Origin: Telluria beijingensis
Lineage (GTDB): Bacteria > Pseudomonadota > Gammaproteobacteria > Burkholderiales > Burkholderiaceae_D
NCBI RefSeq assembly: GCF_030770395.1
Contig: NZ_CP132480.1
Span: 973,115 to 1,037,114 of the forward strand
Direction of reading: 5' to 3'
Length of the DNA stretch: 64,000 nt
Of this stretch, positions 1 to 64,000 are shown piece by piece. The notes under the pieces were generated by a model. It had not been told where the DNA came from, searched no databases, and saw nothing but the letters and a program-made list of their open reading frames with translations. Position 1 is the first letter of the stretch. Each line of letters begins with the position of its first letter. The position numbers and the translations under genes are program-made.

Positions 1-1
1 C

Positions 2-346
2 AGAGATCTGGAGCGGCAAAAGCAGGTGCTTGAATTGTACTGTGCAAGCCAAGGCTGGACATTCGACATCATTGCCGATCTTGGCTCTGGCATGAACTAT
101 CGCAAACCGGGATTGAAACGCCTGCTCGAAGGGATTGTCGAAGGAGAGGTAGGGCGCCTGGTCCTGACGCACAAGGACCGGTTGCTTCGCTTCGGCGCAG
201 AACTCGTCTTCGCGCTATGCCAGGCGAAACAGGTCGAGGTGGTCATCATCAACCAGGGCGAGGATACCAGTTTCGAAGAGGAGCTTGCCAGCGATGTGCT
301 CGAAATCATCACTGTGTTCTCAGCCCGGCTGTATGGAAGCCGTAGT
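2..346 (+). pseudogene. IS607-family serine resolvase (TnpA) remnant
   Basis: The reading frame enters from the left edge (RDLERQKQVLELYCASQGW) and carries the catalytic-domain core of IS607-type serine recombinases: GMNYRKPGLKRLL, the LVLTHKDRLLRFGAELVF block, then DVLEIITVFSARLYGSRS. The N-terminal MerR-like DNA-binding part and the catalytic Ser would lie outside the window. The family match stops at about base 346, and the frame then runs on into sequence that is antisense to another gene, so the C-terminal helix is missing. No tnpB follows. This is a 3'-truncated, dead copy. The breakpoint falls directly against a truncated gene on the other strand, so this element or a later deletion made the junction. 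Confidence 0.8.
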
Positions 347-352
347 CACCGA

Positions 353-508
353 AACCGTGACGTAGTCGTGGCTGATCTTGCGCAGCCATTTGTCGAATGC
401 CGCGGCCGCGGCGCCTACGTCCTGCTGGTCGATGGTGTTGAGCGGTGCAACTGCGACTTCCGGCGCGCGTTCGGCGGCCCTGGACGTGGCTGGCGTGGAT
501 TCGCTCAT
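353..508 (-). pseudogene. 5' fragment of a gene downstream of vgrG, probably a T6SS effector
   Basis: An ATG at 508 lies 9 bases after the vgrG stop and reads about 52 residues (MSESTPATSRAAERAP..., then FDKWLRKISHDYVTV) before running into the resolvase remnant at about 350. Position and spacing are those of a vgrG-linked cargo or adaptor gene. The FDxWLRxxSxxYVTV stretch resembles, from memory, the N-terminal region of large RHS/PAAR-type T6SS effectors, but too little is left to be sure. Everything after the first 50 or so codons is gone, so the product cannot be functional. It could also be the start of a T6SS adaptor. Confidence 0.55.
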
Positions 509-517
509 GGTGGCTTT

Positions 518-3382
518 CTATATGACGAAACTTTTCATCATCGCGGGGGCTGATTCCGTACCGGTGCGCGGCAGCGATCCGGGCAAGCCGAGGGTGGATG
601 CGACCGGCGCCAGCAGTGCTTGCGCGCCATCTTTTTTCAGCGACTGCACCGCGCTTGCGGCTCGCTGTGCGGCTTGTGCAACGGCGCCGAGCTTGCCGGC
701 TGCTCCGTTGATACTGCCTGCCGCCGCATCGGCGCCGGCGTTAGACAGCGCCGCGGTCGGCCACTCGGTTCCCTGGCCAAAATAACTGTCTTCATCCCAC
801 GGGTCGCGCGGGTCCTTGCCGTAGCTGACCGTTGCCATCCCCATCGGCAGGCCGGCCACGCTGGCAAATCCGTCGCCATCGAGCATCCCCTGATGGATGC
901 CACCTTCGGCGTCGACAACGGTGTAGTCGCCTTGCCGGATCCCTTGCTTCTTGCCGCCTTCGAGGCTCACGTACTGGTGAACCAGGTCGAGCTGCCCCGG
1001 CGCCAGCTGCACGGGCTGCGGCAAGCTCGGCGTGCCTTCGCTCTTGGCGGGTTCGAAGCTGTGATGCGCCGCGTGTTGGACCCATTTGCCGCTGGTGCCA
1101 TGGACGATCCCCGATGCGTTCCAGCGGCTGAAGCTGGTGCCGCCGTTGATCACTACTTCTTCCTTGGCCGTGATCGTGATCCGGTTGGCGGTATGGGTGA
1201 TGTTGAGCTTGGCCAGGATGTTGACGCTGTCCTTCAGGGCGGTGATGTCGATGTCGGCGCTGGCCGCCACCAGCTTCATGCCGGCCTTGTAGGCAAACAT
1301 CCGCACCGCGTCCTTGACGCTGACGAGCAGGCTCTTGCCTGCGCTCAGGCTGGCATGTCCGCCGCTAGACAGGGCGGTGTGCTCCACGCTTATCAGGTGG
1401 GTGGAACCCTGCGTGCTGGTTTCGATGCCAGCGGGGCTGGACAAGGTCAAGTGGGGAGCCTTGAATTCCGGGAATTCGCCTTGCTCCGGCGAGCCGCCCT
1501 GGCCTCTGATCGCCTCGACCTGCTCGCGCAGCGCGACGACGACCTGGTCCTGGTCGCCGGGCTGGTGCGCCTGCGCCTGCTGCGCCGACTGGGACAGGCT
1601 GTCGTGCAATTCCTGCCCCTGCGCCATGCGCGCCAGGGTTTCTTCCATGTCGGTGATGTGGGCGCGGGCGTTGGGCCGTTCTTCGGTGCTGAGCAGCAGG
1701 CCTTGCTGCGCGCGGACCGCACCGACGCCGTCGGTGCGCAACTCGAAGCCCTGGCCGCGCGCGCCCTTGCGGCCGGCATTGTCTTCGATGCGGTTGATAT
1801 GGCCGAGGCTGAGCTGGCTGGCGAGATGGTCGCTCCTCAGCTGGGCCTGGATCTTCCCCTGCGTGTCATCCAGCACCAGATGGTTGCTGCGTCCGCCGGG
1901 CGTGTTGCCGCCCTCGGCGGTCAGCTCACGGCTCCTGAGTCCCATCAGCGCCCGCTGTTCGGGCAGCTTCCACGGCGGCATATACTGCTGGTTGTACACG
2001 GACCCGGTCACGATCGGATGGTCGGGATTACCGTCCAGCCATTGCACGATCACTTCCGATCCCACCCGCGGATGGCTGGTCAAGCCATTCTGGCCGCCGG
2101 CCCAGTTGCTGCTTACCCGTACCCAGCAACTGCCGCTCTCATTTCGATCCCAGTGAAACTTGACCTGGATGCGGCCGTATTGGTCGACGTTCAAACTTCC
2201 TTGGCCTTCCGGACCCACGACGGTGGCGGTCTGCAGGGCCAGCAGTCTGGTGTCCACGCTGTCGAAGCCGCGTCCCGGCCGCCAGGGCACGGACTTGTCA
2301 TGGCAGAGCAGGCGATTCTTGTACTCGGCGACCGTGTCCTTGCCCTGCAGGTAATTGTTGCTCGCGTCGTGATGCACTTCCACGATCAGGAATTCGCTGT
2401 TCTCGCCTTGGCTGAAATGGCCGAGCAGCCTGAATGACCTGCCTGCGGCAACGCGACGGTTGTTGCCTCGCGCTTCGACCAGCTTGCCGAGGGCTTCGAT
2501 TTCTTCCATGCGCAGGCGTGCAAGCTGGTCGGCGCCGGACTGGTGCCTGAAGCCATAGTGCCCCTCGTAGCTGTGCACTTCCAGCTGTGGAATACTGCCT
2601 TGCTCGTTGATGGTGACGATGTCCGCGTGTACCGGGCGCGGATTCTTGAAGTCGAAGCCGCTCACCGCCGCTTGGCCGGACGCCCACCGGCGCGCTGGAC
2701 TCCAGTCGCCGATCGCGTCGTCCTCGATCGCGCCGTCGGCGCGGTGGAAGCGGATGCCGGGCCCTGGCCCGTCGATCGGCGCCGCGGCGCGGGTGTCGTC
2801 GCAGACCCTGAGCGTATGGCCTTCGTCGCTGTGCTCGTACCAATAGCTGTAGCCTGCCGCCTCCCAGCGCCGGCACAGGTAATTGTGATCGGTCTCGTCC
2901 CATTGCGTGGACATCGTGAGCTGCGGCTGCTCGCCAGCGACTTTCCATTCCCACTCGGGCAGGCGGCGGTAGCCGGCAAAGATGGTCTCCGCCTGTTCGC
3001 GCAGGGTTTGCGCATGGAACAAGCGGTTGTTCCGGCGCAGGCGGGTGTACGCCAGCCATGGCTTCAGGACGGCTTCATAGAAAGCCACGCCGCCGTCGGT
3101 CTTGACCAGCGTGAACGAGGCAACATAACCGGTGAATGGACGCAGGCTCCCGTCAGCCTGCACCAGCGAGACGCACAGCAGCTTGCCGTGCATTGCCTCG
3201 AGTTCGATCCCGGCGTCGTCGCTCAGGAGTTCTACCCTGAATTCGAAGTCGCGCGACACGTACTCCGAGCCGACGAAGCGGTTCACCATCAGTTTTGCTT
3301 GCGGGCCGTCGTTTCTCGGGAACGACAAACGCAGCAGGCGGGTGAATTGATGAGTTTCCAGCAAGGCTTGCAGGTGGGTCAT
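518..3382 (-). CDS. vgrG: type VI secretion system tip protein VgrG
   Basis: A spike protein at the tip of the T6SS needle, 954 residues from this start. The gp27-like N-terminal part (SFPRNDGPQAKLMVNRFVG..., then VRVSSNWAGGQNGLTSHPRVG) leads to the gp5-like OB fold (GSEVIVQWLDGNPDHPIVTG). After that come a DUF2345 region with regular beta repeats (SLSAGKSLLVSVKDAVRMF, ITITAKEEVVINGG) and a long C-terminal extension rich in Ala and Gly, which often carries or binds cargo. I chose the ATG at 3382 because AGGA sits 8 bases upstream; a GTG at 3424 would add 14 residues without a good ribosome binding site. No other T6SS gene is visible, so this is an orphan or satellite vgrG whose downstream cargo gene is truncated. 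Confidence 0.93.
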   Translation of the reverse strand: MTHLQALLETHQFTRLLRLSFPRNDGPQAKLMVNRFVGSEYVSRDFEFRVELLSDDAGIELEAMHGKLLCVSLVQADGSLRPFTGYVASFTLVKTDGGVAFYEAVLKPWLAYTRLRRNNRLFHAQTLREQAETIFAGYRRLPEWEWKVAGEQPQLTMSTQWDETDHNYLCRRWEAAGYSYWYEHSDEGHTLRVCDDTRAAAPIDGPGPGIRFHRADGAIEDDAIGDWSPARRWASGQAAVSGFDFKNPRPVHADIVTINEQGSIPQLEVHSYEGHYGFRHQSGADQLARLRMEEIEALGKLVEARGNNRRVAAGRSFRLLGHFSQGENSEFLIVEVHHDASNNYLQGKDTVAEYKNRLLCHDKSVPWRPGRGFDSVDTRLLALQTATVVGPEGQGSLNVDQYGRIQVKFHWDRNESGSCWVRVSSNWAGGQNGLTSHPRVGSEVIVQWLDGNPDHPIVTGSVYNQQYMPPWKLPEQRALMGLRSRELTAEGGNTPGGRSNHLVLDDTQGKIQAQLRSDHLASQLSLGHINRIEDNAGRKGARGQGFELRTDGVGAVRAQQGLLLSTEERPNARAHITDMEETLARMAQGQELHDSLSQSAQQAQAHQPGDQDQVVVALREQVEAIRGQGGSPEQGEFPEFKAPHLTLSSPAGIETSTQGSTHLISVEHTALSSGGHASLSAGKSLLVSVKDAVRMFAYKAGMKLVAASADIDITALKDSVNILAKLNITHTANRITITAKEEVVINGGTSFSRWNASGIVHGTSGKWVQHAAHHSFEPAKSEGTPSLPQPVQLAPGQLDLVHQYVSLEGGKKQGIRQGDYTVVDAEGGIHQGMLDGDGFASVAGLPMGMATVSYGKDPRDPWDEDSYFGQGTEWPTAALSNAGADAAAGSINGAAGKLGAVAQAAQRAASAVQSLKKDGAQALLAPVASTLGLPGSLPRTGTESAPAMMKSFVI

Positions 3383-3498
3383 CGCAGTCGTCCTGAAGTC
3401 GGTTGAGTGCGTCTGAACGGGCACCGAACTTCTTGACTGTATTCACTAATTTGCGCTTAGCCGATGACAAAACGCAAGTTCCTGCAAGGTCGCGCCGC

Positions 3499-3861
3499 TC
3501 AGCAGCTACCCAGCTTCCACACCAGCTTGTCCCGGCCTTTTTCGAGCAACTGCACCTCGACCCCATCCTTTGCCGAGCGCGTGATCACGACCGAGCGCCC
3601 GAAATAGCCATACTCCGTCTTGAGCGACTCCTTGCCTTCGGTCTGCTTGACCTCGGCCCGGTCGATCTGCAGCCGCAGGTTCTGCAGGATCTGTGCATCC
3701 GGCCAGCGTGCCGACAGGGCGACGTGGCGGGTGCGGTCATCTTTATTGGCTTCGGGATAGCGCCGTTCGCAGGCGGCGGCCGTGCCAGTCTGCATCAGCA
3801 AGGCCAGGCACAGCAGAAGCCCAGGCGCCAGCCGGGCAGGAACGAAAAACGGGACAGTCAT
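3499..3861 (-). CDS. small exported protein of unknown function
   Basis: 120 residues. The ATG at 3861 gives a typical signal peptide (MTVPFFVPARLAPGLLLCLA... ending near GTAAAC). The mature part has one Cys directly after the cleavage region and one at the very C-terminus (WKLGSC), which could form a disulfide. The rest is a mixed alpha/beta domain without a motif I recognise. It starts 28 bases after the stop of the upstream histidine kinase gene on the same strand, so it may be the last gene of that unit. An earlier in-frame start at 3921 would destroy the signal peptide and overlap the kinase, so I rejected it. Confidence 0.6.
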   Translation of the reverse strand: MTVPFFVPARLAPGLLLCLALLMQTGTAAACERRYPEANKDDRTRHVALSARWPDAQILQNLRLQIDRAEVKQTEGKESLKTEYGYFGRSVVITRSAKDGVEVQLLEKGRDKLVWKLGSC

Positions 3862-3889
3862 GGAATCTTGTTCGAAGTGGACGACCCGC

Positions 3890-5443
3890 TCATCGTAACA
3901 GCAGCCGCAACTGCTCCACATCGATCGGCTTGGTCAGATGATGATCGAACCCCGCGTCCAGCGCCAGCGTCCGGTCCTTGTCCTGGCCCCAGCCGGTGGC
4001 GGCGATGAGCGTCGTGTCCAGGCCGGCGGGCAGGGCGCGCAGGCGGCGCGCGAGTTCATAGCCGTTGTAGTCCGGCAGCCCGATATCGAGCAGGGCCACG
4101 TGCGGCGCGAATTCGGCCGCCAGTTCCAGCGCGGCGGTGGCGGTGTGCGCCATGCGCGTCTCGCAGCCGAACAGTTCCAGCGCCAGCGCCATGGTCTCCG
4201 CGGTGTCGAGACTGTCGTCCACTACCAGCACCCGCAGCGGCGCGGCCAGCGCCGCCGGCGCCACCGTCTCTTCGCGCGCGGCGCAGCCGGCCACGAGCGG
4301 CAGGCGCAGCGTGAATTCGCTGCCCAGCCCCGGCCCGGCGCTGTCGACCAGGATTTCGCCGCCATGCAGGTCGACGATGCCGCGCGCCAGCGCCAGCCCG
4401 ATGCCCAGGCCGCCGCGGGCGCGGTCGAGCGCCGGCTCGAGCTGGGCGAACAGGTTGAAGACGGCGCCCAGGGCGTCGGCCGGGATGCCGATCCCGTTGT
4501 CGCGCACGCGCAGTTCGGCATGGCCGTCCTCGCAGGCGAGTTCGACGTCGATGCGGCCACCGTCCGGCGTGTACTTGGCGGCGTTGGCCAGCAGGTTGAT
4601 GACGACCTGAGCCAGGCGGGTGGCGTCGCCGTCGACCACCAGCGGCGTGTCCTGGACCGCCAGGCGCAGGGTATGGCGCGCCGCCGCCATGGTCGCGGCC
4701 ATGTCCTGGACGGCGCTGCGCACCAGCGGGGCCAGGTCGACCGGCGTGCGCCGCAGCTGCATCCGGTTCTGGGTGATGCGCGAGACGTCCATCAGGTCGT
4801 CCACCAGCCGCGTCAGGTGGCGCAGTTGGCGGTCGAAGGCCTGCAGCAGGCGCTCGTCGCCGATATTGCCATGCTTGAGCCGGAGCACGTCGAGCGCGCT
4901 GCGCATCGGCGCCAGCGGGTTGCGCAACTCGTGCGACAGCGTGGCCAGGAATTCGTCCTTGCGGCGGTCGGCCGCCGTCAGCTGCAGGTTCAGCGCCTGC
5001 AACTGCAGGTCGGCCGCGCGGCTCGCCTCGAGCGCTTCCTCGGCCACCTTGCGCGCATCGAGCAGCGCGTGTTCGTAGGCGTGGCGCTGGCTCGACCTGA
5101 ACACCGCCCAGTGGTCGATCGCCGTGTCGCCATCGCGCCGGCGCACGATATTGACCAGCACCGGGATGCGCCTGGCGTCGGCAGCGAGCAGGTCGAGCTG
5201 CACCTCGTAGACCGTGCCCTCGAGCTGCAGTAGCGGTGCGCAGCGGGTGTGATGGAACAGGCGTGCGCCCACCGACATCAGGTCGCAGAAGCGCACTTTG
5301 CCGGCCAGGGCGCCGGCCTCCATTCCCAGCCAGGCGTGCAGCGTGCCATTCGCGTGCAGGATCAGGCCATCGGCATCGGTCGCTACCAATCCGCACGCCG
5401 CGTGTTCATACAGAGCATCGGCGGCGGGCGGCGGGGCATTCAT
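3890..5443 (-). CDS. PAS-domain hybrid histidine kinase
   Basis: 517 residues, with no membrane segment and so cytoplasmic. An N-terminal PAS domain (about 10-120: AACGLVATDADGLILHANGT) is followed by a coiled linker, HisKA with the phosphorylatable His171 (FLATLSHELRNPLAPM), a HATPase domain with N box NLLANAAKYTPDGG and G boxes DNGIGIP and GGLGIGL, and a C-terminal receiver (about 403-517) with VVDDS, phosphoacceptor Asp453 (LLDIGLP) and the Lys of TKP. The start lies 6 bases after the stop of the upstream RsbQ-like hydrolase gene and lacks a clear Shine-Dalgarno, which suggests translational coupling. The pairing suggests that the hydrolase supplies or modifies a ligand for the PAS domain, as RsbQ does for RsbP. 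No separate response regulator with an output domain is next to it. Confidence 0.9.
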   Translation of the reverse strand: MNAPPPAADALYEHAACGLVATDADGLILHANGTLHAWLGMEAGALAGKVRFCDLMSVGARLFHHTRCAPLLQLEGTVYEVQLDLLAADARRIPVLVNIVRRRDGDTAIDHWAVFRSSQRHAYEHALLDARKVAEEALEASRAADLQLQALNLQLTAADRRKDEFLATLSHELRNPLAPMRSALDVLRLKHGNIGDERLLQAFDRQLRHLTRLVDDLMDVSRITQNRMQLRRTPVDLAPLVRSAVQDMAATMAAARHTLRLAVQDTPLVVDGDATRLAQVVINLLANAAKYTPDGGRIDVELACEDGHAELRVRDNGIGIPADALGAVFNLFAQLEPALDRARGGLGIGLALARGIVDLHGGEILVDSAGPGLGSEFTLRLPLVAGCAAREETVAPAALAAPLRVLVVDDSLDTAETMALALELFGCETRMAHTATAALELAAEFAPHVALLDIGLPDYNGYELARRLRALPAGLDTTLIAATGWGQDKDRTLALDAGFDHHLTKPIDVEQLRLLLR

Positions 5444-5449
5444 GATGGA

Positions 5450-6253
5450 CTAGCGCAGCGTCTGCGCGAGGAAGACGTCGATCGCGCGCGAACTGGCCGA
5501 TGGCGCGCTCATGTGGGGGCAGTGGCCGACATTCTCGATCAGCGCCAGGCTGCTGGAGGGCAGGTGCCGGTGCAGCCACTCGCCCACCGTGCGCGGAGCG
5601 ATGAGGTCGTCGGTGCATTGCAGGATCAGGGCCGGCACCGTCGACTTCGGCACGTCGTCGCGATGGTCGGAGAGGAAGGTGACGCCGGCGAAGTGGCGGG
5701 CGATCTCGGGATCGTTGCGGCAGAAGCTGGTGGTGAGCTCTTCGCGCAGGTCGGGCCGGTTGGGCGCGCCCATGATGGCGGGGGCCAGTTGCTGCGACCA
5801 GGCGATGAAATTATCGTCCATGGTGTCGAGCAGCTCGCGGATGTCGCCGCGGCTGAAGCCGCCGACGTAGTCGCCGTCGTTGATGTAGCAGGGCGACGGT
5901 CCGATCATGACCTGGGCCGCGAAGCGCTTCGGCGCGGCGATCGTGGCCAGCATCCCGATCATCGCGCTCACCGAGTGGCCCACAAAAATCACCGGGCCGG
6001 TCGCGCATTCGTCGATGATCTCGAGCAGGTCCTCGGCATGGGCGTGCAGCGAGGCGTAGCGGGTGCGGTCGTAGGCGGCCAGGGTCGAGCCGCCGCTGCC
6101 GACCAGGTCGTAAATGATGGTGCGGAAACGGCCCTGGAAGGCGGGCGTCAGGAAGCGCCACATGGTCTGGTCGCAACCGAAACCGTGGGCGAACACCATC
6201 GTCGCCGCTCCCTCGCCGGCCACATGCACGTTGTTGCGAATCAGGACAGACAT
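5450..6253 (-). CDS. RsbQ/KAI2-like alpha/beta hydrolase
   Basis: 267 residues, the normal length for RsbQ. The catalytic triad is visible: Ser94 in VGHSVSAMIG, Asp215 in TDDLIAP and His244 in NVGHCPHM. The oxyanion region FAHGFGCDQTMW and the GHCPHM motif match RsbQ of Bacillus and the plant KAI2/D14 receptors closely. In Bacillus RsbQ is needed for energy-stress signalling through the PAS phosphatase RsbP, apparently by handling a small hydrophobic molecule. Here the gene is first in a unit with a PAS histidine kinase 6 bases downstream, so a parallel signalling role is likely. The natural ligand is unknown. The 99-base AT-rich gap upstream (6254-6352) probably holds the promoter. Confidence 0.85.
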   Translation of the reverse strand: MSVLIRNNVHVAGEGAATMVFAHGFGCDQTMWRFLTPAFQGRFRTIIYDLVGSGGSTLAAYDRTRYASLHAHAEDLLEIIDECATGPVIFVGHSVSAMIGMLATIAAPKRFAAQVMIGPSPCYINDGDYVGGFSRGDIRELLDTMDDNFIAWSQQLAPAIMGAPNRPDLREELTTSFCRNDPEIARHFAGVTFLSDHRDDVPKSTVPALILQCTDDLIAPRTVGEWLHRHLPSSSLALIENVGHCPHMSAPSASSRAIDVFLAQTLR

Positions 6254-6352
6254 GGACGGGTTTTAATAATTATTGTGCTGCAATGCATTAAAAATAACAC
6301 CGATTAGCGGCAAAGTCAGCAATATCAGCATGCCCGCGGCATGGAATGTGGT

Positions 6353-7705
6353 TCAATTGCGATCGTCTTCGTCACCAGAGCGGGTCAATTGCGGTATGAC
6401 CTTGACCAGCAGGATGCGCGGCCCGTTCATCTTCTTGACCACCACGTCGAATTGCGGGAAGGCGATGCGCTGGCCCTGCTTGGGAATGTCGCCCAGTTTT
6501 TCCATCAGCAGGCCGCCGACCGACTCCACGTCTTCCAGTCCCATCTGCTCGTTGTCGATGTCGATCCCCAGCAGGCGCTCGAGCGAGAAGATCGGCAGGC
6601 TGGCCTTGCCGATATACGTGCCGTCGGCCTGCTTGAGCCAGTCGTTCTCGTTCATCCGGAACTCGTCGCGGATCTCGCCCACCATCGCCCCCAGCAGGTT
6701 GTCCAGGGTGACGAAGCCGACCGGGCGCTTGCCCTTCTCGCCGATCAGGGCGAAGTGCGGCGCGCCGCCGCGGAAGCGCCGGAAGATGTCCTGGGCCGGG
6801 GTGCGCGCCGAGATCGATTCGACCGGGCGCAGGAATTGCGTCAGGTCGGTCACCGGGCGGCCCGCCTGCTGCGCGAAATACAGGTCCTTCAGGTGGATGA
6901 CGCCCAGCACCTCTTCGCCTTCGGCGTCGAAATACGGGTAGCGCGAAAAGCGGTTGCGGCGCACGGTTTCCAGGTTCTGTTCCAGCGAGCGGCTGGCGTA
7001 CAGGGCGCTGACCTCGTTGATCGGTCGCATCAGCTCGGACACCTGCAGCGTGCCGAAATCGAGCGAGTGCGCCAGGATATTGCGGGCGTCGTGGGTGATC
7101 TGTTCGCCCGGCGTGGTGGTGTTGGTATTGGTGCGCAGGATGAGCTTGAGCTCGTCGAGAGAGTAATGGGTGTCGTGGCCGCCGGCGCCGGCCAGGCCGG
7201 CCATGCGCAGCACGCCGTTGGCGCTGGCATTCAACACATAGATTGCCGGGTACATCGCCCAGTAGAAGGCGTACAGCGGCATGGCGCACCACAGGGCCAC
7301 CGATTCCGGCAGCCTGATCGCCAGCGACTTGGGCGCCAGTTCGCCGACCACGATGTGCAGGAAGGAGATCACCGAGAATGCCACCACGAACGACACGCCG
7401 TGGATCAGTTCCTCGGAGGTGACGCCGACGAAGGCGAACACCGGCTCGAGCAGGCTGGCGAAGGCCGGTTCGCCGACCCAGCCCAGGCCCAGCGAGGCCA
7501 GGGTGATGCCGAGCTGGCAGGCCGACAGGTAGGCGTCGAGCTGGCCGTGGACCGTGGCCAGGATGCGTCCGCGCAGGCCGGTGGTCTTGGCGATCGCGCG
7601 CACGCGGGTCTTGCGCAGCGTGACGATACTGAATTCGGCCGCCACGAAGAAGCCGTTCAGCGCCACCAAAAAGAAGGCGAGAACGACGAATAAAAAGTTT
7701 TCCAT
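6353..7705 (-). CDS. HlyC/CorC (CNNM-like) family membrane protein
   Basis: 450 residues. The N-terminal DUF21 domain has about four membrane segments (ENFLFVVLAFFLVALNGFFVAAEFS, then ACQLGITLASLGLGWVGEPA). A pair of CBS domains follows (about 215-340, including HLKDLYFAQQ and GKRPVGFVTLDNLLGAMVG) and then a C-terminal CorC_HlyC domain (SLPIFSLERLLGID... to the end). Members are transporters or regulators of Mg2+/Co2+ or polyamine export (PaeA/YtfL type) in the inner membrane; which substrate applies here cannot be read from sequence. The gene stands alone, upstream of the hydrolase-kinase pair on the same strand and separated from it by an AT-rich gap. Confidence 0.9.
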   Translation of the reverse strand: MENFLFVVLAFFLVALNGFFVAAEFSIVTLRKTRVRAIAKTTGLRGRILATVHGQLDAYLSACQLGITLASLGLGWVGEPAFASLLEPVFAFVGVTSEELIHGVSFVVAFSVISFLHIVVGELAPKSLAIRLPESVALWCAMPLYAFYWAMYPAIYVLNASANGVLRMAGLAGAGGHDTHYSLDELKLILRTNTNTTTPGEQITHDARNILAHSLDFGTLQVSELMRPINEVSALYASRSLEQNLETVRRNRFSRYPYFDAEGEEVLGVIHLKDLYFAQQAGRPVTDLTQFLRPVESISARTPAQDIFRRFRGGAPHFALIGEKGKRPVGFVTLDNLLGAMVGEIRDEFRMNENDWLKQADGTYIGKASLPIFSLERLLGIDIDNEQMGLEDVESVGGLLMEKLGDIPKQGQRIAFPQFDVVVKKMNGPRILLVKVIPQLTRSGDEDDRN

Positions 7706-7763
7706 ACCAGTTTTGTATTAACAAAAGGCAAAGCCAACGGCCATTGTACAGCGCAAGCCGTGT

Positions 7764-8672
7764 TTACTCCTCCGCCAGGGTCTCCTTGTGCACGGCCGCC
7801 AGGATCGCCTCGACCGCCGGATGCTTGATCTTGCGTTCGTTCGAGATCGCATAGAAGTGCTCGCGCACCTCGGGCACCCGGCCTACCAGTTCGGCGCCGA
7901 GCTGGACCTTGATGTCGGCGGCCGGCGCCGCCGGCGTGAAGAACAGGCCCAGCCCGCGGCGGCCGAAGGTGTTGAGCAGGGCATTGTCCTCGAACTCACC
8001 CACGATATCCGGCCGGATCGCGTGGCGCTCGAACCAGTCGTCGATCTTGCCGCGCAGCGCATTGTTGCGGGTCGGGAGCAGGATCGGGGCGCCGTGCAGC
8101 GAGGCCGGGAAATCCTTGCGGTAGTTGCGCGCCAGGCTAGGTGCGCCGACCACGAACATCTCGTTCTCGGACAGCAGGTGGCTGAACACGCGCAGGGTGG
8201 TCCCGGTCGGCACCGCGCGGTCGGTCAGCACCACGTCGAGCTTGTGCAGGGCCAGGTCGCCCAGCAGGCTTTCGTATTCGTCCTCATGGCAGACCAGGCG
8301 GACTGGAATGGCGAGCTGGGTCGTCACCTCGAGCAGGCGGTAGGCGGTGAACTTGGGCAGCGAATCCGAAATGCCGACCGCAAGCCGGATGCGGGCGCTG
8401 TCCGAGGCGTCCAGCGCCTCCTGCATCTGCTCGCCCAGCAGGAAGATCTGGTCGGCATACGACAGCGCCAGGCGGCCGGCCTCGGTCAGGTTCAGGCGCC
8501 GGCCCTGCTGGTTGAACAAAGCCTTGCCAAAAGCCTGCTCGAGCAGGGTAAGCTGTGTACTGACAGTCTGGATTGCCAGGCCAAGGCGTTCGGCGGCGCG
8601 CGTGATGCTGCCTTCCTTGGCGACCACCCAGAAGTAATAGAGATGGCGAAAATTGGGTGGCGCGTGGTTCAT
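7764..8672 (-). CDS. LysR-family regulator, NhaR-like
   Basis: 302 residues. The N-terminal winged helix-turn-helix (FRHLYYFWVVAKEGSITRAA, then QTVSTQLTLLEQAFGKALF) starts with the HLYYFW signature typical of NhaR, the activator of the Na+/H+ antiporter gene nhaA in enterics. A LysR substrate-binding domain follows. No nhaA is adjacent. The gene is divergent from the TerC-like/TerD cluster, with 119 bases between the two starts, so that cluster is the obvious target and the regulator may answer to ion, pH or envelope stress. NhaR-like is a subgroup call; the actual inducer is unknown. Confidence 0.85.
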   Translation of the reverse strand: MNHAPPNFRHLYYFWVVAKEGSITRAAERLGLAIQTVSTQLTLLEQAFGKALFNQQGRRLNLTEAGRLALSYADQIFLLGEQMQEALDASDSARIRLAVGISDSLPKFTAYRLLEVTTQLAIPVRLVCHEDEYESLLGDLALHKLDVVLTDRAVPTGTTLRVFSHLLSENEMFVVGAPSLARNYRKDFPASLHGAPILLPTRNNALRGKIDDWFERHAIRPDIVGEFEDNALLNTFGRRGLGLFFTPAAPAADIKVQLGAELVGRVPEVREHFYAISNERKIKHPAVEAILAAVHKETLAEE

Positions 8673-8791
8673 GTCTTCTGTTTTTCGGAAGTAATATTTC
8701 GATTATCTTCGCTTTTTCAGTAAGAGCCAAGCTTATACAATGCAGTCCGCCGACACCGTTGGCGCATAACTTTTATAAGAGGGAAAAACTT

Positions 8792-9841
8792 ATGAAGTAC
8801 TTTACCTGGTCATTCATCGTGACCGCAGTCTGCCTGGCGCTCGCCGCCTGGTGGGGCTTCGAGCATGGCGGCATGACCGCCGCGCTTACCGCGCTGGGCG
8901 TGGCAACCATCCTGGCGGTGATGGAAGTATCGCTGTCCTTCGACAATGCCGTGGTCAATGCCTCGGTGCTCAAGGGCTGGGACGAGTTCTGGATCAAGCT
9001 GTTCCTGGGCGTCGGCATCATCATCGCCGTGTTCGGCATGCGCCTCGTGTTCCCGCTGGTGATCGTGGCCGTGGCCGCGGACCTGGGCGCCATGGAAGTG
9101 TGGGACCTGGCGCTGTCGGATCCGAAGGCGTTCTCCACCCACCTGACCAACCACCACGCCGAAGTGGCGGCCTTTGGCGGCATGTTCCTGCTGCTGGTGT
9201 TCCTGAACTTCATGCTGGACGACGAGAAGGAAACTCACTGGCTGGGCAACTTCGAGCAAAAGATTGGCGCGCTCGGCAAGGTGTCGTCGATCGCCGTCAT
9301 GATCGCGATCGCCGCGCTGCTGTTCAGCACGACCTATGTTGACGAAGCGCAGAAGATGGTCGTCCTGATCGCAGGCATGTGGGGCATCCTGGTCTATGTG
9401 GGTGTCGATATGCTCAGCAGCATGCTGGAAAAGAGCGAGTCCGAAGCCGGCGCCGTGGGCGACGCGGTCAAGAAGGGCGGTATCGGCGGCTTCCTGTACC
9501 TCGAAGTGCTGGATGCCTCGTTCTCGTTCGACGGCGTGATCGGCGCCTTCGCGATCACCAGCGACGTCGTGATCATCATGCTGGGCCTGGCGATCGGCGC
9601 GATGTTCGTGCGTTCGATGACCGTGTTCCTGGTGCGCAAGGGCACGCTGGACGAATACGTCTACCTGGAGCACGGCGCGCACTACGCGATCGGCATCCTG
9701 GCCGTGATCATGCTGGCGAGCATGAAGTGGCATGTGCCAGAGCTGATCACCGGCGGCGTCGGCGTGGCCTTCATCCTGGCTTCGCTGTGGAGTTCGCTGC
9801 AGTACAAGAAGAAGCACGCGGCGCTGGAAAGCGGCGCGTAA
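8792..9841 (+). CDS. DUF475 family TerC-like integral membrane protein
   Basis: 349 residues with about nine hydrophobic segments. It has the two TerC-type signatures: ILAVMEVSLSFDNAVVNASV near the N-terminus and LYLEVLDASFSFDGVIGAFA in the second half, each with acidic residues inside a membrane helix, as expected for metal-ion handling. The start at 8792 is preceded by AGAGGG and gives a normal N-terminal membrane helix; upstream in-frame starts lie in the regulator's promoter. It leads a cluster with two TerD-type genes and an AIM24-type gene. Such clusters are linked to tellurite, phage and envelope-stress resistance. The exact transported ion is not known. Confidence 0.92.
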   Translation: MKYFTWSFIVTAVCLALAAWWGFEHGGMTAALTALGVATILAVMEVSLSFDNAVVNASVLKGWDEFWIKLFLGVGIIIAVFGMRLVFPLVIVAVAADLGAMEVWDLALSDPKAFSTHLTNHHAEVAAFGGMFLLLVFLNFMLDDEKETHWLGNFEQKIGALGKVSSIAVMIAIAALLFSTTYVDEAQKMVVLIAGMWGILVYVGVDMLSSMLEKSESEAGAVGDAVKKGGIGGFLYLEVLDASFSFDGVIGAFAITSDVVIIMLGLAIGAMFVRSMTVFLVRKGTLDEYVYLEHGAHYAIGILAVIMLASMKWHVPELITGGVGVAFILASLWSSLQYKKKHAALESGA

Positions 9842-9924
9842 GGCAGTACAGAATCCGCGGCGAGCGGCAGGACACCAGCTCGCTGCGTTGCAACCCGGTG
9901 TTCATTTACTAGGAGAGTCTCATC

Positions 9925-10500
9925 ATGGCAATCAGTCTGCAAAAAGGCGGCAACGTCAACCTGTCGAAAGAAGCTCCAGGCCTGACTTCGCTGAAAGTCG
10001 GCCTCGGCTGGGACATTCGCGCCACCGACGGCGCCGCCTTCGACCTCGACGGCGCCGTGTTCCTGCTCAATACCTCGGGCAAGGTGCGTTCGGACGCCGA
10101 CTTCATCTTCTACAACAACCTGAAATCGGCCGATGGTTCAGTCGTCCACTCGGGCGACAACACCACCGGCGCCGGCGACGGCGACGACGAATTCGTCACC
10201 ATCGACCTGACCAAGGTCCCGGCCGACATCGACAAGGTCGTGCTGGGCGTGACCATCCACGACGCCGAGACCCGCCGCCAGAATTTCGGCATGGTCGGCA
10301 AGGCCTTCATCCGCTGCGTCAACAACGCCAACAACCAGGAAGTGGCGCGCTACGACCTGTCCGAGGACAGCTCGACCGAAGCGGCGATGATCTTCGGCGA
10401 GATCTACCGCAACGGCGCCGACTGGAAATTCCGCGCGATCGGCCAGGGCTTCAACGGCGGCCTGGGGCCACTCGCCCGCAACTACGGCGTCAACGTGTAA
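9925..10500 (+). CDS. TerD-family calcium-binding stress protein (copy 1)
   Basis: 191 residues, the usual length of TerD/TerE. It begins [16 protein letters not shown] and carries the family core [18 protein letters not shown], the acidic calcium site [13 protein letters not shown] and [19 protein letters not shown]. The strong Shine-Dalgarno AGGAGAG lies 10 bases upstream. TerD proteins are cytoplasmic Ca2+-binding proteins that associate with the membrane face of TerC. It is about 83 bases after the TerC-like gene, in the same direction. Its paralogue lies at 11282, with an AIM24-type gene between. Confidence 0.95.
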
Positions 10501-10573
10501 GTTGGCGATGCACGCAGCGGTTTGAGGTAATGTAGGGGCGGTCCATGGGGACCGCCTCATGAAAGGAAGCCAA

Positions 10574-11269
10574 ATGCCAGTATTTACCGTGACCGGGGAC
10601 GTCGATCCCTTCCTCCATGTGTCGATGAAGCAGGGCGAGACCATCTATTGCGAATCCGACGCGATGGTGATGATGGAATCGACCCTCGACCTCAAGGGCA
10701 AGATGAAGGGCGGACTCGGTAGCGCGCTGATGCGCACCTTCGCCAACGGCGAGTCGTTCTTCCAGCAGCACATCGAAGCGACCCGCGGCGGGGGAGATTG
10801 CCTGCTGTCGCCGACCCTGCCGGGCGCGATGCAGGTGGTCGACGTCGGCCCGAACAACTACATCATCAGCGACGGCGCGTTTGTCGCCGCCACCTCGGGC
10901 GTCGACCTGCGGGTGCGCACGCAAAGCCTGGGCAACGCCCTGTTCGCGCAGAGCGGCGGCTTCTTCGTCACCGAGACGGCAGGCCAGGGCCAGGTGGTGG
11001 TGTCGGGCTTCGGCTCGATGTCGAGCCTGGACGTCGAACCGGGCAAGGACGCGATCATCGACAACTCGCACGTGGTGTGCTGGGACAGCACCCTGCGCTA
11101 TGAGATCTCGATCACGACCGGCACCAGCGGCGGCTTCCTGGGTAACCTGATCAACAGCCAGACCAGCGGCGAGGGCATGGTCCTGCGCTTCTCGGGTCGT
11201 GGCAAGGTCTACGTCTGTTCGCGCAACCGCACCGCATTCAAGGCCTGGATGCAGGCGCCCGCAAAATAA
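10574..11269 (+). CDS. AIM24/TIGR00266 family protein
   Basis: 231 residues from the ATG at 10574, which has AAAGGAAG 4 bases upstream; an earlier ATG at 10559 overlaps that ribosome binding site. The protein is a beta-rich fold without signal peptide: MKQGETIYCESDAMVMME, GGGDCLLSPTLPGAMQVVD, FVAATSGVDLRVRTQSLG and the terminal GKVYVCSRNRTAFKAWM. The family is found in bacteria next to ter genes and in mitochondria (Aim24), with an unknown biochemical role probably tied to membrane organisation. It sits between two TerD genes, with 12 bases to the next start, so all are likely made from one transcript. Confidence 0.9.
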   Translation: MPVFTVTGDVDPFLHVSMKQGETIYCESDAMVMMESTLDLKGKMKGGLGSALMRTFANGESFFQQHIEATRGGGDCLLSPTLPGAMQVVDVGPNNYIISDGAFVAATSGVDLRVRTQSLGNALFAQSGGFFVTETAGQGQVVVSGFGSMSSLDVEPGKDAIIDNSHVVCWDSTLRYEISITTGTSGGFLGNLINSQTSGEGMVLRFSGRGKVYVCSRNRTAFKAWMQAPAK

Positions 11270-11281
11270 GGAGGAGTAACG

Positions 11282-11866
11282 ATGTCAGTCAATCTGCAAA
11301 AGGGACAGAAGATTTCCCTGGACAAGGAAGCCGGTGGCGGCCTCTCGCGCGTGACCATGGGTCTGGGCTGGGACGCGATCAAGTCGAAGGGCTTCTTCGG
11401 CTTCGGCGGCGGCAAGTCCGAAGCCGTCGACCTCGACGCCTCGGTGGTGATGTTCGACGAATCGAACCGCCCGATGGACGTGGTCTGGTTCCGCCAGCTC
11501 AAGAGCCGTGACGGCAGCATCGTCCACACCGGCGACAACCGCACCGGCGCCGGCGATGGCGACGACGAGCAGATCATGGTCGACCTGAACGCCGTGCCGG
11601 CCAACGTCAAGGCGCTGGTGTTTACGGTGAACAGCTTCACCGGCCAGAATTTCTCGACCGTCGAGAACGCGTACTGCCGCCTGATCAACACCGCCAACCA
11701 GCAAGAAGTGGCGCGCTTCAACCTGTCGGTGACGGGTTCGCACTCGGCCCAGATCATGGCCAAGCTGTACCGCCATGGCGGCGAGTGGAAAATGCATGCG
11801 ATCGGCGAGAACGGCAATGGCCGTACCTTCGATGATTTGATGCCGCAGATTACGGTACACCTGTAA
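11282..11866 (+). CDS. TerD-family calcium-binding stress protein (copy 2)
   Basis: 194 residues. It shares the frame of copy 1 ([65 protein letters not shown]) but has an extra Gly/Lys-rich insert (KSKGFFGFGGGKSEA) in the first third. AAGGAGGAG lies just upstream. The insert and sequence divergence suggest the two copies are not interchangeable. It is the last gene of the TerC-like/TerD unit; a GC-rich hairpin follows 20 bases later. Confidence 0.95.
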   Translation: MSVNLQKGQKISLDKEAGGGLSRVTMGLGWDAIKSKGFFGFGGGKSEAVDLDASVVMFDESNRPMDVVWFRQLKSRDGSIVHTGDNRTGAGDGDDEQIMVDLNAVPANVKALVFTVNSFTGQNFSTVENAYCRLINTANQQEVARFNLSVTGSHSAQIMAKLYRHGGEWKMHAIGENGNGRTFDDLMPQITVHL

Positions 11867-11885
11867 TCCGGTTCAACGCTCCGTG

Positions 11886-11916
11886 ACGGCCCGGTCGATG
11901 CGTTCGGCCGGGCCGT
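11886..11916 (+). terminator. GC-rich hairpin after the TerD cluster
   Basis: ACGGCCCGGTC and GGCCGGGCCGT form an 11-base stem with one mismatch around a 9-base loop. There is no T-run after it (TCGTCATCC), so it is a weak or Rho-assisted terminator at best. Its position 20 bases after the last TerD stop fits. Confidence 0.4.
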
Positions 11917-12032
11917 TCGTCATCCTGCCCAGCTATCGATGCGCTCCATGGCAGGTATGGCGAAACTCAATTTTTCAACTGGCCGGCCCGCGTTTATATT
12001 GCCCTGATTGAAACCAGGCAGCAGGACCAGCA

Positions 12033-12605
12033 ATGAACGAGATCCGCCGCATCGTCACCGGCCACGATGCGCACGGCAAGGCCGTGTTCGCCGAGGTCGG
12101 CCCCTTGCCGACCGTGGTACCTCTTGCCACCATTCCCGGCACCGTGTTCCACGAAATCTGGTCGACGCAGGACACGCCGGCCGCGGTCGGCAACGGCGCC
12201 GACCCCACCCTGGGTCCGCTGGTGCTGTCGCCGCCGCGCCATGGCACGCGGATCCGGATCGTCGACATTCCGCCCGATACCGAAGAATTCCTGCAGCACG
12301 GTGCCGACCGGATGCGCGAGGCATTCGCGCAGATCGGCGAGGCCGAAGCCTCGACCGTGAAAGCGGCGTCGCCGCATCCGCTGATGCACCGCACCGAGTC
12401 GATCGACTATGGCGTGGTGCTGGAAGGGGCCTTGACCCTGGTGCTCGACGACAGCGAAGTCGAATTGGCGCCGGGCGACGTCGTCGTCCAGCGCGGCACC
12501 AACCACGCCTGGGCCAACCGCTCGGGTGCGCCGTGCCGGATGCTGTTCGTGCTGGTCGACGGCCAGTACGACCCCGCGCTGGCCGACGCGCTGGCGGGGC
12601 GCTGA
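12033..12605 (+). CDS. cupin-domain protein
   Basis: 190 residues. The C-terminal half is a small cupin (IDYGVVLEGALTLVLDDSEVEL, then PGDVVVQRGTNHAWANRSG), with His of TNHAW and the Glu of VLEG as likely metal ligands. The N-terminal half (MNEIRRIVTGHDAHGKAVF, then HEIWSTQDTPA) is the extension common to this group of stand-alone cupins. It shares TGATG with the next gene, an SDR, so the two are translationally coupled. Cupins of this kind occur in small-molecule catabolic clusters; the substrate is not known. Confidence 0.85.
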   Translation: MNEIRRIVTGHDAHGKAVFAEVGPLPTVVPLATIPGTVFHEIWSTQDTPAAVGNGADPTLGPLVLSPPRHGTRIRIVDIPPDTEEFLQHGADRMREAFAQIGEAEASTVKAASPHPLMHRTESIDYGVVLEGALTLVLDDSEVELAPGDVVVQRGTNHAWANRSGAPCRMLFVLVDGQYDPALADALAGR

Positions 12606-13378
12606 TGGAAGACCTGTTCGGCCTGCACGGCCAGGTTGCGCTCGTCACCGGCGCCGCCCAGGGCCTGGGGCTGGCCATCGCCACCGCCCTGGGCGAGCGC
12701 GGCGCCGCCGTGCTGCTGGCGGACCTCGATCACGACAACGCGCAGCGCGCGGCGCACTCTTTACGCGAATGCGGCATCGATGCGCAAGCATTCGCCTGCG
12801 ACGTGGGCGATCCGCAGGCCGTGCAGCGGCTCGCAGTGGACGCCCAGGGCTGGCGCGGCCAGGTCGACATCCTGGTCTGCAATGCCGGCATCCAGGGCCC
12901 GGCCGGTCCGCTGCACGCCGCGTCGAACGACGACTGGCAGCGCGTGTTCGACGTCAACCTGCGCGGCAGCGCGGCGCTGGCGTGCGCGCTGCTGCCGGCG
13001 ATGGCCGAGCGCGGCGCGGGAAGGGTCATCCTGATGTCGAGCATCGCCGGCCTGCGCGGCAACGGCGCCATCGGCCTGTATGGCCTGAGCAAGGCCGCGC
13101 TGGCGCAACTGGCGCGCAACCTGGCGGTGGAGTGGGGGCCGCATGGCGTCTGCGTCAATGCGATCTCGCCCGGCCTGATCCGCACGCCGCTGGGCGCCCA
13201 CCTGTTCGCGGACGAGGCCTTCATGCGCCGCCGCACCGCGATGACGCCGCTGCGCCGGGTCGGCGAGCCGCACGAGGTGGCCGGCGTCGCGGTCATGCTG
13301 GCCGGGCGCGCGGGCGGCTTCATCACCGGCCAGAACATCGTCGTCGATGGCGGCACCCTGATTTCGGACGGGAGCTGA
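12605..13378 (+). CDS. SDR-family NAD(P)-dependent oxidoreductase
   Basis: 257 residues, a classical short-chain dehydrogenase. Cofactor motif TGAAQGLG is near residue 16, structural NAG follows, then catalytic Ser in LMSSIAG and YGLSK with the Tyr-Lys pair, the PG motif in ISPGLIRTPLG and the C-terminal GQNIVVDGG. Asp at the end of beta-2 (LLADLD) points to NAD rather than NADP. The start overlaps the cupin stop and the end is 1 base before the next start, so cupin, SDR and epimerase form one operon. It probably oxidises a sugar acid or alcohol intermediate. Confidence 0.92.
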   Translation: MEDLFGLHGQVALVTGAAQGLGLAIATALGERGAAVLLADLDHDNAQRAAHSLRECGIDAQAFACDVGDPQAVQRLAVDAQGWRGQVDILVCNAGIQGPAGPLHAASNDDWQRVFDVNLRGSAALACALLPAMAERGAGRVILMSSIAGLRGNGAIGLYGLSKAALAQLARNLAVEWGPHGVCVNAISPGLIRTPLGAHLFADEAFMRRRTAMTPLRRVGEPHEVAGVAVMLAGRAGGFITGQNIVVDGGTLISDGS

Positions 13379-13379
13379 C

Positions 13380-14309
13380 ATGCATGTTCTTGTTACCGGC
13401 GCGGCCGGGTTCGTCGGCAGCGCCCTGGTCGAGCTGCTCCTGGCCGACACGGCGATCACGTCGCTGCGGCTGGTCGACCTGGCGTTCGACGACGCCCGTC
13501 CCGATCCCCGCGTCGAACGCATCGCGGGCAGCATCGGCGACCCCGCCGTGATGGCGCGGGCGGTGCGCGGCCGGATCGACCTCGTCTACCACCTGGCCAG
13601 CGTGCCGGGCGGCCTGGCCGAGCGCGACTACGAACTCGGGCGCGACATCAATCTATACGCGACCCTGGCGCTGGTCGAGGCGATGCGGGCGATGCCGGCG
13701 CCGCCGGTCTTCGTGTTCGCCAGTTCCATCGCCGCGCTGGGCGCTCCCTTGCCGCCTGGGGGCGTCGACGACGCCACGCCCATGTCGCCGCAACTGAGCT
13801 ACGGCGCCCACAAGCTGGCCGGAGAGCTCTTCGTCGCCGACGCCACGCGGCGCGGCTGGATCGATGGCCGCTCGGTGCGGCTGCCGGCCGTGGTCGCGCG
13901 TCCGGCCGGGCCGAGCGGCCTGGTCTCGGCCTTCCTGAGCGACATGATCCGCGCGCTGGCGGCCGGCGAGCACTATCGCTGCCCGATCCGCGCCGGGGCG
14001 ACCAGCTGGCTGGTGTCGACGCCCTGCGCGGCCGCCAGCCTGGTGCACGCGGCGACGCTCGACGGCCAGCTGCTGGGGGCAGGGCGCGCCTGCACCTTGC
14101 CGGCCCTGCGCCTGTCGATGGCGGAGCTGGTAGCTGCTGTCGGGCAGGAGTACGGGGTCGATGCCGCCGCCCTTGCCAGCCATGGCGACGACCCGGCGAT
14201 CGAAGCCAACTTCGGCTCTTATCCGCCCCTGCGTACGCCGCGCGCCGACGCTGCGGGCTTCGTCCACGACGGCGATGCCCGCGCCCTGGTGCGCAACGCG
14301 CTGCGATGA
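13380..14309 (+). CDS. NAD-dependent epimerase/dehydratase, DenD-like
   Basis: 309 residues, an extended SDR. It has the glycine motif VTGAAGFVGS at residue 6, the active-site region FVFASSIAALG, YGAHK with the Tyr-Lys pair and the RLPAVVARP segment. The overall order of motifs is that of D-erythronate dehydrogenase (DenD) and similar NAD-dependent enzymes that oxidise four-carbon sugar acids. Substrate assignment is only by resemblance. It follows the SDR by 1 base and ends before an AT-rich regulatory gap. Confidence 0.82.
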   Translation: MHVLVTGAAGFVGSALVELLLADTAITSLRLVDLAFDDARPDPRVERIAGSIGDPAVMARAVRGRIDLVYHLASVPGGLAERDYELGRDINLYATLALVEAMRAMPAPPVFVFASSIAALGAPLPPGGVDDATPMSPQLSYGAHKLAGELFVADATRRGWIDGRSVRLPAVVARPAGPSGLVSAFLSDMIRALAAGEHYRCPIRAGATSWLVSTPCAAASLVHAATLDGQLLGAGRACTLPALRLSMAELVAAVGQEYGVDAAALASHGDDPAIEANFGSYPPLRTPRADAAGFVHDGDARALVRNALR

Positions 14310-14346
14310 CATTCTGCGATTGACATGCCATTTTTCCCGGCCTAAT

Positions 14347-14366
14347 ATAATTAGAATTCGGATTAT
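14347..14366. promoter_or_regulatory. 20-bp near-palindrome, candidate TetR operator
   Basis: ATAATTAGAATTCGGATTAT: the arms ATAAT/ATTAT and centre GAATTC are perfectly symmetrical, with only the two TA/GG positions unmatched. A site with 16 of 20 identical bases lies at 18602, and a half-site matching 10 of 11 at 21132 in front of the TetR gene. This is an AT-rich island in otherwise GC-rich DNA, 66 bases before the LLM monooxygenase start, and it may overlap the promoter. Confidence 0.6.
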
Positions 14367-14431
14367 GATTTAACGGCGATGCACTGCCGGATCCGTCGAA
14401 GCCGCCTTCAACCGTCCAAATGGAACCTACC

Positions 14432-15529
14432 ATGCGCTTTTCCGTCTTCCTCAACGCCCGCACCATGACCGCGGACGCCGACAAGCAACTGATCGTCGAC
14501 CTCGAGCAGCATGCGCTGCTGGCCGGCAAACTGGGCTTCGACGCCATCTTCCTGCCCGACCACCACTTCAACGGCTACATGCCGGTGGCCAGCGACAGCT
14601 ATATGTTCGCGTCCTACCTGGCGGCCAAGCTGCCGGACATGCATTTCGGCTTCTCGGTGACCACCGTTCCGCTGCACCACCCGATCCGCTTCGTCGAGAG
14701 GATCAACATCCTCGACCACCTGACCAAGGGCAAGCTGCTGGTCGGCGTCGGTTCGGGCACCACGCCGGAAGAGATGATCGGCTTCGGCGTCAACTACAAG
14801 GACGCCGGCCGCATCGCCGAGGAAAACCTGCAGGCGGCCGAAGCGCTGTGGGCCAAGAAGATTGGCGACGCGCCGGTCGAGCTGGACGGTTTCCACAAGG
14901 GCCGCGTGCTGCAGCGCATCGCCCCGCATACCTATGGCGAGAAGCATGCGCGCCTGATGCCGGTGGCGATGAAGGACACCAGCATCACGCGCGCCGCGGT
15001 GAACGGCTGGCCGGCCTTCATCCCGGCCTTCACGCCGCCGAAGATCGGTGGCACTGAGCCGCTCACCCACGTCAAGAAATACTTCGGCAGCTACCACACG
15101 CAGTTGCTGGCGGCCGGCCACTCCGACGAGACGGTGGCCGATGCGCTGTCCTGGACCACCCACAGCTACCAGTGCGTGCACCTGGCGCCGACCGACGAGC
15201 AGGCGCATGCGGAGGTGATGGAGATCCTGACCGCCTACCAGGAAGCCGTCGACCGCGAAGCCGAGTTCAATGCCAAGGCCGAATCGGACGACGCCAACAA
15301 GAAGACCGACCGCACCAATTCGGCCCTGACCGAGGAATGGATGGCCACCTGGTGCCTGTACGGCAGCCCGGAGACGGTGATCAAGAAGCTGCGCGAGTAC
15401 CAGGAAGTCGGCATCGGCAACATCCTGTGCGGCACCGTCACCGGTCCGCTGACCGAACAGCGCCTGGCCTACGCCAACCAGACCCTGGAACTGTTGGCCG
15501 AACACGTGATTCCGGCTTTTAAAAAATAA
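14432..15529 (+). CDS. LLM-class flavin-dependent oxidoreductase
   Basis: 365 residues from the ATG at 14432, preceded by GGAA; an ATG at 14420 is possible. A bacterial luciferase-like TIM barrel: MRFSVFLNARTM, FDAIFLPDHHFNGYMP, VTTVPLHHPIRFVERI, DHLTKGKLLVGVGSG and the late TWCLYGSPETVIKKL. These enzymes use reduced FMN supplied by a separate reductase to oxygenate a substrate. A flavin reductase-type gene lies two genes downstream (18000), in the same operon, with a GH3 glycosidase between them. This suggests a two-component monooxygenase acting on a glycoside or its aglycone. Confidence 0.9.
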   Translation: MRFSVFLNARTMTADADKQLIVDLEQHALLAGKLGFDAIFLPDHHFNGYMPVASDSYMFASYLAAKLPDMHFGFSVTTVPLHHPIRFVERINILDHLTKGKLLVGVGSGTTPEEMIGFGVNYKDAGRIAEENLQAAEALWAKKIGDAPVELDGFHKGRVLQRIAPHTYGEKHARLMPVAMKDTSITRAAVNGWPAFIPAFTPPKIGGTEPLTHVKKYFGSYHTQLLAAGHSDETVADALSWTTHSYQCVHLAPTDEQAHAEVMEILTAYQEAVDREAEFNAKAESDDANKKTDRTNSALTEEWMATWCLYGSPETVIKKLREYQEVGIGNILCGTVTGPLTEQRLAYANQTLELLAEHVIPAFKK

Positions 15530-15583
15530 ACGATGAGCGATGCGGTCCGCAAGCAGGCGGGCCGCCACGCAGGAGGAGACAGG

Positions 15584-17971
15584 ATGACCGAACAGACCAA
15601 GCTGGATGACCTGGCGCTGGACCAGTTGGCGCGGATGACCGCGGGCGCCACCATGTGGACCACGCCGGCGCTGCCCGAGGCCGGCATCGCCTCGCTGACC
15701 CTGGCCGATGGCCCGATGGGGGTGGCGGGGCCGCGCGTCGACGAACGCGACGTATCGCTGCTCACGCCGTCGCCGCTGGCGCTGGGCGCCAGCTGGGACA
15801 CCGCGCTGACGGAAAGGGTAGGGCGCCTGGTGGGCGGCGAAGCGATCCGGCGCGGCGTCGACATGATGCTGGCGCCGAACCTGAACCTGGCGCGGAGCCC
15901 GCTCGCGGGCCGCGCCTTCGAGTATTTTTCCGAGGACCCGCTGCTGTGCGGCGTGCTCGGCGCGGCCTGGATCGACGGCTGCCAGTCGGTCGGCACCGGC
16001 GCCGTCGCCAAGCACCTGGTGTGCAACGACAGCGAGACCGCACGCGACAAGATGAATGCCGTTGTCGACGAACGCACCTTGCGCGAAGTCTACCTGCTGC
16101 CGTTCGAGATGGCCGCCGAGGCGCGCTGCGCTGGCATGCTGACCGCCTATAACAAGGTCAATGGCGACTGGTGCGCCGAAAGCGCGCCCGTCATCACCGA
16201 CGTCGCCAAGAACGAATGGAAGTTCGACGGCGTGTTCATGAGCGACTGGTTCGGCACCCATTCCACCCTGGGTTCGCTGCAGGGCGGCCTGGATATCGAG
16301 ATGCCCGGCCCCGCGCGCTTCCTGGGCCAGCACAGCGCCCAGGCGGTGGCCGACGGCGCCGTGAGCCGCGAACGACTGCACGACGCCGCCACGCGCGTGG
16401 CCACGGCCGCACGCCGCTTCGGCGCCGACAAGGGCGCGCCGATGGCGGCCAGTGAGGCCGCCGACCTGCTGGTCGAAGCTGCCGCCGCCGGTTTCACGCT
16501 GGTGCGTAACGAAGATGGCATCCTGCCGCTCGACACCACGCGCCGGCCGCGCATCGCGGTCATCGGGCCGAATGCTACCGCGCCATGCTTCCAGGGCGGC
16601 ACCTTTGCCAAGATCGCGCTCAAGCCGGACGCAGTGCTTCCGCTGGACGCGCTGCGCGCGCGCTTCGGCGACGCTATCGTCAGCCATGAGCCGGGCGTTG
16701 ACCCGCAACCGCGCCTGCCGCGCATGGCGGTGCGTCCGGCCGGATCGGATGGCGAGCGCGGCATGACGCTCGCGTATTTCGACAACGCGGCCTGCAGCGG
16801 AGCGCCGCTGCTGACCGAGACGCGCGATACCAATTCGCTGACCTGGTTCCATGGCGTGCACGACGTCGGCGCCCTGCAGCAGGCCGCCGCCACCCGCGCC
16901 AGTGGCATCTACACGCCGACCGAGAGCGGCGAGCACCGCTTCCATGTGGGCGGCACCGGCGCGCTGCGCCTGCTGGTCGACGGCAAGGAAGTATTCCGGC
17001 GCGACGAACAACTGGCGCCGGGCGACGTGATGGGCCGCCTCAAGAGCGGCGATGCCGACGACGTCGGCGTGGTGCTCGACGCCGGCCGCGCGGTCGAGGT
17101 GGTGGTGGAGCTGCGCTATACGCCGGCCCGCTGCCAGGGCCTGTGGTACGGCGTGCGCGGACCGGACAGCGCGGAAGCGATGATGGCGCGCGCCGAGCAG
17201 GCGGCTGTTGACGCCGACCTGGTGATCCTGATGGTCGGCGAAACGTCGGACGCCAGCGTCGAGAGCAAGGACCGTCCTTCGACGTCCCTGCCGGATGAAC
17301 AGCTGGCGCTGATCGAGCGCATCTGCGCCGCCAATCCCGAGACCGTGATCGTCACCAATGTCGGCCATGCCTTCGACACCCGCTGGGAAAGCCAGGCGAA
17401 GGCCGTGCTGCACTGCTGGTATCCGGGCGAGGAATTTGGCCCGGCCCTGGCCCAGGTGCTGGCCGGCGAACGCGAACCGGGCGGCCGCATGCCGATGACG
17501 ATCGCCTGCGAAGACCGCGATTATCCGGCCCTGGCCCTGGCGCCGGACGCCAACGGCGACCTGCATTACAACGAAGGTGTGCGGGTCGGCTACCGCGGCC
17601 TGGCCGCCAATGAGGTCGCGGCCCGCAACACCTTCGGCAGCGGCTTCGGCTACACCAGCTTCGCCCTGGGCGAGGCCGACGTGCGCCCCACGGCCGATGG
17701 CTGGGACGTGACGGTCGTGCTGCGCAATACGGGCAAGCGTGCCGGCGCCGAAGTGGTCCAGGTCTACCGCAGCACGCCCGAACTGACCCTGGTCGGCTTC
17801 AGCAAACAGGTGCTGCAGCCGGGCGAGGAACGCCTGGTCACGGTCCACGTGGCCGACCGCCGGCTGCAGGTGTGGTGCGAGGGCTGGACGCCGCTCGCCG
17901 GCCCGCTGGCCCTGCACGTCGGCCGCGCCAGCGACGACCTGCCGATCACCTATCACGTCACGCCACGCTAG
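15584..17971 (+). CDS. GH3 beta-glucosidase with PA14 insert
   Basis: 795 residues, no signal peptide, so probably cytoplasmic. The GH3 (beta/alpha)8 domain has AKHLVCNDSE and the nucleophile Asp221 in VFMSDWFGTHST. The second domain begins about 290 and carries a PA14 module at about 375-500 (GIYTPTESGEHRFHVGGTGA), as in plant- and microbe-type aryl-beta-glucosidases. A fibronectin-like C-terminal domain ends the protein (WDVTVVLRNTGKRAGAEVVQ). The start at 15584 has AGGAGGAGA just upstream; a start at 15533 is less likely. Its place between an LLM monooxygenase and an FMN reductase suggests it removes sugar from a plant glycoside handled by that system. Confidence 0.93.
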   Translation: MTEQTKLDDLALDQLARMTAGATMWTTPALPEAGIASLTLADGPMGVAGPRVDERDVSLLTPSPLALGASWDTALTERVGRLVGGEAIRRGVDMMLAPNLNLARSPLAGRAFEYFSEDPLLCGVLGAAWIDGCQSVGTGAVAKHLVCNDSETARDKMNAVVDERTLREVYLLPFEMAAEARCAGMLTAYNKVNGDWCAESAPVITDVAKNEWKFDGVFMSDWFGTHSTLGSLQGGLDIEMPGPARFLGQHSAQAVADGAVSRERLHDAATRVATAARRFGADKGAPMAASEAADLLVEAAAAGFTLVRNEDGILPLDTTRRPRIAVIGPNATAPCFQGGTFAKIALKPDAVLPLDALRARFGDAIVSHEPGVDPQPRLPRMAVRPAGSDGERGMTLAYFDNAACSGAPLLTETRDTNSLTWFHGVHDVGALQQAAATRASGIYTPTESGEHRFHVGGTGALRLLVDGKEVFRRDEQLAPGDVMGRLKSGDADDVGVVLDAGRAVEVVVELRYTPARCQGLWYGVRGPDSAEAMMARAEQAAVDADLVILMVGETSDASVESKDRPSTSLPDEQLALIERICAANPETVIVTNVGHAFDTRWESQAKAVLHCWYPGEEFGPALAQVLAGEREPGGRMPMTIACEDRDYPALALAPDANGDLHYNEGVRVGYRGLAANEVAARNTFGSGFGYTSFALGEADVRPTADGWDVTVVLRNTGKRAGAEVVQVYRSTPELTLVGFSKQVLQPGEERLVTVHVADRRLQVWCEGWTPLAGPLALHVGRASDDLPITYHVTPR

Positions 17972-17999
17972 TCGGCGCAATCACACGAGGAGACATCCC

Positions 18000-18605
18000 A
18001 TGAACAAACCCCATATGATTGCCCAGGCCAGCGGCCGGGCGCCCTTCATCGTCGGCATCGGCGGCACCACCCGTCCCGGCTCGAGTACCGAGAGCGCGCT
18101 GCGCGTGGCCTTGCGCCATGCCGAATCGCTGGGCGCCGAAACCCTGCTGTTCGGCGGCGAGGCGCTGGCTGCTTTGGAAGGCTATTCGCCCGAGCAGGCC
18201 AGCCGCAGCGAAGGCCAGCGCGCCATCGTCGAAGCAGTGCGCAAGGCCGACGCCGTGATCTTCGCCTCGCCCGGCTACCACGGCGGCGTGTCGGGCCTGG
18301 TCAAGAACGCCATCGACCTGCTCGAAGACCTGCGCGCCGACCCGCGTGTCTACCTGGACGGCATGCCGGTCGGCTGTATCGTCACTGCCGCCGGCTGGCA
18401 GGGCTGCAACACGACGCTGGGCGCGATGCGTTCGATCGTGCACGCACTGCGCGGCTGGCCGACGCCGCTGGGCGTCACGCTGAATACCGCTGGCGTGAAA
18501 CTGTTCGATGCGAATGGCGATTGCAGCGACGAGCAGGTGAAGGCCAGCCTGCAGATGCTGGCCGAGCAGGTGGTTGGCGTGAGCGTCGTACAACAGGCTC
18601 AATAA
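18000..18605 (+). CDS. NADPH-dependent FMN reductase family protein
   Basis: 201 residues, flavodoxin-like. It has FIVGIGGTTRPGSSTE at the phosphate-binding loop, then DAVIFASPGYHGGVSGLVKNA, the family signature with the conserved GxSGxxKN, and GCIVTAAGWQGCNT. GAGGAG precedes the start. It probably delivers reduced flavin to the LLM monooxygenase encoded at 14432. Last gene of the LLM-GH3-reductase operon; its stop codon overlaps a candidate operator of the next unit. Confidence 0.9.
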   Translation: MNKPHMIAQASGRAPFIVGIGGTTRPGSSTESALRVALRHAESLGAETLLFGGEALAALEGYSPEQASRSEGQRAIVEAVRKADAVIFASPGYHGGVSGLVKNAIDLLEDLRADPRVYLDGMPVGCIVTAAGWQGCNTTLGAMRSIVHALRGWPTPLGVTLNTAGVKLFDANGDCSDEQVKASLQMLAEQVVGVSVVQQAQ

Positions 18606-18621
18606 CAAAAATTCGGATTCT
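18602..18621. promoter_or_regulatory. second copy of the candidate TetR operator
   Basis: ATAACAAAAATTCGGATTCT matches the site at 14347 in 16 of 20 positions, with the right half nearly identical (TTCGGATTCT against TTCGGATTAT). It lies 81 bases before the Gluconate_2-dh3/GMC pair and overlaps the end of the previous gene. The left arm is poorly symmetrical, so binding may rest on the right half. Confidence 0.5.
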
Positions 18622-18702
18622 AGTTTCGGCCTGTGCTATGTTCACCCAGATAAACCGATATCGGGCGCTGACCATGCTGCGCGACCGATCAGAAAGGATG
18701 GC

Positions 18703-19359
18703 ATGACGATCAGCAAACTGCAGTTGTTCAGGCGCCCGACGCGGGACGCCAAGGCAGGCAAGGAAGGTGTCTCTCGGCGCGATGTGCTCGCGGCCCTGGT
18801 GGCCGGCGGCGCCCTGGCTGGCGTCTGGAACAGTGCCGGCGCGGCCCTGATGCTCGACAAGGCCGGCGCCGGCGCCGCCGCCAACGCCGGACTCGACCCG
18901 GCCGCCATGGCCGTGCTCGACGCGGCGGCCCAGGTCATCGTGCCGACCACCGACACGCCCGGCGCCCGCGAAGCCGGCGTGCCCGTCTTCATCGACGCGC
19001 TGGTCGCGCGCTGGATGACGGCGGATGAGGCGAAGTTCTTCCGCGACGGCCTGGCCGCGCTCGATCTAAGTGCGCGCCAGCGTTTCAAGCAGGGTTATGC
19101 GCAATGCTCGCCGGCCCAGGCGGCCGAATTGATGCAGGAATTGCGCGCCAACAGTCCCTACGGCGGCCGCACCTTCTCGCTGACCGACCGCATCCTCGAT
19201 CCCAAGTCCCCGTTCTACCTGCGCCTGCGCGACCTGGTCGTGCTGGGTTATTTCATTTCGGAGCAGGCCAGCAGCACGGAGCTGCGCTACCTGCCGGTGC
19301 CCGGAAAGTTCGAGGCCGACCTTCCGATGAAGACCTGGCCTTACCAGACCGTGATCTGA
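18703..19359 (+). CDS. gluconate 2-dehydrogenase subunit 3 family protein
   Basis: 218 residues. The N-terminus has a Tat-type signal (SRRDVLAALVAGGALAGVW), followed by the family domain: AAQVIVPTTDTPGAREAGVP, FIDALVARWMT and the C-terminal FEADLPMKTWPYQTVI. The small subunit exports the folded GMC dehydrogenase across the inner membrane and stabilises it. The GMC gene begins 25 bases later. Sugar dehydrogenases of this type, such as glucoside 3-dehydrogenases, usually also need a cytochrome c subunit, which is absent from this operon; the nearest cytochrome c is at 32485. Confidence 0.92.
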   Translation: MTISKLQLFRRPTRDAKAGKEGVSRRDVLAALVAGGALAGVWNSAGAALMLDKAGAGAAANAGLDPAAMAVLDAAAQVIVPTTDTPGAREAGVPVFIDALVARWMTADEAKFFRDGLAALDLSARQRFKQGYAQCSPAQAAELMQELRANSPYGGRTFSLTDRILDPKSPFYLRLRDLVVLGYFISEQASSTELRYLPVPGKFEADLPMKTWPYQTVI

Positions 19360-19384
19360 GCCCGTTCACCGACAAGGAAGAGAC

Positions 19385-21079
19385 ATGAGCAACACCACCC
19401 AATTCGACGCCATCGTCATCGGTTCGGGGATCACCGGCGGCTGGGCCGCCAAGGAACTGACCGAGAAGGGCCTGAAAACGCTGGTGCTCGAACGCGGCCG
19501 CAACGTCGAGCACCAGAAGGACTACGTCAACGAATTCACGCCGCCCTGGCAGGCGCCCAACGGCGGCCTGCCGGAGCGCGACCTCGATGCGCGCGACTAT
19601 CCGGTCCAGAGCAAGATCGAGCGCGGCGCCTTCGGCTGGGCCAACCGCCAGTACTGGATCAACGACCGCGAGAACCCGTATGAACAGGTCAAACCCTTCC
19701 GCTGGCACCGCACCGACGTGCTGGGCGGCCGTTCGCTGACCTGGGGCCGCCAGTCCTACCGATGGTGCGAGGACGATTTTTTGGCCAATGCGCGCGACGG
19801 CCACGGCAACGACTGGCCGATCCGCTACGCCGACCTGGCGCCGTGGTACGCCTACGTCGAGAAATTCATCGGCGTCAGCGGCCAGCCCGAGGGCCGCAAG
19901 GATTTCCCCGACGGCGAATTCCTGCCGCCGTTCGCGATGACGCCGGTCGAGCGCGCGCTCAAGCAGGCCATCGAGGCCAAGTGGAAGGACCGCTGCCTGA
20001 CCGTGGGCCGGGTGGCCAACCTGACCCAGGCCCACAACGGCCGCGCGCAATGCCAGAGCCGCGCCATCTGCAACCGCGGCTGCTCGTTCGGCGCGTATTT
20101 CAGCTCGCTCAGCTCGACCCTGCCGGCGGCGCAGGCCACCGGTCGCCTGACGGTGCGCACCGACAGCGTGGTGGAGGCGATCGACACCGATCCGGCCACC
20201 GGCAAGGCCAGCGCGGTGCGCGTGATCGACAGCCGCACCGGCGAGCGCCTGACCTTCAAGGCCAAGGTGATCTTCGTGTGCGCCTCGACCTTCGGCACCC
20301 TGCAGATCCTGCTGCAGTCGCGTAGTGCGGCGCATCCGAACGGCATCGGCAATCACAGCGACGTGCTGGGCCGCTACCTGGTCGATCACGCCGGCGCCGG
20401 CGGCTTCGCCGAAATCCCCGGCTTCATGGACACCAACTACAAGGGGCGGCGCCCGACCGGCATCTACATGCCGCGCTTCCGCAACCTGGGCGGCCAGGAC
20501 CCGGACGCCGATTTCACGCGCGGCTACGGTTTCCAGGGCGGCGCGATGCGCGACGACTGGACCAATACGGCGGCCATGAGCGACGATTTCGGGGCCGGCA
20601 TGAAGCGCAATATCGCGCGGCCCGGCAAATGGATCGCCTTCCTCGGCGCGTTCTGCGAGCAGCTGCCGCAGGCCCACAACCGCGTCACCCTGAACGACAA
20701 GGTGCGCGGCGGCTTCGGCCTGCCGCAACTGAGCATCGACGTGGCCTATGGCGAGAACGAGCGGCGCATGAACCTGGATGCCGGCAAGCAGGCCGAGGCG
20801 ATGCTGAAGGCGGCCGGCGCCCAGCGGGTGCAACTGATCCCGCTGCGCACCATTCCGGGCGTCTCGATCCACGAGATGGGCGGCGCGCGCATGGGGCGCG
20901 ACCCGGCCGAATCGGTGCTCAATGGCCGCAACCAGGTGCATGGCGTGCCGAACCTGTTCGTGACCGACGGTTCGGCGATGGCCTCGTCGGGCACCGTCAA
21001 TCCGTCGCTGACCTATATGGCGCTGACGGCGCGCGCGGTCGACTTCGCGGTGGCCGAACTCAAGGCGGGCCGCCTGTAG
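19385..21079 (+). CDS. GMC-family FAD-dependent oxidoreductase, possible glycoside 3-dehydrogenase
   Basis: 564 residues. The FAD-binding motif DAIVIGSGITGGWAAKELTE is at the N-terminus, followed by LGGRSLTWGRQSYRW; the CNRGC region and C-terminal catalytic blocks SIHEMGGARMG and GTVNPSLTYMALTARA hold the active-site His and Asn. There is no own signal peptide; export is expected with the Tat subunit encoded 25 bases upstream. Enzymes of this two-subunit type oxidise sugar alcohols, gluconate or the C3 hydroxyl of glycosides. The last fits this window, because 3-keto formation is the step before C-glycoside cleavage by the enzyme encoded at 25916-27304. Substrate specificity is inference. Confidence 0.93.
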   Translation: MSNTTQFDAIVIGSGITGGWAAKELTEKGLKTLVLERGRNVEHQKDYVNEFTPPWQAPNGGLPERDLDARDYPVQSKIERGAFGWANRQYWINDRENPYEQVKPFRWHRTDVLGGRSLTWGRQSYRWCEDDFLANARDGHGNDWPIRYADLAPWYAYVEKFIGVSGQPEGRKDFPDGEFLPPFAMTPVERALKQAIEAKWKDRCLTVGRVANLTQAHNGRAQCQSRAICNRGCSFGAYFSSLSSTLPAAQATGRLTVRTDSVVEAIDTDPATGKASAVRVIDSRTGERLTFKAKVIFVCASTFGTLQILLQSRSAAHPNGIGNHSDVLGRYLVDHAGAGGFAEIPGFMDTNYKGRRPTGIYMPRFRNLGGQDPDADFTRGYGFQGGAMRDDWTNTAAMSDDFGAGMKRNIARPGKWIAFLGAFCEQLPQAHNRVTLNDKVRGGFGLPQLSIDVAYGENERRMNLDAGKQAEAMLKAAGAQRVQLIPLRTIPGVSIHEMGGARMGRDPAESVLNGRNQVHGVPNLFVTDGSAMASSGTVNPSLTYMALTARAVDFAVAELKAGRL

Positions 21080-21087
21080 TGGCCAGG

Positions 21088-21121
21088 CCGGCCCCGCGCG
21101 CCATGGCGCCATTGGGGCCGG
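21088..21121. terminator. GC-rich hairpin between the GMC and TetR genes
   Basis: CCGGCCCC and GGGGCCGG form an 8-base stem around an 18-base loop that itself holds GGCGCC symmetry. No T-run follows. It lies 9 bases after the GMC stop, so it may attenuate read-through into the TetR gene. Confidence 0.35.
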
Positions 21122-21131
21122 TCCATGATTT

Positions 21132-21142
21132 ATAATCAGAAT
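21132..21142. promoter_or_regulatory. half-site of the candidate TetR operator
   Basis: ATAATCAGAAT matches the left half of the palindrome at 14347 (ATAATTAGAAT) in 10 of 11 positions; the right half is not conserved. It lies 60 bases before the chosen TetR start, as expected for autoregulation. It contains a TATAAT-like stretch, so it could instead be only a -10 element. Confidence 0.4.
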
Positions 21143-21202
21143 GCCAACATCGTTATCCACGCGGGGAACCCCACGGTTGCCCGCGCCATTCCCATTCCAT
21201 CC

Positions 21203-21862
21203 ATGACATCGACTCCGACCCCGACCTTCAGCGACCACGCACGCGCGCCCAAGCAGGGGCGCAGCCGCCAATCCTTCGAACGCATCATCGAGGCGACCAT
21301 CGAGCTGTTGCGCGAGCGCGGCTACGACCAGATCACGCTGGCCGAGATCTGCGAGCGCTCGGGCGTGTCGACCGGTTCGCTGTATGGCCGCGTGGCCGGC
21401 AAGGACGAGTTGCTGCGGGTGGTGCAGCTGCGCTTCCTGGATCGCCTGGGCGAGCAGTTCACAGAGGAAGCCACCCGCATCTCCAGCCAGGCGCAGGGGC
21501 TGCAGCAGGTCGTGCCGGCGGTGGTCGCCAGCCTGGGCCGGCTGCTCAAGGAAAACGCCTCGGTGCTGCGCGCCTTCATGCTGCGCGCGCCGGCCGATCC
21601 GGTGATCCAGGCGCAGGGCCAGAAGGCGGCGGAACGCGATTCGGCCAAGTTCCTGAACCTGCTTGAGGCCTGCAGCGCCGAAGTGCGCCACAGTCAGCCG
21701 CAGCGCGCGATCCAGTCGGGGATGCTGATCATCTATTCGACCCAGGCGCGTTTCCTGGGCCTGGACAGCGTGGGCGGCCGCGGGCAGGGCAGTTGGGACG
21801 CGCTGCTGGAGGATCTGAGCGACATGATGCTGGCCTTCCTGCTGTTCGAGCCGGCCAGGTAA
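21203..21862 (+). CDS. TetR/AcrR-family transcriptional regulator
   Basis: 219 residues from the ATG at 21203, where the disordered leader MTSTPTPTFSDHARAPKQGR begins; an upstream in-frame ATG at 21125 falls inside the candidate operator. The helix-turn-helix is plain (RIIEATIELLRERGYDQITL, then ICERSGVSTGSLYGRVAGKD). The C-terminal ligand domain is unassigned. It is read in the same direction as, and just after, the GMC operon and converges with the DHA2 exporter gene. The shared near-palindrome upstream of this gene and of two catabolic operons makes it their likely repressor. Confidence 0.88.
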   Translation: MTSTPTPTFSDHARAPKQGRSRQSFERIIEATIELLRERGYDQITLAEICERSGVSTGSLYGRVAGKDELLRVVQLRFLDRLGEQFTEEATRISSQAQGLQQVVPAVVASLGRLLKENASVLRAFMLRAPADPVIQAQGQKAAERDSAKFLNLLEACSAEVRHSQPQRAIQSGMLIIYSTQARFLGLDSVGGRGQGSWDALLEDLSDMMLAFLLFEPAR

Positions 21863-21866
21863 GGGC

Positions 21867-23321
21867 TTACTTGTTCATGACCCGGGCCAGGCGCGTCGCG
21901 CCGAACATGGCCACCGCCATCAGGCCCAGGAACAGCGGCAGCACCCGCAGGTAAGCCTCGGTATATTCAAGCGCGCCGGCCGTCTCGAGCCGCATGCCGT
22001 GGAAGAAGAACAGCCCGCCCAGCGCCACGCCGAAGGCGCCCGCCACCTGCTGGGTCGCCGACAGCATCCCCGACGCCACGCCCGCTTCGCCCACCGGCAC
22101 GTCCTGCAGGGTCGCATTGGACAGCTGCGGGCCGCACATGCCCATCCCCAGTCCCATCCCGAACTGCGCCACCGCCAGCGGCAGATAGGCCAACTGGCCG
22201 CCGTGCACCGCCCACGCCGCCAGGCACAGGCTGATCGAGGTCGAGGTGGCGCCGAGCAGCATGACGCGCACGCCGATGCGCTTGTGCAGCCACGGCCCGA
22301 TCAGCGTGATGCCGGCCATCGCCCCCGCCGCGATCGGCAGGCAGGCATAGGCCATCTGCGAGGCGGATAGTCCCAGCCCGGTCTGCAGCACGAAGGTCAT
22401 CACCAGCAGGTAGCCCGGCAGCACCGGATTGATGCACAGGGTGCACAGCAAGCCCAGCGCCACCTTGCGCAACCTGAGCAGGGCCGGGTTGACCAGCGCG
22501 TCGCCGCGCGCGGCCTGGCGCCGCGCCAGGTAGCGCACCGTGAACCAGGCCAGTGGCGCGGCGGCCAGGAAGGTGGCGATCAACTGCCATGGCCAGCCCA
22601 GGCTCGGCCCTTCGATCAGCGGCACCAGGATCGCGAACAGCACCACGATCGACAGCGCCGCGCCCTTCAGGTCGACCGGCACCGCATTCACGCCGCGGCC
22701 CGGCGGCAGCAGCAGGTAACCGGCCACCAGGCTGAAGATCCCGACCGGCAGGTTGATCAGGAAGATCATGCGCCAGCCCAGGCCGAACAGGTTGGCGTCG
22801 ATCAGCAGGCCCCCCACGATCGGCCCCATCGCCGCCGAAAAGCCGCCCAGGAAGCCGAATACGGTGTACACCTTGTAGCGCTGGTCGGGCGGGTACATCA
22901 CCTGCACCAGCGCCATCACCTGCGGCATCATCATGGCCGCCGCTGCCCCTTGCAGCACGCGCGCCACCTGCAGCACCAGCGCCGTCGGCGCCAGGCCGCA
23001 GGCCATCGAGGTCAGGGTGAACAGCACTACGCCGATCAGGAACATGCGCCGGTAGCCGACGCTGTCGCCCAGCCTCCCACCCACGATCAGCAGCACCGCG
23101 AACGAGGTGGCATAGCCGGCCACCAGCCATTCCAGCTCAGCCTTGCCGGCGTTCAGGGTGGTGCCGATCGACGGGATCGCCACATTGATGATGGTCGTGT
23201 CGAGCAAGTCCATCACGAAGGCCAGCGCGACCGCGATCAGCGCCATGACGCGGCGCCGCGGCGTATAGGATGAAGCGGCAGAGAATGCGCTGCCCTCCGC
23301 GTGAGTCACGGTATTGTCCAT
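21867..23321 (-). CDS. DHA2-family MFS exporter (EmrB/QacA type)
   Basis: 484 residues with 14 expected membrane helices. Motifs: DLLDTTIINVAIPSIG in helix 1, LIVGGRLGDSVGYRRMF (motif A), ARVLQGAAAAMMMPQVMALV (motif B) and GFLGGFSAAMGPIVGGLL (motif C of exporters). This family pumps out drugs or toxic aromatic compounds with protons. It starts 36 bases after the end of the LacI-type gene on the same strand, so both may share one transcript. It could relieve stress from phenolic aglycones released by this region. Confidence 0.92.
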   Translation of the reverse strand: MDNTVTHAEGSAFSAASSYTPRRRVMALIAVALAFVMDLLDTTIINVAIPSIGTTLNAGKAELEWLVAGYATSFAVLLIVGGRLGDSVGYRRMFLIGVVLFTLTSMACGLAPTALVLQVARVLQGAAAAMMMPQVMALVQVMYPPDQRYKVYTVFGFLGGFSAAMGPIVGGLLIDANLFGLGWRMIFLINLPVGIFSLVAGYLLLPPGRGVNAVPVDLKGAALSIVVLFAILVPLIEGPSLGWPWQLIATFLAAAPLAWFTVRYLARRQAARGDALVNPALLRLRKVALGLLCTLCINPVLPGYLLVMTFVLQTGLGLSASQMAYACLPIAAGAMAGITLIGPWLHKRIGVRVMLLGATSTSISLCLAAWAVHGGQLAYLPLAVAQFGMGLGMGMCGPQLSNATLQDVPVGEAGVASGMLSATQQVAGAFGVALGGLFFFHGMRLETAGALEYTEAYLRVLPLFLGLMAVAMFGATRLARVMNK

Positions 23322-23357
23322 CGAGGTGTCCCTTTGTCTTGTTGTTGGTGTGCCGCC

Positions 23358-24407
23358 TCAGGCCGAGGCGCGGACGATCAGTGCGTGCTGCAGCCGGCGC
23401 GAGTCGGTCGGCGCGCCCGACAGGCGCTTGAGCAGCAGTTCCGCCGCCGCCGCGCCCAGTTCGCGCACCGGTTGGCCGATGGTCGTCAGCTCCGGCTCGA
23501 ACACCCGCGCCACGGGAATATCGTCGAAGCCGATCACGGCGATGTCTTCCGGCACCCGGCGTCCCACGCGGCGGAAGGCCTTGATCGCGCCGATGGCCAG
23601 GGTGTCGGACACCGCGAACACGGCGGTCGGCGCCGACTCCATGGCGAGCAGGGTGCCGACGGCGTCCATGCCGTCGACGAAATCGGTGCCGCGCGCCACC
23701 CGCACGAGTTGCGGGTCGACCGGGATGCCGGCGCGTTTCAGGGCGAACTCATAGCCTTCGTGGCGCTGCTTGGCCCACAGGTAGTCTTCGTTTGCGCTCA
23801 ACAGCGCGATGCGGCGGTGGCCGCGGTTGATCAGGTATTGCACGGCGTCGATCGCGGCCTGGCGGTGGTCGATGCTGACGCTCGGCACGTCGATGTCTTC
23901 CACGTATTCCGAGCAGGCCACCCACGGCAGGTCGGGGATGTCCTTCAGCAGCGGCTTGAGGTCGGCGAAGCGCGCCAGGCTGATGACGCCATCGGCCAGC
24001 CGGTTGTACAGCGGGTCGAGCGCGGGGCTTTCGCGCGACAGCGATTCGGAGGCATCGGCCACCACCAGGCCATAACCGCGGGTGCGCGTCACCGATTCCA
24101 CGCCCTTCACGATTTCGGCGAAATACGGATTCGCGAAATCGGGCACCAGCACCAGCAGCAGGCGGGTCTCGCCGCGCATCAGGCTGCGCGCCAGCGCATT
24201 GGCGCGGTAGCCCAGCTGCGACACCGAGGCCTCGACCCGCGCCCGGGTCTCGTCGGCTACCGCCTTGGTGCCGTTGAGCACGCGCGACACGGTCGCGATC
24301 GAGACGCCGGCGTGGGCGGCGACGGAGGAGATGGAAGCGAGCTTGACAGTGTTCACAGGTGGCAATGGGGCGCCGCGTGGGCGTGGTTCGGTGTGTTTGG
24401 AAGACAT
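23358..24407 (-). CDS. LacI-family transcriptional regulator
   Basis: 349 residues from the ATG at 24407. The N-terminal helix-turn-helix and hinge are typical (KLASISSVAAHAGVSIATVS, RVLNGTKAVADETRARV, LGYRANALARSL), followed by a periplasmic-binding-protein-like sugar domain (VPDFANPYFAEIVKGVE, then FAVSDTLAIGAIKAFRRVG, VIGFDDIPVARVFEPELTTI). An upstream in-frame ATG at 24470 would add 21 atypical residues. It is divergent from the MFS/C-glycoside deglycosidase operon with 231 bases between, which holds two inverted repeats. It is the likely sugar- or glycoside-responsive repressor of that operon and of the TonB receptor at 29747. Confidence 0.92.
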   Translation of the reverse strand: MSSKHTEPRPRGAPLPPVNTVKLASISSVAAHAGVSIATVSRVLNGTKAVADETRARVEASVSQLGYRANALARSLMRGETRLLLVLVPDFANPYFAEIVKGVESVTRTRGYGLVVADASESLSRESPALDPLYNRLADGVISLARFADLKPLLKDIPDLPWVACSEYVEDIDVPSVSIDHRQAAIDAVQYLINRGHRRIALLSANEDYLWAKQRHEGYEFALKRAGIPVDPQLVRVARGTDFVDGMDAVGTLLAMESAPTAVFAVSDTLAIGAIKAFRRVGRRVPEDIAVIGFDDIPVARVFEPELTTIGQPVRELGAAAAELLLKRLSGAPTDSRRLQHALIVRASA

Positions 24408-24484
24408 GGTCGTAGGTGAGGAAAAGCCTTTCCTAATATAGCGGAAAAGGGTGTCTCGGCCGCCTGCCATGGGTATTGAAAATA

Positions 24485-24501
24485 TGGATACGTACTATCC
24501 A
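24485..24501. promoter_or_regulatory. inverted repeat, candidate LacI-type operator
   Basis: TGGATACGTACTATCCA has perfect 6-base arms (TGGATA/TATCCA) around a 5-base centre CGTAC. It lies in the divergent gap between the LacI-type gene and the MFS operon. The right arm with its flank (CTATCCACA) recurs at 29638 in front of the TonB receptor. Confidence 0.5.
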
Positions 24502-24544
24502 CAAAATCCGCTGGCGAGATCGATTTCTTTGTTGGAACTGTCCT

Positions 24545-24582
24545 GGGAAAGCGATATCATAATTTTGGTTATGTTCTTTCCC
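24545..24582. promoter_or_regulatory. promoter block with nested inverted repeats, shared with the TonB receptor
   Basis: GGGAAAG (24545) and CTTTCCC (24576) form an outer inverted repeat; CATAA-TTTTGG-TTATG lies inside (24558-24573). The first part, GGGAAAGCGATATCAT, recurs with one inserted base as GGGAAAGCGCATATCAT at 29668. It lies 57 bases before the MFS start and is AT-rich, so it is probably promoter and operator together. Confidence 0.5.
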
Positions 24583-24638
24583 GACGAGACAGGGGCGGCC
24601 ACCCGGCCGTGATAACTTCAATAAAAGGAGGCATGCCA

Positions 24639-25892
24639 ATGAGCGGCCACAGCAACGACACCCTCATGGCGGGGCAGGGCACAGCCGCGCCTGTCCTGCG
24701 CAAGGCCGACTGGCGCCAGGGCTGGATCCTGGTGTTTTCGGGCTTCCTGCCGGTGATGGCCATCATGGCCCTGGCGCCCACCTTGCCCACCCTGCTGGCG
24801 CACTTCCACGACGTTCCCAATGCGCGCACCATGGTGCCGCTCCTGATCACGGCGCCGAGCGCCTGCATCGCGCTGTTCGCCCCGGGCTTCGGCGTCGTCG
24901 CCGACCGCTTCGGGCGGCGCAAGCTGATGCTGTGGTGCCTGGCCCTGTACGCGGCGGGCGGCCTGTGCCCCTTCCTGATCGATAACTTCTGGGCCGTGGT
25001 CGGCGGCCGCATCCTGATCGGCATCGGCGAGGCGGGCGTGCTCACCGTCGTCAACACGCTGCTGGCCGACTATTACGAAGAGAAGGACCGCCACCGCTGG
25101 CTGATGATCCAGGGCCTGATCGGCTCCTGCCTGGGCACGCTCACCATCGCCGGCTCGGGCTTCCTGGCGGCGCAGGGCTGGCAGTATCCGTTCCTGGTCT
25201 ACGGCGTCGCGATCCCGATCTTCCTGGCCAGCCTGTTCTACCTGTTCGAACCGACCGCGCGCAAGCGGCCCGCCGATGCAGCGGGGGGCGCGCCTGCCGC
25301 CAGGCCGAAGTCGGCATTCCCCCTCAAGGTCGCCGTGATCGTCTGCAGCGTCACCGTGCTGCTGTCGACGATCTACTTCGTCCAGGTGATCAACTTCTCC
25401 TTACTGCTGAAGGAACTGGGCCTGTCCGATCCGAAATCGATCGGCCTGTCGATGGCCTTGCCGAGCATCGGCGTGCCGATCGGCGCCGTGCTGTACCGCT
25501 ACACCACCCGCTACGGCGCCGGAGCCCAGATCTTCCTGGTGTTCCTGTGCTATGCGATCGGCCTGGGCGGCATCGGCATGTCGCCCGACTACCAGACCGC
25601 GCTGGCCTTCGCCTTCGTCCAGCAGCTGGCCAACGGCATGATCGTGCCTTCGCTGATCACCTGGGTGCACGGCCGCTTCGGCTCCGAACACCTGGGCCGC
25701 GCCATGGGCCTGTGGTGTAGCGCCTTCTTCGCGGCGCAGTTCCTGTCGCCGGCCACGGTCAACATCATGCGCGACCTGGTTGGCAGCCTGCAGGCGGCCT
25801 TCCTCGCCTTCGGCGTGATCTCGGCCGTGTGCGCGCTGATCGCCTGCGCCCTGCACCTGCGTACGCCGCGGCCAAGCCGCGCTTCCATCTGA
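24639..25892 (+). CDS. MFS transporter, probable glycoside or aromatic acid uptake
   Basis: 417 residues, 12 expected membrane helices. It has motif A-like VVADRFGRRKLML, RILIGIGEAGVLTVVNTLLADYY in helix 4 and a loop after helix 6 (EPTARKRPADAAGGAP). AAGGAGG lies 7 bases before the ATG at 24639; an in-frame ATG 6 bases earlier is too close. It is the first gene of the operon carrying the C-glycoside deglycosidase subunits, so import of the glycoside across the inner membrane is the likely role. It is distinct from the exporter-type MFS at 21867. Confidence 0.88.
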   Translation: MSGHSNDTLMAGQGTAAPVLRKADWRQGWILVFSGFLPVMAIMALAPTLPTLLAHFHDVPNARTMVPLLITAPSACIALFAPGFGVVADRFGRRKLMLWCLALYAAGGLCPFLIDNFWAVVGGRILIGIGEAGVLTVVNTLLADYYEEKDRHRWLMIQGLIGSCLGTLTIAGSGFLAAQGWQYPFLVYGVAIPIFLASLFYLFEPTARKRPADAAGGAPAARPKSAFPLKVAVIVCSVTVLLSTIYFVQVINFSLLLKELGLSDPKSIGLSMALPSIGVPIGAVLYRYTTRYGAGAQIFLVFLCYAIGLGGIGMSPDYQTALAFAFVQQLANGMIVPSLITWVHGRFGSEHLGRAMGLWCSAFFAAQFLSPATVNIMRDLVGSLQAAFLAFGVISAVCALIACALHLRTPRPSRASI

Positions 25893-25915
25893 ACCTCGCT
25901 TTTCAAAGGACTTGC

Positions 25916-26905
25916 ATGAACACGAATCACCGCATCAAGCGCGGCGTCTCCCTGTACAGCTACCAGTACGAGACCTTCCTGCGCACGATGAACCTGGACG
26001 ACTGCATCGCCCACGCCGCCAGCCTCGGCGCCAATGGCATCGAAGTCGTCAGCGAACAATCGTTCACCGGTTTCCCGAACGTCCCGCAGGACCAGGTCGA
26101 CGGCTGGTTCGCGTCGCTCGAGCGCCACGGCGCCTACGCCCAGTGCCACGACATGTTCCTGGACATCAAGCTGCACAAGGACCGCAAGCTGAGCTTCGAC
26201 GAAATGGTGGCCTCGCTCCAGCGCGACCTGCGCTTCGCCAAGAGAATCGGCTGCCGCAACCTGCGCGTCATCGTCAACACCCCGCCCGAAGTGGTCGTGG
26301 CCTGCGTGCCGCTGGCCGAGGAACTCGACGTGCGCATGGGGATCGAGGTGCACTCGCCGTTCCACTTCGACCATCCATGGATCCTGCGCTATACCGAACT
26401 GACCCGCGCCACGGGCTCGGACCACGTCGGCTACGTGCCCGACATGGGCATGTACCTCAAGAGCTATCCGCCGGTGTTCCGCGAGCGCTTCCTGCGTAAC
26501 GGCGCCACCCCGAAGATCGTCGAGTTCATCGAGCAGGCCTACGGCGCGCGCGTGCTGCCCGATTATGTGATCATGGATGTGCGCAAGCTGGGCGGCAATG
26601 CGGTGGACGTGCAGATGGCCGAATCGCTGCGCCATAATATCTGGAGCAATCCGCGCCGCATGCTCGAGTTCATGCCGTGGATCTTCAATATCCATGCCAA
26701 GTTCTACGAGATCGACGACAGCGGCCGCGAACCGTCGATCCCCTACGACGAAATCGTCGCGGTGCTGCTCGAGGGCGGCTACGATGGCCACCTGTCCAGC
26801 GAATACGAGGGACAGCGCCATATCGAGGATGCGTTCGAAGTCGACGGCCGCGAGCAGGTACGCCGCCAGCAAGAGATGTTCAAGCGCCTGTTGGGCGAAG
26901 TCTGA
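25916..26905 (+). CDS. C-glycoside deglycosidase alpha subunit (TIM barrel)
   Basis: 329 residues, a sugar phosphate isomerase/epimerase-type (AP endonuclease 2 family) barrel: RGVSLYSYQYETFLRTMNLD, GANGIEVVSEQSF, HDMFLDIKLHKDR, MGIEVHSPFHFDHP, HVGYVPDMGMY, IFNIHAKFYEID and GYDGHLSSEYEGQ. Glu, Asp and His at strand ends (IEVHSP, VPDMG, NIHAKF, SSEYEG) are the expected metal ligands. The gene directly downstream encodes the small beta subunit found only in C-glycoside deglycosidases. Such complexes (DgpB/DgpC of the puerarin-degrading gut strain, CarB/CarC of Microbacterium) cut the C-C bond of 3-keto C-glycosides. AAAGGA precedes the start. The substrate class is firm; the particular glycoside is not known. 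Confidence 0.88.
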   Translation: MNTNHRIKRGVSLYSYQYETFLRTMNLDDCIAHAASLGANGIEVVSEQSFTGFPNVPQDQVDGWFASLERHGAYAQCHDMFLDIKLHKDRKLSFDEMVASLQRDLRFAKRIGCRNLRVIVNTPPEVVVACVPLAEELDVRMGIEVHSPFHFDHPWILRYTELTRATGSDHVGYVPDMGMYLKSYPPVFRERFLRNGATPKIVEFIEQAYGARVLPDYVIMDVRKLGGNAVDVQMAESLRHNIWSNPRRMLEFMPWIFNIHAKFYEIDDSGREPSIPYDEIVAVLLEGGYDGHLSSEYEGQRHIEDAFEVDGREQVRRQQEMFKRLLGEV

Positions 26906-26917
26906 GGAGAAGCGACC

Positions 26918-27304
26918 ATGTACGATCAACACATCATTTTCCCGGACAGCGTCCGCAATACCCGCACCGACGAAGGTGTGATCGGTTTCGAGCTTGGCGC
27001 CCGCCTGCCATACTACCGCGGCCAGACCCTGTCGGCGGTCGAGGACATCGGTCTCGCGATCGACGGCGAAAAGGTGCCGCGCGAGCAGATCCGTTTCTCG
27101 GTGCGCGGCAAGACCTGGACCCTGGACGAACTGGAAACGGTCTATGAAGAGCGCTGGGAATTCGGCGAAGTCGCCCACATCACGGTCGCGCAGCCGGGCG
27201 GCCTGGCGCCGGGCGCGCACAAGGTGACGGCCTCGGTGCAGCTGCGTATTTCCTACCTGCCGTGGAGCCCGGTGACCAGCTGCACGATCGAGACCACGGT
27301 TTGA
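26918..27304 (+). CDS. C-glycoside deglycosidase beta subunit
   Basis: 128 residues, all beta, cytoplasmic. It has the family pattern FPDSVRN, IGFELGARLPYYRGQTLSAV, IAIDG-type IGLAIDGEKVPREQIRFSV, then TLDELETVYEERWEFGEVAH and AQPGGLAPGAHKVTASVQLR with the ending RISYLPWSPV. This short protein (formerly DUF6379) has, as far as I know, no other role than as partner of the TIM-barrel alpha subunit in C-glycoside deglycosidases, where its loops help form the active site. GAGGAGA precedes the start, 12 bases after the alpha gene. It is the most diagnostic gene of the locus. Confidence 0.88.
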   Translation: MYDQHIIFPDSVRNTRTDEGVIGFELGARLPYYRGQTLSAVEDIGLAIDGEKVPREQIRFSVRGKTWTLDELETVYEERWEFGEVAHITVAQPGGLAPGAHKVTASVQLRISYLPWSPVTSCTIETTV

Positions 27305-27317
27305 CGCGGGAGCGTAC

Positions 27318-28391
27318 ATGAGCACCACCATCAAGGGGCCGGCGATCTTCCTGGCCCAGTTCACGGGAGACCAGGCGCCGTTCGACAGCTGGGAGGCGAT
27401 CACCCGCTGGGCCGGTGGTCTTGGCTACGAGGGCGTGCAGCTGCCCTCGGGCGACAAGCGCCTGTTCGACCTGGCGCTGGCGGCCGAGAGCAAGACCTAT
27501 TGCGACGAGATCGCCGGCGTGGCGCGCGCCAACGGCGTCGCCATCACCGAGCTGAGTACCCATCTGCAAGGCCAGCTGGTGGCGGTGCATCCAGCCTATG
27601 ACGAAGCCTTCGACGGTTTCGCCCCGCCCGAGCTGCGCGGCCGCCCGGCGGCGCGCCAGGAATGGGCGGTGCAGCAGATGCTGCTGGGCGCGAAAGCCTC
27701 GGCCAACCTGGGCCTGACGGCCTCGATCAGTTTTTCGGGCAGCCTGGCCTGGCCGTATCTCTACCCCTGGCCGCAACGTCCGCCCGGCCTGATCGAGACC
27801 GCCTTCGACGAGCTGGCGCGGCGCTGGCGCCCGATCCTGGATGCGTATGACGCAGCCGGCGTCGATCTCGCCTTCGAGCTGCACCCGGGCGAAGACCTGT
27901 TCGACGGCGCCACCTTCGAGATGCTGCTGGAGCGGGTCGATAACCACCCGCGCCTGGCCATCGCCTACGATCCCTCGCACTTCCTGCTGCAGCAGCTCGA
28001 TTACCTGGCCTTCATCGACCGCTATCACGAGCGCATCAAGGTCATGCATGTGAAGGATGCCGAGTTCCGGCCCGATGCGCGCCAGGGCGTGTACTCGGGC
28101 TACCAGTCGTGGCAGGACCGCGCCGGGCGTTTCCGTTCGCTGGGCGACGGCCAGGTCGACTTCAAGGCAATCTTTTCCAAGTTCGCGCAATACGATTTCA
28201 AGGGCTGGGCGGTACTGGAATGGGAATGCTGCCTCAAGCATCCCGAGCAGGGCGCGGCCGAGGGCGTGGCCTTCATCCGCGACCACATCATCCGCGTCAC
28301 CGACAAGGCCTTCGACGATTTCGCGGGCAGCGGCGCCGATCCGCAGCGCAATCTGCGCATGCTGGGTTTGAGCAGGAGTCATGATGAGTGA
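27318..28391 (+). CDS. sugar phosphate isomerase/epimerase family protein
   Basis: 357 residues, a second TIM barrel of the xylose-isomerase-like group and clearly different from the alpha subunit: AIFLAQFTGDQAPFDSW, GGLGYEGVQLPSGD, SISFSGSLAWPYLYPWPQRP, DLAFELHPGEDLFDG, IAYDPSHFLLQQLDYLAFID, IKVMHVKDAEFRP and WAVLEWECCLKHPE. Metal ligands Glu, Asp, His and Glu are all present at strand ends. Such proteins are nearly always paired with Gfo/Idh/MocA oxidoreductases, as here (the next gene overlaps it by 8 bases), and act on keto-sugars by isomerisation or hydration. It probably processes the released 3-keto or anhydro sugar. Confidence 0.88.
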   Translation: MSTTIKGPAIFLAQFTGDQAPFDSWEAITRWAGGLGYEGVQLPSGDKRLFDLALAAESKTYCDEIAGVARANGVAITELSTHLQGQLVAVHPAYDEAFDGFAPPELRGRPAARQEWAVQQMLLGAKASANLGLTASISFSGSLAWPYLYPWPQRPPGLIETAFDELARRWRPILDAYDAAGVDLAFELHPGEDLFDGATFEMLLERVDNHPRLAIAYDPSHFLLQQLDYLAFIDRYHERIKVMHVKDAEFRPDARQGVYSGYQSWQDRAGRFRSLGDGQVDFKAIFSKFAQYDFKGWAVLEWECCLKHPEQGAAEGVAFIRDHIIRVTDKAFDDFAGSGADPQRNLRMLGLSRSHDE

Positions 28392-29541
28392 AACCCTTTT
28401 TCCCGGCCGCGTGCGGCTGGGCATGGTCGGCGGTGGCGAGGGCGCCTTCATCGGCGCCGTGCACCGCCATGCGGCGCGGCTCGACGACCGCTACGAACTG
28501 CTGGCCGGGGCGTTGTCGTCGACCTCTGATGCGGCCCAGCGCTCCGGGCGCATGCTGGGCCTGGACCCGGACCGCATCTACGACAGCTACCAGGAGATGG
28601 CGCTGAAGGAAGCCGCCCGCCCGGACGGCATCGAGGCGGTCAGCATCGTGACGCCGAACCACCTGCATGCGCCGGTGGCGCGCGCTTTCCTGGAAGCGGG
28701 CATCCACGTCATCTGCGACAAGCCGGTCACCACCAATAGCGAGGATGCGCGCGCGCTGCAGGCCTTGGCGAAGGAGCGCGGCCTGCTGTTCGCCGTCACC
28801 CACAACTACTCGGCCTACCCGATGGTGCGCCACGCCCAGCAGATGGTGCGCGACGGCGTGCTGGGACAGCTGCGCATCGTGCAGGTCGAGTACGCCCAGG
28901 ACTGGCTGGCCGAGCCGCTCGAACAGGGCGGGCAAAAGCAGGCGGCCTGGCGCACCGACCCCGCGCGCAGCGGCGGCGGCGCGATCGGCGACATCGGCTC
29001 GCACGCCTGGCAGCTGGCCGACACCATCGTCGGATCGCCGCTCGAATCGCTGGCCGCGCAGCTGCATTCCTTCGTGCCGGGGCGCGCTGTCGACGACGAC
29101 GTGCAAGTCCTGCTGCGCTATGCGAACGGCGCGCGCGGCATGCTGTGGGCCAGCCAGGTGGCGCCCGGCCACGAAAACGAGTTACGCATCCGCGTGTTCG
29201 GCAGCCAGGGCGGCATCGAATGGGCGCAGCAGCAGCCCAATGAATTGCGCTGGACGCCGCTGGGCGAGCCGACCCGCATCGTCACCCGCGGCAGCGCGGC
29301 GATGAACGAGGCGGGGCGCCGCCTGAGCCGCATACCAGCCGGGCATCCGGAAGGGTATATCGGCGCCTTCGCCTCGCTGTACAGCGAGATCGCCTGCCAC
29401 CTGATTGCCAGGAGGGACGGCGGCGACCCCGGCGCGGCGCAATTCCCGACCATCGACGACGGCTTGCGCGGCGTGCAGTTCATCGAAACCGTGCAGGCGT
29501 CCTCGCGCGCCGGAGGAGCCTGGACCCGGCTTCCGGAATAA
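28384..29541 (+). CDS. Gfo/Idh/MocA-family oxidoreductase
   Basis: 385 residues. The Rossmann motif RLGMVGGGEGAFIGAVHR is followed by SIVTPNHLHAPVARAFLEAG and the catalytic-lysine signature HVICDKPVTTN; the second domain carries GGGAIGDIGSHAWQLADTIV with the conserved Asp and His. I use the second of two adjacent ATGs because AGGAG is 5 bases before it. It overlaps the preceding gene's stop, so translation is coupled. In the puerarin system the equivalent enzyme (DgpA, same superfamily) oxidises the sugar at C3 before C-C cleavage, or reduces the released 3-keto sugar. Either direction is possible here. Last gene of the operon, before a strong terminator. Confidence 0.9.
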   Translation: MSETLFPGRVRLGMVGGGEGAFIGAVHRHAARLDDRYELLAGALSSTSDAAQRSGRMLGLDPDRIYDSYQEMALKEAARPDGIEAVSIVTPNHLHAPVARAFLEAGIHVICDKPVTTNSEDARALQALAKERGLLFAVTHNYSAYPMVRHAQQMVRDGVLGQLRIVQVEYAQDWLAEPLEQGGQKQAAWRTDPARSGGGAIGDIGSHAWQLADTIVGSPLESLAAQLHSFVPGRAVDDDVQVLLRYANGARGMLWASQVAPGHENELRIRVFGSQGGIEWAQQQPNELRWTPLGEPTRIVTRGSAAMNEAGRRLSRIPAGHPEGYIGAFASLYSEIACHLIARRDGGDPGAAQFPTIDDGLRGVQFIETVQASSRAGGAWTRLPE

Positions 29542-29560
29542 ACCCGCTTCACCGCGGCAG

Positions 29561-29594
29561 CGGCCTCGCAAGAGCACTTGCGAGGCCGTTTTTT
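29561..29594 (+). terminator. intrinsic terminator of the C-glycoside operon
   Basis: CGGCCTCGCAAG and CTTGCGAGGCCG form a perfect 12-base stem with the loop AGCA, followed by TTTTTT. It starts 19 bases after the Gfo/Idh/MocA stop and is the clearest terminator in this part of the window. Confidence 0.93.
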
Positions 29595-29637
29595 CACGCC
29601 CGTGCGAGGTCCATCCTATTCACCAGACAAATGCCTG

Positions 29638-29684
29638 CTATCCACATAAAGCGTTACAGGAAAACGCGGGAAAGCGCATATCAT
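29638..29684 (+). promoter_or_regulatory. TonB receptor promoter region sharing blocks with the MFS operon
   Basis: CTATCCACATAA at 29638 and GGGAAAGCGCATATCAT at 29668 match CTATCCACAAAA (24495) and GGGAAAGCGATATCAT (24545) in the gap upstream of the MFS gene. The two blocks are 30 bases apart here and 50 there, a difference of about two helical turns. A T-run (ATTTTTTTCGC) follows the second block. The gene start is 63 bases later. Confidence 0.5.
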
Positions 29685-29746
29685 TTTTTTCGCATACACA
29701 ACCGACCGGCACTCGAGAATTGCCGCGCCAATAAAGGAGATACTCA

Positions 29747-31963
29747 ATGAACGTTCCCCAGCTGACTTTGCTCGCCAGGTCGCTTCTCGCAGTTGGTTTC
29801 TTGTCCGGCGCGACTGCCGCCATGGCCCAGACCCCGGCCCCGGCCGACGACGGCGGCGTGCAGGAAGTGATCGTCACCGCGCAGAAGGTGGCGCAGCCAG
29901 CCAGTAAAACCCCGATCGCGCTGTCGGTGCTGTCGGGCGAAGACCTGAAGGACGCCGGCATCAACGACCCGCGCGGCCTGACCAGCACCCTGCCCAATGT
30001 GCAGATCGCATCGGAAGGCGGTATGCTGCAGATCGCGATCCGCGGCGTGACCAGCATGGACATGACGGAAAAGGGCGATCCCTCGTCGGCCTTCCACGTC
30101 GACGGCGCCTACATACCGCGCCTGGAGGCGCAGGGCGTCGCCTTCTACGACCTGGACCGGGTCGAGGTGCTGCGCGGCCCGCAAGGCACGCTGTATGGCC
30201 GCAACGCCACCGCCGGCGCCATCAATGTGATCACCGCCAAGCCAACCAAGAAGCTGGAAGCCCGCATCGGCCTCGAAGTCGGCAACTACAACACCAGGCG
30301 CGTCGACGGCATGATCAACGTGCCGATCAACGATATGTTCGCCCTGCGCGCCGCCGTCAACGGCAACAAGCGCGACACCTATCTGAAGCCGGGCCCAAAT
30401 GCCGACCACCTGGAAAACCAGGACGACCGCTCGGGCCGCGTGCACCTGCTGGCCGACTTCAATGCCACCACCAGTCTGCTGCTGACCGCCGAGACCAGCC
30501 GCATCAAGGGCAATGGCATCTCGCCGGTGCCGGTGACGAACTTCTTCACTGGCACGCCGACCGGCACGCTGCCGCTGACGCCGGCGGGCCGCGGCAACAA
30601 CCTGCTCAACCCGGTCTACGTCGACCGCGGCGACGATGCCCAGCGCACCGCGGCCTGGGAGTTCAGGAACGGCGGCCGCGACGCCTATCGCGACCACAAG
30701 ATCGATTCGCTGCGCGGCGAATTCAAGACCACGCTCGGCGCGGTCGACGTCACCTACCAGCTGGCGCATATGGACACCGAGTTGAACAACCTGGACAACG
30801 GCGTCTATTTCGGCTTCCCGTTCACCCGCGACGCCACCGGCGAGAGCCAGTCGACCTCGCACGAGCTGCGCTTCAACTCGACCGGCACCGGACCGCTGCG
30901 CTGGGTCGCGGGCGCCTATTACTTCACCGACGAAATCACGCGTAAGGCCAACCTGACGACCTATGCCCGGATTCCGCCCGGCCCGCTGAACGTGCTGGTG
31001 CCGTTCGACGCCGAAGCGGAAAATACCTCGAAAGCGGTGTTCGCCCAGGCCACCTACGACCTGCGCCAGGATACCCGCCTGACTCTCGGCGCGCGCGAAA
31101 CCCGCGACCGCAAGTACGGCGCGGACACGCTGGCCGGCGCGGCCATCTCGCCGGTCACGGGCGTCAGCCCGAACGCCTACCAGGCGGACGTCAAGTTCAG
31201 CGACACCAGCTGGCGCGTCGGCATCGACCACGACCTGCGTCCCAACGTGATGGTGTATGCCAATGTGTCGACCGGCTACAAGGCGGGCGGCTTCAACGCA
31301 GCCTCCGGCTCGTCGATCTACAAGCCAGAAAAATTGAAGTCGTACGAGGCGGGCCTGAAAGGCCGCTTCCTGGACAACAAGCTGCAGCTGGCAGCGACCG
31401 TGTTCCGCTACGACTACAAGGACATGCAGCTGAGCGCGGCCACCTGCCTGACCAACGATCCGGCATCGTGCAATACCAACACGACCAACGCCTCCGACGC
31501 CACCATCAATGGCCTGGAACTCGAAGGCAAGCTGCGCGTCACGGCCGACGGCACCCTGCGCACCAATATGGCGTTCACCGACGCCAAGTTCGGCGACTAC
31601 CGTCCGACCCTGAGCGTCGATTTCTCGGACAAGCCGCTGGACCGCGCACCGAGCGCCACCATCGGCCTGGGATACACCCACCACTTCGCACTGGCCAGCG
31701 GCGCCGACATCACGGCCACGATCGACACGCGCCACTCGACCTCGTACCTGATCAGCGATCCGTCGGTGGGCATCCGTTATCGCCAGCCGTCGTTCTACCG
31801 CACCGACCTGACGCTGGGGTATACCAGCCCGGGCGGCGAGTGGAGCGCCCAGCTGTATGCACGCAACCTGGAAAACGAGATCAAGATCGAGAGCCGGGTG
31901 CCGGGCGGCTTCCACATCGGCGATCCGCGTACCTTCGGCCTGCGCGCGACGTATAACTTCTGA
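29747..31963 (+). CDS. TonB-dependent outer-membrane receptor
   Basis: 738 residues. The signal peptide ends near AMAQ, and a TonB-box-like stretch follows (VQEVIVTAQK). The plug has TPIALSVLSGEDLKDAGI, VEVLRGPQGTLYGRNATAGA and INVITAKPT, and the barrel ends FGLRATYNF with a terminal Phe. AAAGGAGA precedes the start. This receptor type (SusC-unlike, no SusD partner) brings in plant phenolics, glycosides or siderophores. Placement directly after the C-glycoside operon, and promoter blocks shared with it, suggest that it admits the same glycoside through the outer membrane. Confidence 0.93.
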   Translation: MNVPQLTLLARSLLAVGFLSGATAAMAQTPAPADDGGVQEVIVTAQKVAQPASKTPIALSVLSGEDLKDAGINDPRGLTSTLPNVQIASEGGMLQIAIRGVTSMDMTEKGDPSSAFHVDGAYIPRLEAQGVAFYDLDRVEVLRGPQGTLYGRNATAGAINVITAKPTKKLEARIGLEVGNYNTRRVDGMINVPINDMFALRAAVNGNKRDTYLKPGPNADHLENQDDRSGRVHLLADFNATTSLLLTAETSRIKGNGISPVPVTNFFTGTPTGTLPLTPAGRGNNLLNPVYVDRGDDAQRTAAWEFRNGGRDAYRDHKIDSLRGEFKTTLGAVDVTYQLAHMDTELNNLDNGVYFGFPFTRDATGESQSTSHELRFNSTGTGPLRWVAGAYYFTDEITRKANLTTYARIPPGPLNVLVPFDAEAENTSKAVFAQATYDLRQDTRLTLGARETRDRKYGADTLAGAAISPVTGVSPNAYQADVKFSDTSWRVGIDHDLRPNVMVYANVSTGYKAGGFNAASGSSIYKPEKLKSYEAGLKGRFLDNKLQLAATVFRYDYKDMQLSAATCLTNDPASCNTNTTNASDATINGLELEGKLRVTADGTLRTNMAFTDAKFGDYRPTLSVDFSDKPLDRAPSATIGLGYTHHFALASGADITATIDTRHSTSYLISDPSVGIRYRQPSFYRTDLTLGYTSPGGEWSAQLYARNLENEIKIESRVPGGFHIGDPRTFGLRATYNF

Positions 31964-31983
31964 GCGCGGCGCGAGGACGCGGG

Positions 31984-32484
31984 ATTAACATCATCGGACC
32001 GGACACGCTGGTGTTCGGGGTCGACGACGTCGATGCCTGCGCGCGCTACCTGGTCGGCTACGGGCTCAAGCCGGTATCGACCGATGAATGGGGCCAGCGT
32101 TTCGAGGCGCTCGACGGCACCGGGGTCGTGCTGTTCCACCAGGACGACCCGATGCTGCCGCCGTCGGCTGGCACGGCCGGCATGCTGCGCAAGACGGTGT
32201 ATGGCGTCGACACCGGCGCCACGCTGGAGGCGATCGCGCATGAGCTGAGGCGTGACCGTGAAGTGCGGCGGCTGGCCAACGGCAGCCTGGAGACGGTCGA
32301 CGACATGGGCTTGTTGCTGGGCTTCCAGGTCAGCGTGCGGCGGCCCGTCAGGCTGGCCGAGGCGACCTTGCCACGCTCGCTGTCGAACGTGGTGCATTTC
32401 GTGCCCGACGCCGCCCGTGCCCGAGCGTTCTATGTCGAGCGCCTCGGCTTCGGCCGGCCGGCACTGACAAGAGAGGATTATTAG
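31984..32484 (+). pseudogene. truncated VOC dioxygenase paralogue with an ATT at the start position
   Basis: The frame I-NIIGPDTLVFGVDDVDAC... matches the intact VOC protein at 35160 (MNIIGPDTLVFGVDDVAAC) over its N-terminal domain, but where that gene has ATG this one has ATT. GAGGA is placed correctly 6 bases upstream, so ATT could still start weakly; a GTG at 32011 would drop the first strand. The copy lacks the linker AEAINAPGAPPQRAP, has Asn where the paralogue has metal ligand His158 (LSNVVHFV against LSHVVYFV), and stops after RLGFGRPALTREDY, losing most of the second domain. The stop TAG directly abuts the ATG of cytochrome c. The divergence indicates an old copy and not a recent duplication. 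Confidence 0.75.
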
Positions 32485-32790
32485 ATGAAGTGGATTGCAG
32501 CTGCAGGCCTGCTGGCGCTGGCGACCAGCCAGGGAGCGCTGGCGAACGAGGCGCTGCTGAAGGCGAACAACTGCATGGCATGCCATGCGGTCGCCACCAG
32601 GATGATCGGGCCCGCTTACAAGGACGTGGCGGCCAAGTACAAGGGACAGAAGGACGCCGAAGCCGCGCTCGCGCTCAAGATTCGCAAGGGTAGCAGCGGC
32701 GCGTGGGGGCCGATCCCGATGCCGCCGAATCCCCAGGTGTCGGAGGCCGACGCCGCGACGATCGCCAAATGGATCCTGCAGCAGAAGTAA
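32485..32790 (+). CDS. small class I c-type cytochrome
   Basis: 101 residues. The signal peptide (MKWIAAAGLLALATSQGALA) ends at an ANE cleavage site, the haem site CMACH is at about residue 31, and the Met ligand lies in PMPPNPQVS. This is the compact c551/c552 type with the C-terminal helix ADAATIAKWILQQK, which acts as a soluble periplasmic electron carrier. AGAGGA lies 8 bases upstream inside the broken VOC gene. It may accept electrons from a periplasmic dehydrogenase such as the GMC enzyme at 19385, which lacks its own cytochrome; this link is a guess. Confidence 0.92.
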   Translation: MKWIAAAGLLALATSQGALANEALLKANNCMACHAVATRMIGPAYKDVAAKYKGQKDAEAALALKIRKGSSGAWGPIPMPPNPQVSEADAATIAKWILQQK

Positions 32791-32894
32791 AGACCGTGGC
32801 GATCCGTTGTCAAGCAGCCGCAACCGGCTTATGATGGGCCGGTGCGCGGCACTGCCGCGTGCATCCTCGAACAAGGTGGAGACACGCCGGCCGC

Positions 32895-33809
32895 ATGCGC
32901 TTTAATAAACTCGATCTGAATTTGCTCGTCGCGCTCGACGCGATGCTCGCCGAAAAGAACATCAGCCGCGCCGCCGAGCGCATGCACATGAGCCAGAGCG
33001 CCATGAGCAATGCCTTGTCGCGCCTGCGCCAGTATTTCGAAGACGACCTGCTGGTGCAGGTGGGCCGGCGCATGGACCTGACCCCGCGCGCCCAGATGCT
33101 GCAGGAGAGCGTGCGCGACGTGCTGCTGCGCGTCGATATCGCCGTCGCCACCTCGCCGGTGTTCGACTACGCCAGCTCGGACCGCGAATTCACCCTGTTC
33201 GTGTCCGATTTCACCTTGCAGACCGTGCTGCCGCACATGCTCGCCCTGACGCAGAAAAAAGCGCCGAACGTGCGTTTCAGGCTGCAGCCGCAGGCGCGCG
33301 AGCCCGAGCGCGCGATGGAGCGCGGCGAGGTCGACCTGCTGGTCATCCCCGAACGCTACTGCTCGCCCACTCATCCCACCGAGCCGCTGTTCGAGGAGCA
33401 GCTCAGTTGCGTGGTGTGGAACGGCAGCCCGCTGGCGCAGGGGCCGCTGACTTTGGCCCAGTACACCGCGGCCGGCCACGTCGCCGTCTCGCCCGGCCAC
33501 AACCAGCATGCGTTCGACCACCTCGCGCTGCAGCAGGAGGGCGTGGAACGCCGCATCGAAGTCACCACCTTCAGCTTCACCTCGGCCGCCGGGCTGGTGG
33601 TCGCGACCGACCGCATCGCCACCGTGCATGAACGCCTGGCGCGCCAGGCCGCGCGCCTGCTGCCGCTGGTGATCCATCCGCTGCCGGTGCCCACCGCGCC
33701 GATGCGCCAGTTCATGCAATGGCATAAGTACCGCGCCTTCGATCCCGGCATCGTCTGGCTGCGCGAGGTGATGCACGAGGCGGTTGCGGCAATGCACGCC
33801 GCCGACTGA
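32895..33809 (+). CDS. LysR-family regulator, NodD-like
   Basis: 304 residues from the ATG at 32895. It begins with the NodD/LinR-type pattern MRFNKLDLNLLVALDAMLAE, NISRAAERMHMSQSAMSNAL and RLRQYFEDDLLVQVGRRM, and the effector domain has DREFTLFVSDF and GEVDLLVIPERY. NodD and FdeR of this group respond to flavonoids and related aromatics. It lies 160 bases before the ring-cleavage operon and reads in the same direction, so it is the probable activator of that operon. An in-frame GTG at 32859 is less likely, because a GGTGGAG stretch follows it. Confidence 0.9.
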   Translation: MRFNKLDLNLLVALDAMLAEKNISRAAERMHMSQSAMSNALSRLRQYFEDDLLVQVGRRMDLTPRAQMLQESVRDVLLRVDIAVATSPVFDYASSDREFTLFVSDFTLQTVLPHMLALTQKKAPNVRFRLQPQAREPERAMERGEVDLLVIPERYCSPTHPTEPLFEEQLSCVVWNGSPLAQGPLTLAQYTAAGHVAVSPGHNQHAFDHLALQQEGVERRIEVTTFSFTSAAGLVVATDRIATVHERLARQAARLLPLVIHPLPVPTAPMRQFMQWHKYRAFDPGIVWLREVMHEAVAAMHAAD

Positions 33810-33859
33810 GCCTCCCGACCTGGCGTCGCGCCCTGCTATTGACGGGGCCGATGCCACGT

Positions 33860-33870
33860 ATTGCAACAAT
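33860..33870. promoter_or_regulatory. possible LysR-type box before the ring-cleavage operon
   Basis: ATTG-CAA-CAAT is a perfect short inverted repeat with the T-N-A look of LysR sites, 100 bases before the hydrolase start. A TTGACG stretch lies at 33838. The rest of the 160-base gap also holds GCATATGC and ATGCAT symmetries. Only weak support. Confidence 0.3.
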
Positions 33871-33969
33871 CCATTTCCCGTCCCGTTTTCCTGCCCGTAC
33901 AGTAGCTCGACAAGCGCAGCAGCATATGCATGCATGCCTGCGCGTTGACTACATCGAAAACGAGACTAC

Positions 33970-35130
33970 ATGTTCAAATACTTCCCCACGAATTATCCAT
34001 GGAACCTGTCCGTCGACCTGGCCATCGAGATGGGTGCGCGCATCGGCGAGATCGAGGAAATGTGCGCACCGCTGCAGGACGCGGCGAAGCAGCCCGACGC
34101 CGCCGGCACCGCGGCGTTTCGTGAGACCTGGACCCGCATGGCCGACAAGCTGTGCGGCCTGGCCGAAGAAGACGAGGCGCGCGGGCGGCTGATCTCGGCC
34201 GGCGACAAGTATGGCCGCGCCGCCACCTACCTGATGATCGCCGAACGCCTGCAGGCGCACGATGCTCCCGGGCGCCTCGACCTGTACAAGCACTTCCTGT
34301 CCGTGTTCGCACGCGGCATCAAACTGGCCGGCGAGAACTGCGAACGGGTCGAGATCCCGTATGGCGACACGCATATTTCAGGTCTCTATGTGCGCGCCGA
34401 AGGCGTGAGCGGCCCGGCGCCATTGCTGGTGCAGGTCAACGGCCTCGATTCGAGCAAGGAACTCAAATACCGCGTCGGCCTGCCGCGCTGGCTGGCGCAG
34501 CGCGGCATCTCGTCGTTGATCATCGACCAGCCTGGCACCGGCGAAGCACTGCGCCTGCACGGCATGCATGCCGTGTACGACAGCGAGCGTTGGGCCAGCA
34601 AGGTGGTTGACTGGCTCGAGACGCGCGACGACGTCGACCCGCGCCGCATCGGCCTCGAAGGCGTGTCGCTGGGCGGCTACTACTGCCCGCGCGCGGTCGC
34701 CTTCGAGCCTCGCTTCGCCTGCGGCGTGGTGTGGGGCGCCAACCATGACTGGCGCGACGTCCAGAAGAAGCGCCTGGCGCGCGAGGGCGACTTCCCGGTG
34801 CCGCACTACTGGGAGCACGTGCGCTGGGTGTGGGGCGCGAAAGACATGGACGACTTCATGCGCATCGCCGAGAACGTGCACCTGGACGGCGTGCTGGATC
34901 GCATCAAGGTGCCGTTCCTGGTCACTCATGGCGAGCGCGATTCGCAGATCCCGCTGCACTGGGCCGAGCGCACCTACGAACAGCTGGTCAACAGCCCGCA
35001 ACGCGAACTGAAGATCTTCACCCAGCGCGAGGGCGGCGTGCAGCATTCGAGCTTCGACAATTCGTCCAATGCCGGCGCGTACATCGCCGACTGGGTCGCC
35101 GAAACCCTGGGCGGGCGCACCGCGCTCTGA
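33970..35130 (+). CDS. alpha/beta hydrolase, FrsA/C-C-bond hydrolase type
   Basis: 386 residues with a helical N-terminal half (about 1-125) and an alpha/beta hydrolase core. The likely triad is Ser233 in EGVSLGGYYCP, Asp324 in THGERDSQIP and His359 in GGVQHSSF. The arrangement, with a large N-terminal cap, is that of 2,6-dihydroxypseudooxynicotine hydrolase and FrsA-like proteins; the former cuts a C-C bond next to an aromatic ring. It is first in the operon with an extradiol-type dioxygenase 29 bases downstream, so cleavage of a C-C bond in an aryl ketone or of a ring-fission product is plausible. It could also be a plain esterase. Confidence 0.82.
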   Translation: MFKYFPTNYPWNLSVDLAIEMGARIGEIEEMCAPLQDAAKQPDAAGTAAFRETWTRMADKLCGLAEEDEARGRLISAGDKYGRAATYLMIAERLQAHDAPGRLDLYKHFLSVFARGIKLAGENCERVEIPYGDTHISGLYVRAEGVSGPAPLLVQVNGLDSSKELKYRVGLPRWLAQRGISSLIIDQPGTGEALRLHGMHAVYDSERWASKVVDWLETRDDVDPRRIGLEGVSLGGYYCPRAVAFEPRFACGVVWGANHDWRDVQKKRLAREGDFPVPHYWEHVRWVWGAKDMDDFMRIAENVHLDGVLDRIKVPFLVTHGERDSQIPLHWAERTYEQLVNSPQRELKIFTQREGGVQHSSFDNSSNAGAYIADWVAETLGGRTAL

Positions 35131-35159
35131 CTGTCCACTTTACCGAACAAGGAATCACC

Positions 35160-36116
35160 ATGAACATCATCGGACCGGATACCCTGGTCTTCGGCGTGGA
35201 CGACGTCGCCGCCTGTGCCCAATACCTGGAAGACTACGGCCTCAAGCCCATCGACGCGAGCGCCGCCGGCGGACGTTTCGAGGCGCTGGACGGCACCGGC
35301 ATCGTCATCGCCCACAAGGACGACGCGGCGCTGCCGCCGACCATGGGCACGGCCAGCATGCTGCGCAAGACGGTGTATGGCGTGGCCGACCAGGCGACGG
35401 TCGAACAAATCGCGCAAGAGCTGGAGAAGGACCGCGCGGTCAAGCGCCTGCCTGATGGCAGCATCGAGGCGCAGGACGACATGGGCTTCGTGCTCGGCTT
35501 CCAGGTCAGCGTGCGCCGCCCGCTCGACCTGCCGGCCGAGGCGATCAATGCACCGGGCGCGCCGCCGCAGCGCGCGCCGAACGTGGTCGCGGTGGACGAG
35601 GACGCCGTGGCGCTGCCGCGCTCGCTGTCGCACGTGGTGTATTTCGTGCCCGATGCGGCCAAGGCCGAGGCCTTCTATGCGCGCCTCGGATTCGTGTGCA
35701 CCGACCGCCTGCTCGGCGCCGGTCCTTTCCTGCGGCCGGCCGGCACGCCCGACCACCACACGCTGTTCCTGATCCAGACCCCGCCGTTCATGAAGGGCTG
35801 CGAGCACTTCACCTTCCACATGGGCGGCCCGACCGAGGTCATGCTGGCCGGCACCCGCTTCGTGAACAAGGGCTACCAGTCGTTCTGGGGCCCGGGCCGG
35901 CACAAGATGGGCTCGAACTGGTTCTGGTACTTCAACAGCCCGCTCGGCTGCCACGTCGAGTACGACGCCGACATGGACCTGCACGACGAAGCCTGGGTGG
36001 CGCGCGAGGTCGGCATGTGCGCCGACGCCTCGCAGCTGTTCCTGTTCCAGCAGCGCGACAAGTGGGCGCCGGGCGGTCCGCCGCCGGGCGCCGCCGGGGC
36101 CGGCGAACGCCATTGA
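35160..36116 (+). CDS. VOC-family extradiol-type ring-cleavage dioxygenase
   Basis: 318 residues with two glyoxalase/bleomycin-type domains. The N-terminal domain (NIIGPDTLVFGVDD) lacks metal ligands. The C-terminal one has His158 (SLSHVVYFVPDA), His216 (CEHFTFHMGG) and Glu267 (CHVEYDAD), spaced as the 2-His-1-Glu Fe(II) site of type I extradiol dioxygenases. AAGGAATC precedes the ATG. It should open a catechol-type ring formed from the aglycone. A Rieske ferredoxin gene overlaps its end, which fits the known ferredoxin reactivation of extradiol enzymes. The exact ring substrate is not known. Confidence 0.87.
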   Translation: MNIIGPDTLVFGVDDVAACAQYLEDYGLKPIDASAAGGRFEALDGTGIVIAHKDDAALPPTMGTASMLRKTVYGVADQATVEQIAQELEKDRAVKRLPDGSIEAQDDMGFVLGFQVSVRRPLDLPAEAINAPGAPPQRAPNVVAVDEDAVALPRSLSHVVYFVPDAAKAEAFYARLGFVCTDRLLGAGPFLRPAGTPDHHTLFLIQTPPFMKGCEHFTFHMGGPTEVMLAGTRFVNKGYQSFWGPGRHKMGSNWFWYFNSPLGCHVEYDADMDLHDEAWVAREVGMCADASQLFLFQQRDKWAPGGPPPGAAGAGERH

Positions 36117-36490
36117 GCGCGAGCGACGGCGTGGCGCGCCTGTGCCGCGCCGACGAACTGGGCGAAGGCGAGGCGCGCGGCTTCGATCCCTGGAACGACG
36201 GGATCGATACCGTGCTGGTGGTGCGCCACGAGGGACAGGTGCACGGCTGGCGCGACGCCTGCCCGCATTACGTCGACACGCCGCTGGCGTGGCGCAAGGA
36301 CGCCTACCTGGACGCGGCGCGCACGCGCATCGTGTGCGCGGCCCACGGCGCCCAGTTCGACATCGCCACCGGCGTGTGCACGCTGGGGCCCTGCCTGGGG
36401 CAGGGGCTGCAGCGCGTGACGCTGCATATCGACGAAACCATCGACATTCGCCGCCAAGGCGAGGAGGAGACACCCTATGACATTCCATGA
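36113..36490 (+). CDS. Rieske [2Fe-2S] ferredoxin-like protein
   Basis: About 125 residues. The Rieske ligands are complete: CPH (DACPHYVDTPLAW) and CAAH (IVCAAHGAQFD), followed by the usual TGVCTLGPC. There is no ATG; either a TTG at 36113, overlapping the dioxygenase stop as TTGA, or a GTG at 36131 is the start. I list the TTG because of the overlap but cannot prove it. It is an electron carrier, probably for reactivation of the neighbouring dioxygenase or for an unlinked ring hydroxylase; no oxygenase alpha subunit is present here. Confidence 0.88.
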   Translation: MSASDGVARLCRADELGEGEARGFDPWNDGIDTVLVVRHEGQVHGWRDACPHYVDTPLAWRKDAYLDAARTRIVCAAHGAQFDIATGVCTLGPCLGQGLQRVTLHIDETIDIRRQGEEETPYDIP

Positions 36491-36505
36491 CGCCGGAGTA
36501 CCGGC

Positions 36506-37332
36506 ATGAGCCGCACCTTCATCGACCTCTCGATCTACCTCGAGAACGAGGTCCTGTCCGACCCGCCGCCGCTGGCGCCGAAGATCACCTACCAGACGCA
36601 CCAGGAAACGCTGCACGAGTTCATCGCCATGATCCCGGGCACCACCGCGGCCGACTATCCGGACGGCGAGGCCGCCGCCGCCGAATGGGTGACCATGACC
36701 ACCCACAGCGGCACCCACCTCGACGCGCCGTACCACTTCCATTCGACGATGGACGCGAAAACGGGTGAAAAGAAGAAGTCGATCACGATCGACGAAGTAC
36801 CGCTCGAGTGGTGCTTCCAGCCGGGCGTCAAGCTCGACTTCCGTCACTTCCCGGACGGCTATGTTGCCACCGCGCTTGATGTCGAGGCCGAGCTGGCGCG
36901 CATCGGATACGAGCTGCAGCCGCTCGACATCGTGGTGGTCAATACCCGCGCCGGCAGCCGCTACGGCCATAACGATTTCGTCCAGGCCGGCTGCGGCATG
37001 GGCTATGAAGCGACCATGTACCTGCTCGAGCGCGGCGTACGCCTGACCGGCACCGATGCCTGGAGCTGGGATGCGCCATTCTCGTACACCGCGAAGAAGA
37101 TCGCCGAAACCGGCGACAAGTCCCTGATCTGGGAAGGTCACAAGGCTGGCCGCGACATCGGCTACTGCCACCTGGAGAAGCTGCACAATCTCGAGGCGCT
37201 GCCGCCCCATGGCTTCTACATCAGTTGCTTCCCGCACAAGGTGCGCGCCGGCTCGGCCGGCTGGACGCGGGCGGTGGCGATCGTTGACTCCGCGCTGCAG
37301 GCGCTGCCGCGCAGCAGTGGGGGAGGGCAGCC

Positions 37333-37336
<4 letters not shown>
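36506..37336 (+). CDS. cyclase-family metal hydrolase
   Basis: 276 residues of the kynurenine formamidase/isatin hydrolase (Cyclase) family. The Mn/Zn motif THSGTHLDAPYHFH lies at about residue 75, and FIDLSIYLENE opens the protein; VVVNTRAG and GTDAWSWDAP are other conserved parts. Members hydrolyse cyclic or aryl amides, lactones or formyl groups. In an aromatic degradation operon it may open a lactone or another ring after oxidation. It overlaps the next start by 4 bases (ATGA). Confidence 0.88.
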
Positions 37337-39512
<2,176 letters not shown>

Positions 39513-39519
39513 TCGTGCA

Positions 39520-39816
39520 TCATCCCGCCGGGTTGTGTTCGCAGATATAGTTGCACACATCCTGGCGCCGGTCATCGCGCTCGTCGACCAGGTCCTGCTC
39601 TTGTTCGGCCAGCTGTTCCAGCTTGCGCGGATCGGTTTCATCCTTCTTCTTGTCGCGTACCTCGGCCAGCTTGCGCTCGATTCGCTCCATCCCCTTGAAC
39701 CCTTCCTGCGCATTGCAGGCCTTCAGGCATTCGCTCTTGGGCCGCTCGCCGGTCTGGGCCGAGGCGGTTGTGGTGAACGCGCACGCGAGTGCGCACAGGA
39801 GGAGTATCTGTTTCAT
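39520..39816 (-). CDS. small exported helical protein with twin CX3C motifs
   Basis: 98 residues. The signal peptide (MKQILLLCALACAFTTTASA) precedes a mature part of about 75 residues made of charged helix, with ECLKAC near the start and VCNYIC near the end. The two CX3C pairs frame a long Glu/Lys/Asp-rich helix (IERKLAEVRDKKKDETDPRK...). This would form a helical hairpin held by two disulfides, as in CHCH proteins. AAGGAAA precedes the ATG at 39816. It lies 16 bases after the TonB receptor gene on the same strand and is probably in its operon. Function unknown. Confidence 0.75.
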   Translation of the reverse strand: MKQILLLCALACAFTTTASAQTGERPKSECLKACNAQEGFKGMERIERKLAEVRDKKKDETDPRKLEQLAEQEQDLVDERDDRRQDVCNYICEHNPAG

Positions 39817-39832
39817 GGTTTTCCTTTCCGGT

Positions 39833-41995
39833 TCATAGACTGGTTTCGAAACGCACCACGATGCGCGCGTGGTTGGCATTCCAGGTAGAGAGACGGACGA
39901 TGCTGTCCCGCTCCTGGAATTCGTCGATGCGCGACTTGCGCTGGGGTAGCAGGTTGTCGAGGTTGAGTCGCAACACGGTGGCCTTGCTGACATTCCAGCT
40001 CGCATTCAGGTTCAGCGTGGGCCGGCTCGATTCATACACGCGCTGGCTGCCGCTGCTGCGCACCCAGTCCTCGGGCAGGTAGCTGGCATCGAAGCCCAGT
40101 GTCAAAGGCAGCGATTGCAGCGAATAGCTGCCACCGAGCTTGGCGCGCCAGGGCGATTGGCCGGCGATATGGTTGTCGGGGCCAGGCAGCTCGCTCAAGG
40201 TCGAATCGGCCAGGCCAATGCTGCCGCTCAGTTCCAGGTGCGCCAGCGTGGGCGAAAAATCCTTGCCCGCCAGGCGTGCTTCCAGGTCCAGGCCGCGCAC
40301 CCGCGCCTGGCCCAGGTTGGCCTGGCGGATCACGTAGCGCGGCGCGCTGGCCCAGGGCACGTCCACCAGCGCGACTTCCTGGGCATTCTTGTCGCTGATA
40401 TCGCGTGCGTAGAGTTCCACGCTGACTTCACTGTCGCGGCCGAATCCGTGCGCATACGACAGGTTCAGGCCGAGCGCGCGTTCCGGCCGCAGGGCGGGGT
40501 TGCCGCTGCTGTCGGCCAGGTCGATGCCGTTGGCGCCGCACAGCCCCTGGGCCGGGCAGGGCGCATACGGATTGATCGTGGGACGCAGCAGCAGTTCGTC
40601 GAAGAAGGGTGCGCGGTAACTGCGGGCCAGCGAGGCCCTGAGCTGCCGCTTGCGATTGCCGCCCACGCGGTGCGAAACGTGCGCCGACGGCGACCACAGG
40701 TCGAATCGCGGTCGGTTTCTGGCCGGGCCCTCGACCAACTGGTAACGGCGCCGTTCGCCGGATGCGCCCAGGTTGACGGCCCAGCGCCGGTTGATCCGCC
40801 ACTCGTCCTGGATGAACAGCCGCGCACTGGTCAGGTGGGATGATGTGTCGGGCCCCAGCACGGCCAGGCTGGTGTCTGGCAGGCCGTCGACCAGATCGGT
40901 GTAGCTGCCATCGCTTTCATTGCGCGCGAACTTGGCGCCGGCGGTAATCCTGTGGCCATCCTCGGTCTCGAGGGCGTAATCAAGGTCGAGCATGTAGTTG
41001 CGCGTGCTGTTGTCCTGGTTGTTTATACGCTGGCGCGGGCCACCCGGCGACCACAGCTCGTCCCTGCGCCGGCGGCTGTCCGCGCGCGTGCCGCTCGCGA
41101 CCAGCTTGACGGCCAGGCTGCTGTCGGCGTCGATCCTCCAGTTCCACTGCAAGGGCAGGTGCACATTGTTCGTGGGGTGGGTAGCTATCTGGTTTGCCAG
41201 AGAGTTCAGGCCGGACATCCAGCGCCGTCGTTCCTGGCTGTCGCCGTCGATATTGAAACGCGCGAGACTCGGGCTGAAGGTGAGCGTGTGATTCGCATCC
41301 AGGGTCCAGGCCAGCACGCTGCTCGCACTGACCGACTCGTACAGGCCGGGGGTATGTGCCTCGCCTTCGTACTCACGAATCACGCCCGTGCCCGGCCGTT
41401 CGCTGGTCTGCACATAGTCACTGTGCGCGGTGGACAGCCTGCGCCAGCGCGACAGCGTGAAGGTGTGGCTGAAGCCATCGCTCACGGCGGTGCTCGACCA
41501 GGTCAGGTCCATGCCCTTCCTGCCGCCTTCGGTGCGCGCGTTACCGGTCAATCTGGACGCAGCCTTGCGCTGCGCCTTGCGCAGGACGATGTTGATGGTG
41601 CCGGCGATCCCGAACGGGCCGGTGGCAGCAAACGTGGTCTTGGCGATCTCGATGCGCTCGACGCGCGTGAGGTCGATGTTCATGAAGTCGCCCGCCGGGG
41701 GCTGGCCGTCGACCAGCACCTGGGTGTAGCCGGGCAGGCCGAGCAGGCCGATGCGGCCGCTCTTGTCGACGCTGATGGCGGGCTCGCGCCGCAGCAGTTC
41801 GCCGGTGTTCTGCAGGCCGCTGTCGGCGATCTTCTTCTGGCCGATGACGATCTTGCCGGCGACAAAATCCTGGCCCGCCTCGACGTCGGTCTGGGCGCCG
41901 CTGATGACGACTTGCTGAGGTGGCGCGCTTGCCTGGGTCTGGGCTTGGGCGCAGGTGGAGTAGACGATGAACAGGCAGGCGAAGCGACGGTGCAT
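39833..41995 (-). CDS. TonB-dependent outer-membrane receptor
   Basis: 720 residues from the ATG at 41995, which begins a plausible signal peptide (MHRRFACLFIVYSTCAQAQ); an in-frame ATG at 42058 would bury it. The plug domain has VVISGAQTDVEAGQDFVAGK, LLGLPGYTQVLVDGQPPAGD and VERIEIAKTTFAATGPFGIA, and the barrel ends ARIVVRFETSL. Substrate not readable. It is divergent from the GntR-ABC operon. Its possible partner is the small twin-CX3C protein downstream. Confidence 0.88.
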   Translation of the reverse strand: MHRRFACLFIVYSTCAQAQTQASAPPQQVVISGAQTDVEAGQDFVAGKIVIGQKKIADSGLQNTGELLRREPAISVDKSGRIGLLGLPGYTQVLVDGQPPAGDFMNIDLTRVERIEIAKTTFAATGPFGIAGTINIVLRKAQRKAASRLTGNARTEGGRKGMDLTWSSTAVSDGFSHTFTLSRWRRLSTAHSDYVQTSERPGTGVIREYEGEAHTPGLYESVSASSVLAWTLDANHTLTFSPSLARFNIDGDSQERRRWMSGLNSLANQIATHPTNNVHLPLQWNWRIDADSSLAVKLVASGTRADSRRRRDELWSPGGPRQRINNQDNSTRNYMLDLDYALETEDGHRITAGAKFARNESDGSYTDLVDGLPDTSLAVLGPDTSSHLTSARLFIQDEWRINRRWAVNLGASGERRRYQLVEGPARNRPRFDLWSPSAHVSHRVGGNRKRQLRASLARSYRAPFFDELLLRPTINPYAPCPAQGLCGANGIDLADSSGNPALRPERALGLNLSYAHGFGRDSEVSVELYARDISDKNAQEVALVDVPWASAPRYVIRQANLGQARVRGLDLEARLAGKDFSPTLAHLELSGSIGLADSTLSELPGPDNHIAGQSPWRAKLGGSYSLQSLPLTLGFDASYLPEDWVRSSGSQRVYESSRPTLNLNASWNVSKATVLRLNLDNLLPQRKSRIDEFQERDSIVRLSTWNANHARIVVRFETSL

Positions 41996-42089
41996 CCTAT
42001 GAAATCCAATACCAAACCGGTCGATGCTATCAATTAAAAGTCGCTGAATATGCGTCAAATGTCACTGTAGCGCTCACATGTTTTTGTGG

Positions 42090-42137
42090 TTGACAAGGCA
42101 GATATTCGGGGGTAGTGTATCAATCAACTAATACACT
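42090..42137 (+). promoter_or_regulatory. promoter with overlapping GntR operator
   Basis: TTGACA (42090-42095) is followed after 17 bases by TAGTGT (42113-42118) as a poor -10. The inverted repeat AGTGTAT-N10-ATACACT (42114-42137) overlaps that -10, as expected for an autoregulated YtrA-type GntR repressor. The start codon of the regulator lies 9 bases after the repeat and has no Shine-Dalgarno. Confidence 0.75.
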
Positions 42138-42145
42138 AATACGCC

Positions 42146-42544
42146 ATGGCTCCCCAACCATCTCAACTGTTCTCGATCGTGCCCGGTTTAACCGCGCCGA
42201 TCTACCGGCAACTCGTCGACCAGGTGCGCCGGCTGGTGGCCGGCGGCCAGCTGGCGCCGGGCGACGCGCTGCCGTCGGTGCGCGACGTCGCGCTGCAGCT
42301 CGCCGTCAATCCGATGACCGTGTCCAAGGCCTATGGCCTGCTCGAGCACGAGGGCGTGCTGGAGCGCCGGCGCGGCGTCGGCATGCTGGTCGCCGACCAT
42401 CCGCGCGGCGGCAGCGCTACGGGCGACCGCGCGGCATTGCTGCGCCCGACGCTGGAGCGGGCTGCACGCGAGGCGCGCGAACTCGAACTCGATCCCGATA
42501 CCGTTTTGTCCCTTTTCCAAGCCATCCTGAAGGAATCCCCATGA
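42146..42544 (+). CDS. GntR-family regulator, YtrA subfamily
   Basis: 132 residues. The winged helix-turn-helix has IYRQLVDQVRRLVAGGQLAP, LPSVRDVALQLAVNPMTVSK and YGLLEHEGVLERRRGVGMLV; only a short C-terminal helix for dimerisation follows, which marks the YtrA type. These repressors control the ABC transporter encoded with them. The end overlaps the ATPase start as ATGA, and an inverted repeat overlapping its promoter is the likely operator. Confidence 0.93.
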   Translation: MAPQPSQLFSIVPGLTAPIYRQLVDQVRRLVAGGQLAPGDALPSVRDVALQLAVNPMTVSKAYGLLEHEGVLERRRGVGMLVADHPRGGSATGDRAALLRPTLERAAREARELELDPDTVLSLFQAILKESP

Positions 42545-43290
42545 CCGCACTCCCGATCCAGATGCGCGGCGTCGCCCGCCGCTTCGACAGCAAGACCGTA
42601 CTCGACGGCCTCGACTGGGAGGTCGGGCCGGGCCAGGTGGTCGGCCTGCTGGGCCGCAACGGCGCCGGCAAGTCGACCCTGATGGAATGCCTGCTGGGCC
42701 TGCGCGAGATCGACGGCGGCAGCATCGCGCTGTTCGGCGAGTCGCCCGCCGCGCTGTCGGACGCAACCCGCGCCCGCATCGGCTACGTGCCGCAGAAATC
42801 CGACCTGTTCGACTGGATGACGCCGCTGCAGATGCTGGACTACTTCAAGGCCCTGTACCCGCGCTGGAACGATGCCAAGGTCGCCGCCCTGATGGACCGC
42901 TGGGGCATCGACCTGACCATGCGCAACGGGCCGATCCGGCGCCTGTCGGGCGGCGAGCAGCAGCGCCTGTCGATCATCCGCGCGCTGGCACATGACCCGG
43001 AACTGCTGGTGCTGGACGAACCGGTATCGGCGCTCGACCCGGCCGGCCGGCGCGACTTTTTGGCCGAGCTGATCGAGGGCGTCATCGAGCGCGGCACCAC
43101 GGTGGTGTTCTCGACCCACATCCTCACCGACCTGGAGCGGGTTGCGCTGGACGTCGCCTTCCTGAAGGACGGCCGCATCGTGCTTGAAGGCGACCTGGAC
43201 GACCTGCTGGACGGCGCCGCCGAGCACGTGCCGGCCGGCGCGCACGTGCCGCGCAGCCTGGAAGACCTGTTCATCGAGGTGACCCGATGA
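42541..43290 (+). CDS. ABC transporter ATP-binding protein
   Basis: 249 residues. Walker A is GLLGRNGAGKSTLMECL, the Q loop is in GYVPQKSDLFDW, the signature is RRLSGGEQQRLSIIRAL, Walker B is LLVLDEPVSALD and the switch His is in FSTHILTD. AAGGAAT precedes the ATG. It pairs with the multi-helix membrane protein encoded next, with a 4-base overlap. YtrA-linked ABC systems often export antimicrobials or respond to cell-wall stress; the substrate here is not known. Confidence 0.95.
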   Translation: MTALPIQMRGVARRFDSKTVLDGLDWEVGPGQVVGLLGRNGAGKSTLMECLLGLREIDGGSIALFGESPAALSDATRARIGYVPQKSDLFDWMTPLQMLDYFKALYPRWNDAKVAALMDRWGIDLTMRNGPIRRLSGGEQQRLSIIRALAHDPELLVLDEPVSALDPAGRRDFLAELIEGVIERGTTVVFSTHILTDLERVALDVAFLKDGRIVLEGDLDDLLDGAAEHVPAGAHVPRSLEDLFIEVTR

Positions 43291-44696
43291 GCCCGCGCCT
43301 GGCCTTGTATGGCCTGCTGTGGCGGGCGGCGCTGGCGCAGGTGCATCCGCGTGCCCATCGGGTCGTGCTGTGGCTGGTGCCGGTGCTGTCGCTGGCGGCG
43401 GCGGCGCTTGCCGGGAAGGTTTACGGCCTGCCCACCGCGGCGCGCTGGGGCGCGAATGGGGTGTGCTTCCTGACGCTTTTTACCTGGACCTGGGGTTTCC
43501 TGCCCGGCGCCTTCAAGCTCAATTCGCCGGCCAACGCCCAGCTGGTGCCCGCGATGCGGGCCCGTCTGCTGGAGCTGGCCATGGCGCTGTGGGTGCTGTG
43601 CATCGCAGGCATGGCGCTTGCCAATGCCGGCAGCGCCTCCGACGTGGTCCTGCCTGTGCTCTGGGCCATGGTTGCGTCGCTCGGCATGGCGCTGGCGGCC
43701 ACTGGCAACGGGAGCGGCTCGGTGCTGATCATCGCGATCTGGCCCTTGGTGGGATTGCCGTCCCTCATACCGGGATGGGCGCATGCCATGATGGAAAACG
43801 TCGTCCTCCTGCCGCTGGCGGCGGCAGTGCTGCTGCTGCCTGGCCTGGCGACCATCCGCGCGATCTTTCCACGCGCGGGCGACCGCCATTGGCGCCAGCT
43901 GGCAAAGCGCAATATATGGCGCGACAAGGATGCGTTCAACAATCACGAGGGGAATGCCGTGATGCGCTGGTTGCAGTCCCGCTCGCTGCACCAGGCCAGC
44001 CGCCGCCGCGACCTGGGCGCCATGCTGCTGCATGGCAGCGGCCCCGGCCTGCCGCTGGAGAGCATCGTCGTCGGCATCGTCGCCATGGGCCTGGTCGGGC
44101 TGGGCCTGATGGGATTCGTGCACCTGAGCGGGCTGCCGAGGGCGGCCGAGGTGGCGACCGAGACGGGCTGGATCTGGAGCCTGCTGCCATTGCTGCTGTT
44201 CCAGTTGCATGCCCTGATGCTGGCGAGCATGACCGACAAACCCGCCGGCCAGCCATTGCTCAGGCTGGCGCCGGCCATGCCTGCCACCGCACCGCGCTTC
44301 AACCGCCTGCTGGCCTCGACGGTGCTGCGCAGTTGCATGGTGGCGTGGGTGCTGGCGGCGGCCACGGCCCTGCTGTGCGCGACGCTGTCCGGCGCGGACG
44401 GGCACACGCTGATGCTGGTGGCCTGCCTGTGCGGCCTGGCCCTGCCGGCGCTGGTCTTCCCGCTGCGCGACCATGCGCGCCGTCCGCGCTGGAATCCGGT
44501 GCTGCAGTGGCTGCTGTCGGTGGCGCTGGCGGGAGGCTGCCTGCTGGTTGCGCTGTTTGCGGGAAGGCTGCTGGACTTGCCGGCTTTGCCGACTGCCGCG
44601 GGACTTGGCGTGGCGCTGACCGCTGTCCTGGCAGCGTACCGCTATCGCGCCATGACGCGCGCGCCGTTCGCTTTTCCGGCAGGAAGGCTGGATTAA
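43287..44696 (+). CDS. ABC transporter membrane protein
   Basis: 469 residues with about 10-12 hydrophobic segments (VVLWLVPVLSLAAAALAG, LELAMALWVLCIAGMALANA, SVLIIAIWPLVGLPSLI, NVVLLPLAAAVLLLPGLATI and others) and a cytoplasmic loop around 190-240 (FPRAGDRHWRQLAKRNIWRD). No named permease motif, but the 4-base overlap with the ATPase gene makes the role plain. The protein is poorly conserved by eye, as usual for YtrA-type systems. It ends the operon. Confidence 0.82.
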   Translation: MSPRLALYGLLWRAALAQVHPRAHRVVLWLVPVLSLAAAALAGKVYGLPTAARWGANGVCFLTLFTWTWGFLPGAFKLNSPANAQLVPAMRARLLELAMALWVLCIAGMALANAGSASDVVLPVLWAMVASLGMALAATGNGSGSVLIIAIWPLVGLPSLIPGWAHAMMENVVLLPLAAAVLLLPGLATIRAIFPRAGDRHWRQLAKRNIWRDKDAFNNHEGNAVMRWLQSRSLHQASRRRDLGAMLLHGSGPGLPLESIVVGIVAMGLVGLGLMGFVHLSGLPRAAEVATETGWIWSLLPLLLFQLHALMLASMTDKPAGQPLLRLAPAMPATAPRFNRLLASTVLRSCMVAWVLAAATALLCATLSGADGHTLMLVACLCGLALPALVFPLRDHARRPRWNPVLQWLLSVALAGGCLLVALFAGRLLDLPALPTAAGLGVALTAVLAAYRYRAMTRAPFAFPAGRLD

Positions 44697-44908
44697 CGGG
44701 AGTAAGTCAATTTAATAACGACCGTAATCCGTTCGTTAACTGTGTTATCGAGAAGGATAGATCGGTCGTTCTTATTGTTGTGGGGCAACAACCAAGTTAC
44801 TGCAATATTGATACTGAACTTCGGTTTTTGCTGAAAAATAGTCGCGCTGGCGCTAAGGTTTCTTGTCGTACGTATTTATGAAAAAAAACCTTCATCTTCA
44901 GGGCAACC
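44697..44908. other. intergenic gap with a small inverted repeat
   Basis: 212 bases without a gene and noticeably AT-richer than its surroundings. TTGTTG-TGGGG-CAACAA (44775-44791 approximately) is a short hairpin. I see no convincing sigma-28 chemotaxis promoter. It probably holds the promoter and leader of the chemoreceptor gene. Confidence 0.4.
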
Positions 44909-46531
44909 ATGCTTTTCAAACTGACATTGCGCGTTCGGCTGATCGCCACCATGGCCATGCTGGGCTTCCTCATCACCGCCGTCGGCCTGCTCGGCATCTA
45001 CGGCATGCGTGAAGACCACGCCGCGCTGGAACAGGTGTACTCGAACCAGCTTGCATCGAGCATCGCGATCAACAATTCCAAGAACTTCCTCAACCGCGCC
45101 CGCTTCGGCCTGGACCGCGCCGTGTTCCATCCGGACGCTGCCGACGTCGGCAATACGCTGAGCCGCGCCAAGGGCTTCATCGAGGACTCGAACAAGGAGT
45201 GGCAGCGCTACCTGGCCCTGCCGCGCGACGGCGAAGAAGCGGCGCTGGCCCAGAACCTGGAAACCGAGCGCAACCGCTATATCAAGGACGGCATGCTGGC
45301 GCTGGCTACTGCCCTCGAACAGATGAACGTCGAGCGCATCGAAGCGCTGTCGATGAAGGAAATGACGGCGCTGTACGGCACCTTCGACAAGGCGTCCGTG
45401 GCGCTGGACGACTACCAGCTGGCGACCGCCAAGGCAGGCTACGACGCGAGCGGCCGCCTGTTCACCATCCTGATGTGGGTCTCCGGCGCCAGCGTGGCGC
45501 TGGGCGTGCTGCTGGCGGCGGTATCGTCCTGGCTGCTGCTGCGCGCCATCATGCGTCCGCTCGAACATGCGCTCGGCCACTTCGACGCAATGGCCCATGG
45601 TGACCTGTCGACCCGGGTGCAGGTCGACCGCGACGACGAGATGGGCGCGCTGCTCAAGGGCTTGTCCACCATGCAGGAACAGCTGGCCGGCACCGTGCGC
45701 AGCGTGCGTGACAGCAGCATGTCGATCGCCACCGCCAGCAGCGAGATCGCGGCCGGCAACATGAATTTATCAAGCCGCACCGAAGCCCAGGCCAGCAGCC
45801 TGGAAGAAACCGCCTCGTCGCTCGAAGAACTGACCACTACCGTGCAGCACAATGCGGACAACGTGCGCCAGGCGAACAACGTGGCGCGTTCGGCGTCCGA
45901 GGTCGCGGTGCGCGGCGGCCAGCTGGTGTCCGAAGTAGTGCAGACCATGGGCGCCATCGACGCCTCGTCCAAGCGCATCGTCGACATCATCTCGACCATC
46001 GACGGCATCGCCTTCCAGACCAATATCCTGGCGCTGAACGCGGCCGTGGAAGCGGCGCGCGCCGGCGAGCAGGGCCGCGGCTTCGCGGTCGTGGCCGGCG
46101 AAGTGCGCAACCTGGCGCAGCGCTCGGCGGCGGCGGCCAGGGAAATCAAGGAATTGATCAATACCTCGGTCAGCAACGTCGAAGCCGGCACCGCCCTGGT
46201 CGACAGCGCCGGCGCGACGATGGACGAGATCGTTACCAGCGTGACCCGCGTCAGCGACATCATGGCCGAGATCCTGGCCGCCGGCGAGGAGCAGACGGCC
46301 GGCATCCAGCAGATCAACGAAGCGGTGAGTCACATGGACCAGGCGACCCAGCAGAACGCCGCCCTGGTCGAGGAAGCAGCCGCCGCCACCGGCGCGCTGC
46401 AGGACCAGGCGCATGCCCTGCAGCAGATGGTGGGCGTGTTCAAGGTCGACGCGCAGCCTGCCGCGGCGAACGGGGCGCAGGCCCCGTCGCGCTCGCGCGC
46501 AGGCCAGCAACGCATGGCCCTGGCCGCGTAA
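44909..46531 (+). CDS. methyl-accepting chemotaxis protein
   Basis: 540 residues. The first membrane helix is at about 10-32 ([20 protein letters not shown]), a periplasmic four-helix-type sensor follows to about 185, the second helix is at about 190-212 ([20 protein letters not shown]), then a HAMP region and the signalling domain with the hairpin tip [20 protein letters not shown] and [20 protein letters not shown]. There is no NWETF-like CheR tether at the C-terminus, which ends in a disordered Ala-rich tail. The sensed compound is unknown. Confidence 0.96.
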
Positions 46532-46537
46532 CCCGGC

Positions 46538-46643
46538 ACGTCGTTCCCACGCAGGTGGGAACCCAAGTTTGCTTGTTCTGCTGCTGCGTTCGACAGTATT
46601 GACAGCGCGAATGACTTGGGTTCCCGCCTGCGCGGGAAGTCGT
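46538..46643. repeat. REP-type inverted repeat pair (REPIN-like)
   Basis: The left unit, containing TTCCCACGCAGGTGGGAACC and then CAAGT, and the right unit, ACTTGGGTTCCCGCCTGCGC followed by GGGAAGTCGT, are inverted copies of one roughly 30-base element separated by about 43 bases. Each unit is itself a hairpin (TTCCC-GCGCAGGC-GGGAA type), as in REP sequences. It lies directly after the chemoreceptor stop. Only this pair was noticed in the window. Confidence 0.75.
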
Positions 46644-46665
46644 TACCTCCAGTGGAGGTAACGAC
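46639..46665. terminator. perfect 12-base hairpin next to the REP pair
   Basis: GTCGTTACCTCC and GGAGGTAACGAC form a perfect stem around the loop AGT. It overlaps the end of the right REP unit and lies between convergent genes. There is no T-run on either side, so termination would depend on the stem alone. Confidence 0.45.
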
Positions 46666-46694
46666 GTGCTTGAGCTGACGGTTCTATCGCCGGT

Positions 46695-47585
46695 TCAGCT
46701 CGACGCTGCCGCCACCCTGGCGGCGGCCCCCTGGCGCCGCAGCACCAGCAGGCCGAAGGCGGTGGCCAGCACATACATGCTGATCGAATAGATCGCCGCC
46801 GGCACCATCAACCGGAAGTCGCCCAGCACCGAGATCGCCACATAGATCGCCAGGGTCGAGTTGTGGATCCCGATCTCGTAGCCGATCGCCACCGCGTTCG
46901 GCTTGTCGAGGCCGGCGATGCGCGGCACGTAGTAGCCCAGGCCCAGGCTGGCGGCATTGAACAGCACCACCGCCAGCCCGATCGCGGCGAACGAGCCGGT
47001 CAGGGCATCCCACTCCTTGGCGAAGGCGATCAGCGCCAGCGCCGCCAGCACCACCATCGAGAAGATCTTCATCGGCTTGTCGGTGCGCGCGGCAAAACCC
47101 GGCGCGGCGCGCTTGACCGCCATCCCGACCGCCACCGGCACCAGCACGATGGCGATCACTTCCATCACCTTGGCGGTCTGCATCGGCACCACCTGGCCGC
47201 TCTGCGAAAAACTGGCGATGGCGAAGTTGGCGATCAGGGGCAGGGTCACGATCGACAGCAGCGTATTGATCGCGGTGAGCGAGATATTCATCGCCACGTT
47301 GCCGCCGAACAGGTGGCTGAACAGGTTGGCGGAGACCCCACCGGGCGAGGCCGCCAGCAGCATCAGGCCGATCGCGAACACGGGCGGCACGTCCAGCAGC
47401 ACGACCAGGCCGTAGCACAGCGCGGGCAGCACCAGGGCCTGCAGCGCCAGCGCCAGCAGCACTGCCTTCGGATGCCCCAGCAGGCGCCGGAAGTCGCCGA
47501 CCGTGAGCGACAGGCCGAGCCCGAACATGATCAGGGCCAGCGCGCCGATCAGCAGGGTGGGAAGCAGGGTGATGAAATCGTTCAT
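46695..47585 (-). CDS. bile acid:sodium symporter (SBF/BASS) family protein
   Basis: 296 residues with about nine to ten membrane helices. Family features are LTVGDFRRLLGHPKAVLLAL, LMLLAASPGGVSANLFSHLF and AVAIGYEIGIHNSTLAIYVA with the conserved Glu and HNS/T motif. GGAG lies 7 bases before the ATG at 47585; a longer frame upstream has no membrane character. Bacterial members move organic acids, pantoate or other anions with Na+; the substrate is not known. It stands alone, convergent with the chemoreceptor gene. Confidence 0.92.
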   Translation of the reverse strand: MNDFITLLPTLLIGALALIMFGLGLSLTVGDFRRLLGHPKAVLLALALQALVLPALCYGLVVLLDVPPVFAIGLMLLAASPGGVSANLFSHLFGGNVAMNISLTAINTLLSIVTLPLIANFAIASFSQSGQVVPMQTAKVMEVIAIVLVPVAVGMAVKRAAPGFAARTDKPMKIFSMVVLAALALIAFAKEWDALTGSFAAIGLAVVLFNAASLGLGYYVPRIAGLDKPNAVAIGYEIGIHNSTLAIYVAISVLGDFRLMVPAAIYSISMYVLATAFGLLVLRRQGAAARVAAASS

Positions 47586-47758
47586 TGCGCGTCTCCAGCA
47601 TGGTTTTTTTATGGGATGGCGGCGCGCCGGACTGCGCCTGCGCGCTGCCATGCCAGTGTAGTCGAGCCGGCAGAAGAAACGTCGGCCGGGCGTGCAATAA
47701 TGCGGCATGAATCTTCGTCCAGTGTTCCTGCCGGCCCGCCAGGCAGTCGATCGACTCC

Positions 47759-50263
47759 ATGCCTAGCAAAACAGGGTTCCCCGTCTCGAACGGCATCATG
47801 GCAGCGGCGATCCGTGCTCATGACTGGTCCAACTCGCCGCTGGGTCCGATCGTAGCCTGGCCCGCCACGCTGCGCACCAGCGTCAATATCGTCCTCGACT
47901 CGGCTTTTCCCAGCTTCCTGGTCTGGGGAACGGACCAGACCCTGCTCTACAACGATGCCTATGCCGAGATCCTGTGCAACAAGCACCCGGCCGCACTGGG
48001 GCAGGCCTTCCACGCCGTCTGGCACGAAATCTGGGACGTGCTCGGCCCGCTGGTCGAGCGCACGCTGGTGGGCGGCGAATCGCACAAGATGAACGATGTG
48101 GCCCTCGTCATGCAGCGCAAGGGCTATGCCGAGCATACCTGGTTCACGTATTCCTATGGCCCGGTGCGCGGCGATGACGGCCGCATCCTGGGCCTGCTGT
48201 GCAACTGCATCGAAACCACAGAATCGATTCTCAGGCAGCGGCGCCAGGCGGCCGACGAGGCGGTGCTGCGCGAGCACCAATCGGCGTCGCGCGAAGATGC
48301 CGAGCGGGTCCGGCTGGCGCTGGCGGCCGGCGCCATCATCGGCACCTGGTCCTGGGATTTGCCGACCGACCGCTTCACCGTCGATGAAGCCTTCGCGCGC
48401 GCCTTCGGCCTCGACCCGGCCATCGGCCGCACCGGCCTCTCCCTGGCGCAGGTCGTCGCCACCGTCCATCCGGACGACCAGGCCGGCCTGGCGCAAGCCA
48501 TCAATACCGTGATCGCGCGCGGCGGCCAGTATGCCCACCAGTACCGGGTGCGGCGCGCCGATGGCCGCTATTACTGGATCGAGGCCAATGGCCGGGTCGA
48601 CCTGGCGCCGGACGGCACCGGGTTGCTGTTCCCGGGCGTGCTGATCGACGTCGAAAGCCGGCGCACGGTGGAGGCCGAGCGCGACCGGGCGATCCTCAAG
48701 CTGCGCGCGCTGAACGAAGAGCTGGAACAGAAGGTGCTGGCGCAGGCGCTGGCGCGCGGACGCACCTGGCAGCTCAGTCCCGACGTGCTGGGCGTGCTTA
48801 ATGCCGACGGGTATATGGAGTCCTCGAACCCGGCCTGGGAGGCGACCCTCGGCTGGACCGAGGATGAGGTGTCCGGCACGCCTTTCCTGGACTTCATCCA
48901 CCACGACGACCGCGCGCCGACCGAAGCCGTGTGGCGCGCTGTGCTCGAGCAGGGTATCCCGGCGCTGCGCTTCGAGAACCGCTACCGCCACAAGGCCGGC
49001 GGTTGGCGCTGGCTGTCGTGGGTGGCGGTGCCGGACGACGGCAAGGTGTATTGCGCGGCGCGCGACATCACCATCGAGCGCGAACGGCAGGCCGCGCTGG
49101 AGCGGGCGCACGAGCAGCTGCGCCATTCGCAGAAGATGGAGGCGGTGGGCCAGCTCACCGGCGGCCTGGCGCACGACTTCAACAACCTGCTGGCCGGCGT
49201 CGCCGGCAGCCTGGACCTGATCAAGCTGCGCCTGGCGCAGGACCGCAGCGGCGAGATCGAACGCTACGTGGGCGTGGCTCAAGGAGCGACCCGGCGCGCG
49301 GCGGCGTTGACCCACCGCCTGCTGGCGTTCTCGCGGCGCCAGACGCTGGCGCCGCGCGCCACCTGCGTCAACACCATGGTCGAGGGCATGCTGGACATGA
49401 TCCGGCGCACCGTGGGCCCCGGCGTGCGGGTCGAGCCGGACTACAGCAGCGCGCCGTGGGCGGCGCTGGTGGACCAGTCGCAGCTCGAGAACGCGCTGCT
49501 GAACCTGTGCATCAATGCGCGCGACGCCATGCCGGACGGCGGGCGCATCGCGATCGCCACCGCCAACCGCGTGTTCGATCCCGACGCCGCGCGCGGCCAA
49601 GAGCTGGCGCCCGGCGACTATCTCACGCTGTCGGTGTCGGACACAGGCACCGGCATGCCGCCCGACGTGCGGGCCAAGGCCTTCGATCCCTTCTTCACCA
49701 CCAAGCCGCTGGGCCAGGGAACGGGCCTGGGCCTGTCGATGATCTACGGCTTCGCCAAGCAGTCGGGCGGACAGGTGCACATCGATTCGGAACCCGGCCA
49801 GGGCACCACGGTCAGCATCTACCTGCCGCGCCACCGCGGCGCGGCCGAGAACCTGGTCGCCGACCCGGCAAGCGAAGCGGCGCCGCCGGCCGGCCAGGGC
49901 GAGACCATCCTGGTGGTGGACGACGAACCGAGCGTGCGCATGCTGGTGGTCGACCTGCTCGAAGACCTCGGCTACACAGTGCTGGAAGCGGAAGATGGCG
50001 CCAGCGGGCTGCGGCTGCTGCAGTCGGGCGCACGCATCGACCTGCTGATCTCGGATGTCGGCCTGCCCGGCATGATGAACGGCCGCCAGATGGCCGATGC
50101 GGCGCGCGTCAGGCGTCCTGGGCTGAAAGTCCTGTTCATCACCGGCTATGCCGAAAACGCCTTGCTCGACCATGGCCAGCTGGCCCAGGGCATGTCGGTG
50201 CTGACCAAGCCGTTCTCGGTCGACACGATGGCGCAGCGGGTCAGCGCCCTCGTCGGGCGCTGA
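47759..50263 (+). CDS. multi-PAS hybrid histidine kinase
   Basis: 834 residues, soluble. The N-terminal PAS/GAF-like domain (about 20-160: [20 protein letters not shown]) is the type often seen in Massilia-like kinases; a second PAS follows (about 185-300), then a coiled linker and a third PAS (about 340-440). HisKA has His472 ([11 protein letters not shown]), the HATPase domain has [14 protein letters not shown] and [12 protein letters not shown], and a C-terminal receiver (about 715-830) has [16 protein letters not shown] and TKPFS. No gene for an output regulator is adjacent. It converges with the TetR gene, ending 6 bases before that gene's stop. Confidence 0.93.
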
Positions 50264-50269
50264 CCGGGT

Positions 50270-50860
50270 TCAGGCGCCGGGCCAGGTCGACAGCGCCTGG
50301 TCGACTACCGCATCGAGCATCTCGCGTCCGAAGCCGGCCTTGGCCTGGATCGCCATGCCGTGCAGCAGGGCCATCACGAATGCCGCCAGGGCGTCGGGCC
50401 GCGCCGAGGCGGGCAGGTCGCCTTCGGCCTGGGCCCGCTCGAAACGCTCGCGCAGCTGCGCCTCGCCCTGCGCGCGAAAGTCGATCAGGGCCCGGCGCAC
50501 CGGTTCCGACTCGTCGCTGCCGGCGACGGCGCCGTTGATGCCCAGGCAACCGGTGCGGTCGGGAAAGCGGGTATTCAGGTCGACCGAGCTGTGCAGCATG
50601 TGGGCGGCCACTTCGCGCGAGGTCGGCTTGGCCAGCGCTTCGGGGATGTGGGTCATGAAGCGCTCGGAGTAGCGCTCGAGCGCCCGCTTGAACAGCGCTT
50701 CCTTGTTGCCGAAGGCCGAGTACAGGGCCGGCCGCTCGACCCCGGCGGCTTCGGTCAGGTCGGCATACGAGGCGCCTTCATAGCCCTTGCGCCAGAACAC
50801 GCACAGCGCGGCATCGAGCACTTTTTCCACATCGTATTCGCGATGGCGACCCATCTGCAC
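50270..50860 (-). CDS. TetR/AcrR-family regulator
   Basis: 196 residues. The helix-turn-helix region has VEKVLDAALCVFWRKGYEGA, YADLTEAAGVERPALYSAFG and NKEALFKRALERY; the C-terminal domain is of the TetR_C_33/YcdC-like type (DRTGCLGINGAVAGSDESEP). It is divergent from the SDR gene at 50980, and two inverted repeats in the 119-base gap are its probable operators. Regulators paired with a single SDR in this way usually sense reactive small molecules. Confidence 0.92.
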   Translation of the reverse strand: MQMGRHREYDVEKVLDAALCVFWRKGYEGASYADLTEAAGVERPALYSAFGNKEALFKRALERYSERFMTHIPEALAKPTSREVAAHMLHSSVDLNTRFPDRTGCLGINGAVAGSDESEPVRRALIDFRAQGEAQLRERFERAQAEGDLPASARPDALAAFVMALLHGMAIQAKAGFGREMLDAVVDQALSTWPGA

Positions 50861-50876
50861 ACCTCCCTATTTTCAC

Positions 50877-50950
50877 TAACGAACGTTATGAAAAAGCTTG
50901 ACAGTCCGTTGGCGAATTATATACTCATCGTTATCGTAACAATCGTTACG
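50877..50950. promoter_or_regulatory. divergent TetR/SDR control region with two operators
   Basis: TAACG-AA-CGTTA (50877-50888) and CGTAAC-AATC-GTTACG (50935-50950) are near-perfect palindromes of related sequence. Between them lies a good promoter for the SDR gene: TTGACA (50898-50903), 16 bases, TATACT (50920-50925). The second palindrome covers the start-point region, so binding would block it; the first lies at the TetR start side. Confidence 0.82.
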
Positions 50951-50979
50951 AAATAAACGTGTCTTGGAAGAGGATGGGT

Positions 50980-51741
50980 ATGGCAAATACATTGAAGGGA
51001 AAAGTCGCGCTTGTGACTGGCGGATCGCGCGGACTCGGTGCGGTGATTGCCGAGGCGCTTGCCGCCGAAGGCGCCGACGTGGCGATCACGTATGTGGCAT
51101 CCGCCGACAAGGCCGAAGCCGTGGTCGCCAGGCTGAAAGAAAAGGGCGTGCGCGCGCTGGCGCTACGCAGCGACCAGGCCGACACCACGGCGGCCAGGCC
51201 GCTGATCGACAAGCTGGTCGCGCATTTCGGCCGGCTCGACATCCTGGTCAACAATGCGGCGGTGGTGGCCAAGGGCCAGCTGGTCGACGATCCGGCGCTC
51301 GACACCGCCACGCTCGACCACCAGTGGCAGGTGAACGTCATGGGGGCGGTGGCGACCACGCGCGCGGCGGCGTCGGCGCTGGCCGACGGCGGCCGCATCG
51401 TCTTCATCGGCTCGCGCAACGGCACCCTGGCCCTGATTCCGGGCGTGGCCGATTATGCCGGCACCAAGTCCGCCCTAATTGGCTACGCCAAGGGGATTGC
51501 GCGCGACCTCGGGCCGCGCAACATCACCGTCAACGTCGTCCAGCCCGGCGCCATGCCGACCGACATGATGGTCGAGGCCCTGGGCAGCACGACCGCGCCG
51601 GACGCCTTCCTGGACATGCACCCGATCCGCCGCATCGCGACGCTCGAGGAGGTCGCGGCGCTGGTCAACTTCCTGGCCGGCCCGAACGGCGGCTACATCA
51701 CCGGCGGCGTGATCGACGTGGCGGGTGGACTCGGTATCTGA
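50980..51741 (+). CDS. SDR-family oxidoreductase
   Basis: 253 residues, classical short-chain dehydrogenase. The cofactor motif VTGGSRGLG is followed by NNAAVV, the Ser in FIGSRNG, the YAGTK Tyr-Lys pair and the PG motif VVQPGAMPTDM. The start at 50980 follows AGAGGATGGG; in-frame starts at 50959 and 50974 are less well placed. This is a typical TetR-controlled dehydrogenase gene. Substrate unknown; resembles 3-oxoacyl-ACP reductase-like SDRs. Confidence 0.92.
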   Translation: MANTLKGKVALVTGGSRGLGAVIAEALAAEGADVAITYVASADKAEAVVARLKEKGVRALALRSDQADTTAARPLIDKLVAHFGRLDILVNNAAVVAKGQLVDDPALDTATLDHQWQVNVMGAVATTRAAASALADGGRIVFIGSRNGTLALIPGVADYAGTKSALIGYAKGIARDLGPRNITVNVVQPGAMPTDMMVEALGSTTAPDAFLDMHPIRRIATLEEVAALVNFLAGPNGGYITGGVIDVAGGLGI

Positions 51742-51759
51742 GAACGCGGCGCGGGACGG

Positions 51760-53529
51760 CTAGTGCCCGCGGCGCTGCACCAGCGCCGTGCCGACGCCGT
51801 GGCGCTTGCCTTCGCTGACGGCGGTGACGGTGCCGTCCGGATTGAACACCAGCGCATTGGCGGCGCCGATCTCTTCGGCCGGCGTTTCCCAGCGCTGGCC
51901 GAAGCCGGATAGCGCGCGCGCCTGCGCCGTGTCCGCGAAGCCCGGCTCGACCGAGGTGTCGACAGCATTGCGCTGGCTGATGCGCGGCGCATCGAGCGCC
52001 TGGTCCATCGGCATGCCGAAGTCGACGTGGTTGACGATGGTCTGCAGCACGGTGGTGATGATGGTCGAGCCGCCCGGGCTGCCGATGCTGAAGGCCGGCT
52101 TGCCGTCCTTGAGCGCGATGGTTGGCGCCATGCTCGAACGCGGGCGCTTGCCGGCTTCGGGCACGTTCGGGTGTGGCGCGGCGAAGTCGAAATCGGTGAG
52201 TTCGTTATTGAGCAAAAAGCCGTAGCCCGGCACCACGATCCCGCTGCCGCCCCAGGATTCGATGGTGAAGGTATACGACACCACATTGCCTTCTTTGTCG
52301 GACACCGTCAGGTGGGTGGTGTGCGCGCTTTCCGGCCCCAGTTTTACCGCGCCACCCGGCTGCGCGCGCAGCGGCACGCTCGGATCATTCTGGTAGCGAT
52401 ACGGGTCGCCCGCCGCGACCTCGCCCGGCGCGGCCTTGCGTGGATCGATCAGCGCGCGGCGCTCGGCCGCATACTTCTTCGAGAGCAGGCCGGCGAGCGG
52501 CGCATCGACGAATTCCGGATCGGCCAGGTAGGCATTGCGGTCGGCAAACGCCAGCCGGCTGGCTTCGATATACAGATGCTCGGCCTCGGCGCGCGGCATG
52601 GCGGCCAGGTCAAACCCTTCGAGGATATTGAGCGCATGCGCCACGGTCGGCCCGCCGCTGCTGGGCAGGGGCATGCCGAGCAGCTCGTAGCCGCGATAGC
52701 TGCTGCGCAGGGCGGGACGGATGCGCGCTTCGTAGTCGGCCAGGTCGGCCATGGTCATGGCGCCGGCCGGCACCCGCACGCCCTTGGCGACCGGCGGCCG
52801 GTTGACGCTGTCGACGATGGCGCGCGCGATCGGCCCTTCATAGAATGCCTTCACGCCCCCTTGCGCGATTTCGCGGTAGGCCCGCGCCATGCCGGGATTG
52901 CGCAGCAGGGCGCCGGCCGGCAGCGCCTTGCCCTGGTGCAGATAGAGCTCGCTGGTCGGCGCGAACTGGCGGAATTTTTTCTCGTTCTGGCCCACCAGCT
53001 GGCTGAAGTTGGCGTTGACGATAAAGCCCTTGTCGGCCACCGCGATGGCCGGCGCCAGCACCTGGGCAAAACGCATGCTGCCGTAGCGCTCGAGCGCCTC
53101 GTGCCAGCCGCGCACCGTGCCCGGCACGCCGACCGACAGGCCGCTGGCGACCGCAGTCTCGAAATCGAGCGGCTTGCCATCCGGCTGGAACAAATGCGGG
53201 CCGGCCTTGCGCGGCGCCGTCTCGCGGTGGTCGATGGTGATCGCGCGTTTGTCCCTGGCCAGGTAGATCACCATGAAGCCGCCGCCGCCGATGCCGCAAC
53301 TGAAGGGATCGGTGACGCCCAGCGTGGCCGCCGCAGCCACCGCTGCGTCGATCGCATTGCCGCCCTGGTTCAGGATGGCCAACGCCGACTGCGAAGCCTG
53401 GGCGCTGATGGTGGCGACCGCGCCACCGCTGCCGGTCGCCACCGGCGCCGCCGCGACCGGCGCGACGACGACGGCCAGCACCAGGCCGCAGGCCAGTACG
53501 GCCTGGCGCGATATGCGGGCCGGCGCCAC
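51760..53529 (-). CDS. ggt: gamma-glutamyltransferase
   Basis: 589 residues from a GTG at 53529 that overlaps the stop of the preceding gene (TAGTG). A signal peptide follows (RISRQAVLACGLVLAVVVAP). The proenzyme motif lies at about 385-400 (SAHTTHLTVSDKEGNVVSYT), where the Thr of HTTHL starts the small subunit after self-cleavage. Other family blocks are GGNAIDAAVAAAATLGVTDP, GIGGGGFMVIYL and SIGSPGGSTIITTVLQTI. A periplasmic enzyme of glutathione and gamma-glutamyl turnover. The long frame continuing upstream of the GTG is antisense-like noise. Confidence 0.94.
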   Translation of the reverse strand: MAPARISRQAVLACGLVLAVVVAPVAAAPVATGSGGAVATISAQASQSALAILNQGGNAIDAAVAAAATLGVTDPFSCGIGGGGFMVIYLARDKRAITIDHRETAPRKAGPHLFQPDGKPLDFETAVASGLSVGVPGTVRGWHEALERYGSMRFAQVLAPAIAVADKGFIVNANFSQLVGQNEKKFRQFAPTSELYLHQGKALPAGALLRNPGMARAYREIAQGGVKAFYEGPIARAIVDSVNRPPVAKGVRVPAGAMTMADLADYEARIRPALRSSYRGYELLGMPLPSSGGPTVAHALNILEGFDLAAMPRAEAEHLYIEASRLAFADRNAYLADPEFVDAPLAGLLSKKYAAERRALIDPRKAAPGEVAAGDPYRYQNDPSVPLRAQPGGAVKLGPESAHTTHLTVSDKEGNVVSYTFTIESWGGSGIVVPGYGFLLNNELTDFDFAAPHPNVPEAGKRPRSSMAPTIALKDGKPAFSIGSPGGSTIITTVLQTIVNHVDFGMPMDQALDAPRISQRNAVDTSVEPGFADTAQARALSGFGQRWETPAEEIGAANALVFNPDGTVTAVSEGKRHGVGTALVQRRGH

Positions 53530-53951
53530 TAGCTGCCGTACATATTGAAGACCACCGGATAGGTGGCTGGCCGGCTGTCGGCCATGCCGCGCGGCGGCGG
53601 CGTGAACGACGGGTCGAGTTCGATGCGCGCGCCGCGCAGGGCGGGCGAGGTATAGCCCGGCTTGCCCTGTACCAGCCAGAAGCCCTGCGCCACGTTGTTG
53701 ATGCGCAGGGTGAAGCGGTAGGCGAGCTGGCCGGCCCAGATGCAGCGCGCGTTGTCGGGGCAGCGGCTGTCGTCGGCGCCTTCGTAGGTGAGGCTCAGGC
53801 GATGGTCGATCGGCAGCGGCGGCAGGGCCAGGGTCTGGCGTTCGCTCAGCGTGTACTGGGCGTCTGGCAGGTGGTCGGGCGTAGCGCAGGCCGACAGCAG
53901 GCCGGCGGCGGCGATGGAGAGGATGCAGGGCAGGGTGCGCATCGGTGTCAT
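53529..53951 (-). CDS. small lipoprotein of unknown function
   Basis: 140 residues from the ATG at 53951 (a second ATG at 53942 is equally possible). The signal peptide ends in a lipobox (GLLSAC), so the mature protein starts with a lipid-anchored Cys. The beta-rich mature part has a Cys pair (DDSRCPDNARCIWAGQLAY), the pattern of a small family of outer-membrane-facing lipoproteins without a known role. Its stop overlaps the ggt start by one base, so the two are co-translated. Confidence 0.78.
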   Translation of the reverse strand: MTPMRTLPCILSIAAAGLLSACATPDHLPDAQYTLSERQTLALPPLPIDHRLSLTYEGADDSRCPDNARCIWAGQLAYRFTLRINNVAQGFWLVQGKPGYTSPALRGARIELDPSFTPPPRGMADSRPATYPVVFNMYGS

Positions 53952-54032
53952 CCGGGTATTGACGGGAAAAGCCATGATAGCAAAACCGCAAGGGCGTGGT
54001 CGCGTGACAGGGAAAATACAAGCGTTGGTCAA

Positions 54033-54064
54033 GTCATAAACAGGTCATATTCGGCAGCTATTCT
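54033..54064 (+). promoter_or_regulatory. Pho box and -10 of pstS
   Basis: Two direct repeats GTCATA (54033-54038 and 54044-54049) are spaced 11 bases apart, as in the CTGTCAT-type Pho box bound by PhoB. TATTCT at 54059-54064 is a suitable -10 behind it. The gene start is 48 bases later with AGGAATAACA before it. This marks phosphate-starvation control. Confidence 0.82.
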
Positions 54065-54112
54065 TTTTCCTGTAGTCCAAAACATACCCCTTAACCAGAG
54101 TTAGGAATAACA

Positions 54113-55141
54113 ATGTTCAAGAAGATCCTCGCCGGCGCTGCCGCCACGCTCGTGATGACGACCTCGTTCGCCGCCGACATTACCGGCGCGGGCGCTACGT
54201 TCCCGTACCCGATCTACGCCAAGTGGGCTGAGAGCTACAAAGCCGCCACCGGCACCGGCCTGAACTACCAGTCGGTCGGCTCGGGCGCCGGCATCAAGCA
54301 GATCAAGGCGAAGACCGTGGACTTCGGCGCATCGGACATGCCGCTGAAAGCAGAAGAACTGGACAAGGAAGGCCTGATGCAATTCCCGGCCATCATGGGC
54401 GGCGTGGTTGCCGTGGTCAACGTCGACGGCGTGACCCCAGGCCAGCTGAAGATGACCGGTCCGCTGCTGGCCGACATCTACATGGGCAAGATCACCAAGT
54501 GGAACGCTCCTGAAATCGCCGCCGTGAACCCAGGCGTGAAACTGCCGGCCGCCGACATCACCGTCGTGCACCGCGCCGATAGCTCGGGCACCTCGTTCCT
54601 GTTCACCGACTTCCTGGCCAAGACCAGCCCGGCATGGAAAGAGTCGATCGGCTCGGGCACCACCGTCAAGTGGGCCGTGGGCGTCGGTGGCAAGGGCAAC
54701 GAAGGCGTCGCCGCCAACGTGCAGCGTATCAAGGGCGCGATCGGCTACGTCGAGTGGGCCTACGCCAAGAAGAACAAGCTGTCGCACACCCAGCTGCGCA
54801 ACAAGGAAGGCGTCGACCTGCAACCGTCGGACGACGTGTTCAAGGCCGCTGCCGCCAATGCCGAGTGGACCAAGGCCCCAGGCTTTGGCGTGGTGCTGAC
54901 CGACGGCGCCGGCAAGCAGAGCTGGCCGATCACCGGCGTGTCGTACATCCTGATGCACAAGTCGCAGGCTGACGCCAAGAAAGGCCAGGAAGTCGTGAAG
55001 TTCTTCGACTGGTCGTTCAAGAACGGCGCCCCGGCAGCCGCCGAACTGGACTACGTGCCGATGCCAGCCAGCGTCGTCAAGCAAGTGCAGGACGCCTGGA
55101 AAGCCAACCTGAAGGACGCTTCGGGCAAGGCCATCATGTAA
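54113..55141 (+). CDS. pstS: phosphate ABC transporter substrate-binding protein PstS
   Basis: 342 residues. Signal peptide MFKKILAGAAATLVMTTSFA, then the classic PstS start DITGAGATFPYPIYAKWAES and the phosphate-binding loops SVGSGAGIKQI, FGASDMPL and HRADSSGTSFLFTDFL. It binds phosphate in the periplasm for the Pst transporter. pstC, pstA, pstB and phoU do not follow; a terminator does, 20 bases after the stop. So this is an orphan pstS, working with membrane components encoded elsewhere or as a scavenging or signalling copy. Confidence 0.97.
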   Translation: MFKKILAGAAATLVMTTSFAADITGAGATFPYPIYAKWAESYKAATGTGLNYQSVGSGAGIKQIKAKTVDFGASDMPLKAEELDKEGLMQFPAIMGGVVAVVNVDGVTPGQLKMTGPLLADIYMGKITKWNAPEIAAVNPGVKLPAADITVVHRADSSGTSFLFTDFLAKTSPAWKESIGSGTTVKWAVGVGGKGNEGVAANVQRIKGAIGYVEWAYAKKNKLSHTQLRNKEGVDLQPSDDVFKAAAANAEWTKAPGFGVVLTDGAGKQSWPITGVSYILMHKSQADAKKGQEVVKFFDWSFKNGAPAAAELDYVPMPASVVKQVQDAWKANLKDASGKAIM

Positions 55142-55160
55142 TTCGCCGTCAAGGCGATCG

Positions 55161-55187
55161 ATCCGGCAGCCTGGCTGCCGGATTTTC
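55161..55187 (+). terminator. terminator after pstS
   Basis: ATCCGGCAG and CTGCCGGAT form a perfect 9-base stem around CCTGG, followed by TTTCGTT. It separates pstS from the downstream regulator gene. Confidence 0.8.
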
Positions 55188-55247
55188 GTTGGCGCGCGCG
55201 GCAGGCTGGCGCGCGGCGCCGACGGCACCTCTCTTTTTGGGCATCCC

Positions 55248-55910
55248 ATGACAACGGCGAACACGATCGTCCTGGTGATCGACGACAAGCCGGCCATTGC
55301 CGAGCTGCTCAAGTTCTCGCTGCACGAGGACGAGTGGGTCTGGCATAACGTGCCGAGCCTGGCGCAAGCCTGGGACTTCATCGGGCGCGAGCGCCCCGAA
55401 CTCCTGCTGCAGGAATCGATGCTGCGCCACGAAGGCGGCATGCGCCTGCTGGCGCGCCTGCGCGGCGACCGCCGCCTGCGCGAGCAGCCGGTGATCCTGC
55501 TGGCGGCCGATTGCGCGGAAGGCGAGCGTCCCGCCAGCCTGCCCGCACCCGTACCCCATCCCGAATTCATTCCGCAAGCACCGGTCGACCAGGCGCGCGA
55601 ATTGTCGCCCGAATCGCGCCTGCTGCGCTCGGGCCGCCTGGTGCTCGACCCGCTCAGCTGCAGCGTCAAGGTCGGCACCCACAAGGTCGAGGTCAGGCAC
55701 GCCGAATACCGGCTGCTGCGCTTCCTGCTGTGCCACCCGGGCCAGGTGTTTACCCGCACCCAGCTGCTGGAACAGCTGTGGGAAGCCCACGAGTCGCTCG
55801 ACCAGCGCACCGTGGACGTCCACGTGCTGCGCCTGCGCAAGGCGCTGGGCCGCGCCAAGTCGCTGATCAAGACCGTGCGCGGCGCCGGCTACATGCTGTC
55901 GCCGACCTGA
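55248..55910 (+). CDS. PhoB-like regulator with a degenerate receiver
   Basis: 220 residues. The N-terminal receiver (about 5-95) has IDDKPAIAELL in place of the acidic pocket, but the phosphoacceptor site reads PELLLQESML where PhoB has PDLILLDWML, so the Asp is Glu56. The switch Thr is Ala (LLAADC) and the terminal Lys is lost. The C-terminal OmpR/PhoB winged helix is intact (RLVLDPLSCSV, HAEYRLLRFLLCHPGQVFTR, TVDVHVLRLRKALG, IKTVRGAGYML). It therefore should bind DNA without normal phosphorylation. It stands alone between two terminators beside pstS, with no kinase gene. Confidence 0.88.
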   Translation: MTTANTIVLVIDDKPAIAELLKFSLHEDEWVWHNVPSLAQAWDFIGRERPELLLQESMLRHEGGMRLLARLRGDRRLREQPVILLAADCAEGERPASLPAPVPHPEFIPQAPVDQARELSPESRLLRSGRLVLDPLSCSVKVGTHKVEVRHAEYRLLRFLLCHPGQVFTRTQLLEQLWEAHESLDQRTVDVHVLRLRKALGRAKSLIKTVRGAGYMLSPT

Positions 55911-55916
55911 TTCGCA

Positions 55917-55953
55917 AGGAAGCCCTGCCTGACAGGGCTTCCTGGTCGTTTTT
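55917..55953 (+). terminator. strong terminator after the PhoB-like gene
   Basis: AGGAAGCCCTG and CAGGGCTTCCT form a perfect 11-base stem with the loop CCTGA, followed by GGTCG and TTTTT. It lies 7 bases after the stop codon. Confidence 0.88.
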
Positions 55954-56018
55954 CGTGTCATCACGCTGACATCTTCGCAATCTAGACTTGCGGCAACTTG
56001 TCTTTCTTCGGCCGCAGC

Positions 56019-58724
56019 ATGAGCAAACACATTGGTCTCGCCCCCTACCTGGACCCGGCGCGCAGCAACCGCTTCCTGGTCCTGCTGTGGCCGCTGCTGG
56101 CGCTGCTGGCCTGCGTCGCGATCTGGATCGCGACCCTGCTGCGGGTCGAGGCCGAGCAGGAGCAGGTTGCGAGCCAGGCGCGCAAGGACGTGGCGGCCTA
56201 TGCCGAGGCCTACGAGCAGTACATCACGCGCTCGGTGGCGCAGATGGACCAGATCACGATGCAGCTCAAGTTCAGCTGGGAAGGCTCGCGCCAGGCCGAC
56301 CTGCTGGACCGGATGCGGCGCGACGGCATGTTCACCGACAGCGCCTTCCACGTGGTGGCGATCCTCGACCGCGGCGGCATCGTGCGCTCCAGCACCCGCG
56401 CCGGCCTGCTCGGGGCCGACCTGTCGGCGGGACCGTATTTCCACCAGCACCGCGACAGCAACTCGACCGCGCTGCGGGTCGGCACCGCGCCCACGCATTT
56501 CAGCGCGGCCGACGACGTGGTGCTGTTCACGCGCCGGCTCGAAACCAGGGAGGAAGAATTCGACGGCGTGGTGCTGATGGCGGTCGACGCCCGCTACTTC
56601 ACGTCCTTCGTCAGCCCGGCCACGATCGGCGCCGGCGGCATCGTGGCGCTGGCCGGCAGCGAAGGGCGCTTGCGGGTCGAGCAGCGCAGCAACGGCGAAT
56701 CGTTCGTGGACGCGGTCGCGCTGCCGCGCCGTGGTGGGGCCTGGTCGGGCGAGCAGGGCGTGCGCCTGGTCGAGGGCGTGGACGGCTTCTCCGACGGCCA
56801 GGCGCGCGTGCTGGGCTGGCGCCAGTCGCCGGCCTACCCGCTGGTGGCCCTGGTCGGCCTGCCGCAGACCGAGGCGCTGGCATCGAACAATACCTACTGG
56901 ACCGAGAGCCGCGACCGCGCGATCGCCGCCACCCTGTGCCTGCTGCTGCTGGGCGCGGTCGGGGCGGTGCTGGCGCGCCGCGCCGTGGCGCGCGAGAAGG
57001 AACAGGACGAGGTGCGCCGCGCCTACCGCACCGCCACCGAGAGCGGCAATGACGGCTTCTACATGGCCGCGGCGGTGCGCGCGCGCGACGGCCAGATCCT
57101 GGATTTCCGGATCGTCGACTGCAACGAGCGCGGGGCCTTCTTCTATGGCATGACGCGCGACGAACTGGTCGGCTCGAGCCTGACCGAGATCGACAGCGGC
57201 CTGTTCGGTGAAGACCTGCTGGCCACCTACCGCAAGGCGATGGACAGCGGCTTTCATGAAGACGACCGCAAGATGCCGAGCGATAACCGCCTGAACATCA
57301 GCTGGGGCCGGCGGCGCCTGGTCCGGGTCGGCAACGGCCTGGCGGTGACCTTGCAGGACATCAGCGAGAAGAAGGCGCACGAATCGCAGCTCGAGCGCCT
57401 GGCCAACGAGGATACGCTCACCGGCCTGGCCACCCGCCACGCCTTTTTGGAACGCATGCCGGCCATGCTGGCCGAGGCGCAGGGCGCGGGCACCGGCGCC
57501 GCGCTGCTGTTCATCGACCTGGACGAGTTCAAGCACGTCAACGACTCGCACGGCCACGCCACCGGCGACCAGCTGCTGCGGTCCGCCGCCGGCCGCCTGC
57601 TGTCGCTGCTGCGCCCGAGCGACCAGGTGGCGCGCTTCGGCGGCGACGAATTTGTGGTGCTGCTGTCGCCCTGCGACGGCGAACGCATGGCGGCCTCGGT
57701 GGCGGCCCGCATCGTCGAGGCCTTCGGGGTGCCGTTCCTGATCGGCGACGAGCTGCATGCGGTCGGCTCCTCGATCGGCATCAGCCTGTACCCGCGCGAC
57801 GGCCTGGATGCCGAGACCCTGCTCAAGCACAGCGATATCGCCATGTACGTCGGCAAGAACGAGGGCAAGGGGCAATACCGCTTCTTCGATCCTTCACTGT
57901 CGTCGACCCTCAATTCGCGGGCGCGCCTGAAGCAGAATATGCTGGAAGCGCTGGAGGCCGACCAGTTCGTGCTGTACTACCAGCCGCGGGTGGATGCGCG
58001 CAGCGGGGAGTTGCTGAGCATGGAAGCGCTGGTGCGCTGGCGCCATCCGACCCTGGGCATGGTGGCGCCGGGCGAATTCATCCCGCTGGCCGAGGCTACC
58101 GGCCTGATCGTGCGCATCGGCGAGACCGTGATCGACAAGGCCTGTGCCCAGCTGGCCGCCTGGCGCGAGGCCGGCGTGGCCCTGGTGCCGGTCTCGATCA
58201 ACGTCTCGCCCAAGCAGTTCCTGCGCGGCGGCGTGCAGCGCCAGCTGAGCGCAGCCCTGCTGCGGCACCGGGTGCCGGCCAGCCTGATCGAGGTCGAGAT
58301 CACCGAATCGGCGATGATGGGCGACCAGGACGACATCCTGGCCGAACTGGCGGCCCTGCGCGCATTGGGCGTGAAACTGCATGTGGACGATTTCGGCACC
58401 GGTTACTCGTCGCTGTCGCAACTGCAGCGCCTCAAGATGGACGTGCTGAAAGTCGACCGCGCCTTCACCACCGAGCTGGCCAATTCGAAGGAGGGCAAGG
58501 TGTTCTTCCAGGCCATCGTGTCGATGGCCCACGCGCTGGGCATGTCGGTGGTGGCCGAGGGCGTCGAGACCGAGGAACAGCTGGCGATCCTGCGCCACCT
58601 CGATTGCAACGAGGTGCAGGGCTACTACATCGCGCGGCCGGTGCCGGCGCAGGAGATGGCCGAGATGATGGAACGGCGCTACCTGCTCGATGCGCCGGTG
58701 ACGGCGCATTCGGCAGAAGGATGA
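56019..58724 (+). CDS. membrane-bound dual GGDEF-EAL c-di-GMP protein
   Basis: 901 residues. A membrane helix at about 22-42 is followed by a dCache-type periplasmic sensor (about 50-280), a second helix at about 300-320 (AIAATLCLLLLGAVGAVLA), a PAS domain (about 340-440), GGDEF and EAL. The diguanylate cyclase site is intact (ARFGGDEF) with the inhibitory RxxD site just before it (RPSDQVA). The phosphodiesterase motifs are also intact: MEALVRW, NVSPKQF, EITES, DDFGTGYSSL and VVAEGVETEEQ. Both activities are therefore possible. I chose the ATG at 56019 over a TTG at 55998. Convergent with the GST gene. Confidence 0.95.
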   Translation: MSKHIGLAPYLDPARSNRFLVLLWPLLALLACVAIWIATLLRVEAEQEQVASQARKDVAAYAEAYEQYITRSVAQMDQITMQLKFSWEGSRQADLLDRMRRDGMFTDSAFHVVAILDRGGIVRSSTRAGLLGADLSAGPYFHQHRDSNSTALRVGTAPTHFSAADDVVLFTRRLETREEEFDGVVLMAVDARYFTSFVSPATIGAGGIVALAGSEGRLRVEQRSNGESFVDAVALPRRGGAWSGEQGVRLVEGVDGFSDGQARVLGWRQSPAYPLVALVGLPQTEALASNNTYWTESRDRAIAATLCLLLLGAVGAVLARRAVAREKEQDEVRRAYRTATESGNDGFYMAAAVRARDGQILDFRIVDCNERGAFFYGMTRDELVGSSLTEIDSGLFGEDLLATYRKAMDSGFHEDDRKMPSDNRLNISWGRRRLVRVGNGLAVTLQDISEKKAHESQLERLANEDTLTGLATRHAFLERMPAMLAEAQGAGTGAALLFIDLDEFKHVNDSHGHATGDQLLRSAAGRLLSLLRPSDQVARFGGDEFVVLLSPCDGERMAASVAARIVEAFGVPFLIGDELHAVGSSIGISLYPRDGLDAETLLKHSDIAMYVGKNEGKGQYRFFDPSLSSTLNSRARLKQNMLEALEADQFVLYYQPRVDARSGELLSMEALVRWRHPTLGMVAPGEFIPLAEATGLIVRIGETVIDKACAQLAAWREAGVALVPVSINVSPKQFLRGGVQRQLSAALLRHRVPASLIEVEITESAMMGDQDDILAELAALRALGVKLHVDDFGTGYSSLSQLQRLKMDVLKVDRAFTTELANSKEGKVFFQAIVSMAHALGMSVVAEGVETEEQLAILRHLDCNEVQGYYIARPVPAQEMAEMMERRYLLDAPVTAHSAEG

Positions 58725-58727
58725 TGG

Positions 58728-59570
58728 TCAGTCGAGGTCGGAGGCGGCGTGGCGCTCGTGGACCTGGTCGGCTTCCGGCCCGAACGAACGATTGACCTTG
58801 CGGCCGCGGATGACAGCCGGCCGCGCGGCAATCTCGTCGGCCCAGCGCCTGACGTTCACATACTCGTGCACCGACAGGAACTCGCCGGCCTCATACAACT
58901 GCCCCAGCACCAGCCCGCCATACCACGGCCAGATCGCCATGTCGGCGATCGTGTATTCCTCGCCTGCAACAAAACGCCTGTCGGCCAGGTGACGGTCGAG
59001 CACGTCGAGCTGGCGCTTGGCTTCCATCGCATAGCGGTCGATCGGGTATTGCAGTTTTTCCGGCGCATAGGCATAGAAGTGGCCGAAGCCGCCGCCGACA
59101 AACGGCGCCGAACCCATCTGCCAGAACAGCCAGTTCATGGTCTCGGCCCGCGCCACGCCGTCCTTCGGCAGGAAGGCGCCGAATTTCTCGGCCAGGTAGA
59201 CGAGGATCGAACCGGATTCGAACACGCGCACCGGCTCGGGCCCGCTGCGGTCGACCAGGGCCGGAATCTTCGAATTGGGGTTGGCCTCGACGAAGCCGCT
59301 CGAGAACTGCATGCCCTCGTTGATCTTGATGAGCCAGGCGTCGTACTCGGCGCCGGCATGGCCGGCGGCCAGCAGCTCTTCGAGCAGGATGGTGACCTTC
59401 ACGCCGTTCGGCGTCGCCAGCGAATACAGCTGCAGCGGATGCTGGCCGACCGGCAATTCCTTGTCATGGGTCGGCCCGGCCACCGGGCGGTTGATGCTGG
59501 CGAAGGCGCCGCCGGAAGAGGCGGGCGGCGTCCAGACTTTCGGTGGGACGTAGGATGCTTGGTCGGCCAT
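58728..59570 (-). CDS. yghU: YghU-like glutathione S-transferase
   Basis: 280 residues, collinear with Escherichia coli YghU, a glutathione-dependent disulfide-bond reductase of the Nu class. It has the N-terminal extension SYVPPKVWTPP, FASINRPVAGPTHDKELP, LYSLATPNGVKVTILLEELL, then SSGFVEANPNSKIPALVDRS and FESGSILVYLAEKFG; YTIADMAIWPWYGGLV is the C-terminal GST signature. It uses glutathione to reduce disulfides or peroxides. Divergent from the GH43 gene with about 205 bases between. Confidence 0.92.
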   Translation of the reverse strand: MADQASYVPPKVWTPPASSGGAFASINRPVAGPTHDKELPVGQHPLQLYSLATPNGVKVTILLEELLAAGHAGAEYDAWLIKINEGMQFSSGFVEANPNSKIPALVDRSGPEPVRVFESGSILVYLAEKFGAFLPKDGVARAETMNWLFWQMGSAPFVGGGFGHFYAYAPEKLQYPIDRYAMEAKRQLDVLDRHLADRRFVAGEEYTIADMAIWPWYGGLVLGQLYEAGEFLSVHEYVNVRRWADEIAARPAVIRGRKVNRSFGPEADQVHERHAASDLD

Positions 59571-59775
59571 TGGATCTCCTTGAACCTGGTCAAAGAATTC
59601 ATTCTAGCCAAAGGCGGAAAGACGCGCCGGGGCCGCCCCGAAATGCCTAGCGGCCTGCCACTTGCTGCAGAATTCCTGTCATTTTTCGCATTCTGCCGAA
59701 GAAAAAGCGGCTGGCGCTGGCCCCGGAGCCCGGTATTTCCTATGCTGTCGGGTCCACTACGAGAAAGGCCGGGAC
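59571..59775. other. divergent gap between GST and GH43 genes
   Basis: 205 bases holding both promoters. The left part (AAGAATTCATTCTAGCC, near 59595) has a short symmetrical GAATTCATTC stretch. No clear -35/-10 pair or operator was found. Confidence 0.3.
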
Positions 59776-61401
59776 ATGCACAACCCTTCGCGCCGCGAGA
59801 CATTCAAACTGCTGCTGGCGGGCGCCAGCCTGCCGGCCCTGCCGGCCGCGGCGGCGACCGCAACCACCGCGACCACCGCCTGCGACGCCGCCGCCCCGCG
59901 CTGGCGGCGCGGCATCGAAGGCCAGCGCCAGGCCGACCAGGGCGACGGCACCTACCTGAACCCCATCATCGCCGGCGACCATCCCGACCCGACCGTGCTC
60001 AAGGACGGCAAGGATTACTACCTCACGTATTCCTCGTTCTATTCCTACCCCGGCCTGGTGATCTGGCATTCGACCGACCTGGTCAACTGGCGGCCGCTGG
60101 CGCCGGCGCTCACGAAGCCGCTGGGGACGATCTGGGCGGTCGACCTGTGCAAGCACGACGGCCGCTATTTCATCTATATCCCAGCCGCCCCGGACGGCAA
60201 GCCGTGGTCCATCTACGCGATCTGGGCCGACCGCATCGAGGGACCGTGGAGCGACCCGGTCGACCTCAAGATCCCCGACTGCATCGACCCCGGCCACGTG
60301 GTCGGCGAGGACGGCAAGCGCTACCTGTTCGTCAACGGCATCCGCAAGATCCGCCTCACCGACGATGGCCTGGCCACCGATGGCAAGCTGGAAAAAGCAT
60401 ATGAACCGTGGCGCTATCCGACCGACTGGGTGGTCGAGAACTTCGCGCCCGAAGGCCCCAAGCTGCTGCGGCGCGGCAAGTGGTTCTACCTGGTGACGGC
60501 GGTCGGCGGCACCGCCGGCCCGGTCACCGGCCATATGGTGATCGCGGCGCGCGCGACTTCGGTCCACGGGCCGTGGGAACACTGTCCGCACAACCCGCTG
60601 GTGCGCTCGCTCGGCACGGCCGAGCCGTGGTGGTCGCGCGGCCATGCGACCCTGGTCGAGGGCCCGGCCGGCGACTGGTGGATGATCTACCATGGCTACG
60701 AGAACGGCTACCGCACGCTGGGTCGGCAAACACTGCTCGAACCGATCGAATGGACGGACGACGGCTGGTTCCGCGCCCTGGGCGGCGACCTGTCGCGCGC
60801 GCTGCCCAAGCCGAAAGGCGGAGCGGCCGGCCCGGCCGGCCATGCGCTGTCCGACGACTTCACGCGCCAGCGCTTCGGGGTGCAATGGGCGTTCCACGAT
60901 CCGGCGCCGGACGAGATGGGCCGCGCGCGCTATGTGCAGCAGGGGCTGCGCATCGCCGCGCGCGGCACGTCGCCCGCCGACAGCCGGCCGCTGACCTGCG
61001 GCGTGGGCGATCGCGCCTATGAGGTGGAGGTGGATCTCACCCTGGAGGGAGAGGCCGAAGCCGGCCTGCTGCTGTTCTACAGCCAGAAGGCCTTCGTCGG
61101 CATCGGCTTCACGCGCGACGAGGTCAAGACCTTCCAGTACGCCGAAGAGCAGGGCTGGGCCCGTGGCAAGCGCAAGACGACATCGGTGCGGGTCAGGATG
61201 ACGAACGACGAACACGTCGTCACCTGGCATTACTCCCACGACGGCGGCAAGACCTGGACCCTGCACGGCACGCGGATGGAAGTTTCGGGCATCCACCACA
61301 ATGTGTTCGGCGGCTTCCTGAGCCTGAAGGTCGGCATCTACTGCGCCGGCGCCGGCGCGGTCACGCTGGGCGATTTCCGCTACCGCGCGCTGGCGTCTTG
61401 A
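59776..61401 (+). CDS. GH43-family glycoside hydrolase, exported
   Basis: 541 residues from the ATG at 59776. The N-terminus is a Tat-like signal (SRRETFKLLLAGASLPALPA). The five-bladed propeller starts with the family motif IIAGDHPDPTVLKDGKDYYL, where the Asp is the general base; YSSFYSYPGLVIWHSTDLVN, DCIDPGHVVGEDGKRYLFVN and WWSRGHATLVEGPAGDWWMI follow. The last 170 or so residues form a beta-sandwich (LSDDFTRQRFGVQWAFHD onwards), as in beta-xylosidases with a concanavalin-like domain. Probably acts on arabinoxylan-like side chains in the periplasm. No other xylan genes are nearby. Confidence 0.9.
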   Translation: MHNPSRRETFKLLLAGASLPALPAAAATATTATTACDAAAPRWRRGIEGQRQADQGDGTYLNPIIAGDHPDPTVLKDGKDYYLTYSSFYSYPGLVIWHSTDLVNWRPLAPALTKPLGTIWAVDLCKHDGRYFIYIPAAPDGKPWSIYAIWADRIEGPWSDPVDLKIPDCIDPGHVVGEDGKRYLFVNGIRKIRLTDDGLATDGKLEKAYEPWRYPTDWVVENFAPEGPKLLRRGKWFYLVTAVGGTAGPVTGHMVIAARATSVHGPWEHCPHNPLVRSLGTAEPWWSRGHATLVEGPAGDWWMIYHGYENGYRTLGRQTLLEPIEWTDDGWFRALGGDLSRALPKPKGGAAGPAGHALSDDFTRQRFGVQWAFHDPAPDEMGRARYVQQGLRIAARGTSPADSRPLTCGVGDRAYEVEVDLTLEGEAEAGLLLFYSQKAFVGIGFTRDEVKTFQYAEEQGWARGKRKTTSVRVRMTNDEHVVTWHYSHDGGKTWTLHGTRMEVSGIHHNVFGGFLSLKVGIYCAGAGAVTLGDFRYRALAS

Positions 61402-61475
61402 CCTGCCGGGCGGGCACGCCATACTATAGTTGACCCCGGCGGCATTGGCGCTGCCGGCGGCTGGCGAGCCGTCCC

Positions 61476-62513
61476 ATGTCCCTATCCTGTCTTCCTGCCC
61501 CAGGCGGGCCGCGCCTGATCCTTTTCGTCGGTTTTCCCGGCATGTGCATGCTCGACATCGCCGGTCCGCAGACCGTGTTCTGGTGCGCCTCGAAAGTCAT
61601 GGAAGAGCGCGGCCTGCCGGGCTATGCGCGCCACCTGGTCAGCCTCGACGGCGGCCTGGTGCAGACCCTGGAAGGCGTGGCGATGCAGACGGAGCGCCTG
61701 GCCGACTTCGACCCCTGCGAGGTCGACACCCTGGTGGTGCCGGGCGCGCCGGACATCGTCGATGCCGTGCGGCGCGAGGCCACGCTGGTGGCCTGGCTGC
61801 GCGCGCGCGCCTTCGAGGCGCGCCGCGTATCGTCGGTGTGCACCGGCGCCTTCGTGCTGGCCGCCGCCGGCCTGCTCGACGGCAAGCGCGCGGCTACCCA
61901 CTGGATGACCTACGACCTGCTGCGTGACAACTACCCGCGGGTCGAGGTCGACCGCGAAGCGATCTTCGTCCAGCATGGGGACACCTGGACCTCGGGCGGC
62001 GTCACCGCCGGGATCGACCTGGCGCTGGCGATGGTGGAGGCCGATTGCGGCCGCGAAGTCGCGCTGGCCGTCGCGCGCGAACTGGTGGTGTTCGTCAAGC
62101 GCCCGAGCGGCCAGCCCCAGCTGAGCTGGATGCTGCAGGCCCAGGCCGGCGATGGGCCGCTGTTCGACGAACTGCATATGTGGATCCTGGCGAACCTGGA
62201 ACGGACCGACCTCAGCGTGGAGGTGCTGGCGGCGCGCATGCGCATGAGCCCGCGCAACTTCAGCCGGGTGTACAAGGACAAGACCGGCCAGACGCCGGCC
62301 CGGGCGGTCGAGCGCTTCCGCCTGGAAGCCGCCTGCCGCCTGCTGCAGGACTCGGCGCGCCACGTCGACCAGGTGGCCCTGCTGTGCGGCTTCGGCGACG
62401 AGGGCCGCATGCGCAAGTCGTTCCAGCGCCACCTGCACACCTCGCCCACCGCCTACCGCCACCGCCTGGATACCGTTACGCCGCCTGCGCCTTCAGCCAG
62501 TCATCGACCGTGA
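61476..62513 (+). CDS. GlxA-type transcriptional regulator (DJ-1/PfpI plus AraC)
   Basis: 345 residues. The N-terminal DJ-1/PfpI-like domain (about 12-190) has GFPGMCMLDIAGPQTVFWCA, VVPGAPDIVDAV and the nucleophile-elbow region SSVCTGAFVLAAAGLLDGKR with its Cys. The C-terminal AraC domain has two helix-turn-helix units (LSVEVLAARMRMSPRNFSRV, then HVDQVALLCGFGDEGRMRKS). GlxA-type regulators respond to amines, amino acids or aldehydes. The last 38 bases overlap the 3' end of the gene on the other strand. Confidence 0.93.
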   Translation: MSLSCLPAPGGPRLILFVGFPGMCMLDIAGPQTVFWCASKVMEERGLPGYARHLVSLDGGLVQTLEGVAMQTERLADFDPCEVDTLVVPGAPDIVDAVRREATLVAWLRARAFEARRVSSVCTGAFVLAAAGLLDGKRAATHWMTYDLLRDNYPRVEVDREAIFVQHGDTWTSGGVTAGIDLALAMVEADCGREVALAVARELVVFVKRPSGQPQLSWMLQAQAGDGPLFDELHMWILANLERTDLSVEVLAARMRMSPRNFSRVYKDKTGQTPARAVERFRLEAACRLLQDSARHVDQVALLCGFGDEGRMRKSFQRHLHTSPTAYRHRLDTVTPPAPSASHRP

Positions 62514-63225
62514 CCGTGCCAAGGCGCGCTTCGCCTGCCGGCACCAGCGAGCCATCTTCCAGCACGGCGCCGAAATAGGGCGCCTGCGGGTCGGCCACGA
62601 TCTTGCGCGCGTCGCCTTTCGCCTGCAGGTAATGCTGGACCAGGTCGGCCATCCGCACGCGCTCGGGGCCGGCGATCTCGACCACGCCGTTGCGCGGCGC
62701 GCCGAGCGCGTAGTCGGCCATGGCCAGCGCCACGTCGCCCGATGCGATCGCCTGGATGCTCGCCGACGGCAGGCGCAGCGTATCGCCTTCGCCCGCGGAG
62801 GCGGCGATCCCGCCCAGGAACTCGAAGAACTGGGTCGAGCGCACGATGGTATAGGGCAGGCCGGACTCGCGGATCAGCGCCTCTTGCGCGCACTTGCCGC
62901 GGAAGTAGCCGCTGGCGGGAAGGCGGTCGGTGCCGACCACCGACAGCGCGACGTGGTGCTTGACGCCCGCCGCCGTGGCCGCCCTCAGCAGGTTGCGGCC
63001 CGAGGTCGTGAAGAAGTCCATCACCGCGTCGTCGGCGAACGACGGCGAGTTGGCGACGTCGACCACGACGTCGGCGCCGGCCAGGGCGGCGGCCACGCCT
63101 TCGCCGGTCATGGTGTCGACCCCGGTGCTGGGGGAAGCGGCGACCGCTTCATGGCCGCGTTGCTGCAGGATGGCGACCAGCTTGCTGCCGATCAGGCCGC
63201 TGCCGCCGATGACGATGATTTTCAT
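62476..63225 (-). CDS. NmrA-like NAD(P)-binding atypical SDR
   Basis: 249 residues. It has the Rossmann start MKIIVIGGSGLIGSKLVAIL, then ADVVVDVANSPSFADDAV, VKHHVALSVVGTDRLPASGY in place of the SDR active site and YTIVRSTQFFEFLGG. These proteins are redox sensors or quinone/aldehyde reductases of the NmrA/QOR2 type. AAAGGACATC precedes the ATG at 63225; a longer frame upstream is not protein-like. Its end overlaps the GlxA-type gene by 38 bases, tail to tail. It may be a target of that regulator. Confidence 0.92.
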   Translation of the reverse strand: MKIIVIGGSGLIGSKLVAILQQRGHEAVAASPSTGVDTMTGEGVAAALAGADVVVDVANSPSFADDAVMDFFTTSGRNLLRAATAAGVKHHVALSVVGTDRLPASGYFRGKCAQEALIRESGLPYTIVRSTQFFEFLGGIAASAGEGDTLRLPSASIQAIASGDVALAMADYALGAPRNGVVEIAGPERVRMADLVQHYLQAKGDARKIVADPQAPYFGAVLEDGSLVPAGEARLGTVTVDDWLKAQAA

Positions 63226-63360
63226 GATGTCCTTTCGATTCCCAGTGCGGCTGGGGCCGTGCGCGACGATTCGCAGTCGGTATCGAGTGTAGGAGCGTGC
63301 CTGGCGCGGCGGTAGGGCCGCCGCTGGCGGCACCGTGTTGAGCGCCAGGCGACAATCCGT

Positions 63361-63936
63361 TCAGCGCACCAGCGCCACCACGCACACGATGCCCTGGCGC
63401 GCCATCTTGGCGTAGGGGCAGATGCGCTCGGTGTTGCGGATGAGTTCTTCGGCGGTGGCGCGCGGCAGCCGCGGCAGGTCGATGCGGATCTCGGCCATCA
63501 GGGTGTACAGGCCGTCGACCGGATCGCGGCCGAAGGTCACCGCGGCGTCGACGGTGGCGCCGTCGAGCGCGATGCCGGCGCGCGTGGCCAGCAGGGTGAG
63601 CGCGCCGTGGAAGCAGGCGGCGAAGCCGGCCGCGAACAGCTGCTCGGGATTGGTGCCGCCGCCGGGCCCGCCCAGCGCCGCCGGCAGGCGCAGCGCGAGC
63701 TCCAGGTTGCCGTCGTCGGAGCGGGCGATGCCGGACGCGCGGCCATGCCCCGCCTCGCCGCCGCTGACGCGGACCGTGGTCGAGTACAGGGGTTCGAAAT
63801 CGTCGCCGACGTATTTGTCGAGCATCGTGATGGGCGGGGGCGCCAGCCTGTTCTTCAACGCGGTCTCCAGGAGTGGTGAAAGCCCAGTGTAGGAAGGCGC
63901 GGCGCCGGCGGCTAGCGCCGCGGCGCTCACTGTCAT
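63361..63936 (-). CDS. Ohr/OsmC-family peroxide resistance protein
   Basis: Up to 191 residues; the Ohr core begins near residue 38 (MLDKYVGDDFEPLYSTTVRV). Both redox Cys are present, in AACFHGALTL and RICPYAKMARQG, with GGTNPEQLFAAGFAACF and the preceding GGPGG typical of Ohr. These enzymes reduce organic and fatty-acid hydroperoxides with lipoyl-linked thiols. The N-terminal 37-residue extension (from 63936) or the internal ATG at 63825 may be the true start; neither has a clear Shine-Dalgarno. Confidence 0.88.
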   Translation of the reverse strand: MTVSAAALAAGAAPSYTGLSPLLETALKNRLAPPPITMLDKYVGDDFEPLYSTTVRVSGGEAGHGRASGIARSDDGNLELALRLPAALGGPGGGTNPEQLFAAGFAACFHGALTLLATRAGIALDGATVDAAVTFGRDPVDGLYTLMAEIRIDLPRLPRATAEELIRNTERICPYAKMARQGIVCVVALVR

Positions 63937-64000
63937 GGTGCCTGTGGCGCAACAATCGTTGCTTCAGCCGGCGAAGTTGTTCAGGCAGTGCAGGTCGAGC

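Follow-up and report, generated by a model that had tools for sequence, protein, structure and literature searches.

The window, a stretch of 64,000 nucleotides from Telluria beijingensis, holds a compact operon on the forward strand (24639–29541) with the gene order MFS transporter, C-glycoside deglycosidase (CGD) α subunit, CGD β subunit, hydratase (HYD) and Gfo/Idh/MocA oxidoreductase. All five genes, with the transporter at their head, were confirmed at the positions given by a sequence-only reading of this DNA. They are separated by gaps of 23 (MFS/α), 12 (α/β) and 13 (β/HYD) bases, HYD and Gfo overlap by 11 bases, and the transporter gene begins with an ATG preceded by GGAGG. A 14-bp stem with a run of T residues just 3′ of Gfo is a probable intrinsic terminator (Table 1); the stem-loop does not appear in the list of a separate scan. 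A LacI-family gene also adjoins the CGD operon at three loci of Duganella and Pseudoduganella (L007–L009), and a TonB receptor gene lies directly 3′ of Gfo at these three loci and in Massilia PDC64 (L013). The host had been described as Oxalobacteraceae-like, and the nearest α subunits among named relatives indeed come from Massilia, Duganella, Pseudoduganella and Telluria.

The operon is embedded in an island of about 24 kb (14420–38334). The sequence-only reading had ended at the operon and overlooked the conserved gene set that surrounds it. PobA is an uncertain member of this island, recurring at 1 of 80 kept loci, and a nearby cytochrome c gene (32485) recurs at none of the 80.

Table 1. 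Features of the island and its edges. Recurrence refers to 80 kept CGD α loci out of 359, each taken with 10 kb on either side.
Feature	Position	Strand	Evidence	Recurrence
LLM, putative luciferase-like FMN-dependent monooxygenase	14420..15529	+	Pfam Bac_luciferase 135 bits	26/80
GH3, β-glucosidase-like glycoside hydrolase	15533..17971	+	Pfam Glyco_hydro_3, 3_C, PA14	26/80
NADPH-dependent FMN reductase, proposed LLM partner	18000..18605	+	Pfam FMN_red 82 bits	21/80
Tat-signal small subunit (gluconate 2-dehydrogenase subunit 3 family)	18703..19359	+	Pfam Gluconate_2-dh3 104 bits	10/80
FAD-dependent GMC dehydrogenase, proposed glycoside 3-dehydrogenase	19385..21079	+	Pfam GMC	30/80
TetR-family regulator	21125..21862	+	Pfam TetR_N	37/80
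MFS transporter 2	21867..23321	-	Pfam MFS_1	32/80
LacI-family regulator, divergent from CGD operon	23358..24470	-	Pfam LacI	8/80
MFS transporter, first gene of CGD operon	24639..25892	+	Pfam MFS_1 158 bits; common family	58/80
Predicted CGD α subunit, metal-dependent TIM barrel	25916..26905	+	PDB 8qvc_A E 7e-122	
Predicted CGD β subunit	26918..27304	+	Pfam CGDB; PDB β chains	
HYD, predicted 2-hydroxy-3-keto-glucal hydratase	27318..28391	+	8ro4 E 1.3e-164	
Gfo/Idh/MocA oxidoreductase, proposed 3-keto-glucose reductase	28381..29541	+	Pfam; best PDB 3v5n 491 bits	
Probable intrinsic terminator of CGD operon	29559..29594	+	stem-loop + TTTTTT, -28.3 kcal/mol, z -6.4	
TonB-dependent outer-membrane receptor	29747..31963	+	Pfam TonB barrel and plug	
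LysR-family regulator	32859..33809	+	Pfam; common family	22/80
abH, α/β hydrolase related to 2,6-dihydroxypseudooxynicotine (C-C bond) hydrolase	33970..35130	+	2jbw E 1e-18	
VOC-superfamily extradiol-type dioxygenase	35160..36116	+	Pfam Glyoxalase 30 bits	14/80
Rieske [2Fe-2S] ferredoxin-like protein	36131..36490	+	Pfam Rieske 37.6 bits	5/80
Cyclase-family hydrolase	36506..37336	+	Pfam Cyclase 122 bits	11/80
FAH, fumarylacetoacetate hydrolase family	37333..38334	+	Pfam FAA_hydrolase 113 bits	8/80
PobA, 4-hydroxybenzoate 3-monooxygenase	38331..39512	+	TIGR02360 669 bits, cut-off 538.7	1/80

C-glycosides are resistant to ordinary glycosidases. The prediction that the second and third genes of the operon encode a two-subunit CGD holds on several lines of sequence evidence. 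In the profile search that had been proposed as a check, the small β subunit matches PF19906 (CGDB) with 137.5 bits (cut-off 27.6) over positions 1–112 of 112, and a PDB search finds it similar to solved CGD β chains. The solved chain nearest to the α subunit is 8qvc_A, with 175 of 326 aligned residues identical (54%), the other solved CGD chains scoring about 140 bits or less; altogether, the α subunit resembles eight distinct solved sequences, all from PDB entry sets that also match the β subunit, and in 8qrz both matches lie within a single chain. Located through alignment to DgpC chains, the metal ligands (E144, D176, H260, K262 and E296) and the catalytic base (H146, E298) are all kept and are invariant in 17 aligned sequences; mutating the corresponding CGD residues lowers activity (Mori, 2021). 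PF19906 occurs as a single copy in the genome, which is one contig of 6.0 Mb, and is absent from all 14 control genomes. A β gene is present at 79 of the 80 kept α loci and starts within 150 bases after α in 77; at two loci (L049, L077) it starts about 930 bases past α, and a third (L073) stops just past α.

The CGD studies considered here deal chiefly with Firmicutes of the gut and Actinobacteria of the soil, and go no further than the free aglycone. The further claim that this operon extends CGD to a new group does not stand, since homologues had already been reported in Proteobacteria (Mori, 2021) and Pseudomonadota (Kumano, 2025), and our genome scan found 359 CGD loci, the 80 kept ones being mostly proteobacterial.

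On the sugar side, HYD shares 235 of 348 residues (67.5%; residues 4–351) with 8ro4, a solved 2-hydroxy-3-keto-glucal hydratase, of which it is an orthologue by sequence. That this second TIM barrel acts on the sugar set free by CGD had been a guess, now supported by an orthologue named for exactly such a product. Its supposed place outside the known systems has to be given up: according to PMC10628242, an Agrobacterium tumefaciens operon for O-glucosides includes a hydratase and proceeds by oxidation, elimination, hydration and reduction, and the same four steps are predicted there for a puerarin operon. Given the CGD assignment and the HYD orthology, our operon fits this scheme, with CGD replacing the O-glycoside eliminase (OGE). 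The predicted dehydrogenase, eliminase, hydratase and Gfo reductase classes all lie within 18703–29541, the dehydrogenase outside the operon.

Since HYD and the Gfo enzyme are common to the Agrobacterium pathway, the pair might act in vivo mainly as an eliminase of 3-keto O-glucosides or other 3-keto glycosides, with C-glycosides cleaved incidentally. HYD also occurs in loci or genomes without CGD, in some cases adjoining xylose genes, and a GH3 glycosidase is part of the island. We nevertheless consider such a role quite unlikely, given that CGD is defined by its α/β architecture and PF19906, that the authors of the Agrobacterium study describe OGE as a TIM barrel without sequence similarity to C-glycoside enzymes, and that the CGD metal and catalytic residues are all retained here.

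For the preceding oxidation, our candidate is the GMC dehydrogenase with its small subunit, in which a Tat-type motif, SRRDVLAALVAGG, can be read. An assignment of the GMC protein to the pyranose-oxidase/C-glycoside-oxidase type was rejected, as fructose dehydrogenase large subunits (149 bits) and glucose dehydrogenase (128 bits) score higher in a PDB search than the oxidase-type chains 7qf8 (62 bits) and 8qve (47 bits). Alternatively, the Gfo/Idh/MocA enzyme could be the initiating 3-dehydrogenase as in DgpABC, leaving the GMC/Tat pair to another substrate; after all, puerarin oxidation in gut bacteria is the work of DgpA, a Gfo-type protein, and the Gfo gene lies inside the operon, with the GMC gene 3.5 kb away. 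We judge this unlikely, because the Gfo protein scores only about 40 bits to DgpA-type chains versus 491 to 3v5n, because the operon of Duganella guangzhouensis (L015) holds GMC/Tat genes between HYD and Gfo, and because GMC recurs at 30 of the 80 kept loci.

LLM, FMN reductase, GH3, GMC dehydrogenase and the putative aromatic ring-opening kit recur near CGD, both among other Proteobacteria and on a plasmid of Deinococcus. For instance, in stretches of about 18 kb, Sphingobium pTomTYG65a and Deinococcus aetherius pDAETH-1 each bring together CGD, LLM and GH3 with genes for abH, cyclase, and FAH-type and VOC-type proteins. The window's abH is 70% identical to the copy in the Deinococcus cluster; in Sphingobium, Croceicoccus and Deinococcus the VOC proteins belong to a different type, with at most 34% identity to the window's over partial length. 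A cluster of Deinococcus aerius is reportedly linked to C-glucosyl flavonoid deglycosylation, judging by the title of a 2024 study by Furlanetto. Among 249 genomes of one family, 15 carry CGDB; HYD is found in 15/15 of these versus 27/234 others, abH in 15/15 versus 28/234 and LLM in 8/15 versus 0/234 (Fisher p of 2e-13, 3e-13 and 2e-11, respectively, not corrected for relatedness). Of the 15 carriers, 11 have HYD no more than 20 kb from CGDB, while in the other 4 it is over 300 kb distant or on a different contig; abH lies within 20 kb in 5, so part of the link to CGD is co-occurrence rather than operon membership. Among the 80 kept loci, HYD occurs at only 38 within their 10-kb flanks.

It could be argued that LLM, GH3 and the ring-opening genes belong to an unrelated aromatic pathway and are adjacent by chance: the LLM–FMN reductase–GH3 triad is also seen without annotated CGD nearby, and LLM is lacking in 7 of the 15 CGD carriers of this family and in 6 of 20 hand-picked carriers (two of which look like the same genome). 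Chance adjacency is highly improbable, however, with CGD present in all eight LLM carriers among the 249 genomes, similar content on the Deinococcus plasmid, and 22 genes of the window chosen as controls each recurring at no more than 7 of the 80 kept loci.

The real novelty of the island is the reaction of LLM, an enzyme whose predicted fold is nearest to luciferases and related monooxygenases. We think that LLM and the FMN reductase oxygenate the aglycone, and advance tentatively that the two proteins make up a new kind of flavin monooxygenase, of the two-component type and serving aryl-glucoside catabolism, which would feed the aglycone, by ring hydroxylation or a Baeyer–Villiger-type step on an aryl ketone, into the VOC/abH/cyclase/FAH kit. 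An FAD monooxygenase encoded beside ring-opening genes in Massilia PDC64 has no close relative in this genome, its best matches being PobA (E 3.9e-5, 25%) and one other at 30%; a Pseudomonas plasmid carries the ring-opening kit together with LLM and FMN reductase, no FAD monooxygenase being annotated in the stretch examined, and both observations favour the proposed role of LLM. Still, LLM is not a simple substitute for the FAD monooxygenase, since the two occur together in 6 of 26 LLM loci, on pTomTYG65a and in Deinococcus. Known FAD monooxygenases for 8-hydroxylation, FdeE and IfcA, share only 36% identity. Downstream, the VOC protein is similar to 3b59 and to 2,3-dihydroxybiphenyl dioxygenase. 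If the proposal for LLM is true, Alpha- and Betaproteobacteria and Deinococcota would possess a self-contained pathway that takes C-glycosyl phenolics of plants all the way into central metabolism.

Taken together, we read the window as holding an island for the catabolism of aryl C-glucosides, with C-glucosyl flavonoids as the most likely substrates, at a probability of roughly 0.8. Enzyme families, catalytic residues, HYD orthology and gene linkage are borne out by the sequence and support this reading. The glycoside would cross the outer membrane via the TonB receptor and be oxidised at C3 of the sugar by the Tat-linked GMC dehydrogenase, probably in the periplasm; an MFS carrier would then take up the oxidised glycoside. 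CGD would cleave the C–C bond by metal-assisted β-elimination into aglycone and 2-hydroxy-3-keto-glucal, to which HYD would add water to give 3-keto-glucose, and the Gfo/Idh/MocA enzyme, which we infer to act as a reductase, would return glucose. In the aglycone branch, which we infer as a whole, the aglycone would first be oxygenated; the VOC dioxygenase would then open its ring, leaving fragments for abH, cyclase and FAH to cleave. The island suggests a way in which Proteobacteria of soil or associated with plants could complete C-glycoside breakdown, with a Tat-linked dehydrogenase replacing an oxygen-using oxidase, sugar recycling through a hydratase, and opening of the aglycone ring. It supplies named, testable genes, including the uncharacterised luciferase-like enzyme, as well as CGD candidates for use in the enzymatic cleavage or synthesis of C-glycosides. 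A 2026 paper is said to use a 3-keto-C-glycoside lyase for such synthesis.

Several known systems resemble parts of this island. With DgpBC, CarBC, PurBC and AgCGD, the predicted CGD shares the α TIM barrel and CGDB-type β subunit, adjacent genes, common metal ligands and the His/Glu pair, whereas its cluster carries another 3-oxidation enzyme and its α subunit is 54% identical to the nearest chain. Like PurABC of Paenarthrobacter and CarABC of Microbacterium, it would couple soil-type FAD-dependent 3-oxidation to CGD; the GMC protein, however, is nearest to fructose dehydrogenase, as judged against the oxidase-type chains 7qf8 and 8qve. The GlycDH-OGE-HYD-GfoOx operon of Agrobacterium tumefaciens has a hydratase orthologue, a Gfo reductase and an FAD dehydrogenase with a Tat partner in common with the window, but contains OGE in place of the two-subunit CGD. 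For the aglycone, the fde (Herbaspirillum) and ifc (Variovorax) clusters for flavonoid A-ring cleavage are described in similar terms, with a glyoxalase-type dioxygenase near an α/β hydrolase resembling dihydroxypseudooxynicotine hydrolase, a likeness of the VOC protein drawn from its family and gene neighbourhood; here, by contrast, the kit is linked to C-deglycosylation, in a genome without a close relative of the Massilia FAD monooxygenase. Lastly, the D. aetherius plasmid shares CGD, GMC, LLM, GH3 and the ring-opening kit with the window, but has ABC uptake, and neither HYD nor Gfo is annotated along the stretch examined.

The operon for a C-glycoside deglycosidase (CGD) in Telluria beijingensis is a sound finding: at its core stands a pathway that is already known, here newly combined, and it lies within a broader catabolic gene set, which we call the island in the following. 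Its five genes encode an MFS transporter, the α and β subunits (CGDα, CGDβ), a hydratase (HYD) and the oxidoreductase Gfo, stand at the positions where the sequence-only reading had proposed a complete operon, and are separated by gaps of 12–23 bases or joined by a short overlap. Directly behind the last gene lie a strong stem-loop and a T run; this probable terminator was recognised in the intergenic sequence and then folded, and a terminator scan did not list it. The small protein, for which a match to the β-subunit family had been the proposed check, passes the Pfam profile CGDB (PF19906), and CGDα matches eight distinct solved sequences from the same PDB entries that supply the CGDβ matches; an NCBIfam search gave no match for either subunit. 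Among PDB entries, we take 8qvc and 8umc to be from Deinococcus aerius. By alignment to DgpC chains, guided by the mutated residues given in the available part of Mori 2021 (PMC8563793), the predicted metal ligands of CGDα are E144, D176, H260, K262 and E296, and H146/E298 would form the catalytic pair. All of these are invariant across an alignment of the window protein with 16 others, chosen among 120 listed of 1020 matches (54–87% identical). In Duganella guangzhouensis (locus L015) an additional, divergent CGD pair follows further down the same run of genes, and another lies about 13 kb from the normal copy in locus L003 (genome G033); these are 29–37% identical to the window's. We do not claim a LacI operator before the operon: TGGGAAAGCG is common to four of eight regions, and the window's region holds no palindrome with arms of at least 6.

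The second TIM barrel, HYD, had been guessed to act on the released sugar and to lie outside the minimal known systems. Its match to 8ro4, a deposited 2-hydroxy-3-keto-glucal hydratase that is presumably the Agrobacterium enzyme, has E 1.3e-164, and 235 of 348 aligned columns are identical. The accessible text of PMC10628242 describes oxidation, elimination, hydration and reduction for an Agrobacterium O-glucoside operon, predicts the same four steps for the puerarin operon, and grades its own hydratase evidence as preliminary. Because of this match and that paper, the guessed substrate holds, but the enzyme is not new. In Sinorhizobium (L097) and Azospirillum (L098), HYD and Gfo genes adjoin xylA/xylB where the annotation of the stretch lists no CGD; the hydratase may also serve a xyloside pathway. 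HYD relatives with 72% identity are also found on two Klebsiella plasmids (NZ_CP063938.1 and NZ_CP132737.1).

For the oxidation step, a flavoprotein (GMC) and its Tat-signal small subunit are encoded 3.5 kb upstream of the operon. Among solved chains, the large subunits of fructose dehydrogenase and glucose dehydrogenase resemble GMC most closely, ahead of pyranose and C-glycoside oxidases. The operon of D. guangzhouensis itself includes, between HYD and Gfo, a related pair with 45 and 57% identity. Because of these nearest relatives and this placement, we favour the GMC/Tat pair as the putative 3-dehydrogenase; the oxidation would take place in the periplasm. Cytochrome c as the electron acceptor of GMC is unsupported, as it recurs in none of the 80 loci described below. 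We take the solved structures 3v5n and 7qf8 to be rhizobial and a glycoside 3-oxidase, respectively.

The sequence-only reading had further seen a betaproteobacterial CGD as an extension to a new group, and this claim falls, as does that of a first such case. A scan of genome contigs yielded 359 loci encoding a relative of CGDα, and the best 80 of these come from Massilia-type bacteria, Paraburkholderia, sphingomonads, Nitrospirillum, Paraflavisolibacter (which we take to be Bacteroidota) and others, including some MAGs labelled as Gammaproteobacteria, Chloroflexi or Acidobacteria. PF19906 was found in four of 61 genomes searched as relatives, all four among the 37 of the same genus (own genome included), and above cut-off in three of 398 genomes of a phylum sample, with a fourth match below cut-off. 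In print, CGD homologs in Proteobacteria/Pseudomonadota are already named in the available portions of PMC8563793 and PMC12724307. Furthermore, the reference list of PMC12062775 holds a title (Furlanetto 2024) on the deglycosylation of C-glucosyl flavonoids by Deinococcus aerius, and the listing of PMC13273386 reports a 3-keto-C-glycoside lyase for C-glycoside synthesis. Searches of one open-access library, which do not imply absence elsewhere, gave no description of CGD in Massilia or Novosphingobium, of the broader gene set around CGD, or of the link to the luciferase-like monooxygenase (LLM).

We compared 22 window proteins with the 80 loci by tblastn (E 1e-10, coverage of at least half; 61 loci are longer than 20 kb).

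Features of the window and of one related locus, with the number of the 80 loci that hold a tblastn match
Feature	Position	Strand	Loci
TerD-domain gene	9925–10500
TerD-domain gene	11282–11866
Island	about 14420–38334
LLM	14420		26
Tat-signal subunit	18703		10
GMC	19385		30
CGD operon	24639–29541	+
MFS			58
CGDβ			79
HYD	27318		38
Gfo	28381		41
Shortened VOC relative	32011–32484
Cytochrome c	32485		0
α/β hydrolase (abH)	33970		20
Extradiol-type dioxygenase (VOC)	35160		14
FAH	37333		8
PobA	38331		1
TonB			39
TetR			37
MFS2			32
GH3			26
LysR			22
FMN reductase			21
Cyclase			11
LacI			8
Rieske			5
Second CGD pair, D. guangzhouensis	L015:15905–17285

As a control, 22 other window proteins recur in at most seven of the loci, and 16 of them in none. 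Counts for MFS, TonB, LysR and TetR carry less weight because these families are widespread, and absences are weak evidence because the loci extend just 10 kb from CGD. In Massilia-type genomes, LLM lies 14–31 kb from CGD, with a shared contig assumed for the nine named loci; for G022, G031 and G033 the shared contig is certain and the distance is 15–33 kb. PobA, with its single match, was rejected as a core gene of the island. Massilia/Telluria versions of the island (L012–L014) carry up to three extra TIM-barrel (AP_endonuc_2) genes and an MFS gene between TetR and LysR, which the window does not have at that place. The TerD-domain genes, of the tellurite-resistance type, lie upstream of the island at a distance of a few kb.

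Co-occurrence was assessed in 249 genomes drawn evenly from family f63 (that of G190), probably Sphingomonadaceae. CGDB is present in 15 of them, spanning 11 genus labels. LLM (E 1e-60 or better) is present in eight, all among these carriers; in each, it shares a contig with a CGDB at a distance of 2–21 kb (in G484, where LLM is in pieces, measured from the nearest piece). HYD (E 1e-100; 42 genomes) and abH (E 1e-60; 43 genomes) are both found in all 15 carriers; the distance to CGDB is at most 20 kb in 11 carriers for HYD and in five for abH. With kinship ignored, Fisher p values with CGDB are 2e-11 for LLM, 2e-13 for HYD and 3e-13 for abH. Of 21 handles selected by hand, among which G031 and the genome of L013 are apparently the same genome, 15 have LLM. 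One of these, G378, has no CGDB found; the other 20 handles are all CGD carriers, with LLM in 14 and missing in D. guangzhouensis, Ramlibacter (L016), a Burkholderiaceae MAG (L017), two Paraburkholderia (L024, L027) and Ideonella (L029).

Similar gene sets are found in other named bacteria. A 17.5 kb stretch of Sphingobium pTomTYG65a encodes CGDα, CGDβ, LLM, GH3, HYD, Gfo, FAH, cyclase, abH, a VOC protein, an FAD monooxygenase, two MFS and GMC; next to these, at the position of the Tat subunit, comes a hypothetical protein. No FMN reductase is annotated there, and a similar cluster in Croceicoccus marinus includes one. Deinococcus aetherius pDAETH-1 carries, in a row, TetR, LLM, FMN reductase, GH3, a GntR gene, ABC uptake, CGDα, CGDβ, GMC, VOC, cyclase, FAH, abH and FAD enzymes. 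Examples of identity to the window are 70% (LLM) and 71% (HYD) in Sphingobium, and 70% (abH) and 60% (LLM) in Deinococcus. The VOC of all three clusters is of another type, resembling that of locus L067 and at most 34% identical to the window's over partial length, while FAH and GMC of Deinococcus are only distantly related to the window's; both points count against a strict one-to-one island.

Among 72,556 plasmid records, LLM occurs in 10 (E 1e-60) and CGDα in 13 (E 1e-40), with both in six. Novosphingobium aromaticivorans DSM 12444 carries adjacent CGDα and CGDβ genes on a plasmid. The trio of LLM, FMN reductase and GH3 precedes abH, VOC, FAH and cyclase on a plasmid of Pseudomonas, and on one of Streptomyces sp. 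NBC_00342 (L100) it lies near pca (protocatechuate) genes and the gene for a 4-hydroxybenzoate 3-monooxygenase; no CGD is annotated on the former or in the latter stretch. These contexts link LLM to the breakdown of aromatic compounds and not to sugar cleavage. Its predicted model (pLDDT 84, pTM 0.87) is nearest to bacterial luciferases, the monooxygenase 2i7g, RslO1 and type II Baeyer-Villiger enzymes (16–22% identical among the top 20), which establishes the enzyme class but says nothing of the substrate. The rishirilide enzyme RslO1 (7bip) presumably performs a Baeyer-Villiger-type step. The idea that LLM plainly replaces the FAD 8-hydroxylase finds no support, as both occur together in six loci, on pTomTYG65a and on pDAETH-1.

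In Massilia PDC64, an FAD monooxygenase lies between Rieske and cyclase; the window has none at that place, and a probe with the Massilia protein found no close relative in the T. beijingensis genome. An assignment of VOC as FdeC or IfcB was rejected; a homolog search with this protein showed a very large family (2960 matches among 7998 candidates scored). A 157-aa shortened relative of the N-terminal half of VOC (59% over 170 columns) ends directly before the cytochrome c gene and resembles a duplicate that has decayed. Since abH and VOC fit a Variovorax cluster and the FAD monooxygenase relative was not found, a flavonoid as substrate is a reasoned guess. According to the accessible part of PMC11069340, this isoflavone cluster encodes an FAD 8-hydroxylase together with a dioxygenase of the glyoxalase type, and within the same hotspot lies an α/β hydrolase resembling dihydroxypseudooxynicotine hydrolase, whose disruption left daidzein degradation unaffected. 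Both abH and VOC of the window are consistent with what is described there.
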